This document shows, one piece after another, positions 1 through 64,000 of a stretch of DNA of 64,000 nt. The first letter of the stretch is position 1. The number at the start of each line of letters is the position of its first letter. The DNA is taken from positions 51,693 to 115,692 of the forward strand of contig JAAYHX010000002.1 in NCBI GenBank assembly GCA_012735215.1. Direction: 5' to 3'. The notes under the pieces are model-generated. The model had not been told where the DNA came from. It did not search any database and worked only from the letters and a program-made list of their open reading frames with translations. The position numbers were made by a program, and so were the translations under genes. Source of the DNA: Tissierellia bacterium (lineage in GTDB: Bacteria; Bacillota; Clostridia; Tissierellales; Tepidimicrobiaceae).

Positions 1-441
1 GAAGGCAATCCTGATGCTATCCCCTTCCCAAGGGTCTATCTGGAAAATGACAGCTATGATTTTAGCTTTAGTGGACTTAAAACTGCCGTGCTAAACTATA
101 TAAACCAAGCTAGGCAAAAGGGTGAAGAGATAGTAGTCAAGGATGTGGCTGCCAGCTTCCAGCAAGCTGTAATAGATGTGCTTGTGGATAAGTCCATAAG
201 GCTTGCCAAGGAGAGAAAAACAGATAAAATAGTAATAGCTGGAGGAGTAGCAGCAAACCAAGGCTTAAGGGAATTGATGGCCCAAAGGGGCCAAGAGGAG
301 AATATCAAGATTCTCTATCCATCAAACAAGTTATGCACAGACAATGCAGCTATGATAGGCTCAGCTGCCTACTTTAACTATATGAAGAATAAGGTCTCAG
401 ACCTTTATTTAAGTGTTGCTCCAAATTTAGAGCTTATATGA
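1..441 (+). CDS. tsaD: tRNA N6-threonylcarbamoyladenosine transferase TsaD, C-terminal part
   Basis: The 5' end lies outside the window; frame 1 is open from base 1 to TGA at 439-441. TsaD transfers the threonylcarbamoyl group to A37 of ANN-decoding tRNAs, working with TsaB and TsaE. Visible family motifs are FSFSGLKTAV near the start of the fragment, GGVAANQGLR in the ATP-binding core, and CTDNAAMIG near the C-terminus, which includes a metal-coordinating Asp. About 146 residues are present, the last 40-45% of the usual protein. It ends normally and is followed by a hairpin-rich spacer facing the convergent ABC-F gene. Confidence 0.95.
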   Translation, partial: EGNPDAIPFPRVYLENDSYDFSFSGLKTAVLNYINQARQKGEEIVVKDVAASFQQAVIDVLVDKSIRLAKERKTDKIVIAGGVAANQGLRELMAQRGQEENIKILYPSNKLCTDNAAMIGSAAYFNYMKNKVSDLYLSVAPNLELI

Positions 442-444
442 TAA

Positions 445-586
445 TTATCAACAAAATCCCCAGAGTATTTCCACATGCTCATATATAACCACATGTAAAT
501 TATTGTGGATAATGTGGGAAAACAACTTTATTTCCAATAAAATCCCCAGTAATAGGACAAGTTACTGGGGATAATTTTGTGGATAA
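445..586. promoter_or_regulatory. cluster of DnaA-box-like sites
   Basis: Two exact copies of TGTGGATAA, the complement of the DnaA box TTATCCACA, lie at 504-512 and 578-586. A one-mismatch box TTATCAACA lies on the other strand at 445-453. All sit in the 175-bp spacer between two convergent genes. The spacer also looks like a degenerate duplication: AAAATCCCCAG occurs twice and TTGTGGATAATGTG occurs twice. DnaA binding is inferred only from the consensus. Confidence 0.4.
542..572. terminator. bidirectional hairpin between tsaD and the ABC-F gene
   Basis: A perfect 11-bp inverted repeat (ATCCCCAGTAA at 542-552, its complement at 562-572) has a 9-nt loop. It lies between two convergent genes. 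T-rich sequence follows on both strands but there is no long T-run, so termination is likely but not certain. Confidence 0.5.
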
Positions 587-616
587 TGTGCATAAATATT
601 GAAAAAATAGGGAAAA

Positions 617-2527
617 CTATAACTCTGTTAATTCTATCCATTTTTCATATAATTCATCTAGCTTCTTTTGTAAGTATTCCCTTTCCTTAGACAATTCAGC
701 AATCCTCTTTGGATTATCATATAGCTGTGGATCGCACAGCTGCTGATCCAAGTTGGCTATCTCTGTTTCCCTTTCTTCAATGGATTTTTCTAGATCCTTT
801 ATTTCCTGCCTTTTCTTTTTCTCTTGAATTAGCTTCTCTTTTTCCTTTTTCTTATCCTTTATTATCTGAGTTTTAGTCTTATGCTCTTCCTCTTCTTCAA
901 CTATTAGCTCATTTTTTTTCTCAATATAGTAATTATAATTTCCTAGGTATTCCTTTATTCCCTCTGTTGATAATTCCAATATCTTATCACATACCTTATT
1001 TAAGAAATACCTGTCGTGGGAGATCACAAGAAGAGTGCCGCTATAGTCAATAAGGGCATCCTCCAATACTTCCTTTGAATCTATGTCAAGATGGTTTGTA
1101 GGCTCGTCCATAAGGAGGAAATTTGCCTTGGACATCATTAACTTAAGAAGGGACAATCTACTTCTTTCACCACCGCTCAGTTCGCTGATCTCCTTAAAAA
1201 TATCATCACCAATAAATAGAAACCTGCTAAGGAGACTTCTAATGGTGAAATGGTCTAGGTTTGGATTTTCATCCCATATCTCATCAATAACTGTATTGTC
1301 CAAGTTCAGATTGGCTTGTTCCTGATCAAAATGTGCCACATTTACACCATGGCCTAGTATTATATCCCCTTCATCGGCAGGAATTTCCTTTAGTATTATT
1401 TTAAACAAGGTAGTCTTTCCAACACCATTAGGTCCTATAAGTCCAACCTTTTCTCCCCTATATATGTTAAAGTTTATATCATATAACAGCCTCTTTTTGT
1501 CAAAACTCTTTGTTATATTATTAACACTTAAGACCTGTTTTCCACTTGTGGTCTTAGGCTCAAAGCTAATCTTTACCCTTTTATTATCAATAGGAAGATC
1601 CTTTACCAGCTTCATCTTGTCCAAGAGCTTCTGTCGGCTTTGGGCTTGTTTTATATACCTGGCACCACCATAGTTAGAGAAGCGTTTTATGATCTCTTCC
1701 TGCCTTTTTATTTCCCTTTGCTGGTTTTCATATTGCTTTTTTAGTATTTCCAGTTCCTTTTTCCTCTGCTTCATAAACCCTGAATAGTTGGCATCATATA
1801 CCCTTATTTTTTTGTCTTCTAGGTGGAATATTTTAGATACCACATTATCCAAGAAATACCTATCATGGGAGATGATAATAGCTGCTCCCTTGTAGTCTTT
1901 AATATAGGCTTCCAACCATTCAGTGGCTTCAATATCCAAATGGTTTGTAGGCTCATCCAGAAGTATCAAGTCTGGTTTAGTTAACAATAGCTTTGCTAGG
2001 GAAACCCTAGCCTTCTGGCCACCGCTTAATATGTCTATGCTCTTGTCCATATCCTCATCAGTAAAACCCAGTCCCTTTAATACTCCCTTGATTTCGCTTT
2101 TATAGCCATATCCATTTAGATTATTGAACTGCTCCAACATATGGGCATATTCTTTCATCAGGTTGTCCAGCTTGCTGGATTGGCCATTTTGACCTTCTTC
2201 ACTAATCCTCTTTTCCAAGTCCCTCAGATCCTTTTCCATCTGGACTAGGGGTTCAAATACCTCAAGGCACTCATTGAATATGGTCTTTTGGCTGGATATG
2301 TTAGTATGCTGCTTTAAATATCCTATTTTTAGACCCTTTCTAATATACATATCTCCCCCATCTCTGGACAGTTCATCAGTCAGTATATTGAAAAGGGTGG
2401 TCTTGCCAGAGCCATTTAGGCCTATAAGACCAATTTTGTCCTTGTCTTCCACTGCAAAACTTATATTTTCTAGTACCTGATTTACTCCATAGTATTTTGA
2501 TATATTGCTTAAAGATAGTACTATCAT
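617..2527 (-). CDS. ABC-F family ATPase (ribosome-associated, non-transport)
   Basis: This 636-aa protein has two ABC cassettes and no membrane segment, the ABC-F architecture of translation or ribosome-rescue factors. Cassette 1 has Walker A at residues 37-44, signature LSGGQ at 168-172 and LLDEPTNHLD at 189-198. Cassette 2 has Walker A at 365-372, signature LSGGE at 450-454 and LMDEPTNHLD at 472-481. The linker (about 240-310) carries the charged P-site tRNA interaction motif region, and the last 90 residues are a Lys/Glu-rich coiled coil. The start is set by AGGAG eight bases upstream. It is closest in layout to the YdiF/Uup group. An antibiotic-resistance role cannot be told from sequence alone. 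Confidence 0.9.
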   Translation of the reverse strand: MIVLSLSNISKYYGVNQVLENISFAVEDKDKIGLIGLNGSGKTTLFNILTDELSRDGGDMYIRKGLKIGYLKQHTNISSQKTIFNECLEVFEPLVQMEKDLRDLEKRISEEGQNGQSSKLDNLMKEYAHMLEQFNNLNGYGYKSEIKGVLKGLGFTDEDMDKSIDILSGGQKARVSLAKLLLTKPDLILLDEPTNHLDIEATEWLEAYIKDYKGAAIIISHDRYFLDNVVSKIFHLEDKKIRVYDANYSGFMKQRKKELEILKKQYENQQREIKRQEEIIKRFSNYGGARYIKQAQSRQKLLDKMKLVKDLPIDNKRVKISFEPKTTSGKQVLSVNNITKSFDKKRLLYDINFNIYRGEKVGLIGPNGVGKTTLFKIILKEIPADEGDIILGHGVNVAHFDQEQANLNLDNTVIDEIWDENPNLDHFTIRSLLSRFLFIGDDIFKEISELSGGERSRLSLLKLMMSKANFLLMDEPTNHLDIDSKEVLEDALIDYSGTLLVISHDRYFLNKVCDKILELSTEGIKEYLGNYNYYIEKKNELIVEEEEEHKTKTQIIKDKKKEKEKLIQEKKKRQEIKDLEKSIEERETEIANLDQQLCDPQLYDNPKRIAELSKEREYLQKKLDELYEKWIELTEL

Positions 2528-2602
2528 AATTTCTCGCTCCTATTTATTGTATTAATATATATTGTAGCAAAAAAAATGACCCTTTAAAAGTAAAGGGCTA
2601 AC

Positions 2603-2812
2603 TTAGGATTTTAAATCATTTTCCATGGCAAGGCTGCTTAATACTTTGTCAATTAGATCTAGTTCACACCTTCCTTCTTTTGTAAAATGCTTGCAGTTCT
2701 CACAGCTTTCAAATTTTCCAGCATTAGATTTAAGTCTTAATCTATTCTCTTCTACTGGGGCATATGAATCACAATAAATAGCTATTTTCCTTAACTGTTC
2801 TTTACTAGCCAT
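2603..2812 (-). CDS. small Cys-rich conserved clostridial protein
   Basis: This 69-aa protein of unknown function has a strong ribosome site (AGGAGG, 7 bases before ATG). Four cysteines, in CDSY and in the CENCKHF...GRCELD segment, plus a His form a possible zinc or Fe-S site (CxxC-x-H-x6-C). It has no signal peptide or membrane segment. It is divergent from rex and downstream of nothing obvious, so it is probably a monocistronic gene. No function is proposed. Confidence 0.7.
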   Translation of the reverse strand: MASKEQLRKIAIYCDSYAPVEENRLRLKSNAGKFESCENCKHFTKEGRCELDLIDKVLSSLAMENDLKS

Positions 2813-2898
2813 AAAAAATCCTCCTGAAGGTTTTTATAATACTATTATGGGTAATAATATAAATACTATGCATATTATTTAATTAACAAATTACTAAA

Positions 2899-2927
2899 TT
2901 GACCAATTTAAAGCCCAATGATATAAT
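2899..2927 (+). promoter_or_regulatory. sigma-A promoter of rex
   Basis: TTGACC (2899-2904), a 17-nt spacer and a perfect TATAAT (2922-2927) end 60 bases before the rex start codon. Confidence 0.75.
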
Positions 2928-2987
2928 AAAATTGTCTCATAACAATATCAAAAATTTAACAATAAACAAACAACAGGGGGTGCGATA

Positions 2988-3638
2988 ATGGAAAAAGAAA
3001 ACAGGGTATCGATAACGGTCATAAGAAGATTACCTAAATACTATAGGTATTTAAATGATCTATTAAACAAAGGAATAAACAGGATATCGTCTCAGGAATT
3101 GAGTAAGATGACCGGTTTTACTGCTTCTCAAATTAGGCAGGACTTGAACAACTTTGGTGGGTTCGGACAACAAGGTTATGGCTATAATGTAGAAGATCTA
3201 CACAGCCAGCTAGGTAAAATACTAGGCCTTGATAAGGTATACAAGTCTGTAATTGCTGGAGCGGGTAATTTAGGGCAAGCTATTGCAAATTATAGAGGAT
3301 TTCAGGATGCAGGTTTTGAGGTTTTATCCTTGTTCGATAAGAATCCAAAGCTTATAGGTATTAAAATTAGAGACATAGAAATCCGTGATGTGGATGAAAT
3401 GGAATCCTTTATAAAGGAAAATGGCATCGAGATCGGTATAATAACTACGCCTAAAGAAAGCGCTCAGATGATTGCTGAAATCTTTGAAAGAAGCGGAATA
3501 AAAGGCATTTGGAATTTTGCGCCTGCAGACATAAAGGTCAAGGAAGACATAATAGTTGAAAATGTCTATTTAAACGAATCCCTATTCGCATTGTCATATT
3601 TTATGAACAATAAAAAGGACTATGTAAGAAGAGATTAG
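2988..3638 (+). CDS. rex: redox-sensing transcriptional repressor Rex
   Basis: This 216-aa protein is the usual length for Rex, the NADH/NAD+-sensing repressor of fermentation and hydrogenase genes. The N-terminal winged helix (about 1-85) contains RLPKYYRYL and the recognition segment ASQIRQDLNNFGGFG. A Rossmann domain follows with GAGNLGQAI (about residues 90-98). The C-terminal helix NESLFALSYF serves domain-swapped dimerisation. The ribosome site CAGGGGG precedes ATG. A TTGACC/TATAAT promoter and a terminator bracket it as a single gene. Likely targets in this window are gdhA and the hydrogenase operon, whose promoters carry near-consensus Rex boxes. Confidence 0.96.
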   Translation: MEKENRVSITVIRRLPKYYRYLNDLLNKGINRISSQELSKMTGFTASQIRQDLNNFGGFGQQGYGYNVEDLHSQLGKILGLDKVYKSVIAGAGNLGQAIANYRGFQDAGFEVLSLFDKNPKLIGIKIRDIEIRDVDEMESFIKENGIEIGIITTPKESAQMIAEIFERSGIKGIWNFAPADIKVKEDIIVENVYLNESLFALSYFMNNKKDYVRRD

Positions 3639-3658
3639 CCGTGGATTTTAGGCAATAG

Positions 3659-3704
3659 CAGGTGACTTGAAGAAGGGTGATTTGCTTTAGGTCATCTGTT
3701 TTTT
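3659..3704 (+). terminator. rho-independent terminator of rex
   Basis: An 8-bp stem (CAGGTGAC 3659-3666 with GTCATCTG 3691-3698, one G-T pair) is followed by a T-run to 3704. Confidence 0.7.
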
Positions 3705-3867
3705 GCCCTAATAAAGACAAAAAATTAACGAAGAATAACAAAATTTTCACAATCATACCTAGGTAAAATTTTTGGGAAGACTAATAGTATTTTTAAAGGG
3801 GACTTGGGATTTATTTTATAAATAGTTTTAAAAGTAGGATAACAGCAAATATTAGGACAATTGAGAA

Positions 3868-3896
3868 TTGAACTTACATTATTAAAATGATAGAAT
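3868..3896 (+). promoter_or_regulatory. promoter of the sigma-54 activator gene
   Basis: TTGAAC (3868-3873), 17 nt, TAGAAT (3891-3896), the same hexamer pair as the gdhA promoter. The -10 overlaps the left arm of the hairpin at 3894-3919, so a transcript from here would start inside that hairpin. The rest of 3705-3867 shows no recognised element. Confidence 0.5.
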
Positions 3897-3924
3897 AAAA
3901 GCACTAAGGTGCTTTTATTTTTTT
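3894..3924 (+). terminator. strong intrinsic terminator just upstream of the activator gene
   Basis: A perfect 11-bp stem (3894-3904 with 3909-3919), a TAAG loop and seven Ts (3918-3924) end only 14 bases before the start codon at 3939. It would stop read-through from rex while sparing the promoter that overlaps it. Confidence 0.75.
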
Positions 3925-3938
3925 GAAAGGAGTATTAC

Positions 3939-6005
3939 ATGAAAAAAACCTTGACCATCGTCAGCTATAGCGTAGAATCGGTTAACAACTATTATGCTCA
4001 GATAAGAAGTCTCTTTTCCGATGCCATCCACATAAAAAAAGTATATCTAGATAGCTATGGAGCCATAGAGGAAATTGACTCCGATGTAGTCCTTATTCCT
4101 TCTTATGATATGTTTGAGAGGATAAGAAAATACATAAGAGGGGATGCGGACTTAATCTTTGCCAATAGGACCATCTCAAAAATGGCCTTGGAAAAGCTTC
4201 TAGAAATTGAGGAAGGCACAGAAGTAGTAATGGTAGATGAAAGTCCTGAGATGACAGTCCAGATGATGTCTGTAGTATATCAGCTTATAGGAAAAAGGCT
4301 CAACATAAAATCCTATTGGGAGATGGACAAGGATCAGTTAGAGGATAAGATTGTTATTATATTAGGCCAGTCGGACTACCTGCCCAAAACTGCTAAGAAG
4401 ATAATCAATATTGGAAATAGCCTGTTGGATTTTAACACCATTATAGACATAGGTATGAAGTTTAACTTAATGTCTTTACTGGACAATCAGGATATTGGAA
4501 GCAGCTATAAGGAAGTGAAAACTGCCAACTTTGGATTAGCTGAAGTATTCAGTTTGACCAACATCAGGGAAAGCCAGCTGGACTTTTTACTACATACTAT
4601 AGATGCAGGGGTAATAGGTATAGATGAGCAGGGGAATATATTTGTATACAATGACAATGCAAAACAGATAACGGGTTTAGATAGGAATAAGGTTATAAAT
4701 CAAAATGGAATAAAGCTTTTCCCTCAGCTTTCCTTTAAGCGGGTTTTGGAAAAGCTAGAGCCAGTGGAAGAGAAGATTGTAAAGATGAACGGCTATCCAG
4801 TAGTTGTATCTGTATCTCCTTTAATTCACTCGGAAAAGCTATATGGTGCTATTGCCCTCATAAGGAAATATAGTGATATTGAGAGAAAACAGCATATGCT
4901 TAAGGAAAAGCTAATTGGCAAAGGATATAAGGCAAAATACTATTTTGATGATATCATGGGAAACAGCGAGGCAATAAAAAGGTGTAAGGCTATAGCTAAG
5001 AGGATGGCAAGATCCAATTCTTCTATTTTGATTACTGGAGAAACTGGTACCGGCAAGGAGCTATTTGCTCAAGCCATACACAATTATTCTCCAAGAAGGG
5101 ACAATCCCTTTGTAGCCATCAACTGTGGTGCTATACCCGAATCCCTTTTAGAAAGCGAACTATTTGGCTATGAAGAAGGGGCCTTTACTGGTGCCAAAAA
5201 AGGGGGCAAACCTGGCTTATTTGAGATTGCAGACAGGGGTACCCTCTTCTTAGATGAAATTACAGAAATGCCCATGAGCCTCCAAGTAAAGCTACTTAGG
5301 GTATTGCAGGAAAGGGAAGTAGTAAGAATCGGCGGTGATAGGATTATAAATGTAGATGTAAGGATAATTGCAGCTACCAATGGTAATATAAAGGAAAGGG
5401 TGGATATGGGGGAATTTAGAAAGGATTTATACTATAGGCTCAATGTACTTCCTCTATACATACCTCCTTTGAGGGAAAGAAAAGAGGACATACTGTTTCT
5501 AACAGATAAGATAAAAAAGGAATTTAACAGCGATTTCGTCTTAACTGATACAGCAGAAGAGTATTTAAAGAACTACAATTGGGATGGAAATGTAAGAGAG
5601 CTTAGAAACTGTGTAGAGTACTTGATAAATCTTGACAAGAAGGTAATTGAAGCTGAAGATCTGCCCTTTTATGAAGAAAATAGGGATGATAATATATCTG
5701 GCAAGATGGACAAGGGGAGCTTGCTTCTATTTATAGAGAGTGCAGGTAAGGATATAAAAAAATACATGTTTGTCTTGGAAGAGTTAAATAGGGCATATAT
5801 GAATCGCACTAGGGTAGGAAGAAGGAGTCTTTGCAAAATAGCTGAATCCAAGGGCATATATATTGGAGAGCAGGAAATAAGAAGGATATTTTCTGAACTG
5901 GAGAGGTTTTCCTTAGTAACAATAAATAGGGGAAGAAGTGGTACTGTTATTACAGCCGAGGGTAGGCAGATGTTAGATTATTTAAGGGTAAAGAAAATGG
6001 GCTAA
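3939..6005 (+). CDS. sigma-54-dependent activator with PrpR-type sensor domain
   Basis: This 688-aa regulator probably activates the downstream iorA operon. Residues 1-190 resemble the PrpR N-terminal ligand-binding domain. A PAS domain (about 205-320) follows. The AAA+ domain has Walker A GETGTGKE near 366, the sigma-54 contact motif GAFTGA near 414-419, and the Walker B region LFLDEITEMP. The C-terminus is not a typical Fis helix-turn-helix but a winged-helix-like segment with GRRSL and ITAEGRQML (about 590-688). The ribosome site is AAAGGAG. It has its own promoter and terminator. A sigma-54 promoter starts about 200 bases after its stop. The ligand is unknown; an aryl or branched 2-oxo acid or amino acid would fit the context. 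Confidence 0.88.
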   Translation: MKKTLTIVSYSVESVNNYYAQIRSLFSDAIHIKKVYLDSYGAIEEIDSDVVLIPSYDMFERIRKYIRGDADLIFANRTISKMALEKLLEIEEGTEVVMVDESPEMTVQMMSVVYQLIGKRLNIKSYWEMDKDQLEDKIVIILGQSDYLPKTAKKIINIGNSLLDFNTIIDIGMKFNLMSLLDNQDIGSSYKEVKTANFGLAEVFSLTNIRESQLDFLLHTIDAGVIGIDEQGNIFVYNDNAKQITGLDRNKVINQNGIKLFPQLSFKRVLEKLEPVEEKIVKMNGYPVVVSVSPLIHSEKLYGAIALIRKYSDIERKQHMLKEKLIGKGYKAKYYFDDIMGNSEAIKRCKAIAKRMARSNSSILITGETGTGKELFAQAIHNYSPRRDNPFVAINCGAIPESLLESELFGYEEGAFTGAKKGGKPGLFEIADRGTLFLDEITEMPMSLQVKLLRVLQEREVVRIGGDRIINVDVRIIAATNGNIKERVDMGEFRKDLYYRLNVLPLYIPPLRERKEDILFLTDKIKKEFNSDFVLTDTAEEYLKNYNWDGNVRELRNCVEYLINLDKKVIEAEDLPFYEENRDDNISGKMDKGSLLLFIESAGKDIKKYMFVLEELNRAYMNRTRVGRRSLCKIAESKGIYIGEQEIRRIFSELERFSLVTINRGRSGTVITAEGRQMLDYLRVKKMG

Positions 6006-6039
6006 AAGGGCCCGATATCTATCCCTTTTAACCCATTTT
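5997..6039 (+). terminator. terminator overlapping the activator stop codon
   Basis: A 14-bp stem with one mismatch (5997-6010 with 6023-6036) is followed by TTTT. The stop codon TAA (6003-6005) lies in the left arm. Confidence 0.75.
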
Positions 6040-6072
6040 CTGTTCTACAGGAGCTGTAAGAAAATCTATTGG

Positions 6073-6096
6073 GAATGAGTATCTATCAGCTCATTC
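6073..6096. promoter_or_regulatory. candidate enhancer (UAS) for the sigma-54 activator
   Basis: A perfect 7-bp inverted repeat, GAATGAG-N10-CTCATTC, lies about 115 bases upstream of the -24/-12 promoter, a usual distance for an activator dimer. The assignment rests on position and symmetry only. Confidence 0.4.
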
Positions 6097-6210
6097 ATTA
6101 TATACCCAGATATTTATATTAGTAACAAAAAAATATAAATTTATTGTTGTCATATAAAATGTAGGGATATCCATTAAATAAACAGAATATTTAAAAATTT
6201 CACAATTAAG

Positions 6211-6226
6211 TGGCACGATATTTGCA
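6211..6226 (+). promoter_or_regulatory. sigma-54 (-24/-12) promoter of the iorA operon
   Basis: TGGCACGATATTTGCA matches the sigma-54 consensus TGGCACG-N4-TTGCW exactly, with GG and GC ten bases apart. It ends 77 bases before the iorA start and lies directly downstream of a sigma-54 activator gene. Confidence 0.92.
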
Positions 6227-6303
6227 TTAACTATCTATGGACAGAATCCCTCTTTTCTTTGCTATCATTATTTAAATACAAATATCATAAAGGAGGACTG
6301 CGG

Positions 6304-8085
6304 ATGAAAAAGTTATTAACAGGGAATGAAGCAGTTGCCCTTGGGGCTTATGAGGCGGGCATTCATTTCGCTTCTGCTTATCCAGGTACACCCAGCACCG
6401 AAATATTAGAAAATATTGCCGCTAATTACAAGGATGATATTATTTCTGAATGGGCGCCCAATGAGAAGGTTGCAGTAGAAGCTGCTCTAGGTGCCTCTAT
6501 TGCAGGTGCAAGAAGTCTTGCTGCTATGAAGCATGTGGGACTAAATGTTGCTGCTGATCCATTTTTCACTATAGGATATACAGGAGTTAATGGTGGAATG
6601 ATCTTGGTCGCAGCAGATGACCCAGGTCTTCACTCATCCCAAAACGAACAGGACAATAGGTACTATGCAAGACATGCAAAGGTGGCTATGATTGAACCAA
6701 GTAATAGCCAGGAAGCTAAGGATATGGTTATCAAGGCCATGGAAATAAGTGAAGAATTTGATACCCTAGTCTTGATGAGAATGACTACAAGAATTTGTCA
6801 CAGCAAGTCTCTAGTGGAAGTAGGGGAAAGAAAGGAAGTTCCCATTAAGCCATATAAGAAGGATTTACAAAAATACTATGTAGCTCCAGCTGTGGCCAAG
6901 CAGCTACATGTGAAGGTAGAAGAAAGGCTTAAGAGACTTGAGGAGTTTTCCAATGAAACTGACCTAAACTATGTTGTATGGAATACGGATAAGATAGGAG
7001 TTATATCTTCTGGTGTTGCCTATGAATATGCCAAGGAAGTGTTTGGGGATAAGGCTTCCTATTTGAAACTGGGCTTTACCCATCCCCTACCCATGAAGAA
7101 GATCAAGGAATTCGCTGAAAAAGTAGAAACCCTGTATGTGGTAGAAGAACTAGAACCATATATAGAAGATCAAGTTAAGGCTCATGGCATTAAGTGTATA
7201 GGTAAGGATAAGATACCTAATATATGGGAGCTAAACCCAGAAATAGTAGCAGCTACCTTGCTTGATGATCAGGCCCATATTATAGACTATGACAAGTCTA
7301 AGGTTGTTAACAGGCCACCAACCCTTTGTGCAGGCTGTCCTCATAGGGGCTTCTTCTATGGTCTAAGCAAGAGGAAGAATGTGATGATAACTGGTGATAT
7401 AGGCTGCTATACCCTTGGAGGAGCACCACCGCTAAACGCCATGGATACAACCATCTGCATGGGTGCAAGTATAAGCTTAGGCCATGGAGCTAACAAGATA
7501 TTTGAAAAGTTCAATAAGGACATGAAGGTAGTAAGTGTAATTGGAGATTCCACCTTCTTCCATACAGGTATAAATAGCTTAATGGATGTGGTATACAATA
7601 GGAGCAACATAATAACCTGTATATTGGATAACAGGGTAACCAGCATGACTGGACAGCAGGACAATCCAGGTACTGGATACACCATACATGGAGAAGGTAC
7701 CAATGTGGTTGAAATTGAAGATCTAGTTAAGGCAGTAGGCATAAAACATGTAAGGACCGTCAATCCACTTAAGCTTGATGAGTTGAAGGCTGCCTTTGAT
7801 TGGGCTTTTGGTCTTGACGAACCATCTGTAATAATATCAAGATGGCCATGTGTATTAAAGAAACTTTCAGAAATTGATAAAAAGGAATTTGAGCCCTTAG
7901 CAGGAAAATGCTATGTGGAAGTAGAAAAATGTATAGGATGTAAAATGTGCGTAAATACTGGCTGCCCAGCAATACATTTTGATAAGGAAAACAAAAAATC
8001 TGCAATTGATCAAGTCCAGTGTGTTGGATGTGAACTTTGTATGCAAGTTTGTCCTACAAAAGCAATTATCAAGGTGGGTGAGTAA
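6304..8085 (+). CDS. iorA: indolepyruvate ferredoxin oxidoreductase, alpha subunit
   Basis: This 593-aa subunit oxidatively decarboxylates aryl (or other) 2-oxo acids to acyl-CoA, reducing ferredoxin. The N-terminal half holds the pyrimidine-binding domain (AYPGTPSTEI, EWAPNEKVA). The middle holds the TPP-pyrophosphate domain (CAGCPHRG, GDIGCYTLG, GDSTFFH). The C-terminus carries an 8-Cys ferredoxin domain (CIGCKMC...CP, CVGCELCMQVCP) for two [4Fe-4S] clusters. The ATG at 6304 is chosen because AAAGGAGGA lies just before it; an in-frame start at 6259 lacks such a site. It is first in a sigma-54-driven operon and only one base separates its stop from iorB. Confidence 0.95.
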   Translation: MKKLLTGNEAVALGAYEAGIHFASAYPGTPSTEILENIAANYKDDIISEWAPNEKVAVEAALGASIAGARSLAAMKHVGLNVAADPFFTIGYTGVNGGMILVAADDPGLHSSQNEQDNRYYARHAKVAMIEPSNSQEAKDMVIKAMEISEEFDTLVLMRMTTRICHSKSLVEVGERKEVPIKPYKKDLQKYYVAPAVAKQLHVKVEERLKRLEEFSNETDLNYVVWNTDKIGVISSGVAYEYAKEVFGDKASYLKLGFTHPLPMKKIKEFAEKVETLYVVEELEPYIEDQVKAHGIKCIGKDKIPNIWELNPEIVAATLLDDQAHIIDYDKSKVVNRPPTLCAGCPHRGFFYGLSKRKNVMITGDIGCYTLGGAPPLNAMDTTICMGASISLGHGANKIFEKFNKDMKVVSVIGDSTFFHTGINSLMDVVYNRSNIITCILDNRVTSMTGQQDNPGTGYTIHGEGTNVVEIEDLVKAVGIKHVRTVNPLKLDELKAAFDWAFGLDEPSVIISRWPCVLKKLSEIDKKEFEPLAGKCYVEVEKCIGCKMCVNTGCPAIHFDKENKKSAIDQVQCVGCELCMQVCPTKAIIKVGE

Positions 8086-8086
8086 T

Positions 8087-8677
8087 ATGGCAGATACAAG
8101 AAGTATATTGTTAGTAGGAGTTGGTGGACAGGGAACCATATTAGCTAGTAAAATATTATCAACAGGGCTGGTTGAGGCAGGATATGATGTGAAGATGTCA
8201 GAGATCCATGGTATGGCTCAGAGGGGTGGAAGCGTTTCCACTCAGGTAAGATTTGGAAAAGAAGTCCATTCCCCCATAATAGGAAGAGGAGCAGCTGATA
8301 TCTTAGTTTCCTTTGAAGCCATGGAAGCCCTAAGATGGCTAGAGTACCTAAAACCTGATGGTAAGGTCATAGTAAACGATTATAAGATTCCTTCTGTTCC
8401 TATATTGATGGGCAAGGTAGACTATCCTGAAGGGATAATTGAGGACATAAAGGAAAAGGCAGACACATGGGTTGTAGATGCAGCTAAAATAGCCATGGAA
8501 CTAGGCAATGCAAAGGTTATGAATATTGTTCTACTGGGAGCCTTGGTGAAAGCCATGGATTTAACTGATATTGACTGGGAGCAGGTTATTAGGAACAATG
8601 TGAAGGAAAAGTTCATTGATATAAATATTCAAGCTTTCCGAAAAGGAATGGAGGCAGTAGAATTAGCTAAGGCCTAG
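8087..8677 (+). CDS. iorB: indolepyruvate ferredoxin oxidoreductase, beta subunit
   Basis: This 196-aa gamma/beta-type subunit of the 2-oxo acid:ferredoxin oxidoreductase family pairs with IorA. The start is MADTRSILLVGVGGQGT, whose glycine-rich loop begins the family domain. HGMAQRGGSVSTQVR and the LVSFEAMEALR region are also family hallmarks. The ATG at 8087 follows AAGGTGGGTG and nearly abuts the iorA stop. An upstream in-frame ATG at 7979 would lie inside iorA and is rejected. A long perfect hairpin follows the stop. Confidence 0.95.
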   Translation: MADTRSILLVGVGGQGTILASKILSTGLVEAGYDVKMSEIHGMAQRGGSVSTQVRFGKEVHSPIIGRGAADILVSFEAMEALRWLEYLKPDGKVIVNDYKIPSVPILMGKVDYPEGIIEDIKEKADTWVVDAAKIAMELGNAKVMNIVLLGALVKAMDLTDIDWEQVIRNNVKEKFIDINIQAFRKGMEAVELAKA

Positions 8678-8680
8678 AAA

Positions 8681-8721
8681 GAATTTGTTCAGTAAGAATC
8701 TTATTCTTACTGAACAAATTC
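8681..8721. terminator. perfect 19-bp hairpin between iorB and ptb
   Basis: GAATTTGTTCAGTAAGAAT (8681-8699) and its exact complement (8703-8721) flank a 3-nt loop. The stem is AT-rich and only ATTTACA follows, so it may act as a partial terminator, an mRNA-stabilising 3' end for iorAB, or an operator for ptb. Confidence 0.5.
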
Positions 8722-8772
8722 ATTTACAACATATAATTTACTACTAAAAATAAGGGATAAGGAGAGTGTTCT

Positions 8773-9681
8773 ATGACAATCAAAAATTTTCAACAGCTAA
8801 TAGAAAGGGTTTCAAACTTTGAGGAAAAGAAGAAGGTAATAGTAGTGGCAGCCCATGACGAGCATACTCTAGAGGCAGTATTTAAGGCTAAAGGGGATAA
8901 TTTAGTTGAACCAGTATTGATAGGGGATAAGGAAAAGATTGAGGAAATACTTAAAAAACACGGCTTTACTTTAGGGGAAGAATCCATAATACATATTCCC
9001 GATGAAAGGGAAGCTGCCTATAAAACTGTGGAACTTATAAATGAGAAAAAGGCCGATTTCATAATGAAGGGCAAAATTCAAACAGCTGATCTGTTAAAGG
9101 CAGTAGTAGATAAGGAAAAGGGGATAAGAACTGGAAGGCTTATGACCCACTTTGCCATATTAGAGGTGCCTGCCTATCATAAGCTATTGGTAATTACAGA
9201 TGGGGGCATGGTCATGTACCCAACCCTTGAGCAGAAGAAGGGCATTATACAAAATGCTGTTGATGTCTTGTTATCCCTAGGTTATGAAAAGCCAAAGGTA
9301 GGAGTATTAGCAGCTGTAGAAACTGCAAATCCTAAGATGCCAGAAGCTGTAGACGGGGCTGAACTGAAGAAGATGGCAGAAAGAGGAGAAATAGAAAACT
9401 GTATTGTAGAAGGACCTATTTCTTACGATCTATCCATGAGCAAGGAGTCAGCTGAGATAAAAGGCTATGATAGCCCAGTTGTAGGAGATGTGGACGTGCT
9501 AATAGCTCCAAATATTGCTACAGGCAACGTTTTAGCTAAATCCCTAATATATTCAGGAAATGCTAAAATGGCTGGTTTTATAGTAGGAGCCAAGGTGCCT
9601 GTAATTTTGACATCAAGAGGCTCTACTTCAGAGGAAAAATATCTATCAATTGTGCTGGCTGCAGCTGTTAATATGCAATAA
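8773..9681 (+). CDS. ptb: phosphate butyryltransferase-type phosphotransacylase
   Basis: This 302-aa enzyme of the phosphate acetyl/butyryltransferase family converts acyl-CoA plus phosphate to acyl phosphate. Motifs are VVAAHDEHTLEAV near the N-terminus, FIMKGKIQTADLL, the GRLMTHFA loop and VDVLIAPNIATGN near the C-terminus. The length is normal for Ptb. The ribosome site is AAGGAGAG. With iorAB upstream and buk downstream it most likely acts on the acyl-CoA made by IorAB (arylacetyl-CoA or branched acyl-CoA) rather than on butyryl-CoA itself. That substrate is inference. Confidence 0.9.
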   Translation: MTIKNFQQLIERVSNFEEKKKVIVVAAHDEHTLEAVFKAKGDNLVEPVLIGDKEKIEEILKKHGFTLGEESIIHIPDEREAAYKTVELINEKKADFIMKGKIQTADLLKAVVDKEKGIRTGRLMTHFAILEVPAYHKLLVITDGGMVMYPTLEQKKGIIQNAVDVLLSLGYEKPKVGVLAAVETANPKMPEAVDGAELKKMAERGEIENCIVEGPISYDLSMSKESAEIKGYDSPVVGDVDVLIAPNIATGNVLAKSLIYSGNAKMAGFIVGAKVPVILTSRGSTSEEKYLSIVLAAAVNMQ

Positions 9682-9704
9682 GAATTTATTGAGGAGGGTG
9701 AGAT

Positions 9705-10814
9705 ATGGGAAAGAATTTGTTTAGGAGGGAACTGGCTAATTTGATGCCTTATGTTCCCGGTAAACCCATAGAAGAAGTTCAGAAAGAATACGGTATTGAA
9801 GAAGTCATTAAGTTAGCTTCCAATGAAAACCAGCTAGGGCCCTCGCCAAAAGCAGTAGAAGCTGTTAAAAGGGAAGCAGAAAATATAAACATGTATCCAG
9901 ATCCAGGTTCTATGGAGTTAAGACAAGCAATAGCTAAAAAGCTTGGGATAGAAGTAGAAAATATAGTTGTTGGAAACGGTGGAGAGCAAATACTGCAAAT
10001 AATAGCCCAGACCTTCATCAACGAAGGAGATGAAATCATAGCAGCTGATACTACCTTTACTATTTTAGGCATAGCTGTAGACCATATGGGTGGGAAATGT
10101 GTAAGCATACCTATGGATGGTTATAAGCAAAACTTCAAAGGCTTTATTGAAAACATAAATGAAAAAACTAAACTAATATATGTATGCAACCCAAATAACC
10201 CATTGGGGAATATAGCCACCAAGGAAGAAATTGATTACTTAATAAAGAATGTTCCTGATGATGTAGTTGTAGTTATAGACGAAGCCTATTATGATTTTGC
10301 TAAGGTTAACCCAGATTACCCAGAAACAGTAAGCTACTTGAAGGAAAAATCAAACATCATCATCTTAAGAACCTTCTCCAAGGTAACAGGCATTGCAGGT
10401 GTACGTATTGGATATGCAATAACCTCCAAGGAAATTGCAACTGAAATGAGCAAGGTTAAGGGTACCTTTAATGTTAACAGGCTAGCACAGGCGGCAGCCT
10501 TAGGAGCCTTAGAAGATGAGGAACACATTAAGAAGACTGTTGAATTAAACTATAAATCCTTAGGCATGATGGAAGAGGCCTTTGAAGAACTAGGACTAGA
10601 GTATGTGAAGTCCAACGCCAATTTTGTATTTGTAAATGTAGGAAAGGACTCTAGAACAGTTGCTCAAGAATTACTAAAGAGAGGTATAGTAATTAAAGCA
10701 GGAGATATATGGGGCTGGAATACTTGGCTTAGAGTTAGTACAGGGACCCTTGAGCAAACTGAAAAGTTCTTAGCCGCCTTGAAGGAAGTATTGAAGGAAC
10801 TAGTGTCAGCTTAA
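9705..10814 (+). CDS. PLP-dependent class I/II aminotransferase, HisC-like
   Basis: This 369-aa fold-type I aminotransferase resembles histidinol-phosphate aminotransferase. Motifs include [32 protein letters not shown], and [16 protein letters not shown] with the PLP-binding Lys. HisC homologues often act as aromatic amino acid aminotransferases, and no other his gene is nearby. It sits between ptb and buk with GAGGAGGGTG before the start, so it most likely supplies the 2-oxo acid for IorAB by transaminating Phe, Tyr or Trp. A biosynthetic histidine role is possible but poorly supported by context. Confidence 0.88.
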
Positions 10815-10878
10815 TAGCTAGTTTATAAATATGAAAATTAACATAATCTATTACATTTGACTTGAAAGGAGAGATTTA

Positions 10879-11946
10879 ATGAGTCACTATATACTTGCCA
10901 TCAATCCAGGTTCAACTTCTACTAAAATAGCCTTATATGAGGATGAAAAGGAGGTCTTCACTAAGACCTTAAATCATCCAGTTGAGGAGCTTGAAAAATT
11001 CGATACCACCATGGACCAATATGAGATGAGAAAAGAGGCTGTACTGTCCTTCTTAGAGGCAAACAATTTTGATGTAAAGAAGCTTTCAGCAGTTGTAGGT
11101 AGGGGTGGAATGCTTCCAAAAGTCCAATCAGGAGCATATCTGGTAAATGATCTTATGCTGGATACTTTAAGGAATAGACCTGTAATGGAGCATGCCTCAA
11201 ACTTGGCAGCCATTATTGCCCATGAGATTGCAGTGGATGTTGGAGTTAATGCCTATATCTACGACTGTGCCAGAACTGATGAGTTGATAGATATAGCACG
11301 TATATCAGGAATGCCTGACATACCAAGAACAAGCACCAGCCATGTATTAAATACTAGGGCTATGGCCATGAAGGTAGCTAAAAAGTATGGTAAAAGATAT
11401 GATGAAATGAATATTGTTGTTGCCCACCTAGGTGGAGGAATTTCAGTAAATGTACATGAAAAGGGAAGAATTGTAGACATCATCTCTGATGATGAAGGTC
11501 CATTCTCTCCAGAAAGAGCAGGAAGAGTGCCCTGTAGAGATCTTATAGAGCTATGCTATTCAGGAAAGTATGACAAGAGAACAATGCACAGGAAGCTAAG
11601 AGGAAATGGAGGATTGAAGGCATATCTGGGAACCACCGATGCTAGAGATGTGGAGAAGATGATTGAAGAAGGAGATGAATATGCCAAGTTAGTATATGAG
11701 GCTATGGCTTACCAGGTTGCTAAAGGCATAGGAGAGTTGGCTACAGTAGTAAACGGAAATGTAGATGTTATAATTTTGACAGGCGGTATAGCCTACTCAG
11801 ATATCTTTACCTCCTGGATTAAGAAGAGGGTAGAATTCATTGCACCTGTTGAAATAATGGCAGGAGAAAATGAAATGGAATCTTTAGCCTATGGTATATT
11901 GAGAGTATTAAGAGGAGAAGAAAAAGCTAGAGAATACACCGAATAA
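10879..11946 (+). CDS. buk: butyrate kinase-type acyl kinase
   Basis: This 355-aa ASKHA kinase converts acyl phosphate plus ADP to carboxylic acid plus ATP. It has the family start NPGSTSTKIALY, VVGRGGMLPKVQSGAY, the ATP-site segment AHLGGGISVNVH and ILTGGIAYS. The length matches Buk. The ribosome site is AAAGGAGAG. As the last gene of the iorAB-ptb-aminotransferase-buk set it closes a substrate-level phosphorylation route. The acyl group is inferred from neighbours, not from this sequence. Confidence 0.92.
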   Translation: MSHYILAINPGSTSTKIALYEDEKEVFTKTLNHPVEELEKFDTTMDQYEMRKEAVLSFLEANNFDVKKLSAVVGRGGMLPKVQSGAYLVNDLMLDTLRNRPVMEHASNLAAIIAHEIAVDVGVNAYIYDCARTDELIDIARISGMPDIPRTSTSHVLNTRAMAMKVAKKYGKRYDEMNIVVAHLGGGISVNVHEKGRIVDIISDDEGPFSPERAGRVPCRDLIELCYSGKYDKRTMHRKLRGNGGLKAYLGTTDARDVEKMIEEGDEYAKLVYEAMAYQVAKGIGELATVVNGNVDVIILTGGIAYSDIFTSWIKKRVEFIAPVEIMAGENEMESLAYGILRVLRGEEKAREYTE

Positions 11947-11974
11947 ACCAGAAAATTGAGAATATTTTTTATCA

Positions 11975-11992
11975 TTGTAAATACTTGAACAA
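11975..11992. promoter_or_regulatory. candidate Rex operator of gdhA
   Basis: TTGTAAATACTTGAACAA differs from the clostridial Rex consensus TTGTTAA-N4-TTAACAA by one base in each half. It overlaps the -35 hexamer of the gdhA promoter, as expected for a repressor. rex itself is in the window. Confidence 0.45.
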
Positions 11993-12013
11993 AAATGTTT
12001 ACAGTGATAGAAT
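11985..12013 (+). promoter_or_regulatory. sigma-A promoter of gdhA
   Basis: TTGAAC (11985-11990), 17 nt, TAGAAT (12008-12013), 82 bases before the chosen start codon. Confidence 0.6.
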
Positions 12014-12095
12014 AGTCTTAGCTATATTGTCAAACACTTAGCACTTATTGTATGGGAAAAGGTTTTTCCATAATATAATATTAGGAGGTATAGCG

Positions 12096-13361
12096 ATGTC
12101 AAAGGACAAATTAAACCCATTAGAAAATGCTCAGTTGCAAGTTAAGATTGCTTGCGACAAACTAGGACTAGATCCAGCCGTTTACGAAATCTTAAAAGAG
12201 CCACAAAGAGTTATTGAAGTTAACATTCCAGTAAGAATGGATGACGGAAGCATTAAGTCCTTCAAAGGCTACAGAGCACAACACAATGACGCTATTGGAC
12301 CAACAAAAGGTGGAGTTAGATTCCATCCAGGAGTAAACCTAGACGAAGTTAAAGCTCTATCCATCTGGATGACTTTCAAAGGCGGAGTTATGGGACTTCC
12401 ATATGGTGGAGGAAAAGGTGGAGTTATAGCTGATACTCTAAGCTTATCACAAGGCGAATTAGAAAGACTTTCCAGAGGATACATTGCTGGACTTTACAAG
12501 TACTTAGGAGAAAAAATTGACATCCCAGCACCAGACGTAGGAACTAATGGACAAGTAATGGCTTGGATGGTGGATGAGTACAACAAGCTTACAGGAACTA
12601 GTGCATTAGGAGTTATCACTGGTAAACCAGTTGCATGGGGCGGTTCAGAAGGAAGAAACGAAGCTACAGGATTCGGAGTTGCTGTAATCGCTAGAGAAGC
12701 AGCTAAGAAATATGGCATCGATATGAAGGGTGCAAAGGTTGCTGTACAAGGATTTGGAAACGTAGGACGTTACACTGTTAAGAACGTTCAAAGACAAGGT
12801 GCTAAGGTAGTAGCAGTTGGAGAGTGGGCACCATCAGTAGGTACTTATGCAATTTACAATGAAGATGGGCTAGATTTTGAAGATATGCTAGCTTACATGA
12901 ATGAACATAAGAATCTAGTTGACTATCCAAAGGCTAAGATGATTCCACTTGATGAATTCTGGCAACTAGATGTTGACATATTAATTCCAGCTGCATTAGA
13001 AAACGCTATAACTAAAGACGTAGCAGAAAAGATAAATGCTAAGTTAGTTTGTGAAGCAGCTAATGGACCAACAACTCCAGACGCTGATGAAGTACTAAAT
13101 GAAAGAGGAATTCCTGTTACTCCAGACATCTTAACTAACGCTGGTGGAGTAGTTGTATCATACTTTGAGTGGGTACAAAACCTACAAGGATACTACTGGA
13201 CAGAAAAAGAAGTTGAAGAAAAACAAGAAGTTAAGATGGTACAAGCATTTGAAGATATCTGGGCATTAAAAGAAGAACAAAACTGCACAATAAGACAAGC
13301 TGCTTACATGATTTCAGTTAAGAAAGTAGCTGAAGTAATGAAGTTAAGAGGATGGTATTAA
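12096..13361 (+). CDS. gdhA: glutamate dehydrogenase
   Basis: This 421-aa hexameric-type enzyme interconverts glutamate with 2-oxoglutarate, ammonia and reduced nicotinamide. The substrate domain has GGVRFHPGV, KGGVMGLPYGGGKGG with the catalytic Lys, and PAPDVGTNGQVMAWM. The dinucleotide fold has VQGFGNVGRYT. The length and N-terminus resemble catabolic NAD-dependent clostridial and archaeal enzymes. The ATG at 12096 follows TAGGAGGTA; an upstream ATG at 12048 lacks a site. Codon use is strongly biased (CCA, GGA, GAA), suggesting high expression. A near-consensus Rex box over the -35 suggests repression at low NADH. The enzyme links glutamate oxidation with an ammonia-rich physiology. Confidence 0.96.
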   Translation: MSKDKLNPLENAQLQVKIACDKLGLDPAVYEILKEPQRVIEVNIPVRMDDGSIKSFKGYRAQHNDAIGPTKGGVRFHPGVNLDEVKALSIWMTFKGGVMGLPYGGGKGGVIADTLSLSQGELERLSRGYIAGLYKYLGEKIDIPAPDVGTNGQVMAWMVDEYNKLTGTSALGVITGKPVAWGGSEGRNEATGFGVAVIAREAAKKYGIDMKGAKVAVQGFGNVGRYTVKNVQRQGAKVVAVGEWAPSVGTYAIYNEDGLDFEDMLAYMNEHKNLVDYPKAKMIPLDEFWQLDVDILIPAALENAITKDVAEKINAKLVCEAANGPTTPDADEVLNERGIPVTPDILTNAGGVVVSYFEWVQNLQGYYWTEKEVEEKQEVKMVQAFEDIWALKEEQNCTIRQAAYMISVKKVAEVMKLRGWY

Positions 13362-13370
13362 TCCATAGAT

Positions 13371-13401
13371 AAAAAACTGGTCGGTAACGACCAGTTTTTT
13401 T
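13371..13401 (+). terminator. gdhA terminator
   Basis: A 13-bp perfect stem (AAAAAACTGGTCG 13371-13383 with 13388-13400), a GTAA loop, and a right arm ending in Ts. Confidence 0.9.
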
Positions 13402-13460
13402 ATAATATATATTAAGTAAAGCATTACCTATATAAACCTTAAAGAAGAGGTGTATAGACT

Positions 13461-13898
13461 ATGTTTCAAATAGAATTAATAAAGCCAGAGCTGACCTATT
13501 CCCTTAGGCACAGGATCCTTCGCCCTAATCAGTCCTTTGAAGATTGTCAATATACAACAGACTATGAAGAGGGAGCCTTTCATGTAGGAGCCTTTCATCA
13601 AGGTAAGCTAATTTCCATAGCCTCCTTTTGCCTTGAAAAGCATCCTGATTTCACTGATGAAGTTCAATATAGGTTAAGGGCTATGGCAACTGTTGAAGGA
13701 TTTCGCAAGATGGGAGCAGGAAGGCAAGTAGTTGCTTTTGCAGAAGAGCTTCTTAGATCGAAAGGTGTGAACCTCTTATGGTGTAAGGGAAGGTTTGAAG
13801 TGCAGGGATATTATGAAAAATTAGGATTCAAAGCCCATGGTGAAGTATTTGACTATCCACCCCTTGGTCCTCATATAATCATGTATAAAAAATTGTAA
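13461..13898 (+). CDS. GNAT-family N-acetyltransferase
   Basis: This 145-aa protein is a single GNAT domain. The acetyl-CoA site is recognisable as RAMATVEGFRKMGAGRQVVAF (motif A, R/Q-x-x-G-x-G/A type). The C-terminal GYYEKLGFKAHGEVFD segment is the usual motif B. The substrate is unknown. AAGAAGAGG precedes the start. It lies between the gdhA and its own terminators, so it is probably a single gene. Confidence 0.85.
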   Translation: MFQIELIKPELTYSLRHRILRPNQSFEDCQYTTDYEEGAFHVGAFHQGKLISIASFCLEKHPDFTDEVQYRLRAMATVEGFRKMGAGRQVVAFAEELLRSKGVNLLWCKGRFEVQGYYEKLGFKAHGEVFDYPPLGPHIIMYKKL

Positions 13899-13925
13899 CA
13901 CTTCATCTGAAGTGTTATTTTTTTG
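13897..13925 (+). terminator. terminator of the acetyltransferase gene
   Basis: AACACTTCA and TGAAGTGTT (13897-13905 and 13908-13916) form a 9-bp stem that uses the stop codon, followed by A and eight Ts. Confidence 0.85.
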
Positions 13926-13974
13926 GGTATAATATCAGTTAATTATTATTTTATCTTTAGGAAAGGAGAATTCA

Positions 13975-14862
13975 ATGGACTACAAAATCATAGAAGAGGA
14001 TAACAGGATTATCCTAAAGGGCATGAGGGACTTTGATCCTAAGCATATATTTGAGTGCGGTCAGGCCTTCAGGTGGAAGCAGGAAGAGGATGGGAGTTAT
14101 ACTGCAATACATAAGGGAAAGGTCATCAACGTGCTAAGGGACCATAGGGATGTGGTTTTTTCCAATACCAATAGGTCAGAATTTGAAAATATTTGGTATG
14201 ATTACTTTGATTTAGGTAGGGATTATAGTAAAATAAAAAAAGAGTTATCTAAAGACCCTGTATTAAAGGAAGCAGTTCATTTTGGTGAAGGCATTAGAAT
14301 ACTCAAGCAGGAGCCTTATGAAACCACTATTTCCTTCATAATCTCAGCCAATAATCAGATACCAAGAATAAAAAACTCCATTAAGCTTATAAGTGAAGGC
14401 TTTGGCAAGTATATCGGAGAATATCATGGACAAAAATACTATTCCTTTCCTACAGCAGATGTTCTAGCCAAAGCAGACCCAAAGGATATGGAGAAAAGCT
14501 ATAAGGTTGGTTATAGGGCTAAGTACATAGTAGAATCATCAAAGATGATAGCTGACAATATAGTGGACCTAGCAGCCATTGACAGACTCCCAACGAAACA
14601 AGCCCAAGAAGAGCTCAGTAAACTTCCTGGAGTTGGCCCTAAAGTATCCAGCTGTATACTGCTATTTGCCTTTCATAAGGAGGATGCCTTCCCGGTAGAT
14701 GTTTGGGTAAAGAGGGTTATGGAATACTTTTATTTCAAAAAGGATACTAAGTTAAAGGACATCTCCTCCCTTGCTAAGGAGAAGTTTGGACCTTTAGCAG
14801 GCTTTGCTCAGCAATATCTATTCTATTACGCTAGAGAACTAGGCATAGGAAAGAACAAATGA
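13975..14862 (+). CDS. ogg: 8-oxoguanine DNA glycosylase/AP lyase
   Basis: This 295-aa enzyme resembles eukaryotic-type OGG1 and removes 8-oxoguanine from DNA. The N-terminal OGG_N domain contains FECGQAFRWKQ. The helix-hairpin-helix PGVGPKVSSC (about residues 221-230) holds the catalytic Lys. The GPD segment FPVDVWVKR holds the catalytic Asp. YTTI-like and NNQIPRIK elements of the base-recognition fold are present. The start follows AAAGGAG. A DUF554 gene follows after 19 bases, so they may be cotranscribed. Confidence 0.92.
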   Translation: MDYKIIEEDNRIILKGMRDFDPKHIFECGQAFRWKQEEDGSYTAIHKGKVINVLRDHRDVVFSNTNRSEFENIWYDYFDLGRDYSKIKKELSKDPVLKEAVHFGEGIRILKQEPYETTISFIISANNQIPRIKNSIKLISEGFGKYIGEYHGQKYYSFPTADVLAKADPKDMEKSYKVGYRAKYIVESSKMIADNIVDLAAIDRLPTKQAQEELSKLPGVGPKVSSCILLFAFHKEDAFPVDVWVKRVMEYFYFKKDTKLKDISSLAKEKFGPLAGFAQQYLFYYARELGIGKNK

Positions 14863-14881
14863 TAATTATAGGAGGTTAAGT

Positions 14882-15571
14882 ATGTTAGGGAGTATAGTAA
14901 ATGCGGTTTCTATTGTATTAGGCAGTGTCTTAGGGATTTTGATAAACAAGGGTATAAAAGAGGAATATAAGAAGATAGTAATGGATGCTGTAGGGCTTAC
15001 AGTAGTAATAATGGGAATTACCAGTGCCATCAAGTCAGAAAACTTGATACTAGTTATTATAAGCATGGTTCTAGGAAGTATAATCGGTCAAGCTATAGGT
15101 ATTCAAGACAAGTTGGACAAGCTAGGAAATAGGTTGGAAGAAAGATTTGGCAAGGAAGAATCCAACTTCTCCAAGGGCTTTGTTACAGCCTCTTTAGTTT
15201 ACTGTATAGGTGCAATGGCCATAATAGGTTCTTTAGAAAGTGGAATTACAGGAGATCACAGCACCCTTTTTGCTAAATCGGTACTAGATGGTATCACAGC
15301 AGTAATTTTTGCATCTACTTTAGGGATAGGGGTAGCCTTTTCTGCAGCTTCCGTACTTATCTATGAGGGCTCCATAAGCATATTGGCTTCTTACTTAAGC
15401 AATCTAATGAGTGATCCAGCTATAACAGAGATGTCAGCAGTGGGAGGGATACTTATCACAGCCATAGGCTTAAATGTCCTAGGCATAAAGAAAGTAAATG
15501 CAGGGAATATGCTGCCAGCAGTATTCATTCCCCTAGTATATTTTGCTTTGAAGACTATATTTGGAATATGA
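14882..15571 (+). CDS. DUF554 family membrane protein
   Basis: This 229-aa integral membrane protein has about six or seven hydrophobic segments. The beginning MLGSIVNAVSIVLGSVLGIL and CIGAMAIIGSLESGITGDHS are typical of the DUF554 (YdfK-like) family. Its function is not established. The start follows TAGGAGGTTAAG. No terminator is visible between it and the CIRCE region. Confidence 0.85.
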   Translation: MLGSIVNAVSIVLGSVLGILINKGIKEEYKKIVMDAVGLTVVIMGITSAIKSENLILVIISMVLGSIIGQAIGIQDKLDKLGNRLEERFGKEESNFSKGFVTASLVYCIGAMAIIGSLESGITGDHSTLFAKSVLDGITAVIFASTLGIGVAFSAASVLIYEGSISILASYLSNLMSDPAITEMSAVGGILITAIGLNVLGIKKVNAGNMLPAVFIPLVYFALKTIFGI

Positions 15572-15736
15572 TCTTTCATAAGTCAAGAAAGAAGAAAAAT
15601 AGCTGTATAGGGAGATAATTAGCGAAAAAAACAGAAATCCTTAGCAATATATAGAAAGAAATGCATATTTTACAATATTGAACAAATTTAAGACTTGATT
15701 CTAATTTTTTAATTAAGTAACATAATACTGTACATA

Positions 15737-15763
15737 TTAGCACTCATCACAAGTGAGTGCTAA
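15737..15763. promoter_or_regulatory. CIRCE operator (HrcA site) of groESL
   Basis: TTAGCACTC-N9-GAGTGCTAA is a perfect CIRCE element, 41 bases before groES. A promoter TTGATT (15695-15700), 17 nt, TAACAT (15718-15723) lies just upstream. HrcA is expected to repress groESL here and release it on heat shock. Confidence 0.97.
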
Positions 15764-15803
15764 TAAATTGGAGAAAACTATAACAATATGAGGAGGTAGT
15801 AAT

Positions 15804-16085
15804 ATGAAGCTTAGACCATTAGGCGATAGGGTAGTAATTAAATTAGTTGAAGCAGAGGAAAAGACTAAATCCGGTATCGTTCTTCCAAGCAGTGCTAAAG
15901 AGCAACCTCAAATGGCAGAAGTTATAGCTATTGGTGCGGATATTTTAAATGATGAAAAGAAAAAAGATCAAATTAAGGTAAATGATAAAGTTATATTCTC
16001 AAAATATGCAGGAACAGAAGTTAAGATTGATGGAGAAGAGTATACAATATTAAAATTAAATGATATTTTAGCAGTAGTTGAGTAG
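15804..16085 (+). CDS. groES: co-chaperonin GroES
   Basis: This 93-aa protein is the usual GroES length. It forms the heptameric cap of GroEL. Visible motifs are [11 protein letters not shown] at the start, the mobile loop [17 protein letters not shown], and [16 protein letters not shown] near the C-terminus. The start follows GAGGAGGTAG. It is controlled by the CIRCE operator and is cotranscribed with groEL 61 bases downstream. Confidence 0.98.
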
Positions 16086-16104
16086 TAGCAATATTCCCAT
16101 CTAG

Positions 16105-17763
<1,659 letters not shown>

Positions 17764-17775
17764 TAGATAAACATT

Positions 17776-17805
17776 AGACCTCTGAGAGAACTCAGAGGTC
17801 TTTTT
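17776..17805 (+). terminator. groESL terminator
   Basis: AGACCTCTGAG (17776-17786) pairs perfectly with 17791-17801 over an AGAA loop, followed by Ts. Confidence 0.92.
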
Positions 17806-17894
17806 GTATTTTAGAAAATTTCATACTCATACATATTAAACCTATCATATTTGGGATATAAATATATAGATAAAGTATTCAAGGAGGTATACCT

Positions 17895-18278
17895 ATGAAA
17901 TATAAATTACTTCATACCTGTATAAGGGTTATGGATTTAGAAAAGAGTTTAAAGTTCTATACAGAAGCTTTGGGATTTAGAGAAACTAGGAGAAAGGACT
18001 TTCCGGAACATGAATTTACACTAGTTTATTTAAGTGATGAGGATGGTCAGTATGAATTAGAGTTAACCTACAACTACAATCCAGAAAAACCTTATGAAAT
18101 AGGCAACGGCTTTAGTCATATTGCCGTGTCTGTAGAGGACTTGGAAGCATCTCACAAGAGACACAAGGAGATGGGCTATAAGGTTACAGAACTTATGGGC
18201 CTTCCAGGTGATCCTCCAAGATATTATTTTATAACAGATCCGGATGGATATGATGTAGAAGTAATAAGAGCTAAATAA
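17895..18278 (+). CDS. gloA: glyoxalase I-like VOC protein
   Basis: This 127-aa protein is a single vicinal-oxygen-chelate domain of the lactoylglutathione lyase type. It has HTCIRVMDLEKSLKFYTEALGF, ELELTYN, FSHIAVSVEDLE and ITDPDGYDVEVI, which provide the expected His, Glu, His, Glu metal ligands. Such proteins convert thiol hemithioacetals of methylglyoxal to S-lactoyl thiols. Clostridia often lack glutathione, so the thiol partner is uncertain. The ribosome site is AAGGAGG. It stands alone between two terminators. Confidence 0.85.
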   Translation: MKYKLLHTCIRVMDLEKSLKFYTEALGFRETRRKDFPEHEFTLVYLSDEDGQYELELTYNYNPEKPYEIGNGFSHIAVSVEDLEASHKRHKEMGYKVTELMGLPGDPPRYYFITDPDGYDVEVIRAK

Positions 18279-18304
18279 AAAAAGTCAGGGACAAAAGAGA
18301 TATG

Positions 18305-18368
18305 ATACCTCCAAAGTAGATAGTCTAATTAATTGAAATTAGATTATCTACTAGGAGGTATTTTTATT
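18305..18368 (+). terminator. long terminator hairpin after the VOC gene
   Basis: An imperfect stem of about 25 bp (left arm from 18305, right arm ending 18361) closes on a short loop and runs into TTTTTATT. The outer arm pairs ATACCTCC with AGGAGGTAT. Confidence 0.8.
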
Positions 18369-18462
18369 AGATAGAAATAAGACAGTGGGATAATTATTAT
18401 TCTGCTTTTTGAAAGTTTGCTGCGGATATATTATTATGAAACTAAGATTTTTTTATTTTTAG

Positions 18463-18491
18463 GGAACTTTTTATCTCTTTTACCCATCTAA
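18463..18491 (+). promoter_or_regulatory. candidate ECF-type promoter
   Basis: GGAACTT (18463-18469), 17 nt, TCTAA (18487-18491) resembles ECF promoters (GGAAC...TCTNA). It precedes an ECF sigma gene, which suggests autoregulation. Confidence 0.4.
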
Positions 18492-18511
18492 TTAGTAGAG
18501 GGGAGGATGGA

Positions 18512-19021
18512 ATGACAACTATTAATATAGAAAATAAGAGACTTGTAAATAGAATAAAAAAAGGCCAACTAGAATTTCTACTACAGTGGATTAATCAAAA
18601 CAAGGATAAACTGTATAAAATTGCCTGGTCATATTTATACAATCATGCAGATATAGAAGATGTATTGCAAGATACCCTGATAAAGGTATACGAGAACATA
18701 CATACTCTGAAGAAACCCAATTACTTTGAAACCTGGTTCATAAGTATATTGATAAATGAATGTAGAACTAGGCTGAGGAAGATGAAGAGAGAAGTCCTAA
18801 AGGAAAGCATAGAGCATGATGGATACCATCTGGATCAGTATAGCTTTTTTCAAGAGCTTAACTCCATAGATGACATATATAAAGAGGTAATAGTGCTAAA
18901 GTACATATCTGGCTATAGCCAAGAGGAAATATCCAGTATTTTAGATATCCCAATTGGGACTGTAAAGTCAAGGATCTATAGGGGGCTTAGAGAGCTCAGA
19001 GAATTGGTAAAGGAGGTGTAG
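18512..19021 (+). CDS. ECF-subfamily RNA polymerase sigma factor
   Basis: This 169-aa protein has sigma region 2 (YNHADIEDVLQDTLIKVYENI, FETWFISILINECRTRLR) and region 4 (YSQEEISSILDIPIGTVKSRIYRGLRELR), without regions 1 and 3. This is the ECF layout. It lies two bases before a membrane anti-sigma gene, so it is probably held inactive by that protein and released by an envelope signal. The start follows GGGGAGGATGG. Confidence 0.93.
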   Translation: MTTINIENKRLVNRIKKGQLEFLLQWINQNKDKLYKIAWSYLYNHADIEDVLQDTLIKVYENIHTLKKPNYFETWFISILINECRTRLRKMKREVLKESIEHDGYHLDQYSFFQELNSIDDIYKEVIVLKYISGYSQEEISSILDIPIGTVKSRIYRGLRELRELVKEV

Positions 19022-19023
19022 CT

Positions 19024-20634
19024 TTGGATTGCAATATCATTAAAGATAAACTTTTAGATTATATTGATGGAAATTTAAGCAGGGAAGAAGCAACTGACAT
19101 AGAGGATCATTTAATCCATTGTACTAAATGCAGTGAGGAATATGATGAATTGATAACCACAATTGAATATATAAGATCTAAATCAAATAGAATTAATACA
19201 AGTAAAGAATTATCTATAAGCACAAAGAACTTTACAAAGAAAACTGCTAGAACTTTTACCAGAACTGGCTTAATAGCAGTAGTTCTATCCTTAATGCTGG
19301 TAGCAACCGTCTTTGCCTCAGAAATATTCGACTTTATTAAGTGGTGGAAGAGGCACAGTGAAAAACAAACTTCAGCCTGGGAAGAGCTTATAGAAAACGG
19401 AGTAGGACAAAAGCTAGACATATCAGTAACGGATAAAAATATTAGGGTTACAGCTGAAGGGGTCATTGCTGACGACCTTAATACTATAATCCTACTGAAA
19501 ATAGAGGACTTAGAAGGCAATGTTAGGTTTGTTCCAGCAAGGGACACAGACAACCATGCTCCCTTGACGGTAGCTGGAAATATAAAAAAACCATATGAAG
19601 AAATATCCTTTCCCTTATCGGCAAATTATTCCCCCCTTTATGTAGAAGATGAAAACACTGTTAAACTAATGATCTATACTTATCCTATGGATAAGAATAA
19701 GGGAGAGATTGAAATATATTTAGATGAATTGATGAGTTTCATAAATGAAAGTGAAGAATCTATAGTAAAGGTAAGTGGAAACTGGAATATGACCATACCA
19801 GCTAAAAAGCTGGAGTCCAAAATCTATCTTGTAGATGAGGAAATAGACCTAAAGGGAAATGAACTAACCATAGAGAGAATAACCATAGCTCCTACAGCCA
19901 CAAGAATACACTATAAGCTTCAAGTATATAATGAGGAAAACAGGCGCTTTATTGATGATGTAACATTTTTAATTAAGGATGGAAGAAAAACCTACGCAAG
20001 ATCAGAACTAAGCCGTGGGGGAGCTATGGAATATAGAAGTTTTGGAGCTGTTCGCAGGGAGTTTGATATTCAAAGCCTTTATCTAAAGGAACCAAAGGAT
20101 ATTGATTTAATAGTAAATACCTGTAGATATACTAGCCGGGGACGTAAAAAATACTCTATAGACTGGAATAATCTCCCTCAGGTCATAGAATATGGTAACA
20201 GCAAGATTACCGTTGAGGACATAAAGTATAATGAAGACAGTACAGAAATAATAATTAGGGAAGATGATAGCAAGGATAGGCAATATATAAGTTCTAATAT
20301 ATATTTGAAAATAAAGGATGTAGTTAAAGAAATACATGATGGACATGAGTACACTTATAGAGATGAATATCTATTCTATGGAAATCCTATAGAATATGAA
20401 ATAAGGAATTCAAAGGGTAAGGTAAAGGATGGAGAAAATACTAGTTGGACAGATGACATGCATGTTTTTGCTTTTAGACAGAAGATAACATTAAGCATAG
20501 AAGATTTCAGAAGACGAGGCTTATCTGTAGATGATTTTAAAGAATATCTAATACCAGATGAATTGCATATTGAAGGGCAAGAATATATAGAGTTTCCAAA
20601 TATAAGGAGGAATATTAAGCTAAGGCAACCATAA
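19024..20634 (+). CDS. membrane anti-sigma factor with zinc-finger and DUF4179-like domain
   Basis: This 536-aa protein starts at TTG, with AAGGAGGTGTAGCT placed correctly before it. The N-terminal cytoplasmic ZAS motif is H29-x3-C33-x2-C36. One membrane segment follows at about 81-103. The large extracellular part resembles DUF4179/DUF5643 domains of clostridial anti-sigma proteins. It is translationally linked to the ECF sigma gene and should sequester it. The signal is unknown. A terminator begins at its stop codon. Confidence 0.85.
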   Translation: MDCNIIKDKLLDYIDGNLSREEATDIEDHLIHCTKCSEEYDELITTIEYIRSKSNRINTSKELSISTKNFTKKTARTFTRTGLIAVVLSLMLVATVFASEIFDFIKWWKRHSEKQTSAWEELIENGVGQKLDISVTDKNIRVTAEGVIADDLNTIILLKIEDLEGNVRFVPARDTDNHAPLTVAGNIKKPYEEISFPLSANYSPLYVEDENTVKLMIYTYPMDKNKGEIEIYLDELMSFINESEESIVKVSGNWNMTIPAKKLESKIYLVDEEIDLKGNELTIERITIAPTATRIHYKLQVYNEENRRFIDDVTFLIKDGRKTYARSELSRGGAMEYRSFGAVRREFDIQSLYLKEPKDIDLIVNTCRYTSRGRKKYSIDWNNLPQVIEYGNSKITVEDIKYNEDSTEIIIREDDSKDRQYISSNIYLKIKDVVKEIHDGHEYTYRDEYLFYGNPIEYEIRNSKGKVKDGENTSWTDDMHVFAFRQKITLSIEDFRRRGLSVDDFKEYLIPDELHIEGQEYIEFPNIRRNIKLRQP

Positions 20635-20665
20635 GGCAGCGGACTGTCCCGCTGCCTAATTTTTT
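20634..20665 (+). terminator. terminator of the ECF/anti-sigma operon
   Basis: AGGCAGCGG (20634-20642) pairs with CCGCTGCCT (20649-20657), followed by AATTTTTTG. From here to 20788 no gene is seen, only a small CCTGC/GCAGG hairpin at 20669-20685 and a possible -10 TATAAA at 20734. Confidence 0.88.
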
Positions 20666-20788
20666 GCGCCTGCCGTTGAAGCAGGAAAATTGTTCATGGT
20701 AATTTTTACAATTATTCAGCTTATCGAATAGTGTATAAACTCATAGGTCAATGAAGATAATTAACGGTGAAAGGAGGTGTTTTTTTTG

Positions 20789-21007
20789 ATGGAGGCGGGC
20801 GTAAGAAACAGTTTAACAGGTCAAGTTAAGGAAATTAAATATGATGGACTTATGGCCCAGGTTACAATGTGAGTTGGCACATGAGAGGGCAATGCTCCTC
20901 TAATTACGTCCGTGATGACGCGAGATAGCTTAGAAGACAGCGGCTTCAAAGAAGGTGACAATGTTAACGCTTTGATCAAAGCTGTTAATGTGGTAATGAT
21001 TAAGTAA
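20789..21007 (+). CDS. TOBE/Mop (molbindin-like) protein with two in-frame TGA codons; candidate selenoprotein
   Basis: Reading from ATG at 20789 through TGA at 20870-20872 and TGA at 20882-20884 to TAA at 21005-21007 gives a 72-residue molbindin-like TOBE domain. The N-terminal part has VRNSLTGQVKEIK and LMAQVTM. After the TGAs come PLITSVMTRDSLEDSGFKEG and ALIKAVNVVMIK, typical of Mop proteins that bind molybdate or tungstate. Between the two parts the code reads TGA-V-G-T-TGA-E-G-N, giving UxxxU if both are selenocysteine. There are no frameshifts, AAGGAGGTG precedes the start and a terminator follows. Hairpins at 20884-20901 and 20907-20920 could act as bacterial SECIS elements. A decayed gene with two nonsense mutations is the alternative. 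Confidence 0.6.
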
Positions 21008-21013
21008 GAATAC

Positions 21014-21052
21014 AACTCTCTATGGGATAAAACCCATGGGGAGTTATTATTT
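21014..21052 (+). terminator. terminator of the TOBE/Mop gene
   Basis: A 13-bp stem (21014-21026 with 21033-21045, including G-T pairs) is followed by ATTATTT. Its presence argues that the small gene is a real transcription unit. Confidence 0.75.
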
Positions 21053-21067
21053 GTCATGATCCCTACC

Positions 21068-21096
21068 TTGTTCTAATATTTCTAAAATGCTACAAT
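21068..21096 (+). promoter_or_regulatory. promoter of the aldo/keto reductase gene
   Basis: TTGTTC (21068-21073), 17 nt, TACAAT (21091-21096). It is enclosed by an 11-bp perfect inverted repeat, ATTATTTGTCA at 21046-21056 and its complement at 21102-21112, a possible operator. Confidence 0.5.
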
Positions 21097-21132
21097 ATTA
21101 TTGACAAATAATCTAAAAAGGTTGGGATTGAT

Positions 21133-22251
21133 ATGGATAAAATATTCATTGAAAGTTTAGGGATTGAGCTTCCTAGATTGGGATTTGGATGTATGCGATT
21201 CCCTGTAAAGGATGAAAAAATTGATTTTGATAAGGCCAAGAGCCTTATCAGCTATGCTATGGAAAAGGGCTTAAACTATTTCGATACAGCTTATAACTAC
21301 CACAAGGAAGAATCAGAAAAATTCTTAGGAAAGGTCTTATCTGAATATCCGAGAGAAAGCTACTATCTTACCAGTAAGCTTCCCATATGGAAAATAGAAA
21401 AGGAAGAGGATGCTGAGAGGCTATTTAATGAACAGCTTGAAAGGTGTCAAGCTGAGTATTTCGATTTTTACTTTCTCCATGCTATGAACTCTGAACGTAA
21501 GAAAATAATGGACCAGTTCCACCTATATGATTTTATAGCAAGGAAGAAAGAAGAGGGCAAAATAAGGTACATAGGCTTTTCCTTCCACGATAATGAAAAG
21601 GTCCTTGAAGAGATGGTTTCCCAGCACAAGTGGGATGTTGTACAACTGCAGATCAACTATTGGGACTGGCATGAGATAGATGCCAAAAGCCTATATGATG
21701 TACTTGCAAAATACAAGATACCCTGCTTTGTAATGGAGCCCGTTAGAGGTGGATTTCTATCATCTTTTGCACCTCAAGTTGAAAAGCACATGAAGGACTA
21801 TTCATCAAATAGCATTGCCTCCTGGGCCTTGCGGTGGGTTGCTTCACTGCCAAATGTAGCAGTGGTCCTAAGCGGTATGTCCAATATGGAGCAGCTAAAG
21901 GACAACATATACACCATGACTAATTTTAAATCTATCAGTAAAGAGGAGCAAAATGTTATTGATAGAGTAATAGAAGAATTAAAAAAGATAAATCCAATAC
22001 CCTGCACAGGCTGCCGCTATTGTATGGACTGTTCCTTTGGAGTGGATATACCAGAGGTATTCAAGGTCTATAACAATTACAAGAAGACTGAAAACAAAGA
22101 GCTTACATATAGAGATTATTTCATATACATGAACCAAGACAAAAGGGCAGACAAGTGCCAAAAATGTGGTATATGCATAAGCAAATGTCCTCAGCACATA
22201 GATATACCTGAGGAACTGGAGAAGATTCACGAAGAATTGGTAAGCATATAA
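21133..22251 (+). CDS. aldo/keto reductase with C-terminal [4Fe-4S] ferredoxin domain
   Basis: This 372-aa protein has an N-terminal TIM-barrel aldo/keto reductase domain with RLGFGCMRFP, NYFDTAYNYHKEE (catalytic Asp and Tyr), and QINYWDWHE. The C-terminal part carries CTGCRYCMDC and CQKCGICISKCP, two cysteine clusters for Fe-S centres. This fused type is common in clostridia and may use ferredoxin or couple NAD(P)H with Fe-S electron transfer. The substrate is unknown. The start follows AAAGGTTGGG. A terminator separates it from the convergent anti-sigma gene. Confidence 0.9.
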   Translation: MDKIFIESLGIELPRLGFGCMRFPVKDEKIDFDKAKSLISYAMEKGLNYFDTAYNYHKEESEKFLGKVLSEYPRESYYLTSKLPIWKIEKEEDAERLFNEQLERCQAEYFDFYFLHAMNSERKKIMDQFHLYDFIARKKEEGKIRYIGFSFHDNEKVLEEMVSQHKWDVVQLQINYWDWHEIDAKSLYDVLAKYKIPCFVMEPVRGGFLSSFAPQVEKHMKDYSSNSIASWALRWVASLPNVAVVLSGMSNMEQLKDNIYTMTNFKSISKEEQNVIDRVIEELKKINPIPCTGCRYCMDCSFGVDIPEVFKVYNNYKKTENKELTYRDYFIYMNQDKRADKCQKCGICISKCPQHIDIPEELEKIHEELVSI

Positions 22252-22254
22252 AAT

Positions 22255-22285
22255 AAGACAAGGGAACCTTCCCCTTGTCTTGTTT
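22255..22285. terminator. bidirectional terminator between convergent genes
   Basis: AAGACAAGGG (22255-22264) pairs with 22272-22281 and is followed by GTTTT on the plus strand. It also serves the minus-strand gene ending at 22285. Confidence 0.85.
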
Positions 22286-23451
22286 TAATTAAAATGGACT
22301 TCATCAAAAACTATATTCACATATTCTTTGCTAATGGCAGGAGTGTAGTATATGCCGTAGGTTATCAGTCCATTATCCTGCCTGTCATTCTCCAATTCTA
22401 TATAGGCTACATATACAGGCTGCATATATTCACAATAGGGGCTAATATAGTATTCTAACTCTATCTTAGCAATATCCTCCCTATTTATGTTTTCCTCATA
22501 GGGGACTGTAGTTAGATAGTCGCCCTTTAGGATGTTAGAAATAGCTTCCTCTACAGGGATTATTGGATAATCTCCAATCTTTTCGTACTCATAAATTGAG
22601 GGTAAATGGATTACATGAAGGCCATTGGCTTCTTCAGAAAAACCAAAATTAGCTCTATTAAAGCTATAGTTTAGTATTTTTTCTTGGTCGGTGCCCTTTT
22701 TATCATATACATAGTGGCTATAGTGCTTATCTCCCTGGAAGGAATAATCGTAGACTACTTCAAATGCAGGTTCTTGAAAATTAAATAGGTCCTCATACAG
22801 CTCATAATAGTACCTAAGATAGTAAACTTGTCTTTGGTATTCATCTTCTATATCCATATTTGGCAGTTTTACTGGTTCATCCCAATAAATGGAAGCAGAT
22901 AGGTCAGGCCATACACTTATAGAAATACCCTTGTCACATTTATAGGAAGCATAAAAGCCATCTGCTTCTAATATGTTTACTCCTAAGTTTTTGGCTATAT
23001 TTTCAGCTAACTTATCCTTTTCTTCTCTGGGAATATAATCATCCAGCTCCATAGGCTCAGTTGGTAAATGGTTTTTAAATACTGGGAGGGTATTTATTTT
23101 CATATCCTTTGACCAAGGGTTGTTAGTTATTAACTCTTCTCTATTGTATAGCATGATGCCATGATATCCCATTCCATCAGGAGAAAACTTAAACTGGATT
23201 TTAGGTAAATTTTCATCTATAACTGGGGGAGGGGATTCATCTTCTACATTAGGTGAGTAGTCTTTTTTGTCCATATATGTTCTTATAAAGAAGGAGGATA
23301 TAACAACAAGTAAGCTAGCTGCAACTAGAGTAAACTTTCCCAACCTTAAGCCTTTTCTTTTTTTATTTTCCAATATATTATTTAGCATCCTTTCTTTTTG
23401 TTCATCATCTGGCCTAATGTGGTCTAAAGCACCCTTAATTTTATTATCCAT
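22285..23451 (-). CDS. putative membrane anti-sigma protein paired with an ECF sigma factor
   Basis: This 388-aa protein has a short cytoplasmic N-terminus rich in charge, one membrane segment at about 38-60 (LGKFTLVAASLLVVISSFFI), a Pro/Asp/Glu linker and a large outer domain. I do not recognise the outer domain. There is no ZAS Cys motif. Its start overlaps the end of the ECF sigma gene by 8 bases, so it is very likely the cognate anti-sigma regulator or sensor. The ribosome site GGGGTAAGG lies inside the sigma gene. Confidence 0.7.
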   Translation of the reverse strand: MDNKIKGALDHIRPDDEQKERMLNNILENKKRKGLRLGKFTLVAASLLVVISSFFIRTYMDKKDYSPNVEDESPPPVIDENLPKIQFKFSPDGMGYHGIMLYNREELITNNPWSKDMKINTLPVFKNHLPTEPMELDDYIPREEKDKLAENIAKNLGVNILEADGFYASYKCDKGISISVWPDLSASIYWDEPVKLPNMDIEDEYQRQVYYLRYYYELYEDLFNFQEPAFEVVYDYSFQGDKHYSHYVYDKKGTDQEKILNYSFNRANFGFSEEANGLHVIHLPSIYEYEKIGDYPIIPVEEAISNILKGDYLTTVPYEENINREDIAKIELEYYISPYCEYMQPVYVAYIELENDRQDNGLITYGIYYTPAISKEYVNIVFDEVHFN

Positions 23452-23935
23452 TTTCCTTACCCCCTAGACTTTTTTTAAGCATCTTCCTGCCTCTAGATAG
23501 GTGAGACCTAATAGTTGACTCCTTTATACCAAGGATTTTGGCAATCTCCACGCTGGAATAGCCTTCATAATAATATAAATAGATTACCGTCTTATATTTT
23601 GCCGGTAAGGATAAGACCTCTTCTAATACTTCAAAATCATAGGAGTCTATATGCCTTAAATGGTTTAGATAATCATCATAATCACTTCTTTTGCTTCTAA
23701 ACCAATGCTTTAAATTGTTTTTACAGATATTAGAAGCAGTAACAATTAGCCAAGCTTTTTCATGGGCTTCATCCTTAAAGGATACATTGCTATTCATCAA
23801 ATTTATAAAAGTAGTCTGGACTGCATCTTCAGCTTCTGCTCTGTTTTTCATGAACATAAAACAGACCCTATATACTGTATCCACATGTCTGTGATAAATA
23901 TCTTCAATATCTATTTCCTTGAAAGTTTCTGGCAT
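23444..23935 (-). CDS. ECF-subfamily RNA polymerase sigma factor
   Basis: This 163-aa sigma-70 ECF protein has region 2 (RVCFMFMKNRAEAEDAVQTTF, EKAWLIVTASNICKNNL) and region 4 (YYEGYSSVEIAKILGIKESTIRSHLSRGR). The ribosome site GGGGGTGG is 5 bases before ATG. The upstream minus strand holds TGCAAC followed after 17-18 bases by TGTTTT, a weak ECF-like promoter. It is cotranscribed with the overlapping membrane protein gene and is independent of the first ECF pair at 18.5-20.6 kb. Confidence 0.92.
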   Translation of the reverse strand: MPETFKEIDIEDIYHRHVDTVYRVCFMFMKNRAEAEDAVQTTFINLMNSNVSFKDEAHEKAWLIVTASNICKNNLKHWFRSKRSDYDDYLNHLRHIDSYDFEVLEEVLSLPAKYKTVIYLYYYEGYSSVEIAKILGIKESTIRSHLSRGRKMLKKSLGGKENG

Positions 23936-24158
23936 TTTTCCACCCCCTATATAGAAAACATATTAAAGCAATAAAGTGTTGCAATTATTTTCATTTTTAA
24001 GTATTATATCAATTTTTGTAAGGATGCTAAACTATATCCACATATTCTATGATAAACTAATGATGTAAATGTTTTTACATATAGTGAAAGGAATAACCTA
24101 ATAAATACAGACAAAAGGAAAATCCACAGGGAACCAGCTGAATTAGAGGAGGGAGAAG

Positions 24159-24590
24159 ATGTTGGAAAGGAATATTACTGTTGCAGTTGTTGACGGACAA
24201 GGGGGAGGAATAGGAAGCGCTATTGTGGACCGGATTAAGAAGGAAAATCTAGATATTAACTTGATAGCCCTTGGCACCAACTCTGCTGCCACAGCAAGGA
24301 TGATAAAGAGTGGGGCAGCTGCAGGAGCAACAGGTGAAAATGCTATAGTTTATAATGTACAAAGGGCTCATGTGGTAATTGGTGTAGTTGCTATTCTAAT
24401 GGCAAATTCTATGATGGGTGAATTAAGCCCTAGAATGGCTCAAGCCATTGGAGAAAGCAATGCATTAAAAATATTGATTCCCAACGATAGGTGCAATATT
24501 AAAATAGCAGGTACTCAGGAGAATTCCCTTCAACAGTCTATAGAAGATGCAGTAAATATATTAAAGGATTATTTAGATGAAATAAGGTAA
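24159..24590 (+). CDS. DUF3842 family protein
   Basis: This 143-aa protein has a Rossmann-like start (VAVVDGQGGGIGSAIV), NSAATARMIKSGAAAGATGENA, and a VIGVVAILMANSMMGELSP segment. These are the features of the DUF3842 family, frequent in clostridia and of unknown function. The glycine-rich loop suggests nucleotide binding (inference). The start follows GAGGAGGGAG. A small hairpin after the stop is shared with the convergent kinase gene. Confidence 0.85.
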   Translation: MLERNITVAVVDGQGGGIGSAIVDRIKKENLDINLIALGTNSAATARMIKSGAAAGATGENAIVYNVQRAHVVIGVVAILMANSMMGELSPRMAQAIGESNALKILIPNDRCNIKIAGTQENSLQQSIEDAVNILKDYLDEIR

Positions 24591-24617
24591 TCCCCTCCAC
24601 TAATAGGAAGGGGATTA
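24588..24617. terminator. short hairpin between convergent genes
   Basis: TAATCCCCT and AGGGGATTA surround CCACTAATAGGA, followed by TTT. It overlaps the ends of both genes. Confidence 0.55.
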
Positions 24618-25220
24618 TTTCCATGATATTACTAGATCACATTTTTCTCTTATATTCATTTTCTCAAAATATTGGTTTTCCTTTGGAATCCATTCATTGA
24701 CAAATCTACTATATGCCTCAATGCCATTTCTATTTAATATTCGCTCCTTCTGGCTTTCCTCATCTATATCTAGGAATATTTTTAGATGGTAGTTATCAAT
24801 TAAGCTTGGATGCATACTATAGCTGCCCTCAATTATGTTCAACTTTCTCGGGCTAACAGAGACAATATCTGTCAATTGCATTTTTTTGCAGTCATAGATC
24901 TGGTAATTAAATTCTTTTCCTGATAGGATACCTTTGATTACTTCCTCCTTGAACCTTTCATAATCCACATTTCCTCCAACTTCCTTTAGCCTTTCTTCAG
25001 TTTTAAGCTCTGGCCTCAAATAGTAATCATCCATATGGAATACATTTGAATCATATAGTCTTCCTAACTCATTAGCCAAGGTAGTCTTTCCAGAGCCGCA
25101 CTTACCATCAATGGCAATTATCACAAGCCTGTTTGAATTCAGCAGACAGTCGATTCTATCTAATATCTCTTGAAATTTTTCATTCTGATGTAAAAGTGAA
25201 CCATTAAACCCTGAAGCCAT
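24615..25220 (-). CDS. uridine kinase-like P-loop kinase
   Basis: This 201-aa P-loop NTPase of the uridine/pantothenate kinase superfamily has Walker A AIDGKCGSGKTTLA at about residues 37-50, FHMDDYYLR carrying a catalytic Asp, and IIEGSYSMHPSL. It overlaps the end of an ECF-transporter S-component gene by 17 bases, so the two are translationally coupled. It may phosphorylate the vitamin or nucleoside imported by that transporter. The substrate is not identifiable from the sequence. No strong ribosome site precedes ATG, as expected for coupling. Confidence 0.78.
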   Translation of the reverse strand: MASGFNGSLLHQNEKFQEILDRIDCLLNSNRLVIIAIDGKCGSGKTTLANELGRLYDSNVFHMDDYYLRPELKTEERLKEVGGNVDYERFKEEVIKGILSGKEFNYQIYDCKKMQLTDIVSVSPRKLNIIEGSYSMHPSLIDNYHLKIFLDIDEESQKERILNRNGIEAYSRFVNEWIPKENQYFEKMNIREKCDLVISWK

Positions 25221-25743
25221 TTTCTAACATATCCATCCTTTCAAGCAAAAGAACTATTGATGGAAGGAGTATCAGCTGGATTATAATTCCTGGTACAGCA
25301 TTTATGAAGGCACCAGCTATGAACATATTTAAAGTAAAGTGGCTGCCACTTATACCATATAGAAAATAGCTTACTATTCCCCAGACTACTCTTCCACCAA
25401 GCATGGCAGCGATAAGAGAAACCAAAATATTTCCTCTGCTTCTAGAAAAATATTTGTATAACAAGCCAGATATAAAGCCATAGGCAGCTAACTCAAAGGC
25501 CATGGCCATGGCAATTGGAAACATAGGCGGCATACCAAATACTATGCTTCTAAACAGGGGGACAATAAAGCCAACTGCTAAGCCATATGGCCAGCCACAG
25601 ACAAAACCGCACAGTAAAACTGGAATATGCATTGGCAATAGTTTATTTCCCAGAGCAGGAATTTGACCTGTAAAGAAAGGTAATATAAAACCAAGGGCTA
25701 TAAAAAATCCTGATAAAACAAGTTTTTTTAACGAATTCTTCAT
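25204..25743 (-). CDS. ECF transporter S component (substrate unknown)
   Basis: This 179-aa membrane protein has about six hydrophobic segments. GQIPALGNKLLPMHIPVLLCGF and FELAAYGFISGLLYKY are typical of substrate-binding S components of energy-coupling-factor vitamin transporters. The shared EcfAA'T module is not in the window. GGAGGTAAG precedes ATG. The 150-bp leader holds a small hairpin (CTGCC/GGCAG) but no riboswitch I recognise. The partner kinase suggests import followed by phosphorylation. Confidence 0.8.
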   Translation of the reverse strand: MKNSLKKLVLSGFFIALGFILPFFTGQIPALGNKLLPMHIPVLLCGFVCGWPYGLAVGFIVPLFRSIVFGMPPMFPIAMAMAFELAAYGFISGLLYKYFSRSRGNILVSLIAAMLGGRVVWGIVSYFLYGISGSHFTLNMFIAGAFINAVPGIIIQLILLPSIVLLLERMDMLENGFRV

Positions 25744-25896
25744 CTTACCTCCAAAGATCCTATTAACTGCCTTTCTTCAGAAAAGCAATTACCTTCTTGG
25801 CAGGTTAATATATTTAAACAGCTTCAGCCATTTTACATTCATTATATCACTATTTTCCTGCAAATCAAATATTCATTAGTTTGGTAAGGGACAGGG

Positions 25897-26751
25897 TTAT
25901 ACTACCAGGTGGATCTCATTTTGTGATGGGTCCCATGTAACAAGCTTATCACCTTCTTGTTTAACTTCATATCCAAGGCTACTTAACTTGTTAACAACTT
26001 GATCTCTTACCTCTTCATCAGGCAGCTTTAATGTAAAATACTTCATGCCTACACTGTTGGATGAGGGGGCTGGTATATTGGTTCCATTCCATATATTAAA
26101 GGCAATGTGGTGATGATATTTGCCTGTAGAGGTAAAGGTAGCTTGTCTTGGCATTCTTGCTACCACATCAAAGCCGAGCCCATCCACATAAAAATTTTCT
26201 GCTTCTGCTAGACTTGATACATGTAGATGTATATGACCTATTATGGTATTTTCTGGAACACCTTCCCATTCTTCCCCCTGGGCTTCTTCCATGAGTTCCT
26301 TAAGATATAAGGGTTTAGTTACCATATCTACTGTGTTACCATCCCATTCCCATGTATTATAGGGAGTGTCTACATAGATTTCTATGCCGTTATCATCTAC
26401 ATCCTGAAGGTATATTGCCTGGCTAACCCCATGATGGGAAGCTCCTAATAAGGGATAGTCGGCCTTTTTAAGCTGCTTTAATAGCTTTCCTAATTCCTTT
26501 CTATTAGGTAGAAGAAGGGCATAGTGATACAATCCAGTCCTTCTTAGCTCCTTAGGTTTTACATCTTCTGGCTGTTCCAAGGTTATGATAGGGTTTATAC
26601 CGTCTGCTGTTAGTACTACCCTCTTCTCTTCTTTATGAAGCACCTTAAATCCCAACAACTCTTCGTAAAATTTCAATGAACGATTTAAATTCTCTATTTT
26701 TAAAGCAATGTGTGTTACATACTTATTTGGACTCTTATGAAATTTTGACAT
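25897..26751 (-). CDS. two-domain VOC protein, catechol 2,3-dioxygenase (CatE) type
   Basis: This 284-aa protein has two vicinal-oxygen-chelate domains. The first begins THIALKIENLNRSLKFYEELLGF; the second begins IGHIHLHVSSLAEAENFYVDGLGF. KYHHHIAFNIW and NEIHLVV supply further metal ligands. It resembles Bacillus CatE extradiol dioxygenase. An oxygen-using ring-cleavage role is odd for an anaerobe, so a different VOC reaction or oxygen defence is possible. GAAGGTGATT precedes ATG. Confidence 0.8.
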   Translation of the reverse strand: MSKFHKSPNKYVTHIALKIENLNRSLKFYEELLGFKVLHKEEKRVVLTADGINPIITLEQPEDVKPKELRRTGLYHYALLLPNRKELGKLLKQLKKADYPLLGASHHGVSQAIYLQDVDDNGIEIYVDTPYNTWEWDGNTVDMVTKPLYLKELMEEAQGEEWEGVPENTIIGHIHLHVSSLAEAENFYVDGLGFDVVARMPRQATFTSTGKYHHHIAFNIWNGTNIPAPSSNSVGMKYFTLKLPDEEVRDQVVNKLSSLGYEVKQEGDKLVTWDPSQNEIHLVV

Positions 26752-26893
26752 TTAATCACCTTCTTAATTATCTTATATATAGATATTTTATCCAGCTAGA
26801 GCAGCCTTAAACGAATATGATGAAGATAGATAAAATATGCTATAATGATTAATAATATATTTATAATTATTTGAAAACAAAGGAGGGGAACAA

Positions 26894-27262
26894 ATGGCAG
26901 TAGGCAATATTCTTGAATGGACATTAATATCTGAATGTCCTGTGCCAAAGGATGTGGAAGAAATATTGGTAGAAGGGGAGTATGCGGTAGCAGCATACAA
27001 GACTTTTAGGGATAGTGCTATATTTACAAACAAGAGGCTTATAGTTAGGGATTCTCAGGGCATAACAGGCAAGAAGGTGGAAATTTACTCTCTACCTTAC
27101 TCATCCATAAACATGTGGTCCACTGAAAATGCTGGGAAGCTCTTAGACCTTAATGCAGAAGTGGAACTATGGACTAGGGCAGGCCATATTAAGATCAATT
27201 TACAAAGGGGAGTAGATATCAGAAAGTTTGATAAGTTGATAGCTAATGCAATATTGAAATAG
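26894..27262 (+). CDS. bacterial PH-domain protein (bPH_1 type)
   Basis: This 122-aa cytoplasmic protein has PVPKDVEEILVEGEYAVAAYKT, AIFTNKRLIVRDSQG and SLPYSSINMWSTENAG. This is the pattern of bacterial pleckstrin-homology domains of the YvbH/DUF1696 kind, which bind no known ligand in most cases. The start follows AAAGGAGGGG. It is 21 bases upstream of azlC and may be in the same transcript. Confidence 0.8.
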   Translation: MAVGNILEWTLISECPVPKDVEEILVEGEYAVAAYKTFRDSAIFTNKRLIVRDSQGITGKKVEIYSLPYSSINMWSTENAGKLLDLNAEVELWTRAGHIKINLQRGVDIRKFDKLIANAILK

Positions 27263-27283
27263 ACGTTATAAGGAGTTGAATGT

Positions 27284-27997
27284 ATGACTGAGAGGGTTTG
27301 CAAAAGAGAAAGCTTGAAAGAAGGTCTAATTGCCTCTATACCTATTGTTTTGGGTTATTTTCCTATAGCCATAGCTTTTGGACTACTATCAAAGAATACC
27401 TCCTTATCTCTAAGGGATACCAGCCTCCTATCTTCTATAGTCTATGCAGGGGCTGGCCAATTTATGGCTCTTGATCTAATAAGTGCTGGAGTTAATTCAT
27501 CCAGTATCATTATGGCTATTTTTCTTTTGAATATTAGATATTTGGTTATGTCTGCATCTTTATCTGTAAAATTAGAAAACATACCCAAGAAGTTTTTACC
27601 TGTACTAGGTTTTGGAATTTCAGATGAAACTTTTTCAGTGGTATCCTTTAGCAAAAGTAAGATTAATTTAGCATATGTAAGCATGGTATTCTTATTACCC
27701 TATCTATCCTGGAACATAGGGACTATAGTAGGATACTTTGTAGGGGAAATACTCCCTCAGTCTCTTCAAGCAAGCTTGAGTGTAGGCTTATATGCAATGT
27801 TTGCAGCATTATTGTTTCCAGAGGCAAAGAAGAATAAGAGGATATTCCTTGTGTTTATAATATCTGCAGCCATATATGCTCTAATTTATTATTTAAACAT
27901 CTTCCCAGCAGGATGGGATATTATACTAGCCATAATAGTAGCTTCAGCTTTAGGTATAACTGTACTTAACCATAAGGAAGAGGAGAATGTGAATTGA
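27284..27997 (+). CDS. azlC: AzlC family amino acid exporter, large subunit
   Basis: This 237-aa membrane protein has about seven hydrophobic segments. FGLLSKNTSLSLRDTSLLSS and YAGAGQFMALDLI are AzlC hallmarks. AzlC with AzlD exports branched-chain amino acids or analogues. The start follows AAGGAGTTG. Its TGA overlaps the TTG start of azlD in TTGA, so the two are translated together. Confidence 0.9.
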   Translation: MTERVCKRESLKEGLIASIPIVLGYFPIAIAFGLLSKNTSLSLRDTSLLSSIVYAGAGQFMALDLISAGVNSSSIIMAIFLLNIRYLVMSASLSVKLENIPKKFLPVLGFGISDETFSVVSFSKSKINLAYVSMVFLLPYLSWNIGTIVGYFVGEILPQSLQASLSVGLYAMFAALLFPEAKKNKRIFLVFIISAAIYALIYYLNIFPAGWDIILAIIVASALGITVLNHKEEENVN

Positions 27998-28293
27998 AGG
28001 GATATTTACCGGTAATAATAGGCATGGCATTGGTTACATATATACCTAGAATGCTGCCCTTGGTAGCATTAAAGGATAGAGATGTAGGGGGTAAGGCAAA
28101 AATATTTTTACAGATCATACCCTATACATCTTTAAGCATATTGATAACAAGGGGGATCTTGACATCATCCCAGGATATGATAATTCCCACTATATTGGGA
28201 GTTTCATCAGCTGCTATTGCGGCTTATTTAAAAGGCAACCTGATCTTATCGGTATTTGTAGGAGTGTTGGTATCCTACTTATTGTTACAGTAA
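27994..28293 (+). CDS. azlD: AzlD family amino acid exporter, small subunit
   Basis: This 99-aa membrane protein has three or four hydrophobic segments and the AzlD motif TYIPRMLPLVAL near the N-terminus. The start is TTG overlapping the azlC stop, with GGAAGAGGAG upstream. It is the obligate partner of AzlC. A terminator follows. Confidence 0.9.
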   Translation: MKGYLPVIIGMALVTYIPRMLPLVALKDRDVGGKAKIFLQIIPYTSLSILITRGILTSSQDMIIPTILGVSSAAIAAYLKGNLILSVFVGVLVSYLLLQ

Positions 28294-28300
28294 ATTATGG

Positions 28301-28337
28301 AAAGCACTGTCTGAATAGTATTAGGCAGTGCTTTTGT
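28301..28337 (+). terminator. azlCD terminator
   Basis: AAAGCACTG (28301-28309) pairs with 28326-28334, followed by TTG. Confidence 0.7.
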
Positions 28338-28370
28338 TATGCAGCATGTTTGATCATAATTAGTAAAGCT

Positions 28371-28630
28371 AGCTTTCTGTTTTGATGATTATGGGCCTGA
28401 AGATATTGGCATACAGCAAAGTTCGAGCCTCCGGCTCAAAGATTTGTGAAGTATCACGGCTTGCGAAACCGATTTGCGTAACTGCTTACGCTTAAGACGC
28501 AAATCTTATGGTTTCGCTGCACCGGATACTTCAATCAAATCTTCTCGAGTCGGCTCTCATCTTTGCTAGTATGCCTTTTACTGCAGCTTGGCAAGCAGCT
28601 TAATCTATAAGGCAAAGCCAGACTCTGGAG
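28371..28630. repeat. 260-bp fold-back repeat, copy 1
   Basis: This stretch and 32741-32998 are near-identical over most of their length. Nested inverted repeats form one long hairpin: GGCATACAGCAAAG pairs with CTTTGCTAGTATGCC, GATTTGTGAAGTATC with GATACTTCAATCAAATC, GCGAAACC with GGTTTCGC, and GATTTGCGT with ACGCAAATC. Conserved flanks AGCTTTCTGT and GACTCTGGAG mark the ends. There is no ORF of note. It fills most of the 425-bp gap between azlD and the hydrolase gene. Confidence 0.85.
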
Positions 28631-28718
28631 ATGCTTTCCATATTTCATATTTTTGATTATTATCCACTATATGTGATATATTATAGATAACAAAACCAGC
28701 AAAAAAGGAGTTTGGATT

Positions 28719-29492
28719 ATGACCGATCATCTACAATCCAGATATATACAAGAAGAGAGAATAAATATAGATAGTATTCCAGCCATACTATTTAGGCCAA
28801 AGGAAGGGGAAGGCCCCCTGCCTACAATCATCTTTTACCATGGTTGGAGTTCAAGGAAGGAAAACCAAAGGCTTAGGGCTTTCATGTTAGCCTCTGTAGG
28901 CTATCAGGTGCTAATTCCTGATGCCCTATATCATGGAGAAAGGGAACCTCTTGCAAACTATGGTATAGAAAATGCAGGCAAGTACTTCTGGCATGTCATA
29001 TTCAACAACTTGGAGGAATCAACAGCCATCATAGATGGTCTAGTATCAAAATATGAGGCTGATATTAACAGGATAGGGGTTATTGGTCATTCCATGGGAG
29101 GCTTTACAGCAGCAGGCATATTTACCCACAAGCCAGGCATAAAGGCTTTGGTAGTCCTCAATGGCTCATGTTACTGGGAAAATTCTAATGAATTCTTTGC
29201 AAGAGGCTTCAATATAAAGGAAAGTGAAAAGGTTAAGAAACTAGTAGAAAAGATATCCAAGCTAGACCCTATGAACAATATCCCTCTCCTAGTAGACAGG
29301 CCAATTCTACTACTTCATGGTGAAAAAGACAGTTCTGTATCTATAGAAAGCCAAAGGCTCTTTTACGATAAAATAGAGCCCATGTATAAAGATAAGGATA
29401 GAATTAGATTTGTTACCTATCCAAACCTAGACCATTTTGTTACAACCAACATGATGGAAGAGGCTATTATATGGTTTTATAGACATCTGTAA
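28719..29492 (+). CDS. alpha/beta hydrolase, dienelactone hydrolase-like
   Basis: This 257-aa cytoplasmic alpha/beta hydrolase has FYHGWSSRKENQ (oxyanion region), the nucleophile elbow GHSMGGFTAAG, an acid residue in LLHGEKDSSVS and the catalytic His in NLDHFVT. It resembles the YtaP/YitV and prolyl oligopeptidase-like esterases. The substrate is unknown. The start follows AAAAAAGGAG. It stands alone after repeat copy 1. Confidence 0.85.
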   Translation: MTDHLQSRYIQEERINIDSIPAILFRPKEGEGPLPTIIFYHGWSSRKENQRLRAFMLASVGYQVLIPDALYHGEREPLANYGIENAGKYFWHVIFNNLEESTAIIDGLVSKYEADINRIGVIGHSMGGFTAAGIFTHKPGIKALVVLNGSCYWENSNEFFARGFNIKESEKVKKLVEKISKLDPMNNIPLLVDRPILLLHGEKDSSVSIESQRLFYDKIEPMYKDKDRIRFVTYPNLDHFVTTNMMEEAIIWFYRHL

Positions 29493-29559
29493 TATATTGA
29501 CAATATATATCTTTTGGATTTTCAAGATTTTTTCTAAAATTACATAATTATTAAATTTC

Positions 29560-29588
29560 TTGACTTGAGAGTTAATATTTGCTATTTT
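29560..29588 (+). promoter_or_regulatory. promoter of guaBA
   Basis: TTGACT (29560-29565), 17 nt, TATTTT (29583-29588). No guanine aptamer is seen between it and guaB. Confidence 0.5.
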
Positions 29589-29675
29589 ATAAAGAATAAA
29601 TTGATTGCTTGCATCTATGCAATAATTTTGCTTCACTGGCACATATTATTAAAGAATAAATAAATGGAGGGATAA

Positions 29676-31130
<1,455 letters not shown>

Positions 31131-31142
31131 GGAGGAGTTAGC

Positions 31143-32648
31143 TTGATATTAATATTAGACTTAGGTGGAAAATATAGTAATAGCTTAGGGAAGAGAATTA
31201 GACAGAGTAAAGTTTACTGTGAAATAGTCCCCTATAATCATCCTATAGAAGAGATCAAGTCAAAAAAGCCTGAAGGCATAATAATAGTTGGTGAAAGTGA
31301 CAAGGAATTTTCTGATTTAAATACAGATGTATTCAATTTAGGAATTCCAGTTATGGCTATTGGCTATGGTACAAGGTTTATAGAAGAAGCCTTTGGTGGC
31401 AGTTCAACTAAGTCCCTTGGCAATGGATATAACTTTGAGTCTGTCCATGTGGATAGGGAAAGCCCCATATTCAATGGCATGAAGGAGAACCTAAATATGT
31501 GGATGGATATGGATTGCGTATTTGAAACCATTCCTGAAGGCTTCGAAAAGATAGCAGAATTAGGGTCTAATGTAGTAGCCATAGGAAAAGAGGACAGCAA
31601 GATATATGGGGTGAAATTCCATCCAGAAGTGGAAGGTTCAACAGATGGGGAATATATAATTGACAACTTCCTATTTAAAGTATGTAACTGTGATAAAAGC
31701 TGGAATCTAGAAGAGTTCATCGCCAATAGCATAGAAGAGATAAGAAGGAAGGTTGGTCAAAAGAAGGCCTTATGTGCTTTGTCTGGTGGAGTTGACTCAT
31801 CTGTTGCAGCAGTATTGGTCCATAAAGCAATTGGGGATAAACTAGTATGCGTATTTGTGGACCATGGATTGCTTAGAAAGAACGAAAAGGAACAAGTTAT
31901 AGATACCTTTAGGGAAAAGTTCCATATGAATCTAATAGCTGTGGATGCAAAGGTTAGGTTCTTAAGCAAGCTGAAAGGAGTAACAGATCCGGAAGAGAAA
32001 AGGAAGATTATAGGAGAAGAGTTTATAAGAGTATTCGAAGAAGAGAAGAATAAGCTTACTGATATTGATTTCTTAGTACAAGGAACCATTTATCCAGATA
32101 TAATAGAATCTGGATTTGATGGCAATAGGGTAGTAAAAAGCCATCACAATGTAGGAGGCCTTCCAGAGGATATGGACTTCCAGCTGATAGAACCACTAAG
32201 ACAGCTATTTAAGGATGAGGTAAGGGAAGTAGGAAGGTTACTTGGAATATCCGAGGAAATAGTAAATAGGCAGCCCTTCCCAGGTCCTGGCCTAGGAGTT
32301 AGAGTACTAGGAGAAGTAACAGAGGAGAAGCTTGAAATATTGAGGGAAGCGGATCATATATTTAGAGAAGAAATTGACAAGGCCAACCTAAAGGATAAAA
32401 TATGGCAGTATTTTGCTGCAATTCCTGATATAAGGTCTGTAGGGGTAATAGATGGTGAGAGGACTTATAACTATACCATTATACTAAGAGCAGTAAACAG
32501 TGTGGATGCCATGACTGCTACTTGGGCAAGGATACCTCTTGAAGTTTTAGATAAGATTTCAAAGAGGATAACCAGTGAAGTACCAAGGGTTAACAGGGTA
32601 GTATATGATATAACTGATAAGCCTCCAGCTACTATTGAGTGGGAATAA
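31143..32648 (+). CDS. guaA: GMP synthetase with degenerate glutaminase domain
   Basis: This 501-aa enzyme aminates XMP to GMP with ATP. It starts at TTG after AAGGAGGAG. The class I glutaminase domain (1-190) is clearly recognisable but its GICYG nucleophile motif reads AIGYG, so Cys is replaced by Gly74 (bases 31362-31364). FGSQY is LGGKY and the SGGP oxyanion stretch is VGES. The triad HPE (KFHPEV) remains. The synthetase domain is intact: PP-loop ALSGGVDSSV, GLRKNEKE, QPFPGPGLGVR and the C-terminal dimer region ending KPPATIEWE. It should therefore make GMP from free ammonia but not hydrolyse glutamine (inference from family mechanism). Confidence 0.93.
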   Translation: MILILDLGGKYSNSLGKRIRQSKVYCEIVPYNHPIEEIKSKKPEGIIIVGESDKEFSDLNTDVFNLGIPVMAIGYGTRFIEEAFGGSSTKSLGNGYNFESVHVDRESPIFNGMKENLNMWMDMDCVFETIPEGFEKIAELGSNVVAIGKEDSKIYGVKFHPEVEGSTDGEYIIDNFLFKVCNCDKSWNLEEFIANSIEEIRRKVGQKKALCALSGGVDSSVAAVLVHKAIGDKLVCVFVDHGLLRKNEKEQVIDTFREKFHMNLIAVDAKVRFLSKLKGVTDPEEKRKIIGEEFIRVFEEEKNKLTDIDFLVQGTIYPDIIESGFDGNRVVKSHHNVGGLPEDMDFQLIEPLRQLFKDEVREVGRLLGISEEIVNRQPFPGPGLGVRVLGEVTEEKLEILREADHIFREEIDKANLKDKIWQYFAAIPDIRSVGVIDGERTYNYTIILRAVNSVDAMTATWARIPLEVLDKISKRITSEVPRVNRVVYDITDKPPATIEWE

Positions 32649-32650
32649 TC

Positions 32651-32682
32651 AAAACCGTGATGACTTTCATCGCGGTTTTTTT
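32651..32682 (+). terminator. guaBA terminator
   Basis: A 13-bp stem (32651-32663 with 32667-32679) has a 3-nt loop and a T-run. Confidence 0.9.
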
Positions 32683-32740
32683 GTTTGCTGGAATTAACTA
32701 GTGTTTTATTAGAAAATGCCCTGCTCTAATCTGTAGAGCC

Positions 32741-32998
32741 AGCTTTCTGTTTATGATTTTAAGGCATGTAGTCAAGGCATACAGCAAAGTTCGAGCCTCC
32801 GGCTCAAAGATTTGTGAAGTATCACGGCTTGTGAAACCGATTTGCGTAACCGCTTTCGCTTAAGACGCAAATCTTATGGTTTCCCTGCACCAGATACTTC
32901 AATCAAATCTTCTCGAGTCGGCTCTCATCTTTGCATGTATACCTTTTGCTTCAGTTTGGCTAAAGGCTTAATCTATAAAGCAAAGATCGACTCTGGAG
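32741..32998. repeat. 260-bp fold-back repeat, copy 2
   Basis: It is closely similar to 28371-28630, with about one base change per line of sequence inside the hairpin arms. AGCTTTCTGT opens it and ACTCTGGAG closes it. Some changes are compensated or sit in loops (ACTGCTTACGC versus ACCGCTTTCGC). It lies between convergent guaA and the DUF2935 gene and fills most of the 383-bp gap. The 76-codon open frame at 32842-33072 is incidental. Confidence 0.85.
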
Positions 32999-33031
32999 AA
33001 AATGGAAGAAAGCATCCCACAAGGCCTATCC

Positions 33032-33955
33032 CTATTTCCTATCCTCCTTTAAATATTCCTTTAAGAGCCTAATATACCTATTAGCCTCCCTAAGCACATG
33101 ATCCGCTAATAATGGATTCAAGATTCCCTTTATCTCACATTTCAATAGGCCTTCAGTGCTGTCTTTTTTAAATTCCATTAGTTCCCTTGCTGCCTTTAGA
33201 TTTTTCTCTGTTACCCTTTCGATATCCTTCTTATCAGCTTCCTTGGTTTCCTTTAGCAACTTCTCAAACATTTCAGCAAATCTGTTGGCCATCTTCATTA
33301 GTTCCTCTTCTGAAGGATCTAGAAGACCTCTTATAAACTCAGCATGATCTTCCATGATATGGTTCCAGAATATTTGCTTTTCTATTATCTTCTTCTTGGG
33401 AACTTTTTTATCCTGTAAGTCAAGTAAAAGCTCCATATAGAATTTTGTTTCTCTTAATAGATGATCTAGCATTTCTGGATAGATGAATATAGCTAATTGA
33501 CAATCTGCCACATTTGCTATGATATCCTCACTGTATTTGATTACATCCATCAGTAGATTCATAATACGGCTGTTTAAGTCATAAACCTGCTCTTCTAGAT
33601 GATGGTCATGGATACTTGCCTCTTCCATGTAGGGGAAATTCAGCTGTTCTTTGGTTATGTTCTTATTTATGCAAGCTCCAAATAGGGACTCAAACTTGAC
33701 TTCTGCATCCAGGGTATAAGGGGTTACAAACTCTCTGGACTCTATAGCTTTTTTACTTATATTCCCTCTTGCCAAGTCTGTAGTTTCCTTTAAAAGGGAT
33801 TCAAAGGATATTTTCATATTGTCAGCTTCCAATATCAGGTGGCTTTCCTTTATAGGAAGACTGATTTCTGTAAATATCATATGTTCCTTTATGATTCTGG
33901 TGAAGAACAAATTCAATTCTAATGACATTTCTATGAATTCCTTAGCCTCTAACAT
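33032..33955 (-). CDS. DUF2935 domain protein
   Basis: This 307-aa, wholly helical protein has two similar halves, each with FFTRIIKEHMIFTE/HDHHLEEQ and WNHIMEDHAEFIRGLLDPSEEEL. The repeated His/Glu pattern suggests a ferritin- or hemerythrin-like metal bundle. DUF2935 proteins occur in Bacilli and Clostridia without known function. The ATG at 33955 is preferred because AAGGAGGGTG precedes it; an ATG 18 bases upstream overlaps that site. Confidence 0.85.
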   Translation of the reverse strand: MLEAKEFIEMSLELNLFFTRIIKEHMIFTEISLPIKESHLILEADNMKISFESLLKETTDLARGNISKKAIESREFVTPYTLDAEVKFESLFGACINKNITKEQLNFPYMEEASIHDHHLEEQVYDLNSRIMNLLMDVIKYSEDIIANVADCQLAIFIYPEMLDHLLRETKFYMELLLDLQDKKVPKKKIIEKQIFWNHIMEDHAEFIRGLLDPSEEELMKMANRFAEMFEKLLKETKEADKKDIERVTEKNLKAARELMEFKKDSTEGLLKCEIKGILNPLLADHVLREANRYIRLLKEYLKEDRK

Positions 33956-34104
33956 AAGCACCCTCCTTACCATAATGTAGCTATTAAATGTATATTTTAC
34001 TTAGACTAGAATTATTACATCATTGAGACTTTACATTTATTGGATGTGGCAATATAGAAAAATCATATATTATTCTGATAAGTAAAAAAAAATTTAAATA
34101 TCAA

Positions 34105-34143
34105 TTGATAAAATCTTGACAAACTTTATCCAATTGGTATAAT
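34105..34143 (+). promoter_or_regulatory. hydrogenase promoter with candidate Rex operator
   Basis: TTGACA (34116-34121), 16 nt, TATAAT (34138-34143) is an almost ideal promoter 44 bases before the first gene. TTGATAAAATCTTGACAA (34105-34122) matches TTGTTAA-N4-TTAACAA with one mismatch per half and covers the -35. An overlapping inverted repeat (34102-34112 with 34125-34136) also surrounds the -35. Confidence 0.6.
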
Positions 34144-34186
34144 CATAGTTGCAAGCCTTAAAACCAATATAGAAAGGATGAAGTAA

Positions 34187-34675
34187 ATGGTGGATAAAAT
34201 GATGGATAAAGTTGACAAAGTAATTGAACTTTATGGCAAGGAACAATCTTCTATCATTACCATATTGCAGGAACTACAGAACGAGTTCAGATATTTACCA
34301 GTTGAAGTACTGGAGAGAGTATCGGAAAAAATGGATATAAGTCCAGCAAAGCTATTTGGAATTGCAACCTTTTATGAAAACTTTTCTCTAAATCCAAAGG
34401 GGAAATATCTAATCAAAATTTGTGATGGAACGGCTTGCCATGTTAAAAAATCCATACCTGTTTTAGAGGCCATAAGGGAAGAATTGTCTCTAACAGGAGA
34501 AAAACAAACAACAGATGATTTGTTATTTACAGTGGAAACAGTATCCTGCTTGGGATCCTGTGGCCTAGCACCAGTAATGACCATAAATGATGCAGTATAT
34601 GGAGAGCTGACTCCAGAGAGAGCAGTAGAAATAATCAGGCAGCTAAAGGAGGGACAAGGAAATGAAGATAAGTAG
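34187..34675 (+). CDS. NuoE/HydC-like [2Fe-2S] subunit of NAD-linked hydrogenase
   Basis: This 162-aa thioredoxin-like ferredoxin has the cysteine set CDGTACHVKKS and CLGSCGLAP, which bind one [2Fe-2S] cluster. The N-terminal helix region (LQELQNEFRYLPVEVLERVSE) is typical of NuoE. It passes electrons in the HydABC electron-bifurcating hydrogenase or the related NADP-reducing complexes. It overlaps the next gene by 14 bases. Expression is probably Rex-controlled. Confidence 0.93.
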   Translation: MVDKMMDKVDKVIELYGKEQSSIITILQELQNEFRYLPVEVLERVSEKMDISPAKLFGIATFYENFSLNPKGKYLIKICDGTACHVKKSIPVLEAIREELSLTGEKQTTDDLLFTVETVSCLGSCGLAPVMTINDAVYGELTPERAVEIIRQLKEGQGNEDK

Positions 34676-36533
34676 TATATCAGAGTTCAAAAAAATGAGC
34701 GACTTTTATAGAAAGTCCCTACAAAAACAATACAAGAAAGTAATCGTGTGTGGAGGTACTGGATGTGTTGCTGGTGGCTCCCTTAAGGTATACGAGAGGT
34801 TAAAAAACCTAATAGAGGAAAGGGGTATCCTGGCTGAAGTTGACCTAGAAAAGGAACAGGAAGGTATTGGAGTTAAGAAGAGTGGTTGCCATGGCTTCTG
34901 TGAAAAGGGACCTTTAGTAAGGATTGAGCCTAATAAGTATCTTTATATAAAGGTCAAACCTGAAGATTGTGAAGAGATTGTTAATGAGACTTTGATAAAC
35001 AATAGGCCTGTAGAAAGGCTGATGTATAGATTTAATGGAGATATTTATGAAACACAAGAATCCATACCCTTCTATGAAAAACAGACTAGGATTGTGCTAG
35101 AACACTGTGGACATATAGACGCAGAATCAATACAAGAGTACATAGCAAATGATGGATATACAGCCCTAATTAAAGTATTAGAAGAAATGACCCCAGAGGA
35201 AGTATGCAAGGAGATAGTTGATTCTAACCTAAGGGGTAGAGGTGGTGGAGGTTACCCAACTGGAAAGAAATGGTCCCAGGTTCTTTCCTACCCATCAGAG
35301 GTTAAATATGTAGTCTGCAATGGAGACGAGGGAGACCCTGGAGCTTTCATGGATAGAAGCATCATGGAAGGAGATCCTCATAGCCTAATTGAAGGGATGA
35401 CTATAGCTGCCTATGCAACCAGAGCTACAGAGGGTTATATCTATGTAAGGGCAGAATATCCCCTAGCAGTTAAAAGGCTTACAACAGCCATAGAGCAGGC
35501 TAGAGAAATGGGGCTGTTAGGCAAGAATATATTAGGAACTGGTCTATCCTTTGATATTCACATAAACAAAGGGGCAGGAGCCTTTGTATGTGGTGAAGGT
35601 AGTGCCTTGATGGCTTCTATTCAAGGGGAAAGGGGTATGCCTAGGGTAAAGGTTAAGAGAACCGTAGAAGAAGGCCTATGGCAGAAACCTACTGTAATGA
35701 ACAATGTGGAAACCTATGCAAATGTTAGACATATAATCACCAAGGGTGCTGATTGGTTTAGATCCTTTGGTACAGAAAGCAGCTCAGGTACTAAGGCTTT
35801 TGCCTTAAGTGGTAATGTAAACAATACAGGCCTTATTGAGGTACCTATGGGTGCTACCCTGAGGGAAATAATATTTGATATTGGAGGCGGCATCAAGGGA
35901 GGTAAAAAATTTAAAGCTGTACAAATCGGGGGGCCTTCTGGTGGATGTTTGATGGAGGATCACTTGGACATGCCTCTAGACTTTGACTCCTTGAAGGATG
36001 TAGGAGCTATGATTGGTTCTGGAGGTATGGTAGTGCTAGATGAGGATACTTGTATGGTTTCTGTGGCAAGATTCTTCATGAACTTCACCCAAAATGAGTC
36101 CTGTGGAAAATGTATCCCCTGTAGAGAGGGAACCAAGAGGATGCTTCAGATTTTAGATAAGATCATAGAAGGAAAAGGAAAAATGAAGGATTTAGATCTA
36201 TTAGAAGAATTGGCAGATACCATAACTAACACTGCCCTTTGCGGCCTTGGCAAATCTGCAGCAAATCCTGTTATATCTTCAATGAGATACTTTAGGGATG
36301 AGTACATCCAACACATAGTGGATAAAAGATGTCCAACCAAGAACTGTAGCAAGCTTCGAACAATAGAAATCGATCCTGAAATATGTAAAGGCTGTAGCAA
36401 ATGCAGCAGATCATGTCCTGTTGGTGCAATTGATGGAAAAGTTAAGGAAGTATTTAGAATAGATCAAAGCAAATGTATAAAATGTGGTGCTTGCATGGAA
36501 GCTTGTCCATTTGCAGCAATAAGGGAGGCGTAG
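34662..36533 (+). CDS. NuoF/HydB-like flavoprotein subunit of NAD-linked hydrogenase
   Basis: This 623-aa subunit is the NAD(H)-binding flavoprotein. The N-terminal thioredoxin-like [2Fe-2S] domain has VCGGTGCVAGG and KSGCHGFCEKGP. The FMN/NADH core has GRGGGGYPTGKKW and CNGDEGDPGAFMDR. A [4Fe-4S] site is CGKCIPCREG. The C-terminus adds two ferredoxin motifs (CKGCSKCSRSCP, CIKCGACMEACP). This is the full HydB layout. AAGGAGGGAC precedes the start, which lies inside the upstream gene. The next gene starts 3 bases after the stop. Confidence 0.95.
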   Translation: MKISSISEFKKMSDFYRKSLQKQYKKVIVCGGTGCVAGGSLKVYERLKNLIEERGILAEVDLEKEQEGIGVKKSGCHGFCEKGPLVRIEPNKYLYIKVKPEDCEEIVNETLINNRPVERLMYRFNGDIYETQESIPFYEKQTRIVLEHCGHIDAESIQEYIANDGYTALIKVLEEMTPEEVCKEIVDSNLRGRGGGGYPTGKKWSQVLSYPSEVKYVVCNGDEGDPGAFMDRSIMEGDPHSLIEGMTIAAYATRATEGYIYVRAEYPLAVKRLTTAIEQAREMGLLGKNILGTGLSFDIHINKGAGAFVCGEGSALMASIQGERGMPRVKVKRTVEEGLWQKPTVMNNVETYANVRHIITKGADWFRSFGTESSSGTKAFALSGNVNNTGLIEVPMGATLREIIFDIGGGIKGGKKFKAVQIGGPSGGCLMEDHLDMPLDFDSLKDVGAMIGSGGMVVLDEDTCMVSVARFFMNFTQNESCGKCIPCREGTKRMLQILDKIIEGKGKMKDLDLLEELADTITNTALCGLGKSAANPVISSMRYFRDEYIQHIVDKRCPTKNCSKLRTIEIDPEICKGCSKCSRSCPVGAIDGKVKEVFRIDQSKCIKCGACMEACPFAAIREA

Positions 36534-36535
36534 AC

Positions 36536-38245
36536 ATGATGAAGGGTACAATGATTATAGATGGAAAAAAAGTTGAGTTTAATGGAGAGAAGAATGTATT
36601 AGAAGTAGTGAGAAAAGCAGGCATAGAGCTACCAACCTTTTGCTTTCACTCAGAACTAAGCGTATATGGTGCTTGTAGAATGTGTATTGTAGAGGACAAG
36701 TATGGCAAGATACTTACCTCCTGTTCTACAGTACCCAAGGATGGCATGGAAATATACACTCAAACTCCAAGGCTGTTAAGATATAGAAAGAACATATTGG
36801 AACTACTGCTAGCCAACCACGATAGGGACTGTACTACCTGTGAAAAGACAGGGGATTGTACTCTGCAGGCTCTAGCAGGCAAGTTTGGCATCAATAAGAT
36901 CAGGTTTGGTGGCCTTATAGATAGGGAACCTGTAGACAACAGCAGTCTAGCCATTGTTAGGAATCCAAACAAGTGTATTCTTTGTGGAGACTGTGTCAGA
37001 ATGTGTGAAGAAATACAAGGGGTTGGAGCCTTGAGCTTTGCCTATAGGGGCTCTAAGATGAAAGTTTCAACAGCCTTTGATAGGCCAGTTGCAGATACTA
37101 ACTGCATCAACTGTGGACAGTGTAGAGCTATTTGCCCTACTGGAGCTATTTCCATAAAGAATGAAACTGATAGATTCTGGGATTTGGTGTTTGACAAGAA
37201 TAAGAGAGTAGTAGTTCAAATAGCCCCAGCAGTTAGAGTTGCCTTAGGAGAGGAATTTGGCATGGAGCCAGGGGAAATTTCCATTGGCAAAATAATAGCT
37301 GCCCTTAAGAAGATGGGGGTAGACGAGGTATATGATACAGCCTTTGGTGCTGACATGACTGTAATAGCAGAGTCACAAGAGTTTGTTGAAAGGCTCTCAC
37401 AAGGAAAGAATCTGCCCCTATTTACCTCCTGCTGTCCAGGTTGGGTTAAGTTTGCGGAAAATAGATTTTCAGACATGCTAGACAATATATCTAGCTGCAA
37501 ATCTCCACAGCAAATGTTTGGTTCTGTAATTAAGGAATTCTACAAACAAAGGGATGAAGAGGAAGGAAAAGAGACAGTAGTAGTTTCAATCATGCCCTGT
37601 ACAGCTAAGAAGGCAGAAGCCGCTAGGGAAGAATTCCAAACAGATGGCATAAGGGATGTGGAACTTGTAATTACAACTCAGGAATTGGCCATGCTAATTA
37701 AGGAAGTTGGGTTAGTATTTGATGAATTAGAAGATGAATCCTTTGATATGCCCTTTGGACTAGCTAGTGGTTCTGGAGTAATATTTGGATCCACTGGTGG
37801 AGTTGCAGAGGCTGTTGTAACAAGGCTCTTGAAAGAGAAGCCTGATCATGTGGATAAGGAGCTAATTTTCAAACAAGTAAGGGGATTGGATAACATAAAA
37901 GAAGCAAGCTTCAATATTGATGGCAAGGAAGTAAAAATAGCAGTAGTCCATGGACTAAAAAATGCAGAAGATCTAATAAGGAGTATTAAAGCTGGAGAGA
38001 AAGAATACCACATGATAGAAGTCATGGCTTGTCCAGGTGGATGTATAGCTGGAGGAGGCCAGCCAGTCCCAATGACTAGAAAGGTTAGGGAGAAAAGATC
38101 CATGGGCCTTTACAGGCTTGATAGATCCTCATATGTTAAGAGCTCTGAGGAAAACCCAGCAATTAACCACCTATTTGAGACCCTACTAAAGGATAACCAT
38201 GAAATACTTCATGTGCATAAGGTTGAAAAAAATACAAACTTGTAG
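36536..38245 (+). CDS. hydA: [FeFe] hydrogenase catalytic subunit, HydA
   Basis: This 569-aa catalytic subunit has the three H-cluster motifs: TSCCPGWVKF, MPCTAKKAEA and EVMACPGGCIAGGGQP. The N-terminal electron-entry domains are a [2Fe-2S] ferredoxin (CFHSELSVYGACRMC), a His/Cys cluster (HDRDCTTCEKTGDC) and two [4Fe-4S] sites (CILCGDCVRMC, CINCGQCRAICP). With the two upstream subunits it forms a trimeric hydrogenase of the type that oxidises NADH and reduced ferredoxin together to make H2. The start is ATG at 36536 after AGGGAGG. No terminator is visible before the purine promoter. Confidence 0.96.
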   Translation: MMKGTMIIDGKKVEFNGEKNVLEVVRKAGIELPTFCFHSELSVYGACRMCIVEDKYGKILTSCSTVPKDGMEIYTQTPRLLRYRKNILELLLANHDRDCTTCEKTGDCTLQALAGKFGINKIRFGGLIDREPVDNSSLAIVRNPNKCILCGDCVRMCEEIQGVGALSFAYRGSKMKVSTAFDRPVADTNCINCGQCRAICPTGAISIKNETDRFWDLVFDKNKRVVVQIAPAVRVALGEEFGMEPGEISIGKIIAALKKMGVDEVYDTAFGADMTVIAESQEFVERLSQGKNLPLFTSCCPGWVKFAENRFSDMLDNISSCKSPQQMFGSVIKEFYKQRDEEEGKETVVVSIMPCTAKKAEAAREEFQTDGIRDVELVITTQELAMLIKEVGLVFDELEDESFDMPFGLASGSGVIFGSTGGVAEAVVTRLLKEKPDHVDKELIFKQVRGLDNIKEASFNIDGKEVKIAVVHGLKNAEDLIRSIKAGEKEYHMIEVMACPGGCIAGGGQPVPMTRKVREKRSMGLYRLDRSSYVKSSEENPAINHLFETLLKDNHEILHVHKVEKNTNL

Positions 38246-38253
38246 AAATTTAG

Positions 38254-38281
38254 TTGACAAAGAAAAAGGATATGTTATGAT
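38254..38281 (+). promoter_or_regulatory. promoter of the purine operon
   Basis: TTGACA (38254-38259), 16 nt, TATGAT (38276-38281) begins 9 bases after the hydA stop and places the transcript start just before the riboswitch. Confidence 0.75.
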
Positions 38282-38304
38282 AGAGGTATAAAAGTTAATA
38301 GATT

Positions 38305-38374
38305 AGCTCATATAAATTCCATAATATGGTTGGAATGTATCTACAAAGTGACCGTAAATCACTTTACTATGAGT
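38305..38374 (+). ncRNA. guanine aptamer of the first tandem purine riboswitch
   Basis: This has the purine-riboswitch fold: P1 arms around CTCATATAA and CTATGAG, a P2 loop with ATAATATGG, J2/3 TATCTAC, and a P3 hairpin AAAGTG-ACCGTAAAT-CACTTT. The specificity base before TATGAG is C, which pairs with guanine; adenine types have T. Confidence 0.95.
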
Positions 38375-38464
38375 GAAAGTGTACCTAGGGTTCCGGGGAG
38401 ATCTTCTCGTCTGGTCCGAGCGGTACAAGTGCCTCTATCGGCATTACACCGAAGGGAGAAAAGC
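38375..38464 (+). ncRNA. ykkC-class aptamer, probably PRPP type, of the first tandem riboswitch
   Basis: The ykkC core motifs are CTAGGGTTCCG, CTGGTCCGAGCGGTACA and ACACCGAAGGGAGAAAAGCCC. ykkC RNAs sense guanidine, ppGpp or PRPP by subtype. Position directly behind a guanine aptamer and before purC matches the published tandem guanine-PRPP arrangement, so PRPP is the likely ligand. The exact 3' edge overlaps the terminator arm. Confidence 0.88.
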
Positions 38465-38510
38465 CCAGTCGGGTAGGTTTCACTTACCTATCTGACTGGT
38501 TTTTTGTTTT
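38465..38510 (+). terminator. expression-platform terminator of riboswitch 1
   Basis: CCAGTCGGGTAGGT pairs with ACCTATCTGACTGG (two non-Watson-Crick positions), followed by six Ts. The left arm overlaps the 3' part of the ykkC aptamer, so ligand binding can block terminator formation. Downstream, 38511-38587 shows no further element. Confidence 0.88.
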
Positions 38511-38587
38511 TAGTTGGACTTTAAGCAACAGGCTTTTATACATAAATCAGCAGATAGTTTGCAAAATAATGATATGGGGTGATTGGT

Positions 38588-39286
38588 ATGAAATTGGTTT
38601 ATGAGGGCAAAACTAAAGACGTGTACCAGTTGGAAGATGGAAACTATCTTTTGAAATTTAAGGATGATGTAACAGGACAGGACGGAGTTTTTGATCCAGG
38701 AGCAAATACTGTAGGCCTTACTATTGAAGGAGCAGGAAAGGCTGGCCTTAAGCTTAGTAAGTACTTCTTTGAGAAACTAAATAGTCTTAATATACCTACC
38801 CACTATATAGACTGCAACCTTGAAGAAAACACCATGACGGTTCTTCCTGCTAAGGCCTTTGGCAAGGGTGTGGAAGTCATATGTAGGTACAGGGCTGTAG
38901 GCAGCTTCATAAGACGTTATGGCTTATATGCTAAGGAAGGTCAAGTACTTGATGGCTATGTGGAGGTTACCCTTAAAGATGATGAGAGAAATGACCCACT
39001 TATCACTGATGAAGCCTTAGAGATGCTAAACATAATGACCAAGGAAGAATACAAGATACTTACCGACCTTACAAGGCAGATATCTGGGATCATAAAAGAA
39101 GATCTGGCTGAAAAGGGTCTTGAGCTGTACGATATAAAGCTGGAGTTTGGAAGGATTGGAAAAGATAATCACATTGCTTTAATAGATGAGATTTCTGGAG
39201 GTAATATGAGGGTATATAAAGAAGGAGAATATGTAGAGCCCTTATTGCTGACCAAGCTCATCTTAGGAGAGACTACAAAAGAATAG
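38588..39286 (+). CDS. purC: SAICAR synthetase
   Basis: This 232-aa enzyme joins CAIR and aspartate with ATP. The start LVYEGKTKDVYQ, FKDDVTGQDG, ICRYRAVGSFIRRYG and KLEFGRIGKDNHIALIDEISG are PurC motifs. The ATG at 38588 follows GGGGTGATT; a GTG nine bases earlier is less well placed. It is the first gene of the operon, behind riboswitch 1, and is separated from purL by a second riboswitch. Confidence 0.96.
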   Translation: MKLVYEGKTKDVYQLEDGNYLLKFKDDVTGQDGVFDPGANTVGLTIEGAGKAGLKLSKYFFEKLNSLNIPTHYIDCNLEENTMTVLPAKAFGKGVEVICRYRAVGSFIRRYGLYAKEGQVLDGYVEVTLKDDERNDPLITDEALEMLNIMTKEEYKILTDLTRQISGIIKEDLAEKGLELYDIKLEFGRIGKDNHIALIDEISGGNMRVYKEGEYVEPLLLTKLILGETTKE

Positions 39287-39290
39287 CATG

Positions 39291-39361
39291 CGCTCATATA
39301 AGTTCCATAATATGGTTGGAATGTATCTACTAAATGACCGTAAATCATTTAGCTATGAGCG
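39291..39361 (+). ncRNA. guanine aptamer of the second tandem purine riboswitch
   Basis: Starting five bases after the purC stop, this copy keeps CGCTCATATAA, ATAATATGG, TATCTAC, a P3 stem TAAATG/CATTTA with ACCGTAAAT, and CTATGAGCG. The key base is C (39353), so guanine is the expected ligand. P1 pairs CGCTCAT (39291-39297) with ATGAGCG (39355-39361). Confidence 0.94.
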
Positions 39362-39445
39362 AAAGTGTACCTAGGGTTCCGGAGATCTTCTCGTCTGGTC
39401 CAAGCGGTACAAATGCAATTTCTGGCATTACACCGAAGGGAGAAA
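39362..39445 (+). ncRNA. ykkC-class aptamer, probably PRPP type, of the second tandem riboswitch
   Basis: The motifs CTAGGGTTCCG, CTGGTCCAAGCGGTACA and ACACCGAAGGGAGAAAAGCCC are kept. It has GGAGATC where copy 1 has GGGGAGATC, and a changed variable arm (ATGCAATTTCTGGCAT). Ligand assignment is by context as for copy 1. Confidence 0.87.
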
Positions 39446-39498
39446 AGCCCAGTCGGGTAGGTTTCGCTTTACCTACTCGATTGGGCTATTTAAATTTA
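39446..39498 (+). terminator. expression-platform hairpin of riboswitch 2
   Basis: AGCCCAGTCGGGTAGGT (39446-39462) pairs with the segment ending at 39487 with two mismatches. The tail ATTTAAATTT is T-poor compared with riboswitch 1, so this hairpin may terminate weakly or also affect the nearby purL ribosome site (AAGGAGG). Confidence 0.7.
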
Positions 39499-39510
39499 AG
39501 GAGGAGAAAT

Positions 39511-42500
39511 ATGAAAAGGATAATCATTGAGAAAAAGGAACAGGTGAATGTAAAGGCTAGGGAGTTATTGGAGGAATTTAAGGGTTATCTAGGTATTGAA
39601 GGCTTAGAAAAAGTTAGAGTATTAAATGTATATGAGATATTTAACGCTGCAGATGAACAGGTGAAAGAGATAATAGATACTGTTTTGTATGAACCTCAAT
39701 TAGATACCTTCTATGAAGGAAGTATAGAGCTTGCAGAAGATGAAAAGGCATTTAGGGTGGAAAGTTTAAGAGGTCAATATAATCAGAGAGAAGATGCAGT
39801 CAACAATATGGTATCTAGCTATCTGGGATTTGAAGAAGTTACAGTTAAGCATTCAGAGATAATCATTATAAAAAATATATCCCAGGAAGATCTAGACAAG
39901 GTAAAGGCCTATCATATTAATCCTACCGAATCAAGAGAAGTTCCCTTAGACTATGTAGCCCATGAAAAGGAGGGGCAGGCACCAGATCAGGTTGAAATTG
40001 TTGAAGGCTTTTTAGCCATGAACATTAATGAACTGAATATGGTAAAAGAAGAATTGGGTTTGGGAATGGATATAGAAGATCTAGCTTTTTGTCAGAATTA
40101 TTTTAGAGAAGAGCTTAGGGATCCCACAGTGGCAGAATTGAAGATAATAGACACCTATTGGTCTGACCACTGCAGACACAGGACCTTTGCCACAGAGCTA
40201 GTTCATATTGACTTAGACGAAGGCCAATATAGGGAAATATTTGAAAAGGCAATTGCTGAATACTTGTCCTCTAGGGAATACGTATATGGGGATAAGAAAA
40301 AACCAATTTGTCTCATGGATTTAGCTACTATAAACATGAAGGAAATAAAGAAAAAGGGTTTATTAGAAGACAAGGAGGAATCAGATGAGATAAATGCAGC
40401 CTCCATAGAAGTAGATGTGGATGTAGATGGGAATATTGAAAAATGGCTGCTTATGTTTAAAAATGAAACCCATAATCATCCTACAGAAATTGAACCTTTT
40501 GGAGGAGCCAATACCTGCCTTGGAGGAGCTATAAGGGATCCTTTATCAGGCAGATCCTATGTATATCAAGCCATGAGGATTACAGGGGCAGCTGATCCAA
40601 GAAGTAAATATGAGGAAACCTTAAAGGGCAAGATTCCACAAAGAAAGATAACTACAACTGCCATGGAAGGCTATAGTTCCTATGGATACCAGATTGGCAG
40701 TACCACAGGATATGTTCAGGAATTTTATCATGAGGGGTTTGTAGCTAAGAGGATGGAATTAGGAGCCTTAGTAGCTGCTGCACCAAAGGATTGGGTTGTA
40801 AGGAAAAAACCTGAGAAAGGAGATCTAGTCCTACTTATTGGAGGCAGGACTGGTAGGGATGGTATTGGGGCAGCTGTTGGCTCATCAAAGGAGCATACGG
40901 ACAAAGCTCTAGAGGTATCTGGTGCAGAAGTACAAAAAGGCAATCCAATAATTGAGAGAAAGATAGTGAGACTATTTAGAAGGCCAGAAGTAACAAGGCT
41001 CATTAAGAAGTGTAACGATTTTGGTGCCGGTGGAGTTGCTGTTGCAGTAGGGGAGTTGGCCGATGGTATATGTATCGATTTAGATAAGGTCCTATTAAAA
41101 TATCCAGGACTAAACTGCTGGGAAACAGCCTTGGCCGAATCACAGGAGAGAATGGCCGTATTGATTTCAAGAAAGGATATAAGGGAGTTTAGAAAATACT
41201 TACAAGAAGAGGATGTTGAAGGGACAGTAATTGCTGAGGTAAATGATGAGAATAGACTTCGCATGGTATGGAGGGGCAAGAAGGTAGCTGAAATAAAAAG
41301 GGAATTCCTAGATACCAGTGGAGTTAACAAAAAGAGCAAAGTGAAAATAATATCACCTAGGGATAGACTATACTTAAAAGAAAATCCAGATCACATTTCA
41401 GGAAAAGACATAGTAAGGGATTTCATAGAGAATATGGCTCAATTAAATACTGGATCTCAAAAAGGCCTCATTGAGAGATTTGATCATACAGTAGGTGCTG
41501 GCACAGTACTTATGCCACTAGGAGGTAAGCATAAGCTTACACCTGAAGAAGGCATGGTGGCAAAGCTTCCAGTATTAAAGGGCAATACTAGTACCTGTTC
41601 CATAATGACTTGCGGTTATGATCCCTTCTTATCAGAGTGGAGTCCTTTCCATGGAGGATATTATGCAGTAATTGAGTCCATTGCAAAAGTCGTAGCCCTA
41701 GGAGGAGATTTTAGAAGGATAAGATTGTCCTTCCAAGAGTATTTTGAAAGATTAGGAACAGATCCAGTAAAATGGGGCAAACCATTTAGTGCTCTATTAG
41801 GAGCCTTCCTTGTACAGAAGAATTTAGATATTCCTAGCATTGGTGGAAAGGACAGCATGAGCGGAACCTTTGAAGATATAGATGTGCCACCTACCCTTGT
41901 AAGTTTTGCAGTAACCACAGAAAAAATAGACAGGATAGTTTCTAAAGAATTTAAAAAGCCAGGTTCAAAGGTGGTAGTGGTTAATGTTTCAATAGATGAA
42001 AAGGGATTAGTGGATTTCGCAAAGCTTAAGAAAAGCTATATAAGGGTAAAGGAATTAATAGATAAAGGACATGTACTTTCCAGCTCCACTATAAGATTTG
42101 GAGGAATTGCAAGGAGCATATGTGAAATGGCCTTTGGAAATAGAATCGGCTTTGAATTTGCTTCCCAGGTATTGGACAGAATATATAAACCACTATACGG
42201 CTCCATTGTACTTGAAATAGAGGAAGAAGCCAACCTAGAAGACCTGTTTGAAGGTATAGATTACACATTAATAGGAAGAACCATAGAGGCTGAACACATA
42301 AAACTAGAAGGAGAAATAATACTACTAGATGACATAATTGAAGCCTGGGAAAGAACCTTGAAGGAAGTATTTCCAGTTAAGGAGGAAAGAAGGGTAAAGG
42401 ATACTGAGATAGTATACAGTGGTGGAAGTAGGATTAAGAGGATTAAATCTCTTGCAAAGCCTAAGGTTCTCATTCCAGTATTTGCTGGTACCAATGGAGA

Positions 42501-43212
42501 ATACGATATGGCACTCCAGTTTGAAAGGGCTGGGGCAGAAGTGGAGACCTTTGTGTTTAAAACCTTGTCCCAAGATTTAATAGAGGAATCCCTAAGGGAA
42601 CTAGCTGATAAGATCAAAGAATGCCAAATCTTAGGTTTTGCCAATGGACATATTTTAGGGAATGAACCAGAAACATCAGGCAAGCTAATAAAGCTCTTGT
42701 TTGAAAAACCAGTCTTGAAGGAAGCAGTAAACGAGCACTTGAAGGTAAGAGATGGATTGGTATTAGGTATAGGCTCAGGTCTAAACGCCCTAATAAAGCT
42801 AGGACTTATAGAAAAGGGAGAAATTTCAAGTATAGATGAGTCTTCACCATATATAGCCCCTAATGAATCAGGCAAATTCATTTCCACCCTAGTCCACGTA
42901 AAGGTGGTATCAAACCTTTCACCTTGGCTAAGCGGCATGAAGGTAGGGGACCTATATACAGTTCCTATAGCTACCAGGGAAGGCAGGATAATATTAGGAG
43001 GAAGGGATTTGGCACCAGGTCAAATATCCACCCAGTATGCAGAATTAAATCCTACTGGTTCCCAACTAGGTATAGAATCCTTAACCAGTCCAGAGGGCAG
43101 GGTATTTGGTACCGTAACTAGCATAGACAGAATAGGTGAGGACATCTATAAAAATGTTGAAATCAAGGGTATTCCAAATATTTTCCAAGCTGGAGTTAAC
43201 TATTACAAATAG
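39511..43212 (+). CDS. purL: FGAM synthase, single-chain type, with degenerate glutaminase domain
   Basis: This 1233-aa protein converts FGAR to FGAM with ATP and ammonia. The N-terminal and synthase domains are normal (TYWSDHCRHRTF, FKNETHNHPTEIEPFGGA, GGKDSMSGTFED). The C-terminal class I glutaminase domain (about 980-1233) is present but broken at its catalytic centre: the nucleophile motif GICNG reads GIGSG, with Gly1088 (bases 42772-42774), and the GHSER-type His is Ser (bases 43120-43122) in GTVTSIDR. PGTNCEYD is AGTNGEYD. Ammonia-dependent synthesis is inferred. ATG at 39511 follows AAGGAGGAG; an in-frame start at 39334 would run through the riboswitch and is rejected. Confidence 0.95.
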   Translation: MKRIIIEKKEQVNVKARELLEEFKGYLGIEGLEKVRVLNVYEIFNAADEQVKEIIDTVLYEPQLDTFYEGSIELAEDEKAFRVESLRGQYNQREDAVNNMVSSYLGFEEVTVKHSEIIIIKNISQEDLDKVKAYHINPTESREVPLDYVAHEKEGQAPDQVEIVEGFLAMNINELNMVKEELGLGMDIEDLAFCQNYFREELRDPTVAELKIIDTYWSDHCRHRTFATELVHIDLDEGQYREIFEKAIAEYLSSREYVYGDKKKPICLMDLATINMKEIKKKGLLEDKEESDEINAASIEVDVDVDGNIEKWLLMFKNETHNHPTEIEPFGGANTCLGGAIRDPLSGRSYVYQAMRITGAADPRSKYEETLKGKIPQRKITTTAMEGYSSYGYQIGSTTGYVQEFYHEGFVAKRMELGALVAAAPKDWVVRKKPEKGDLVLLIGGRTGRDGIGAAVGSSKEHTDKALEVSGAEVQKGNPIIERKIVRLFRRPEVTRLIKKCNDFGAGGVAVAVGELADGICIDLDKVLLKYPGLNCWETALAESQERMAVLISRKDIREFRKYLQEEDVEGTVIAEVNDENRLRMVWRGKKVAEIKREFLDTSGVNKKSKVKIISPRDRLYLKENPDHISGKDIVRDFIENMAQLNTGSQKGLIERFDHTVGAGTVLMPLGGKHKLTPEEGMVAKLPVLKGNTSTCSIMTCGYDPFLSEWSPFHGGYYAVIESIAKVVALGGDFRRIRLSFQEYFERLGTDPVKWGKPFSALLGAFLVQKNLDIPSIGGKDSMSGTFEDIDVPPTLVSFAVTTEKIDRIVSKEFKKPGSKVVVVNVSIDEKGLVDFAKLKKSYIRVKELIDKGHVLSSSTIRFGGIARSICEMAFGNRIGFEFASQVLDRIYKPLYGSIVLEIEEEANLEDLFEGIDYTLIGRTIEAEHIKLEGEIILLDDIIEAWERTLKEVFPVKEERRVKDTEIVYSGGSRIKRIKSLAKPKVLIPVFAGTNGEYDMALQFERAGAEVETFVFKTLSQDLIEESLRELADKIKECQILGFANGHILGNEPETSGKLIKLLFEKPVLKEAVNEHLKVRDGLVLGIGSGLNALIKLGLIEKGEISSIDESSPYIAPNESGKFISTLVHVKVVSNLSPWLSGMKVGDLYTVPIATREGRIILGGRDLAPGQISTQYAELNPTGSQLGIESLTSPEGRVFGTVTSIDRIGEDIYKNVEIKGIPNIFQAGVNYYK

Positions 43213-43223
43213 GAGGATGTAAA

Positions 43224-43706
43224 ATGAAGGTTGGTATTGTAATGGGAAGTATCTCTGATAAGGAGTTGGCTAATAAAACGGTAAAAATATTAGATAAGTT
43301 TGGAGTAGATTATGAACTAAGGGTTATATCAGCCCATAGAACTCCCCATATTGCTTCTGAGTATGCACAAAAAGCTGAAAAAAGAGGAATAGAGGTAATC
43401 ATTGCTATAGCTGGTAAGGCAGCCCATTTAGCTGGTGTAATAGCTGGTATTACTCCACTGCCAGTTATAGGGCTTCCTGCTAAATCATCCACCATGGATG
43501 GACTAGATTCTCTACTATCAGTAGTGCAGATGCCTAAAGGAGTTCCAGTGGCCACTGTCGCCATTGACGGAGGGGAGAATGCAGGCCTTTTGGCAGTACA
43601 GATTTTATCTGTCAAGTATCCGGAGTTGAGGCGTAAGTTTAAGGAATATAAAGAAGAGCTGGCAGAAGATGTAATAAGGATGGATGGAGAAATCCAGTCC
43701 CTATAA
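43224..43706 (+). CDS. purE: 5-(carboxyamino)imidazole ribonucleotide mutase
   Basis: This 160-aa class I-like PurE moves carboxylate to form CAIR. Motifs are GSISDKELANKT, SAHRTPH, AIAGKAAHLAGVIAG and GLDSLLSVVQMPKGVPVATVAI. No purK lies in the operon, so N5-CAIR supply or direct CO2 use is unresolved. The start follows TAGGAGGATG, 11 bases after purL. Confidence 0.95.
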   Translation: MKVGIVMGSISDKELANKTVKILDKFGVDYELRVISAHRTPHIASEYAQKAEKRGIEVIIAIAGKAAHLAGVIAGITPLPVIGLPAKSSTMDGLDSLLSVVQMPKGVPVATVAIDGGENAGLLAVQILSVKYPELRRKFKEYKEELAEDVIRMDGEIQSL

Positions 43707-43718
43707 GGAGGGTGTACT

Positions 43719-45053
43719 TTGAGCGGAATAATAGGTATCTATAGCAAAGAAAGTAACGACATACCCCAAGTAACCTACTATGGCCTATATGCACTACAGC
43801 ACAGAGGACAGGTAAGTTGTGGAATGGCGGTAAACAACAACGGTTTCATAGATTACTACAAGGGCTTAGGACTCATTCATGAGGTATTTACCCAAGATGT
43901 CTTGAGCAGGTTTATAGGAAATATGGCCATAGGCCATGTAAGATATGGTTCCCAGTACAAGGGGAGAGAGGCAAGTAATATCCAGCCACTAGCTTCTGGC
44001 TATAAGAAGGGGGCCCTAGCCATATCACTTGACGGAAGGATAATAAACTCCAAGGAACTAAAGGATGAAATGGAAGCTGAAGGGGTAATATTCCAAACTG
44101 ATATGGATGCGGAAGTAATAGCTAAATTAATAGCTAAATACAGTCATATGACTTTTGAAGAGGCTCTCTTGACAGCAATATCTAGGATTAAGGGTTCCTA
44201 CAGCATGATTATCATGACCCAGGATGAGCTAATAGGAGCTAGGGATCCCTATGGAATAAAACCTCTAGCCCTAGGGAAATTGAGGGATGGCCATGTACTG
44301 GCCTCTGAATCCTGTGCCTTTGATACTATTGGGGCAGAACATCTAAGGGATATAAAACCAGGAGAGGTTGTTTCCATAGATAAGAATGGAGTTAGGGTTT
44401 TGGAAGAGAGACCCGAGAATACATGCCACTGCCTCTTTGAATTCATATATTTTGCTAGGCCAGACAGCTATTTAGATGGAAGAAGTGTCTATCTGGCAAG
44501 GGTTGAGTCTGGGAAACAGCTTTTTAGGGAACATGACACTGAGGCTGATATAGTCATAGGAGCCCCTGATTCTGGTATCGAAGCTGCCATAGGCTATGCT
44601 GAGGAATCAAATATTCCTTATGGAGAGGGGCTTATAAAAAATAGATATATAGGCAGGACCTTTATTCAACCAACCCAAAAGTTAAGAGAAATTGGAGTTC
44701 GAATTAAGCTAAATGCACTAAATGAAAATATAAGGGGAAAGAGAGTTGTACTAGTTGATGATTCCATAGTAAGGGGAACTACCATAAAGAGGACAGTTCA
44801 GATTTTAAGGGAGGCCGGTGCAAAGGAGATCCATGTGAGAGTAAGTTCTCCTCCAGTAACCCATACCTGCTATCTGGGAATGGATACTCCTGATAAGGAT
44901 GACCTGATTGCAGCCAATATGACTGTGGAAGAGATCTGTAAAGAGATAGGAGCTGATTCCCTATATTACCTATCCCTAGAAGGGCTAATTGAGGCCATAG
45001 GAAAGAATATGGGATTCTGTACTGGTTGTTTCAACGGTAGATATCCTATATAA
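43719..45053 (+). CDS. purF: amidophosphoribosyltransferase with Ser in place of the catalytic Cys
   Basis: This 444-aa protein makes phosphoribosylamine from PRPP. It starts at TTG after AAGGAGGGTG. The glutaminase nucleophile of PurF is an N-terminal Cys (CG-x-x-GI); here the sequence is M-S-GIIGIYS, so Ser2 (bases 43722-43724) replaces it. The glutamine site is also altered: GHxRYST is GHVRYGSQ and NGNLVN is DGRIIN. The phosphoribosyltransferase domain is intact (VVLVDDSIVRGTT), and likely Fe-S cysteines remain (CHCLFEFIYFARPDS, CTGCFNGRYP). Ammonia use is likely, but an Ntn Ser could in principle act as a nucleophile. Confidence 0.94.
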   Translation: MSGIIGIYSKESNDIPQVTYYGLYALQHRGQVSCGMAVNNNGFIDYYKGLGLIHEVFTQDVLSRFIGNMAIGHVRYGSQYKGREASNIQPLASGYKKGALAISLDGRIINSKELKDEMEAEGVIFQTDMDAEVIAKLIAKYSHMTFEEALLTAISRIKGSYSMIIMTQDELIGARDPYGIKPLALGKLRDGHVLASESCAFDTIGAEHLRDIKPGEVVSIDKNGVRVLEERPENTCHCLFEFIYFARPDSYLDGRSVYLARVESGKQLFREHDTEADIVIGAPDSGIEAAIGYAEESNIPYGEGLIKNRYIGRTFIQPTQKLREIGVRIKLNALNENIRGKRVVLVDDSIVRGTTIKRTVQILREAGAKEIHVRVSSPPVTHTCYLGMDTPDKDDLIAANMTVEEICKEIGADSLYYLSLEGLIEAIGKNMGFCTGCFNGRYPI

Positions 45054-45116
45054 GGAACAGAATAGCTGACAGTGTTAATTGTGTAAATGGATAGATAAAC
45101 AAGATGAGGTGATAAA

Positions 45117-46145
45117 ATGTCTTTAAGCTATAAGGACTCAGGTGTAGATAAGGAAGCTGGTTACAAGGAAGTCAGTTTGATAAAGGGAATGATAAAGAAG
45201 ACCTATATACCAGGGGTGTTATCGGATATAGGAGGCTTTTCTGGCCTATTCCAGTTGGACGCAAAGGAATACAAGGAACCTGTTTTGGTATCTGGTACCG
45301 ATGGAGTTGGTACTAAGCTAAAAATTGCCTTTATGATGGATAAACACGATACCATAGGCCAAGACTGTGTTGCCATGTGTGCCAATGATATTGTCTGCCA
45401 GGGAGCCAAACCCTTATTTTTCTTGGATTATATAGCAACAGGTAAGCTAATACCTGAAAAGATGGCCAGCATTGTAGAGGGAGTAGCCAATGGCTGTATT
45501 GAAGCGGGCTGTGCCCTAATTGGTGGAGAAACAGCTGAAATGCCTGGTTTTTACCAAGAAGAGGAATATGACTTAGCGGGCTTTTGTGTAGGCATAGTGG
45601 ATAAGAGTAAGATTATAACAGGCCAAAAGATAAAGGAAGGAGATATACTTATAGGCCTTCCTTCTAGCGGCATCCATAGCAATGGCTATTCCCTAGTGAG
45701 GAAGATAGTATTTGACAAGGAAAAGATGAAGATTGACACCTACATTCCTGAGCTGGAAAAGACCATTGGCCAAGAGCTGCTAATACCTACAAGGATCTAT
45801 GTATCCTTAGTTTTAGAACTACTTAAGAGGTTCAACATAAAGGGCATAAGCCATATAACTGGTGGAGGATTCTACGAAAACATTCCCAGGATGCTGCCCA
45901 AGGGCCTAAGGGCACATATTAATACCTCTACTATAGACACACCAGTAATATTCCACCTACTACAGCAGTGGGGTAATATTGAAAAGGATGAGATGTACAG
46001 CACTTTCAATATGGGAGTAGGTATGGTTTTAGCAGTGGATAAGGATGAGCTGGACTTGATAAGAGACTTCTTCAGAGAAAAGAACCAACCTTTCTATGTA
46101 TTAGGAGACATAAAGGCTGGTGAGGAAGGGGTAACCCTATGGTAA
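45117..46145 (+). CDS. purM: AIR synthetase
   Basis: This 342-aa enzyme cyclises FGAM to AIR with ATP. Motifs include SGTDGVGTKLKIA, DCVAMCANDIVCQGAKPLFFLDY, GGETAEMPGFY and HITGGGFYENIPRML. The length is normal. It starts at ATG after a GATGAGGTG site, 63 bases after purF, and overlaps purN by 7 bases. Confidence 0.97.
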   Translation: MSLSYKDSGVDKEAGYKEVSLIKGMIKKTYIPGVLSDIGGFSGLFQLDAKEYKEPVLVSGTDGVGTKLKIAFMMDKHDTIGQDCVAMCANDIVCQGAKPLFFLDYIATGKLIPEKMASIVEGVANGCIEAGCALIGGETAEMPGFYQEEEYDLAGFCVGIVDKSKIITGQKIKEGDILIGLPSSGIHSNGYSLVRKIVFDKEKMKIDTYIPELEKTIGQELLIPTRIYVSLVLELLKRFNIKGISHITGGGFYENIPRMLPKGLRAHINTSTIDTPVIFHLLQQWGNIEKDEMYSTFNMGVGMVLAVDKDELDLIRDFFREKNQPFYVLGDIKAGEEGVTLW

Positions 46146-46759
46146 ATATCGGAGTATTGATCTCAGGGACCGGTACAAACTTGCAGGCTATTATAGACGG
46201 TATCAAGTTGGGTAAAATTCCTGGCAAGATAAGGCTAGTAATATCCAACAAGGAGGATGCCTACGGGCTGGTCAGGTGTAAGAAGGAAAATATAGAGTCC
46301 TTATTTATAGATCCCAAGGGCTATGATAACATCTCCTACTGCAGGAGATTGATGGAGGAGTTTAAAAAGAGGGATGTAGAACTTATAGTTTTGGCAGGCT
46401 TTATGAGGATTCTTTCGGAGGAGTTTGTACAGGCCTACAGGAACAGGATAATAAACATCCACCCTTCCTTAATACCAAGCTTTTCAGGAAAAGGGTATTA
46501 TGGTGAAAGGGTCCACCAGGCAGTCCTAGATTATGGAGTAAAGTATACTGGTGCTACAGTTCACTTTGTAGATGAAGGGGCTGATACAGGACCTATCATA
46601 CTACAGGAAGTGGTAATAGTTGATGAAGATGATACGGTGGAAACCTTAAGGGAAAAGGTTCTTAGGGTGGAACACAAGATACTAGTTGAGGCAGTAAGCT
46701 TATACTGTCAGAATAAATTGATAGTAAAAGGAAGAAAGGTGAGAATAGATAGGGAGTGA
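46139..46759 (+). CDS. purN: GAR transformylase (10-formyl-THF type)
   Basis: This 206-aa enzyme formylates GAR using 10-formyltetrahydrofolate. SGTGTNLQAIIDGI, the catalytic NIHPSLIPSFSGKG (Asn and His) and DEGADTGPIILQ (Asp) are all present. The start overlaps the purM stop. The formyl donor could come from the formate-THF ligase encoded downstream. Confidence 0.96.
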   Translation: MVNIGVLISGTGTNLQAIIDGIKLGKIPGKIRLVISNKEDAYGLVRCKKENIESLFIDPKGYDNISYCRRLMEEFKKRDVELIVLAGFMRILSEEFVQAYRNRIINIHPSLIPSFSGKGYYGERVHQAVLDYGVKYTGATVHFVDEGADTGPIILQEVVIVDEDDTVETLREKVLRVEHKILVEAVSLYCQNKLIVKGRKVRIDRE

Positions 46760-46763
46760 GGGC

Positions 46764-48293
46764 ATGAAAAGGGCATTAATAAGTGTTTATGATAAAACTG
46801 GTATTGTAGACTTTGCAAAAGAGCTTAAAGGACTAGGTTGGCAGATCATATCTACTGGTGGTACCTACAAGGAGTTAAAAAGCAATGGTATAGAAGTTGT
46901 AGAAATAGAAGATATTACAGGATTTCCAGAAATACTGGAGGGCAGGGTCAAAACCCTAAATCCCTATATCCATGGGGGTATACTGTATAAGAGGGATAGC
47001 CAAGACCATGTAAATACAATAGATGACATGAATATAGGCCCCATTGACATGGTTGTAAACAACCTATATCCCTTTGAAGATACTGTAAAAGACCAAAACT
47101 CAACCCATGATGACATAATTGAAAATATTGACATAGGCGGACCTTCTATGATCAGGGCAGCTGCTAAAAATTATAAATATGTAAGTGTAATAGTTGACCC
47201 AGCAGACTATGAGAAGGTGCTGGATGAGTTGAAGGCCTATGGAGATACTAGGTTGGAAACAAGACTTTATCTAGCTAGAAAGGTATTCAATTACACAGCT
47301 TACTATGATTTTCTAATATCCAAGTACTTTAATAGTTTGGATAATGTAGATTTTCCTGAATACCTAACCCTTGGATACAGGTTAAAGAGCAAGCTAAGAT
47401 ACGGAGAAAATCCCCATCAAAATGCAGCCTTCTATATAAAGCCCTATCCAGTGGAAGGAAGCATATCCAAGGCAAAACAGCTGCACGGCAAAGAACTATC
47501 CTTTAACAATTTAAATGACGGAGATGCAGCCTTAGCTGCTGTAAAGGAGTATCATGAGCCTACAATAGTTGCAGTAAAGCATACTAACCCTTGTGGCATA
47601 GGCAGCGGCAAGGATTTGTTAGAAGCCTATAAAAAGGCTTACGAATGTGATAGGGAATCCATATATGGAGGTATTATCGCTGCTAATAGGGAGATAGATA
47701 AGGATGTGGCTGAAGAGATAAGCAAGATTTTCATTGAGGTAATAATAGCTCCTTCTTTTACTGATGAGGCCTTAGAGATCCTAACTAAAAAGAAGAATAT
47801 TAGGCTATTAGAGGTAGGACAATTAATAGTTGATAAGGATGAAATGGACTTTAAGAACATATCTGGAGGTATTCTTCTTCAAAATAAGGATGTAGTTCAG
47901 CTATTAGATGATTTACAAATTGTCACAGATAGGAAGCCAACAGATGTGGAAGTTGAAGACCTGCTCTTTGCTTGGAAGGCTGCAAGAAGTGTAAAATCCA
48001 ATGGAGTAGTTATTGCAAAGAACAAGGCAACCATTGGCATAGGACTAGGAGAAGTAAATAGGTTCTGGGCAGTAGAAAATGCAATAAAAAGGGCAGGGGA
48101 CAAGGTAGCAGGTAGTGTGCTAGCCTCCGATGGCTTCTTCCCCTTTAAGGACTCCATTGAAATACTTGGAAAGGCCGGAGTTACCGCAATTATCCAACCA
48201 GGAGGCTCCATTAGAGATGAGGAAGTCATAGAGGAAGCCAATAAGCATAATATAGCTATGATATTTACTGGGGTTAGACACTTTAAACACTAG
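46764..48293 (+). CDS. purH: bifunctional AICAR transformylase/IMP cyclohydrolase
   Basis: This 509-aa enzyme carries out the last two steps to IMP. The N-terminal cyclohydrolase domain has SVYDKTGIVDFA, STGGTYKEL and GRVKTLNPYIHGG. The C-terminal transformylase has RYGENPHQNAA and the active VKHTNPCG. It starts 4 bases after purN with GGGAGTGAGG upstream. Confidence 0.97.
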   Translation: MKRALISVYDKTGIVDFAKELKGLGWQIISTGGTYKELKSNGIEVVEIEDITGFPEILEGRVKTLNPYIHGGILYKRDSQDHVNTIDDMNIGPIDMVVNNLYPFEDTVKDQNSTHDDIIENIDIGGPSMIRAAAKNYKYVSVIVDPADYEKVLDELKAYGDTRLETRLYLARKVFNYTAYYDFLISKYFNSLDNVDFPEYLTLGYRLKSKLRYGENPHQNAAFYIKPYPVEGSISKAKQLHGKELSFNNLNDGDAALAAVKEYHEPTIVAVKHTNPCGIGSGKDLLEAYKKAYECDRESIYGGIIAANREIDKDVAEEISKIFIEVIIAPSFTDEALEILTKKKNIRLLEVGQLIVDKDEMDFKNISGGILLQNKDVVQLLDDLQIVTDRKPTDVEVEDLLFAWKAARSVKSNGVVIAKNKATIGIGLGEVNRFWAVENAIKRAGDKVAGSVLASDGFFPFKDSIEILGKAGVTAIIQPGGSIRDEEVIEEANKHNIAMIFTGVRHFKH

Positions 48294-48304
48294 GAGGGTA
48301 TATT

Positions 48305-49564
48305 ATGAAAGTTTTAGTTATAGGCAGTGGAGGAAGGGAGCATGCACTGTGCTGGAAGATAGCCCAATCAGAAAGGGTTGATAAGATATACTGTGCTCCA
48401 GGTAATGGAGGAACAAGCCTTGTAGCTGAAAATGTAGATATAAAGGTTAATGATATAGAGGGATTACTTAACTTTGCTATTGATAATAGCATAGACCTGA
48501 CAGTAGTGGGTCCAGAAGACCCATTGGCCATGGGTATTGTAGACAGATTTGAGGAAAGAGGCCTTAAGATTTTTGGTCCCAATGAGCAATGTGCCCAATT
48601 GGAGAGAAGCAAAAGCTTTGCAAAACAGTTTATGAAAAAGTATAAGATACCAACTGCCAACTATATGACCTTTGATAACTTTGATGAGGCCATAGTTGGC
48701 CTTGATGATTTTTCCTATCCATTGGTTATAAAGGCCGATGGACTGTGCTTAGGAAAAGGGGTAGAAATATGCAATACAAGAGAAGAGGCAGTTCAGGTTC
48801 TTGAGGATATGTTGAAAAACAAGAAGTTTGGCGAAGAAGGCACAACTGTAGTCATGGAAGAATTCTTAGATGGTATAGAGGCCTCCTTGTTATGTTTCGT
48901 TACGGGCAATAGACTTTTTCCAATGGAAAGTGCAAAGGACTATAAGAGAATATATGAGGGAGACCAAGGACCAAATACAGGAGGAGTAGGATGTATTTCA
49001 CCAAGTCCACTTTTTACTAAGGAACTCAAGGAGAAGGTTGGTAAGGAGATAATAGAGAGGATTGAATATGGTCTAAGAAGTGAAGGTATGGACTACAAGG
49101 GAATCCTCTATATTGGATTGATGATCGTAAAGGGAGAGCCAAAGATACTGGAATTTAATGTGAGGTTTGGGGATCCAGAGACAGAGGTTCTAATTCCCCG
49201 CCTAGAATCGGATATTGTAGATTTGTTTGAAAGGACCATAGATGGAAGCCTAGCTCAATCCCACATAGTATGGAAAGAAGACTGCTCCCTAACAGTAGTC
49301 ATGACATCAAAAGGCTATCCAATGGATTATGAGAAGGGCTATGAGATAAGTGGATGGGATAAGCTAGATGAGGATATAATTCTCTATCACAATGGAACTA
49401 AATTTGAAGAAGGCAAGCTATTAACCAATGGTGGTAGGGTATTATCGGTTACCTCCTTGGGGAAATCTTTAGATGAGGCAAGGGGAAAAGTCTATTCCAA
49501 TATAAATAATATACAGTATTATGGAGCATATTATAGAAGAGATATAGGAAATAAAAGTATATAG
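48305..49564 (+). CDS. purD: GAR synthetase
   Basis: This 419-aa ATP-grasp ligase joins phosphoribosylamine and glycine. GSGGREHALCWKI, GPEDPLAMGI, KADGLCLGKGVEI and EFNVRFGDPETEVLIPRL are diagnostic. It is the last purine gene, 11 bases after purH, with TAGGAGGG before ATG. purB, purA and purK are not in the window. Confidence 0.97.
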   Translation: MKVLVIGSGGREHALCWKIAQSERVDKIYCAPGNGGTSLVAENVDIKVNDIEGLLNFAIDNSIDLTVVGPEDPLAMGIVDRFEERGLKIFGPNEQCAQLERSKSFAKQFMKKYKIPTANYMTFDNFDEAIVGLDDFSYPLVIKADGLCLGKGVEICNTREEAVQVLEDMLKNKKFGEEGTTVVMEEFLDGIEASLLCFVTGNRLFPMESAKDYKRIYEGDQGPNTGGVGCISPSPLFTKELKEKVGKEIIERIEYGLRSEGMDYKGILYIGLMIVKGEPKILEFNVRFGDPETEVLIPRLESDIVDLFERTIDGSLAQSHIVWKEDCSLTVVMTSKGYPMDYEKGYEISGWDKLDEDIILYHNGTKFEEGKLLTNGGRVLSVTSLGKSLDEARGKVYSNINNIQYYGAYYRRDIGNKSI

Positions 49565-49576
49565 ATAGAATTAGAA

Positions 49577-49610
49577 GGAAAGTCCTTAGATAGCTTAGGA
49601 CTTTCCATAT
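49577..49610 (+). terminator. hairpin at the end of the purine operon
   Basis: GGAAAGTCCT (49577-49586) pairs with AGGACTTTCC (49597-49606). The tail ATATTA is T-poor. The rest of the 305-bp gap to fhs holds the fhs promoter and no recognised riboswitch. Confidence 0.65.
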
Positions 49611-49655
49611 TAACATAAGATAGCTAAGCCTAGGTATAAGAATAAAGGATAAGTC

Positions 49656-49684
49656 TTGACAATTTTAAAAATATTTGAAATAAT
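49656..49684 (+). promoter_or_regulatory. promoter of fhs
   Basis: TTGACA (49656-49661), 17 nt, AATAAT (49679-49684). Confidence 0.5.
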
Positions 49685-49869
49685 TGTAGCTATCCAAGTG
49701 GAATTTACAAATCCTTATTTTTATCTTCCTTTCCTATTCCCTACTTTGGTGGTTGTATAATAAAAATATTTGATTAATCTACATGATTTTGTGCAATATA
49801 CTGAATATAAACTATTTTTTTGCTTTTCACTACTAGGGTGAAAAATTGAAAAAACAAGGAGGTATGCAA

Positions 49870-51540
49870 GTGAAAACGGATGTTCAAATAGCTCAAGAGG
49901 CCAAGATGCTGCCAATCGTTGAGATAGCTAAGAAATTAGGCCTAGATGAGAACGATATTATTCAATATGGAAAGTATAAAGCAAAGATAAACTTGAAGGT
50001 GTTAGAAAGATTTAAGGATAAGGAAGATGGTAAGTTAGTACTTGTAACAGCTATTAACCCCACACCTGCAGGAGAAGGAAAAACTACAACCAACATAGGA
50101 CTTTCAATGGGATTAAATAAAATAGGGAAAACTGCTATTACAGCTATAAGGGAACCATCTCTAGGACCTAGTTTTGGAGTAAAGGGAGGAGCTGCAGGAG
50201 GAGGATATGCTCAAGTAGTACCTATGGAAGATATAAATCTTCACTTTACAGGAGATTTCCACGCAATAACCACTGCTCACAACTTGATTTCTGCAATGTT
50301 AGACAATCACATCCACCAAGGGAATCAGTTGAACATAGATCCTAGAAGAATAGTATGGAAAAGAGTTTTAGACCTAAACGACAGAGCCCTAAGAAATATA
50401 GTCGTAGGTCTTGGCGGAAGACCAAATGGTGTTCCTAGGGAAGATGGATTTGATATTACAGTTGCTTCTGAGATAATGGCTATTCTATGTTTAGCTGAAG
50501 ATTTAGAGGATCTAAAGGAAAGAGTAGGCAGAATAATTGTAGCCTACAGATATGATGGAAGCCCTGTATATGTGAAGGACTTGAAGGCTGAAGGTTCTGT
50601 TGCACTACTTATGAAGGATGCAGTTCATCCTAACCTTGTTCAAACATTAGAGAACACACCAGCCCTTGTACATGGCGGTCCTTTTGCCAATATAGCCCAT
50701 GGATGCAACTCCATTTTGGCAACTAAATTAAGCTTAAAGCTTGCTGACTACACAATTACAGAGGCAGGCTTTGGTGCTGACTTAGGAGCTGAGAAGTTCT
50801 TTGACATTAAATCAAGATTTGGCGATTTGAAACCAAATGTGGCTGTTATAGTAGCTACTGTCAGAGCTTTGAAACACCATGGTGGAGCTAAGAAAGATGA
50901 ATTGGGCAATGAGAACATAGATGCTCTTGCCAGAGGATTTGAAAACTTAGAAAAACACATAGAAAACGTAAATAAATTTGGAGTACCAGCTGTTGTAGCA
51001 ATCAACAGATTCCCAACAGATACAGAGGCCGAATTAGATTTCTTGATGAAGAAATGTAAAGAATCAGGTGCAGAAGCTGTATTATCTGAAGTATGGGCTA
51101 AGGGAGGAGACGGAGCAATAGAGTTAGCAGAGAAAGTAGTTGAAATATGTGAAGGCAGAGATTCCAACTTTAAGCCATTATATGATGTAGAAGAGTCCAT
51201 TATGGATAAGATAGAGAAAATTGCAGTTGAAGTATACGGTGCTGATGGTGTTGAGTATACTAAGTCCTGCCTAAAGAAGATAAAGCAGATTGAAGAGCTT
51301 GGCTTGGATAAGATGCCAATCTGTATGGCAAAAACTCAATATTCACTATCTGACGACCCAACCCTATTGGCAAGACCAAAAGGATTTAAGATTACCGTTA
51401 GAGATATAAGGGTATCCAATGGGGCAGGATTCCTAGTTGCATTAACTGGAGAGATAATGACCATGCCAGGATTACCAAAGGTACCTGCAGCAAACAACAT
51501 AGACATACTGCCAAGTGGAGAAATAGTAGGCCTATTCTAG
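49870..51540 (+). CDS. fhs: formate-tetrahydrofolate ligase
   Basis: This 556-aa enzyme makes 10-formyl-THF from formate, THF and ATP. It has [20 protein letters not shown] (P-loop), [22 protein letters not shown] and [17 protein letters not shown] at 49870 is chosen because AAGGAGG lies 7 bases before it; ATG at 49864 is too close to that site. It supplies formyl groups for purN and purH and one-carbon flux, and lies directly after the purine operon but with its own promoter. Confidence 0.97.
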
Positions 51541-51543
51541 TAG

Positions 51544-51576
51544 AAAAAATCTGGGATATTTATCCCAGATTTTTTT
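51544..51576 (+). terminator. fhs terminator
   Basis: A 13-bp perfect stem (AAAAAATCTGGGA 51544-51556 with 51563-51575) with a T-run. Confidence 0.92.
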
Positions 51577-51679
51577 ATGGGTATAGATCATAAAGATATA
51601 GGAGTGGCTAATTATATTTTGAAATGGACAGTAGTTTGGTGTATAATTGAAAAATAGAATATAGATAACAGGTGATCTT

Positions 51680-52486
51680 ATGAAGGGAGCTTTACTAGAT
51701 TTTTTCAAGGGGATGGCCATAGGCATAGGGGCTATAGCTCCAGGAGTTAGTGGTGGGGCCATAGCTGTTATATTTGGAATATATGAAAATCTTACCAGAG
51801 CCATTGGTAACATATTTAAGGATTTCAAGAAAAAGCTTGTATACCTAACGCCTATTGGTCTTGGAGCAGTGCTTGGGGTTATTATATTTAGCAATATTTT
51901 CAACTATCTATTTGATAATTATAACATTCAGGTAAGATATCTATTTGTTGGATTGATTATAGGTACCTTTCCTTCCCTCTTTAAGACTGCCAACAGGAAG
52001 GGTTTCAAATTTATATACATAATTCCATTATTAATTACTTTTACTATTTCCATTATTTTTGCCATATATGAGGATACTCTAATCAATAGCATGCCTCATG
52101 GCGATCCTAGCATAATACAGCTTATTATATATGGAATTATTGTGGGCATAGGAACGGTAATACCAGGCCTTAGTTCTTCAGTAATGTTAATATACATAAA
52201 TGCATATGATTATGTCCTAAAGGCTACTGCCTCCTTAGATATTTCAGCCTTAATTCCAATGGGTATAGGTTTTGTACTGTGTTTTTTTCTACTTTCTAAG
52301 ATGATTGCTTTCTTGTTTGATAGGAGTTATGGGCTCATGTATTATACAATATTGGGATTTGTTCTTGGCTCTATTCTTCCAATATTTCCTGGTTTTGATT
52401 TAAGCATAAAGTATCTGATAAGTGGCATTATATTGATAGCAGGGTTTTTATTTTCCTATAATTTAAGTAAGTTTTCCAGAGATTAA
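51680..52486 (+). CDS. DUF368 family membrane protein
   Basis: This 268-aa protein has about eight hydrophobic segments. The N-terminal MAIGIGAIAPGVSGGAIAVIFGIYE and the internal GIGTVIPGLSSSVMLIYI are the paired DUF368 signatures, related to undecaprenyl-phosphate flippase families. GGTGATCTT precedes ATG. It is a single gene with its own terminator. Confidence 0.88.
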   Translation: MKGALLDFFKGMAIGIGAIAPGVSGGAIAVIFGIYENLTRAIGNIFKDFKKKLVYLTPIGLGAVLGVIIFSNIFNYLFDNYNIQVRYLFVGLIIGTFPSLFKTANRKGFKFIYIIPLLITFTISIIFAIYEDTLINSMPHGDPSIIQLIIYGIIVGIGTVIPGLSSSVMLIYINAYDYVLKATASLDISALIPMGIGFVLCFFLLSKMIAFLFDRSYGLMYYTILGFVLGSILPIFPGFDLSIKYLISGIILIAGFLFSYNLSKFSRD

Positions 52487-52489
52487 ATG

Positions 52490-52524
52490 AAGCTTCTAAA
52501 CTGCAGCAGTTTAGAAGCTTTTTT
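52490..52524 (+). terminator. terminator of the DUF368 gene
   Basis: AAGCTTCTAAACTG (52490-52503) pairs with 52507-52520 over a CAG loop, followed by TTTT. Confidence 0.9.
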
Positions 52525-52617
52525 GTCAGGCTTAGCTTGATAGATTATGCTTAAGAAGTAATAGATTTATTTATATTTAAGCCCATATGATATATTATAA
52601 TTATTGGAGGTGTAAAT

Positions 52618-53313
52618 GTGTACAAGGTATTGGTTATAGAAGACGACAAAAAGCTTCAAGAGCTTATTAAGGATAGATTAGAAAGATACAACTACACTGT
52701 TTCCATAGTAAAAGACTATACTGATGTAAAAGGACAATTCCTAAGAGAAGACCCTCACCTGGTTCTACTAGACATAAATCTACCCAACTATGATGGCTTT
52801 TACTGGTGTAGGGAAATAAGGAGCATATCAAAGGTACCTATAATATTCATATCAGCAAGGCTTTCAGACATGGACCAGGTAATGGCCATAGAAAATGGAG
52901 GAGATGACTACATAATCAAGCCCTTTTCCTTTGACCTATTGTTAGCTAAGATTAAAGGAGTCATGAGGAGAGCTTATGGAGAATATGCGGAAAGGACTAC
53001 CAGGGACATATTAGACATAGAGGGCCTATGTCTATACGCAAACCAGAACCTAGTGGAGTGGGACAAGGGGAAGGTGGAACTTAGCAAGAAAGAATTTGCA
53101 CTCCTATATATTTTAGCAACCAATTTAAACCAAATAGTTCCCCGGGAAAAGCTGCTGGAAGAGCTATGGGATGATATGGAATTTGTAGATGACAACACTC
53201 TATCTGTAAATATTGCAAGGCTGAGAAAGAAACTAGAGGATTTGGGCATATATGATTCCATCAAGACCAAAAGGGGCCAAGGCTACTCAATGGTCAATAC
53301 TTGGAGCAGGTGA
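52618..53313 (+). CDS. OmpR-family response regulator, BceR type
   Basis: This 231-aa protein has a receiver domain (VIEDDKKL, phosphoacceptor Asp in LVLLDINLP, IIKPFSFDLL) and a C-terminal winged helix (ELSKKEFALLYILA, VDDNTLSVNIARLRKKL). It starts at GTG after TTGGAGGTG. The histidine kinase follows after 4 bases, then a Bce-type ABC transporter, so this is a peptide-antibiotic sensing and detoxification module. Confidence 0.92.
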   Translation: MYKVLVIEDDKKLQELIKDRLERYNYTVSIVKDYTDVKGQFLREDPHLVLLDINLPNYDGFYWCREIRSISKVPIIFISARLSDMDQVMAIENGGDDYIIKPFSFDLLLAKIKGVMRRAYGEYAERTTRDILDIEGLCLYANQNLVEWDKGKVELSKKEFALLYILATNLNQIVPREKLLEELWDDMEFVDDNTLSVNIARLRKKLEDLGIYDSIKTKRGQGYSMVNTWSR

Positions 53314-53317
53314 TACT

Positions 53318-54388
53318 ATGAGCTTTAAAGATTATATAATTGATAGACTCTTATATATCATATTCTATTATATTAGTACAGCCCTAGTCATATTGATAAT
53401 GGGTCTTGACCTGATCATAAGAGGTGAACAGCCCAATCTTGGCAATATCCTATATGCACTACTAATATCTACAGTTATATTGGGCCTTTCAATTGGCTTT
53501 GACTACTATAAGAAGAGAAGGGTCTATCAGGTATTAAAGAATAAACCAGATGATGATAGCTTTGACTACATCTTCAATATTCCTGATAATATAAACAGAG
53601 AACATGAAGCCTTTAAGAGAATATTAACAGACAATTACATGTACTTTGAAAACACCCTAGATGAATATAGGAGAAAGTTTAAAACCCAGGTAGACTACAA
53701 GTCACGCTGGGTCCATCAGATGAAAACTCCTATATCAGTAATCAAGCTGATTTTGGAAAATGAAAAGGATAGGGAATTAGATCAAATTACTAGAAAAAGC
53801 TATGAGAGCATAGAAGAAGAATTAGAGAAGCTATCCCATGGACTTGAAATGGAATTGTACTCCTTAAAGATAAATGATTTTGAGATGGACTTTAAAGTGG
53901 AAGAGGTGGATGTGCTGGAGATAGCCAGATCTGTTATTAATGAAAATAAGAACGCATTTATAGTAAATTCCATATATCCGAAGATTAAGTCTCAAAGCAA
54001 GCAGCTTGTCAAAAGCGATGGAAAGTGGCTAAAATTCATAGTTAGTCAAATAGTTTCCAATGCCATAAAGTATACTAGGGTTAAGGATGTGGAGAATAGA
54101 TATCTACATGTTTACCTCCATAGAGAGGCCGACAGGACCATACTATCTATAGAGGACAACGGGGTTGGGATTCCAAGGAAAGATGTGGATAGGGTATTTA
54201 GACCCTTCTTTACTGGAGAAAATGGAAGAAGGTATAAGGAATCCACAGGAATGGGCCTCTACTTGACAAAGGAAATATGTGATAGATTAGGTCATGGTAT
54301 AGGGATCCAGTCAGAAGAAGGGAAAGGTACAAGAGTAAACATAACCTTCTATGAAGGAAGGAGTATTTATGACCTAAGGAAAGATTAA
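53318..54388 (+). CDS. intramembrane-sensing histidine kinase, BceS type
   Basis: This 356-aa kinase has two membrane segments (about 10-60) with almost no outer loop, the intramembrane-sensing layout. The H-box is SRWVHQMKTPISVIKL. The ATPase has SNAIKYTR, IEDNGVGIP and GMGLYLTKEI. ATG at 53318 after GGAGCAGGTG gives MSFKDYII. It senses antimicrobial peptides through the BceAB-like transporter downstream. Confidence 0.92.
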   Translation: MSFKDYIIDRLLYIIFYYISTALVILIMGLDLIIRGEQPNLGNILYALLISTVILGLSIGFDYYKKRRVYQVLKNKPDDDSFDYIFNIPDNINREHEAFKRILTDNYMYFENTLDEYRRKFKTQVDYKSRWVHQMKTPISVIKLILENEKDRELDQITRKSYESIEEELEKLSHGLEMELYSLKINDFEMDFKVEEVDVLEIARSVINENKNAFIVNSIYPKIKSQSKQLVKSDGKWLKFIVSQIVSNAIKYTRVKDVENRYLHVYLHREADRTILSIEDNGVGIPRKDVDRVFRPFFTGENGRRYKESTGMGLYLTKEICDRLGHGIGIQSEEGKGTRVNITFYEGRSIYDLRKD

Positions 54389-54495
54389 TCTAACAAAATT
54401 GTAAGATATATATATTAAATTGAAAGGGAAATCGATAGTAGGATTTCTCTTGTTTTTTTATACTATAGATAGAGTATTAGTTTAGGAGGATGGAT

Positions 54496-55263
54496 ATGTA
54501 CGTATTGGAAACTAAAGGATTATCTAAGATATATGGAAGCAAGGGGAAAGGATTGGCTGTTAAAGCCTTGGATAACTTTAATATGACTGTTAAGGAAGGA
54601 GAATTTTTAGGGGTTATGGGCCCTTCGGGAAGCGGCAAGACTACACTTTTAAACATATTAGCAACCATAGATTCTCCCTCTTCTGGAGAAGTGCATATAA
54701 ATGGCAAGAATCCCCACAAGCTGGATAAGGATAGGTTAGCCTTATTCAGGAGGAAGAATCTGGGCTTTGTATTTCAGGATTTTAATCTGTTGGATACCCT
54801 TTCGGTAAAGGAAAACATAATCCTTCCATTGGTGCTGGATGGAGTTAATAGTTCAGTAATAGAGAAAAAGGTTGGAGAACTAGCCAGAGTGCTGGACATA
54901 GAGAACATACTACACAAGAGAACCTATGAGATATCTGGAGGACAGCAGCAGAGAACTGCCTGTGCTAGGGCCCTTATAAATGATCCATCTATCATATTGG
55001 CTGATGAGCCAACTGGCAATTTGGATTCTAAAGCCTCCAATGACCTAATGGAAGCTTTAGAAAGGATAAATAAGGAAAGAGGAGCTACTATTGTAATGGT
55101 TACCCATGATGCTTTTGCAGCAAGTTTCTGTAATAGGATAATTATGATCAAGGATGGCAAGTTCTTCTTGGAGATAGTGAAGAGTTCAACTAGGCAGGTT
55201 TTCTTCAAAGAGATACTGGATTCCCTTTCCTTAATCGGGGGTGGGCATAATGAAGCTATATAA
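54496..55263 (+). CDS. BceA-type ABC transporter ATPase
   Basis: This 255-aa MacB/BceA-type ATPase has Walker A MGPSGSGKTTLLN, signature ISGGQQQR and ADEPTGNLDSK. ATG at 54496 lies 6 bases after AGGAGG; an ATG at 54490 abuts that site. It overlaps the permease gene by 14 bases. It has a separate short spacer from the kinase gene but no terminator, so one operon is likely. Confidence 0.94.
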   Translation: MYVLETKGLSKIYGSKGKGLAVKALDNFNMTVKEGEFLGVMGPSGSGKTTLLNILATIDSPSSGEVHINGKNPHKLDKDRLALFRRKNLGFVFQDFNLLDTLSVKENIILPLVLDGVNSSVIEKKVGELARVLDIENILHKRTYEISGGQQQRTACARALINDPSIILADEPTGNLDSKASNDLMEALERINKERGATIVMVTHDAFAASFCNRIIMIKDGKFFLEIVKSSTRQVFFKEILDSLSLIGGGHNEAI

Positions 55264-57223
55264 TATAGCATTAAAGAACCTAAAGGGCAACCTATACAGG
55301 TATATAATGTACTATTTTAGCAATGTATTTACAGTGGCAGTATTCTTTATATTTTCAAACTTCATATTTCACCCCAGATTTGATGAGGGTCCCCTGGCAC
55401 CTAGTGGAACAGTACACATGGGAGCGATAACGGGCATTACAGTGTGTTTGATTATAATAGTCATATTTACCATACTCTTTGTAAGCTATGCTAGTTCAAT
55501 ATTCTTAAAAGCAAGGGGAAAAGAATTTGGTTTGCTTTCCCTCTTTGGGATGACCAGCAAGCAAATAAGAAAATATGTCTTTGTAGAGAGAAACATTATT
55601 ACAGTATTATCAGTAGCTACAGGGCTTATTACAGGAATCTTATTTTCCAAGCTCTTTTTCATGGCCATGGAAGCTTTTATGAATATAAGCCTGCCCTTTA
55701 GTATATCCTGGAAGGCATTGGCATTAACCATAGGGCTCTTTTTCATCCTGTTTGAAGCAGTCAACATACTATCTCTGTTTCGAATAAGGAATAAAGAAAT
55801 AGTGGAGCAGTTGAAAATAGAAAAGATGCCCAAGGAGCTGCCAAGCTTCTCCAAATTCAAATCCCTATTGGGTATTGGGTTGTTGATAATAGGCTATTCG
55901 GCAGCTTGGATTGTAGATGGTGCTTTTGTAGTATTTGCCATGATACCTGTGGTCCTAATAGTTGTGGCAGGAACCTATTTTGTATTTACTCAATTTAGCC
56001 TATTACTGGCAAGTAGGCTTACTAACAATAAGACCATATTTCACAATAGGACTAATTTGGTGGCCTTCTCTCAGATGAGGTTTAAACTAAAGGATACAGC
56101 TAAAGTCCTCTTTTTAGCCTCCGTCCTAGGAGCCATAACCTTTACTGCTACTGAAACTATATTTTCCTTTTTCACAGAGATACCAAATATAATTGGGTTA
56201 AAAAATATGCCCCAGGATATTTCTATAATTCAAGAAGGTGAAAATCTTAACGACAACCTAAGTATTGTAAAAGCAATGGATATACTTAAAGATTATGGAT
56301 TTGTTGTAGAAGAATATCAGAGAGTAAAGCTAATTAGGGTTATAAATGAAAAGGAAGAATATGAAGATGGACATGTTTCTGATATATTGGCCATATCCAA
56401 TTCAGATTATAATAAATTGGCAAGTTATATGGGAAAGGAAAAAGTTCAAGTAGGTGAAGGAGAAGTCATATACAATTACCCATTTAGGACAGTTTACTAT
56501 GATGAGGGTATTGTAAAAAATATAGAGTTTCCGTATGAAGTTGTTACTTTAAATATAAACGGAGAAACTGGCGATTTTACTGTAAAAGGAGAGGTACACG
56601 GATCTGTAACCACTTTGCTTAACAGGCGTTCTGATTTGATTATATTAAATGATGCGGATTACAATAGGATATCCAAGAAGGCTGAAGAAAAGGATTTGGT
56701 CATATTTAATGGCATCTATATAGATAGCTGGAAGACCTCCTATAGAACTTCCCTTAAGATTCAAGAAATGTTAGGGGAAAGGTATGATGAATTCTTCTTC
56801 TCAAAGGCAATTCCCTATAGGGAAATGAGGAATATGTATGGACTAGCACTCTTTATAGGATTTTTCATAGCTTTTCTCTTCTTCATAGCTTCCGGCAGCA
56901 TAATCTACTTTAAGCTGTTTAATGAAATAAAGCAGGATGGCCTAGAGTACAATATACTCAAGAAAATAGGTATAACTAGGAAAGAGATGAAAGGCATGAT
57001 AACCAAGCAGATAGCAGTTATATTCTTCCTGCCCTTTATAGTAAGCACTATACATTCCCTATTTGCCCTAAAATCCCTTTCGAATTTACTGGATGCTAAG
57101 CTCTTGACCAATGGATTAGTAGTCATGGCAGGCTACTTTGTAGTTCAAGGGATATACTTTATAATAATCAGGAGAATATATCTAAATAAGATAGATCATA
57201 TAAGTGAAATAGCTACAGAATAA
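55250..57223 (+). CDS. BceB-type ABC transporter permease
   Basis: This 657-aa permease has ten predicted membrane segments with a large outer domain of about 200 residues between segments 7 and 8, the BceB layout. FLKARGKEFGLLSLFGMTSKQI and EYNILKKIGITRKEMKGMI are the paired FtsX-type coupling regions. The start is ATG at 55250; a GTG nine bases earlier is less likely. Confidence 0.92.
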   Translation: MKLYNIALKNLKGNLYRYIMYYFSNVFTVAVFFIFSNFIFHPRFDEGPLAPSGTVHMGAITGITVCLIIIVIFTILFVSYASSIFLKARGKEFGLLSLFGMTSKQIRKYVFVERNIITVLSVATGLITGILFSKLFFMAMEAFMNISLPFSISWKALALTIGLFFILFEAVNILSLFRIRNKEIVEQLKIEKMPKELPSFSKFKSLLGIGLLIIGYSAAWIVDGAFVVFAMIPVVLIVVAGTYFVFTQFSLLLASRLTNNKTIFHNRTNLVAFSQMRFKLKDTAKVLFLASVLGAITFTATETIFSFFTEIPNIIGLKNMPQDISIIQEGENLNDNLSIVKAMDILKDYGFVVEEYQRVKLIRVINEKEEYEDGHVSDILAISNSDYNKLASYMGKEKVQVGEGEVIYNYPFRTVYYDEGIVKNIEFPYEVVTLNINGETGDFTVKGEVHGSVTTLLNRRSDLIILNDADYNRISKKAEEKDLVIFNGIYIDSWKTSYRTSLKIQEMLGERYDEFFFSKAIPYREMRNMYGLALFIGFFIAFLFFIASGSIIYFKLFNEIKQDGLEYNILKKIGITRKEMKGMITKQIAVIFFLPFIVSTIHSLFALKSLSNLLDAKLLTNGLVVMAGYFVVQGIYFIIIRRIYLNKIDHISEIATE

Positions 57224-57229
57224 TAGGCT

Positions 57230-57278
57230 AAGCCCAACATTTCTCATATTCATGAGAGGCAGTGTTGGGCTTTAGTTA
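57230..57278 (+). terminator. terminator of the Bce-type operon
   Basis: AAGCCCAACA (57230-57239) pairs with TGTTGGGCTT (57263-57272). An inner TCTCAT/ATGAGA stem lies in the loop. Confidence 0.75.
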
Positions 57279-57298
57279 TTACTTTTTTTACTCTTCCA

Positions 57299-57357
57299 TT
57301 GACAACCCCTGTTCTATATCATATTATATAATTAATAGAACATATGAATCATTGTTC
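57299..57357 (+). promoter_or_regulatory. promoter and candidate operator of the metal-efflux operon
   Basis: TTGACA (57299-57304), 17 nt, TATTAT (57322-57327). An inverted repeat GAACA-N10-TGTTC (57338-57357) lies over the transcript start, a typical ArsR/SmtB position. A direct repeat TGTTCAAG-TGTTCAAG covers 57353-57368. Confidence 0.65.
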
Positions 57358-57382
57358 AAGTGTTCAAGTAAGGGGGATTAGC

Positions 57383-57742
57383 ATGAAGGACATTGAAAGC
57401 TGCGAACAAACCGTTATACATGAGGATATAATTGATTCTGTAAGGAAAAACATGCCTGATGAGGAAGTCCTCTATGACCTTGCAGAATTATTCAAGGTGT
57501 TTGGCGATTCAACTAGGGTAAAAATCCTTTGGGCCTTAGGGGAATCAGAAATGTGTGTATGCGACATAGCTGCATTGCTTAATATGACTCAGTCAGCCAT
57601 TTCTCATCAGTTGAGAATCTTAAAACAGGCTAGACTAGTTAAAAATAGAAGAGGGGGTAAGGTTGTCTATTATTCCTTGGACGATGACCATGTAAGAAGC
57701 ATATTTGATCAAGGGCTAATTCATATTAAAGAAGTTAAATAG
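57383..57742 (+). CDS. ArsR/SmtB metal-sensing repressor, CadC-like
   Basis: This 119-aa winged-helix repressor has the alpha-3 metal motif EMCVCDIA (two Cys, as in CadC/ArsR), an N-terminal Cys in ESCEQTVIH, and the recognition helix TQSAISHQLRIL. ATG at 57383 after AAGGGGGATT is preferred over an in-frame ATG at 57344 that lies in the operator. It should release DNA on Cd, Pb or Zn and derepress the ATPase 12 bases downstream. Confidence 0.92.
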   Translation: MKDIESCEQTVIHEDIIDSVRKNMPDEEVLYDLAELFKVFGDSTRVKILWALGESEMCVCDIAALLNMTQSAISHQLRILKQARLVKNRRGGKVVYYSLDDDHVRSIFDQGLIHIKEVK

Positions 57743-57754
57743 GGGGTCGACATA

Positions 57755-59872
57755 ATGGCGTCTACTACTAAAAGACAATTATTATTGGAAGGATTAGGAT
57801 GTGCCAGTTGCGCAGTCAAAATAGAAGATGAAATAAATAAACTAGATGGTATTCATGCCACAATGAACTTCATGGCTAAGACCCTCACGGTGGAAGCCAG
57901 TGATGATTATGATTTTGATGATGTATTGCAGAAAATAGTATATATTGTTCATAGTTATGAACCCCATGTAAAGGTTATAGATAGCTTTCTAGAAGAAGAC
58001 CATCAAGAAGAGGGTTATCATCATCATGAAGATAGTGATTACAGAGAGGCAGTATTGAGAATAGGCATAAGCGGAATCCTATTCATTTTGGCCTTAGCTT
58101 TAAAGCTGCCCTCCTGGTTAGAGCTTGCTCTGTTTCTAGCTGCATATTTAATAATAGGCGGGGATGTATTATTAAGGGCTGCTAAAAATATCAGTAGGGG
58201 CCAGGTATTTGATGAGAACTTTCTAATGGGCATAGCAACCATTGGTGCATTTTTAATAGGGGAGTATCCAGAAGGGGTTGCAGTTATGCTATTCTATCAA
58301 ATTGGAGAACTATTCCAGGATATGGGGGTAAATCGTTCCAGAAGATCCATTAAGGAGCTTATGGATATAAGGCCTGATTATGTAAATCTTAAAGTTGGAA
58401 AGGATCTAATTATTGTATCCCCTGAAGAAGTAAAAGTGGGAGATATAATAGTTGTAAAGCCTGGAGAGAAGATTCCCCTTGACGGTATAGTTTTAGAAGG
58501 CCACTCTACAGCTGATACATCAGCTTTAACTGGAGAGTCGATTCCTAGGGACTTAAGCCCAGGAAGCACTGCCTTAAGTGGATTTATAAACAAGAATGGA
58601 GTTCTTACCATTGAGGTAAGCAAGAGATTTAGCGAATCCACTGTGGCTAAGATATTGGACTTGGTTCAAAACGCAGGCAGCAGAAAAGCTCCTACAGAAA
58701 AGTTTATCACAAAATTTGCAAGGTATTACACTCCTGTAGTTGTATTTGCAGCCTTAGGAATTGCACTAATTCCACCCCTAATTCTAAAGGAGGCCGCCTT
58801 TAACCAGTGGATATATAGGGCATTAATATTCTTGGTTATATCCTGCCCCTGTGCCTTGGTAATCTCTATACCCCTAGGGTTTTTTGGAGGTATCGGTGGA
58901 GCCTCTAAGAGGGGGATACTGGTTAAAGGAAGCAACTTTCTAGAAGCCTTAAACAATGTGGAAACTGTGGTTTTTGATAAGACTGGGACTCTTACAAAGG
59001 GAGTTTTCCATGTTACAGAAGTCCTACCCCAAAGCACCTTCACTGAAGAAGAGATAGTAGAATGTGCGGCCTATGCAGAGTCTTTTTCCAATCATCCCAT
59101 AGCTACTTCCATATTGGCTGAATATGGTGGGGAAATCGAAAAGGATAGTATCACTGACTATGAAGAAATACCTGGACATGGAATTAAGGTGCAGGTTGAC
59201 GGCAAGGAAGTATTAGTAGGGAATGCTAAGCTGATGGCAAGGGAAAATATAGATTATGAAATGAAGGACTCAATTGGCACCCTTGTCCATGTGGCAATTG
59301 ATAGGGAATATGCTGGATCAATAGTAATATCTGATGAGATAAAAGAGGATTCTAGGTCTGCAATTAGACAGTTAAAGGATCTTGGCATAAAGAGAACAGT
59401 TATGTTAACTGGTGATGCATATATGGTTGCAGAAAGAGTCGGCAAAGAGTTAGAGATAGATGAGATATATTCAGAGCTATTGCCAACGGATAAGGTAGAA
59501 AAACTTGAAGCAATTGATAGGGACAAGTCAGCTAAAGGGAAACTGGTATTTGTAGGAGACGGTATCAATGATGCACCTGTTCTTGCTAGGGCAGATATAG
59601 GAATAGCCATGGGAGGCTTAGGTTCTGACGCAGCCATCGAAGCTGCCGATGTGGTAATTATGACAGATGAGCCATCTAAAATAGCCACAGCTATTAAAAT
59701 TGCTAGGAAGACCCAGAAGATAGTATGGCAAAATATAATATTTGCCATAGGTATCAAGCTCCTGTTCTTAGGTATGGGGGCTTTGGGAATTGCAACCATG
59801 TGGGAGGCAGTATTTGCAGACGTGGGAGTGGCTGTTATTGCAATACTCAATTCCTTAAGGGCCATGAAATAG
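57755..59872 (+). CDS. heavy-metal P1B-type ATPase (Cd/Zn/Pb efflux)
   Basis: This 705-aa pump has an N-terminal HMA domain with GCASC, a His/Glu-rich linker (EEGYHHHEDSD), the transmembrane metal motif SCPCALVISIP, phosphorylation site DKTGTLTKG, HP locus SNHPIATS, and GDGINDAPVLARADIG. The CPC motif and linker suit Zn/Cd/Pb specificity (ZntA/CadA group). It is cotranscribed with the CadC-like sensor. Confidence 0.94.
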   Translation: MASTTKRQLLLEGLGCASCAVKIEDEINKLDGIHATMNFMAKTLTVEASDDYDFDDVLQKIVYIVHSYEPHVKVIDSFLEEDHQEEGYHHHEDSDYREAVLRIGISGILFILALALKLPSWLELALFLAAYLIIGGDVLLRAAKNISRGQVFDENFLMGIATIGAFLIGEYPEGVAVMLFYQIGELFQDMGVNRSRRSIKELMDIRPDYVNLKVGKDLIIVSPEEVKVGDIIVVKPGEKIPLDGIVLEGHSTADTSALTGESIPRDLSPGSTALSGFINKNGVLTIEVSKRFSESTVAKILDLVQNAGSRKAPTEKFITKFARYYTPVVVFAALGIALIPPLILKEAAFNQWIYRALIFLVISCPCALVISIPLGFFGGIGGASKRGILVKGSNFLEALNNVETVVFDKTGTLTKGVFHVTEVLPQSTFTEEEIVECAAYAESFSNHPIATSILAEYGGEIEKDSITDYEEIPGHGIKVQVDGKEVLVGNAKLMARENIDYEMKDSIGTLVHVAIDREYAGSIVISDEIKEDSRSAIRQLKDLGIKRTVMLTGDAYMVAERVGKELEIDEIYSELLPTDKVEKLEAIDRDKSAKGKLVFVGDGINDAPVLARADIGIAMGGLGSDAAIEAADVVIMTDEPSKIATAIKIARKTQKIVWQNIIFAIGIKLLFLGMGALGIATMWEAVFADVGVAVIAILNSLRAMK

Positions 59873-59935
59873 AGGATTTCTATAATATCTCTAAAGAGAA
59901 CTTCTGATTCATATATAGACTAGATATTAACCATA

Positions 59936-59983
59936 AAGCATACTAGCAAAGTTGATTCTTATAATTGCTAGTATGCTTTTTTT
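59936..59983 (+). terminator. terminator of the metal ATPase operon
   Basis: AAGCATACTAGCAA (59936-59949) pairs perfectly with 59965-59978, followed by seven Ts. The left arm is also the left end of repeat copy 3. Confidence 0.88.
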
Positions 59984-60214
59984 CTAAATTCACTAATACA
60001 TAATCTATAATCCCCAGCCCTCCGCTTGCCAAATTTGTTAAGCTAGCTACTGGGAAAATCCATTTGCAAAACTACTTCCCTTTTAGTTGCAAATCTTTTT
60101 GATTTTCCTTTGGGGTTGCTTTCTATAAATTACTACAGAGTCGGACTTAATGCTTTATAATTATAGCTAGATATTAAAAAATTATTGATGAAGGTTCTAG
60201 CTTTGCTAATATAC
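59938..60214. repeat. diverged third copy of the fold-back repeat
   Basis: Outer ends GCATACTAGCAAAG and CTTTGCTAATATAC are imperfectly complementary and match the outer arms of copies 1 and 2. Inside, CCCTCCGCTTG, AAATTTGTTAAG, GGAAAATCCATTTGCAA, TTGCAAATC...GATTTTCC and GAGTCGGA follow the same order as copy 1. It fills most of the 368-bp gap between convergent genes. Confidence 0.6.
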
Positions 60215-60240
60215 TTGTAATTAGACTAGGCAACAATAGA

Positions 60241-61134
60241 CTACTCAATAACATTAATCAGTGTACCAATCTTTTCTATATAGCACTCCACCACATCTCC
60301 AGCATTCAAGAACTTTGGTGGATTGTATCCCATACCAACCCCTTCAGGAGTGCCTGTCATGATTATATCTCCAGCCCTTAGGGTAAGGCCTTTAGATAAA
60401 TCCGAGATTATATAAGGAATATCAAAGAGCAACTTGTTGGTATTAGATCTTTGTCGAATCTCTCTATTAACCTTACATACTATCTCCAATTCTACAGGAA
60501 ATCCTATTTCAGACTTGTGCACAATCCATGGTCCTAATGGAGTGAAAGTGTCCAAACTTTTACCCTTAAACCATTGTATATGCTTCTTTTGTATATCTCT
60601 GGCTGAAATATCGTTTCCTATGGTATATCCAAATATGTATTCTTCTGCTTCCTCTGGAGATATATCCTTTCCATCCTTGCCAATTACAAGGGCTAATTCT
60701 ACTTCATAATCTATGTCTACAGTATAATCCTTAGGAATTACTACCTTATCCCTATGCCCTATGGCAGGATCTGCTATCTTAGTGAAATAAATTGGATGTT
60801 TAGGTATAGCATCACTTCCTGTAGGCAGGCTTTGAACTTCCATGGCATGTTCAGCGTAATTCTTGCCTAGGCAAAATACATTCCTCCTTGGATAGGGTAT
60901 AGGAGCAGTTATTTTTATATTATCTAGAGCAATACCTTCATCTACAGCTTCAAGAGATTCTTTTAATCTTGGAATTAGGCTATCAGAGTATATTTCAATA
61001 AACTTCAATAGGTTATTTGGCACTTCCAGATTCATCTTTTCTAACAGGACCTTCATGGGGACAACCATCCCTTTGTCTTCCTTTATAACCCCATAATTTT
61101 CCTGCCCATCTACTATGTAGGTTACAAATTTCAT
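60241..61134 (-). CDS. fumarylacetoacetate hydrolase family protein
   Basis: This 297-aa protein has the FAH fold: FCLGKNYAEHA, the metal ligands in VDIDYEVELALVIGK, GYTIGNDISARD and GDIIMTGTPEGVGMGY. Family members are hydrolases, decarboxylases or oxaloacetate tautomerases. The exact reaction is not clear. AAAGAGGTGG precedes ATG. It lies downstream of the VIT1 gene on the same strand but a hairpin separates them. Confidence 0.9.
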   Translation of the reverse strand: MKFVTYIVDGQENYGVIKEDKGMVVPMKVLLEKMNLEVPNNLLKFIEIYSDSLIPRLKESLEAVDEGIALDNIKITAPIPYPRRNVFCLGKNYAEHAMEVQSLPTGSDAIPKHPIYFTKIADPAIGHRDKVVIPKDYTVDIDYEVELALVIGKDGKDISPEEAEEYIFGYTIGNDISARDIQKKHIQWFKGKSLDTFTPLGPWIVHKSEIGFPVELEIVCKVNREIRQRSNTNKLLFDIPYIISDLSKGLTLRAGDIIMTGTPEGVGMGYNPPKFLNAGDVVECYIEKIGTLINVIE

Positions 61135-61252
61135 ATAACCACCTCTTTCAACTTATGTAATATACCTATATAATAACATATATAGTATGAATTTTTGCAC
61201 AAATCATTTTTACAGCCCTTGACTGCAAGATTTTTAGAGAGTTTATCTTACA

Positions 61253-61293
61253 AATAATGAGCAACAGCTAAGGGGCTGTTGCTCATTATTTTT
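61253..61293. terminator. perfect 16-bp hairpin downstream of the VIT1-type gene
   Basis: AATAATGAGCAACAGC (61253-61268) and its complement (61275-61290) flank TAAGGG. On the minus strand it ends the VIT1-type transcript. T-rich sequence follows on both strands. Confidence 0.82.
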
Positions 61294-61301
61294 TAACCAT
61301 A

Positions 61302-62189
61302 TTAAACATCAATGCCTAAGAAGTGTTTTACTAATATACCTATTACAAAGGATAGGACAGCTACAGAAAGGCTTATGGTAGCCATCTCTATAAATCTCTT
61401 CTTAAAGGGCAGGTCCTTTGCTACAGATATATAATAGGTAAATGCTAATATAATCAATACAACAATAAATAGCATAGCCACTAGTGCATGTATATACTTA
61501 TGGCTAGGAAACAATATATAGGGCAGTACTAGCAAGATTACTGCAAAGATGTACATAATTCCAGTATACAGTGCAGATTTTTTTGCATTAGAATCACCTT
61601 CAGAACGAGCAGATAAGTACTCTGATGATGCCATGGACAGTGTTGCAGATATGCCAGTTATCAATCCTGATAGAGCTACCAGCCTGTTGTTTTGTAAGGC
61701 GAAACTCAATCCTGCTAGGGTTCCTGTTAGTTCTACCAAGGCATCATTTAAACCTAAAACCATTGAGCCAACATATTGGAGCCTTTCCTCGTCAAGCATT
61801 TCTATTAGTTCATGTTCATGTTTTTGTTCATCAGCATATATTTTACTAGCAATAGGAACTTCCTCTGCTAATTGGTTGTATATGTCTTTAGATATTCCCT
61901 CGTTCTTTTCCATTATCTTTATGACAAATGTGTATCCCAAAATTATACTCAAAAAAGAATATAGTAAGACTTTCATCCTTTGGGGTTTAGGATTCCTTCC
62001 GGTATATTTGCTCCAAATTTTACTATGGTATCCCTCTTCTTGACCAATACGCTGTAACAATTCCTTGTCTGATTCCTTTTTCACTCTTTTTGATAAGTTC
62101 ATATAGATAGCCTGTTCCGTAACCTCTTTTTGCTGAAGTTTACGGATGATCTGTTTGGTGTTTTCTGAAATTGTCATGCTGTCTGCCAA
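61302..62189 (-). CDS. VIT1/CCC1-family Fe/Mn transporter with N-terminal ferritin-like domain
   Basis: This 295-aa protein has a rubrerythrin-like N-terminal helical bundle (about 1-130; EQAIYMNLSKRV, IGQEEGYHSKIW, ADEQKHEHELIEML) fused to a five-segment VIT1/CCC1 membrane domain (GLNDALVELTGTLAGLSFAL, ATLSMASSEYLSARSE). This erythrin-VIT fusion is a known bacterial iron or manganese transporter architecture. It starts at TTG, with AGGAGG seven bases upstream; the in-frame ATG at 62177 is too far from that site. Confidence 0.88.
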   Translation of the reverse strand: MADSMTISENTKQIIRKLQQKEVTEQAIYMNLSKRVKKESDKELLQRIGQEEGYHSKIWSKYTGRNPKPQRMKVLLYSFLSIILGYTFVIKIMEKNEGISKDIYNQLAEEVPIASKIYADEQKHEHELIEMLDEERLQYVGSMVLGLNDALVELTGTLAGLSFALQNNRLVALSGLITGISATLSMASSEYLSARSEGDSNAKKSALYTGIMYIFAVILLVLPYILFPSHKYIHALVAMLFIVVLIILAFTYYISVAKDLPFKKRFIEMATISLSVAVLSFVIGILVKHFLGIDV

Positions 62190-62373
62190 TATTCTACCTC
62201 CTATTTTTATTACTTATAAACTTATACCCATTTGTTAATTATAATACACAGTATCCATGTTGTCACTATGGTATCCATCATTTACAACAGCTAGATTCTT
62301 TTTAATTTGACGTATAATAATAAACATAGGGCATTACTATACTCATATAAAATCAAAATAGGAGAAGTATAAA

Positions 62374-62643
62374 ATGAAGAAAAAATCAAGATGGGCTTTT
62401 AAAGGATCCCTTTTAAATGTATGGCAGTATCGAAAGCTATTGTCCCAATCCATAAAGGCGTGGAAGGATGGGAGCTATAGAAAGATATCCAGGAAATCAA
62501 TTATTATGATAATAATTTGGCTCATCTATTTCATAGCACCAACGGATGTAATCACAGATGCTATACCAGTGTTGGGCTTAGTTGATGATGCTACAATTCT
62601 AGCATTTGCAATAAGGCAAATAAAAAAGGACCTAAACTTCTAG
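62374..62643 (+). CDS. DUF1232 (YkvA-like) small membrane protein
   Basis: This 89-aa protein has one hydrophobic segment with the DUF1232 signature WLIYFIAPTDVITDAIPVLG followed by DDATILAFAI. The N-terminus is basic. Function unknown. AGGAGAAG precedes ATG. A hairpin after its stop is shared with the convergent YmaF gene. Confidence 0.85.
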   Translation: MKKKSRWAFKGSLLNVWQYRKLLSQSIKAWKDGSYRKISRKSIIMIIIWLIYFIAPTDVITDAIPVLGLVDDATILAFAIRQIKKDLNF

Positions 62644-62680
62644 GCAGCATACTATAGTTAAAGTATGCTGCCTATACTTT
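62642..62680. terminator. bidirectional hairpin between convergent genes
   Basis: AGGCAGCATACT (62642-62653) pairs with AGTATGCTGCCT (62662-62673). ATACTTTAA follows on the plus strand. Confidence 0.75.
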
Positions 62681-63122
62681 AATCCCCAGTTGGATCATCA
62701 ATGAGGGTGGCTAGTATAAATTCGTGAAAGTGATCAGCATCTATTGTAGTTCTTCCTTCTGCAAAGTGTACGTGCCTACCATCACCTACCAAGATAGCAG
62801 GACCTGTCTCAACTCCTAGTTCATGAAGATGACCTTCAGTGAAATCGGTATTTGTGTAAATTACGTGTATATGACCTCCTGAAGCTAGTGGAATTGCTTC
62901 ACTAGTAACCCCTGCAAAGCGATGGTTGTGCTCCCTATTTTTTGGACCAGCAATCCTTGTGCTTCCAAGAAACTCATGAACATGGCTTTGAACAGGCCTT
63001 TTGTCTTTATCCTTATCTTTTTTATCCTTTTTATCCTTGTCCTTATTTTTGTCTGGCAGAAGATCCTCTGGGAAAAGATCATCAGGCAAAAGTCTTTTTG
63101 TTATATTGCTTTCATTCGTCAT
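62679..63122 (-). CDS. YmaF family His-rich protein
   Basis: This 147-aa protein has four or five spaced His motifs (HVHEF, HNHRFAG, HIHVIYT, HLHELG, HVHFAEG, HFHEFIL), the YmaF family pattern, probably metal-binding. The first 45 residues are a low-complexity Asp/Lys stretch (DKDKKDKKDKD) absent from a minimal domain. No signal peptide is seen. GGAGGTGAAC precedes ATG. Function unknown. Confidence 0.85.
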   Translation of the reverse strand: MTNESNITKRLLPDDLFPEDLLPDKNKDKDKKDKKDKDKDKRPVQSHVHEFLGSTRIAGPKNREHNHRFAGVTSEAIPLASGGHIHVIYTNTDFTEGHLHELGVETGPAILVGDGRHVHFAEGRTTIDADHFHEFILATLIDDPTGD

Positions 63123-63320
63123 AGCATGTTCACCTCCTTGTACTATATAATATTCAGGCTTGTTTCATTGGTGATAGTAAGTTAATGGGAAACTTGTTTT
63201 TATGCAGATTCTATTGTTTTAGGGAGTTGATATGGTATAAAATAATGTTATATAATATATAGTTTGTTCTATAGAATTAAGAATGGAATATATGACATGA
63301 TGAATCAAGGAGGAATTAAA

Positions 63321-64000
63321 TTGGCATTAAAAAAGAGTGACTTGTATAGTAAAATCTGGCAGATGTGTGATGAATTAAGAGGTGGAATGGATGCCTCTCA
63401 ATATAAAGATTATGTTCTTACCCTCTTATTCGTAAAATATGTTACTGATAAATCCTATAATGACCCTAATGCCTTGACAATCATACCTGAAGGTGGAAGC
63501 TTTTATGACATGGTTAAACTTAAAGGAAACAAGGATATTGGAGATGGGATGAACAAAATCATACATAGATTAGCAGAGGCTAATGATTTAGTAGGTGTAA
63601 TTACCTTAGCTGATTTTAATGATGATGATAAGCTGGGAAGAGGAAAGGAAAAGGTTGATAGGCTTACTAAGCTAATAGCCATCTTTGAAAACCTTAATTT
63701 CAGTAAGAATAGGGCTGATGGGGACGATATAGACTTAAAAGCTTATGAACCAGCTATGAGACATTTAATCGATAGCTATATTGATGCTGAAGAAAGCAAG
63801 AAGATATCTGCATTTGAGGAGAGCACTTTAGTTGAATTGATAGTGAACAAAGGAATAAGTGCAATAGACCAACTACCTGAAAATATTAAAAAGAACAAGG
63901 AAGCCACAGCAGCCACAATAGAGAACAATGTAAGACGCTTAATTGTAGAGAAAAGCCCTACTGACCCTAAATATTACGAGAGGATGTCTGTGCTGTTAGA
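63321..64000 (+). pseudogene. chimeric type I restriction gene: HsdM N-terminus joined to HsdR C-terminus (partial at window end)
   Basis: The frame opens at TTG (63321) after CAAGGAGG and stays open to the window end. Residues 1-136 match the N-terminal helical domain of the type I methyltransferase HsdM (LRGGMDASQYKDYVLTLLFVKYVTD, FENLNFSKNRADGDD). The expected HsdM continuation ILGDAYEYLMRHF, then the catalytic NPPY region, is replaced. From AYEPAMRHLIDSYI onward the sequence matches the C-terminal domain (DUF3387-like) of the HsdR restriction subunit (ESTLVELIVNKG, NNVRRLIVEKSPTDPKYYERMS). The joint falls at the similar AYE-x-x-MRH sequences, as if recombination deleted the rest of hsdM, hsdS and most of hsdR. 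It may be inactive. Confidence 0.7.

Follow-up and report, generated by a model that had tools for sequence, protein, structure and literature searches.

In the window analysed here, 64,000 nt of Tissierellia bacterium contig JAAYHX010000002.1 (GCA_012735215.1), the three glutamine amidotransferases of purine synthesis, GuaA, PurL and PurF, are all encoded without their glutaminase nucleophile (Table 1). In the textbook pathway three steps of purine synthesis depend on glutamine, which normally provides N9, N3 and the GMP 2-amino group. Without glutamine, ammonia is the known donor for these enzyme families. Because all three enzymes lack the nucleophile, ammonia is the likely nitrogen source; judging from the sequence, we put at roughly 0.8 the probability that the purine pathway here takes N9, N3 and the GMP 2-amino nitrogen from free ammonia and that the PurF pocket has been rebuilt.

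Table 1. Purine synthesis genes, altered glutaminase residues and neighbouring elements in the window
Feature	Position	Strand	Match or motif
guaB, IMP dehydrogenase, immediately 5' of guaA	29679-31130	+	TIGR01302, 653 bits
guaA, GMP synthetase	31143-32648	+	NF000848, 688 bits
GuaA nucleophile position, Gly (GGC) for Cys	31362-31364	+	AIGYG vs GICYG in intact GuaA
GuaA triad His (31620) and Glu (31626), kept	31620-31628	+	HPE
Tandem purine aptamer (38288-38389) and ykkC-type aptamer (38374-38473), 5' of purC	38288-38473	+	
purC, SAICAR synthetase	38588-39286	+	PF01259, 136 bits
Second purine and ykkC-type aptamer pair, 5' of purL	39274-39457	+	
purL, large FGAM synthase	39511-43212	+	TIGR01857, 1537 bits over 1-1239
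PurL nucleophile position, Gly (GGC) for Cys	42772-42774	+	GIGSG vs GICNG in intact PurL
PurL triad, Thr (ACC, 42973-42975) for His; Glu (42979) kept	42973-42981	+	
purE	43224-43706	+	TIGR01162, 207 bits
purF, PRPP amidotransferase, remodelled Ntn domain to ~44408	43719-45053	+	TIGR01134, 490 bits
PurF position 1, Ser (AGC) for Cys	43722-43724	+	
PurF oxyanion position of HNGN motif, Asp (GAC) for Asn	44031-44033	+	
purM	45117-46145	+	TIGR00878
purN	46139-46759	+	TIGR00639
purH	46764-48293	+	NF002049
purD	48305-49564	+	TIGR00877
Formate-tetrahydrofolate ligase	49846-51540	+	NF010030, 953 bits

The earlier note on this DNA had read the nucleophile as Gly in GuaA and PurL and as Ser in PurF, and the codons bear this out; the PurL histidine, which it had read as Ser, is in fact Thr. 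In GuaA, the triad His and Glu and a class I glutaminase domain (~31143-31691; PF00117, 78.6 bits) are present, whereas the catalytic Cys of a glutamine-hydrolysing GMP synthase is absent, and the guaA_Nterm model scores 146 bits, below its cut-off of 172. The P-loop ALSGGVDSS, the lid motif KSHHNVGG and the C-terminal domain leave the GuaA synthetase intact. The C-terminal glutaminase domain of PurL (~42457-43203; PF13507, 140.6 bits at residues 983-1231) carries Gly-Thr-Glu for the Cys-His-Glu triad, and TIGR01857 identifies a full-length FGAM synthase, synthetase part included. A purL start at 39334 was rejected: TIGR01857 starts to match only from residue 61 of that frame, whose first part crosses a riboswitch. 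The purF gene begins TTG-AGC, preceded by AAGGAGG, and so Ser stands in place of Cys1. Its product aligns with B. subtilis PurF 1ao0 over residues 3-443, four cysteines matching those of that enzyme. The oxyanion-hole Asn of the HNGN motif, which we take to be Asn101 in E. coli numbering, is Asp, a change absent from the earlier note; PurF has Ser and Asp at the positions of the N-terminal Cys and the oxyanion Asn. The transferase part retains the PRPP motif DDSIVRGTT, TIGR01134 and PF00156. In all three proteins the synthetase or transferase portion is intact, with full-length matches to NF000848, TIGR01857 and TIGR01134 and the motifs kept. The CPS1-like combination of a lost nucleophile, an intact synthetase and a retained domain is present here.

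The losses recur among relatives. Of 150 genomes drawn from the order, 102 were read and 48 never were; 24 of those read are incomplete, one or more of the three genes being unread, and 78, the genome of the window included, gave all three. All three sites are lost or altered in 35 of the 78, none in 26, and 17 are mixed, where a PurF with Cys1 lacking Asn101 also counts as lost; counting loss of Cys or domain alone, the figures are 28, 27 and 23. These counts are not prevalences, as the genomes were hand-picked and the loci came from searches biased to close relatives. The mixed genomes have lost GuaA alone (4), PurF alone (6), PurL and PurF with intact GuaA (4), GuaA and PurF (2) or GuaA and PurL (1). 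G081 is scored as PurL-lost with its second PurL copy (G081:C1:1574052-1577768) left unread, G124, whose two PurFs are an intact copy and a Ser1 copy, as PurF-intact, and G093, with two PurFs and a missing GuaA reading, is left out of the three-gene count. On the trees at least 7 changes are needed for PurF Cys1, 5 for PurF Asn101, 6 for GuaA and 4 for the PurL Cys. Separate losses affect all three sites in G149, whose PurF may be acquired, and GuaA and PurL in G033; a further one is seen in G058, with a GuaA remnant, a PurL Gly and a PurF that retains Cys1 but has Asp101. In another Clostridia branch, one genome (L030) lost all three and one (L040) GuaA and PurL. The L002 genome lost PurL and PurF with the GuaA Cys intact. 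In a set of ten genomes, eight have lost PurL; of these, six have lost GuaA as well, L002 has it intact and in L020 it was not found. We rejected this set as evidence for coupling: in both members with intact PurL (L054, L056) the GuaA domain is eroded or missing, so GuaA is commonly lost where PurL is not. Pair tests on the trees were powerless, both for GuaA with PurL (5 and 4 independent pairs, on average 3.5 and 2.8 in the same direction, median p 0.25) and for the tests with PurF (5 and 4 pairs, 1.4 and 1.5 in the same direction, median p 1 and 0.5). The parallel loss proposed earlier thus co-occurs in the clade and recurs outside it, but as several events: as read from these sequences, the losses are multiple and imperfectly coupled.

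The PurF site has a different character from simple degeneration. Among the 120 closest matches to the window protein, Ser1 occurs in 119 (with one gap) and Asp101 in all 120, while the next-but-one residue is variable. Arg26, Asp101 and Gly102 are invariant in the 119 Ser1 proteins, and Arg73 and Asp127 are found in 117 and 118. Ser1 is encoded by TCN in 4 genomes and by AGY in 39, and the domain divergence ratio is 1.27 in Ser1/Asp101 copies versus 1.18 in intact ones. Judged by these alignments, the new site is conserved, convergent and non-decaying, the pair having arisen repeatedly with different Ser codons. The earlier description of three degenerate sites is therefore right about the nucleophiles and too simple for PurF. 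Arg73 and Asp127 presumably bind glutamine in classical PurF, and their retention hints at a pocket that may still accommodate an amino acid. Ser is a normal nucleophile in other Ntn hydrolases, and Ser1 might itself be a working nucleophile, with glutamine or a different amide, for instance asparagine, as the substrate that is hydrolysed; PurF would then be free from dependence on ammonia. The near-invariant pocket and its repeated evolution would suit such an enzyme. However, Asp in the oxyanion hole should impede amide hydrolysis, Gly in PurL and GuaA and the deletion of GuaA domains would go unexplained, and the excerpt of PMC3261824 reports that E. coli PurF with Cys1 changed to Ala or Ser has undetectable glutamine activity and still uses ammonia. 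We consider a working Ser1 improbable.

The earlier note had named second intact copies of guaA, purQ/purL or purF as what would overturn the idea. The genome of the window (98.96% complete) gave one GuaA match, one PurL match and two PurF matches, one full-length and the other weaker than E 3.4e-31; no second full-length GuaA, PurL or PurF, no stand-alone PurQ and no further PF00117 or PF13507 domain was found in it. The earlier note had also asked about other glutamine enzymes, and here glutamine use is not generally lost: glnA (glutamine synthetase) is present and GlmS is intact, as it is in 30/30 copies read. The PyrG Cys is kept in 57 of 66 genomes read; among triple-lost genomes, PyrG was read in 29 and has the Cys in 22. 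No recognisable CTP synthase was found in the window's own genome. The PyrG of G121, which seemed to lack its glutaminase domain, was discarded as a case of loss, its short frame stopping at the contig end. The glutaminase losses are thus largely purine-specific. To our knowledge GlmS cannot use ammonia. PyrG can do so in vitro and mostly keeps its Cys, and therefore high ammonia alone cannot explain the purine bias. The amino-acid-fermentation genes behind the earlier claim of an ammonia-releasing physiology (iorA, buk and a gdhA-like gene) do lie in the window; they would fit an ammonia-rich cell, and do not demonstrate one.

A kept glutamine synthetase and GlmS site would also fit a separate, unrecognised glutaminase that docks on GuaA, PurL and PurF and feeds ammonia through their channels, and the retained glutaminase domains of PurF and PurL are what a docking surface would predict. 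Against this, the domain search of the genome, which covers the PF00117 and PF13507 folds, found no candidate, and many relatives have deleted the GuaA domain outright. GuaA is ~320 aa long and without the domain in near-complete genomes, e.g. G117 (one contig), G022 and G105, and G105, G062, G117 and G142 contain a single PF00117 domain each. Database records still label relatives' GuaA 'glutamine-hydrolyzing'. We regard a docked glutaminase as quite improbable.

Pairwise identity in the GuaA glutaminase domain is 0.63, versus 0.82 for the remainder of the protein. This relaxation, the frequent deletions and the missing CTP synthase could suggest that the pathway is decaying in cells that live on salvaged purines, its sites drifting. 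However, eight consecutive de novo genes are uninterrupted, with two purine/ykkC-type aptamer pairs ahead, the synthetase parts are well conserved, and PurF Ser1/Asp101 is conserved and convergent, making decay very unlikely. The purM-purN-purH-purD block (45117-49564) forms the remainder of the operon, and purC has no NCBIfam match at 1e-40. Formate-tetrahydrofolate ligase produces the compound from which the formyl donor of PurN and PurH is derived. The first aptamer pair scores 88.5 bits with RF00167 and 58.5 with RF00442 (4.5 under the gathering threshold of 63), and the second 83.7 and 56.4 bits (6.6 under); RF00167 lies well over its threshold. By comparison with the tandem guanine-PRPP riboswitches in the excerpt of PMC5912903, the first pair's purine aptamer would be of guanine type and its ykkC-type aptamer probably of PRPP type. 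Such tandem riboswitches have a guanine-type aptamer directly 5' of a ykkC subtype 2b aptamer, with purine genes downstream. Finally, the window is a draft contig, but sequencing or assembly error is refuted because 35 genomes (its own included) and the 120 nearest database PurFs show comparable replacements.

Classical PurF, PurL and GuaA can use ammonia directly in vitro. In the ammonia-fed pathway, ammonia would bind directly at the substrate sites, those for PRPP in PurF, FGAR in PurL and adenyl-XMP in GuaA. Steady high ammonia may have made glutamine hydrolysis less necessary; PyrG followed in some relatives, with GlmS keeping its site. The GuaA domain, of little further use once dead, would now be undergoing deletion, and the old PurF pocket would have been kept and rebuilt with Ser1 and Asp101, retaining Arg73, Gly102 and Asp127, its likeliest role being that of an ammonium-binding entrance or a sensor. 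That the order repeatedly converted the whole purine pathway to free ammonia, and repeatedly rebuilt the PurF pocket (Cys1 to Ser, Asn101 to Asp) as an ammonium-capturing entrance to the old channel, is a tentative and rather doubtful extension. In the portion of PMC10526850 cited here, external ammonia is used by GMP synthetases and also by the ATPPase subunit on its own, and the need for NH4Cl can be high (Km up to 174 mM, human). We counted this high Km, the imperfect coupling, the mostly kept PyrG Cys and the retained Arg73 and Asp127 of PurF against the ammonia reading.

Single ammonia-dependent enzymes are known. CPS1 keeps a dead glutaminase-like domain, with Cys changed to Ser in the human enzyme, and uses external ammonia (PMC4655335, in excerpt); that is one animal enzyme, whereas here three enzymes with two unrelated glutaminase folds are affected in one bacterial pathway, repeatedly. 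In the excerpt of PMC3261824, crenarchaeal PurF' lacks Cys1, often with Ala or Val, Methanocorpusculum Mlab_0150 has Ser there, and dependence on ammonia is one of the options that the authors consider for PurF'. These proteins are extra copies beside a Cys-bearing PurF, and functional archaeal PurQ copies retain their Cys; here the altered PurF is the sole full-length one, and the Cys is gone from PurL and GuaA too. Single-domain NAD synthetase has no glutaminase domain and ammonia is its reported physiological donor, but the part of PMC3376133 cited here judges that form ancestral, whereas glutamine use was lost here. The lone synthetase polypeptide of two-subunit archaeal GMP synthetases resembles the relatives' 320-aa GuaA; a separate glutaminase subunit exists there (PMC10526850, in excerpt), in contrast to the single PF00117 domain of the four genomes named above. 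As the earlier note supposed, we found no description of a whole converted pathway among open-licence PMC papers.

If true, a switch to ammonia made repeatedly and throughout the pathway would show that cells can do without glutamine channelling. It would provide PurF, PurL and GuaA enzymes that naturally work on ammonia only, of use in mechanistic studies and in engineering. The switch is testable now in named relatives such as Keratinibaculum paraultunense, Tepidimicrobium xylanilyticum and [Clostridium] ultunense DSM 10521, which we take to be in culture. In addition, glutaminase sites would become a genomic marker of ammonia-rich life.

The purine genes of the window form two groups (table below) separated by a hydrogenase-like cluster. 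Profile searches gave full-length family-model matches for the remainder of GuaA, PurL and PurF, and the window PurF and GuaA align lengthwise with the solved 1ao0 and 7sbc, respectively. As the earlier note had claimed, the window sequence has Gly in place of the nucleophile Cys in GuaA (31362) and PurL (42772) and Ser in place of Cys at position 1 of PurF (43722). The PurL triad His, claimed to have become Ser, is Thr instead (42973). In addition, the PurF oxyanion Asn is replaced by Asp (44031).

Purine genes and aptamers in the window
Feature	Position	Strand	Source
Window	G000:C13:51693-115692	+	own genome
guaB-guaA	29679-32648	+	NCBIfam/Pfam
purC-purL-purE-purF-purM-purN-purH-purD + formate-THF ligase	38588-51540	+	NCBIfam/Pfam
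Tandem purine + ykkC-type aptamers (probably guanine + PRPP), before purC	38288-38473		
Tandem purine + ykkC-type aptamers (probably guanine + PRPP), before purL; partly inside the ORF listed as purL start	39274-39457		

Second intact copies of guaA, purQ/purL and purF, which the earlier note had named as refuting its reading, were not found in the organism's own genome, a 98.96% complete assembly of 1.885 Mb in 25 contigs. GuaA and PurL each have a single match there, and PurF has one full-length match; the genome's other PurF match is weaker than the last match listed (E 3.4e-31) and is therefore not a second full-length PurF. Searching this genome with PF00117 returned GuaA and no other class I amidotransferase, PF13507 returned only PurL's own C-terminus, and the CTP synthase N-domain (PF06418) was not found, as in 27 of 150 genomes of the order, this one included. 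With neither PF06418 nor a PF00117 domain besides that of GuaA, the organism would obtain CTP by salvage or an unrecognised route. GlnA is present, and so is GlmS, with MCGIVGYIG and HNGIIEN. Among the amidotransferases searched for (GuaA, PurL, PurF, CTP synthase and GlmS), GlmS is the sole one with an intact site.

Among the 150 genomes drawn from Tissierellales, the organism's own included, genes were read in 102 and all three in 78. All three sites (the nucleophile Cys of GuaA and PurL; Cys1 and oxyanion Asn101 of PurF) are lost or altered in 35 of the 78 and intact in 26. The co-occurrence in relatives that the earlier note had proposed to check is borne out by these 35 and by the organism's own family, f1, where 15/15 fully read genomes (own included) have lost or altered all three, as have 17/20 in family f5; the 17 mixed genomes stand against it (PurF only, 6; PurL and PurF, 4; GuaA only, 4; GuaA and PurF, 2; GuaA and PurL, 1). 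If a site is scored as lost solely when the Cys or the whole domain is gone, the 78 divide into 28 with all three lost, 27 with none and 23 mixed. Co-loss tests on the trees lack power, with the weakest support from PurF.

GuaA loss falls into three stages: Cys to Gly with the domain retained (most f1); shortened remnants of ~435 aa (G001 and three f13 genomes) or ~412 aa (four f5); and proteins of ~320 aa with no domain (most f5 read, three f9, two f16, G078 and G082 of f1, G033 and G120). One genome, G081, carries two GuaA genes ~3 kb apart (L321); one is intact, and the other, of 430 aa, retains a remnant of the domain. This genome also has a second PurL besides the one read. PurF copies that combine Cys1 with Asp101 (seven f1, three f13) suggest that the Asn101 change can precede Cys1 loss. 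In f4, Ser1/Asp101 occurs in G021, G092 and, less surely, long-branched G088, and their sisters on the tree have Cys1/Asn101. PurL reading frames in f4 genomes reach ~1640 aa (e.g. L181, L182, L185), ~400 aa above the window PurL. Other altered PurF proteins lack the Ser1/Asp101 pair (G051, Gly1/Asn101; G028, Cys1/Ser101). Ser1 is encoded by AGY in 39 genomes and TCN in 4, and the G006/G037/G086 clade within the TCN set represents an independent Ser1 origin. On quick trees with some long branches, the minimum changes are 7 for PurF Cys1 and 5 for Asn101 (90 rows), 6 for GuaA (92 rows) and 4 for PurL Cys (81 rows). In two f18 genomes (G032, G044; L131, L129), PurF groups with f5-type Ser1/Asp101 proteins and the intact GuaA groups with f18 (L333, L334 comparison), suggesting that a purL-purF unit was transferred after losing its sites.

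Beyond the order, Cys is absent from 10 of the best 80 PurL loci (of at least 597 confirmed), and three of these (L020, L030, L040) lie in a separate Clostridia branch (support 98). The L030 genome has lost all three sites (GuaA active centre deleted, PurL Ser, no PurF Cys at the position). The L040 genome has GuaA with Gly and a deletion, PurL with Gly, and a PurF that keeps Cys and Asn101 with Gly at the Asp127 position. Little can be learned from the L020 genome, which gave no GuaA match and, in the PurF search, only a divergent PurF-like paralogue starting GGLFGV among the matches listed. This type of paralogue, seen in two clostridial genomes (L421, L422), has the GGLFGV start and DYHSHLGTSRGGMAV and lacks Cys1. 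Control genomes (L012, L014, L022) have PurF with Cys1 and Asn101; for the L018 genome the PurF search listed only the PurF-like paralogue and GlmS. The losses in GuaA and PurL can each occur without the other: the L054 and L056 genomes keep the PurL Cys with the GuaA domain eroded or missing, respectively, and the L002 genome has lost the PurL and PurF sites with GuaA intact.

The altered sites appear to be more than decay. Among the 120 closest PurF matches (of 7999 scored), a set in which the clade is over-represented, Ser1 occurs in 119 (one gap) and Asp101 in all 120, and the positions flanking Asp101-Gly102 vary. The glutaminase/transferase divergence ratio is 1.27 in Ser1/Asp101 copies vs 1.18 in intact ones, so constraint on the PurF glutaminase domain seems nearly normal. 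In the equivalent PurL set, likewise enriched in the clade, 104/120 have Gly, and 98 of these 104 have Thr for His. Identity in the GuaA glutaminase domain vs the rest of the protein is 0.63 vs 0.82 in Gly copies and 0.53 vs 0.62 in intact copies; this domain is more relaxed, in line with later deletion.

PyrG was read in 66 genomes; 57 retain its Cys, and 9 have Ser, Ala or Gly there. Seven of the nine belong to the 35 triple cases; in the others (G077, G136) GuaA is a remnant or has no domain, and PurF, or PurL and PurF, are absent from the readings. Of the 26 genomes without purine loss, 11 gave a PyrG reading, and all 11 have an intact site. GlmS has Cys1 and HNGIIEN in 30/30 read. These counts suggest that the purine enzymes lose their sites first and PyrG later, and that GlmS keeps its site. 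GlmS is not known to use free ammonia, which fits its retained site. In five f1 genomes (G006, G037, G049, G057, G063) the PyrG Cys is present and none of the listed GlmS matches passes the family cut-off; the window genome shows the opposite pattern, with GlmS present and the PyrG N-domain not found.

Ammonia would be used directly at all three steps, by PurF, PurL and GuaA. Passages in the literature describe classical PurF without Cys1 as keeping ammonia-dependent product formation (PMC3261824), and GMP synthetases and a lone ATPPase subunit as using ammonia, with an NH4Cl Km of ≤174 mM (PMC10526850). CPS1 is the established example of an enzyme that uses ammonia and carries a dead glutaminase domain (PMC4655335). 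The conserved Asp101 occupies what was once the oxyanion hole, where it would draw in a cation and repel an oxyanion, and we therefore hypothesize that the PurF pocket serves as an ammonium entrance. Regulation of the purine genes looks normal, given the tandem aptamers before purC and purL, whose ligands are probably guanine and PRPP; PMC5912903 describes this arrangement as a logic gate, responding to guanine and PRPP, that serves genes of de novo purine synthesis.

An ammonia-rich habitat is plausible: Schnuerera ultunensis, a later name of [Clostridium] ultunense, figures in papers on digesters rich in ammonia, and one passing mention names it as an acetate oxidiser.
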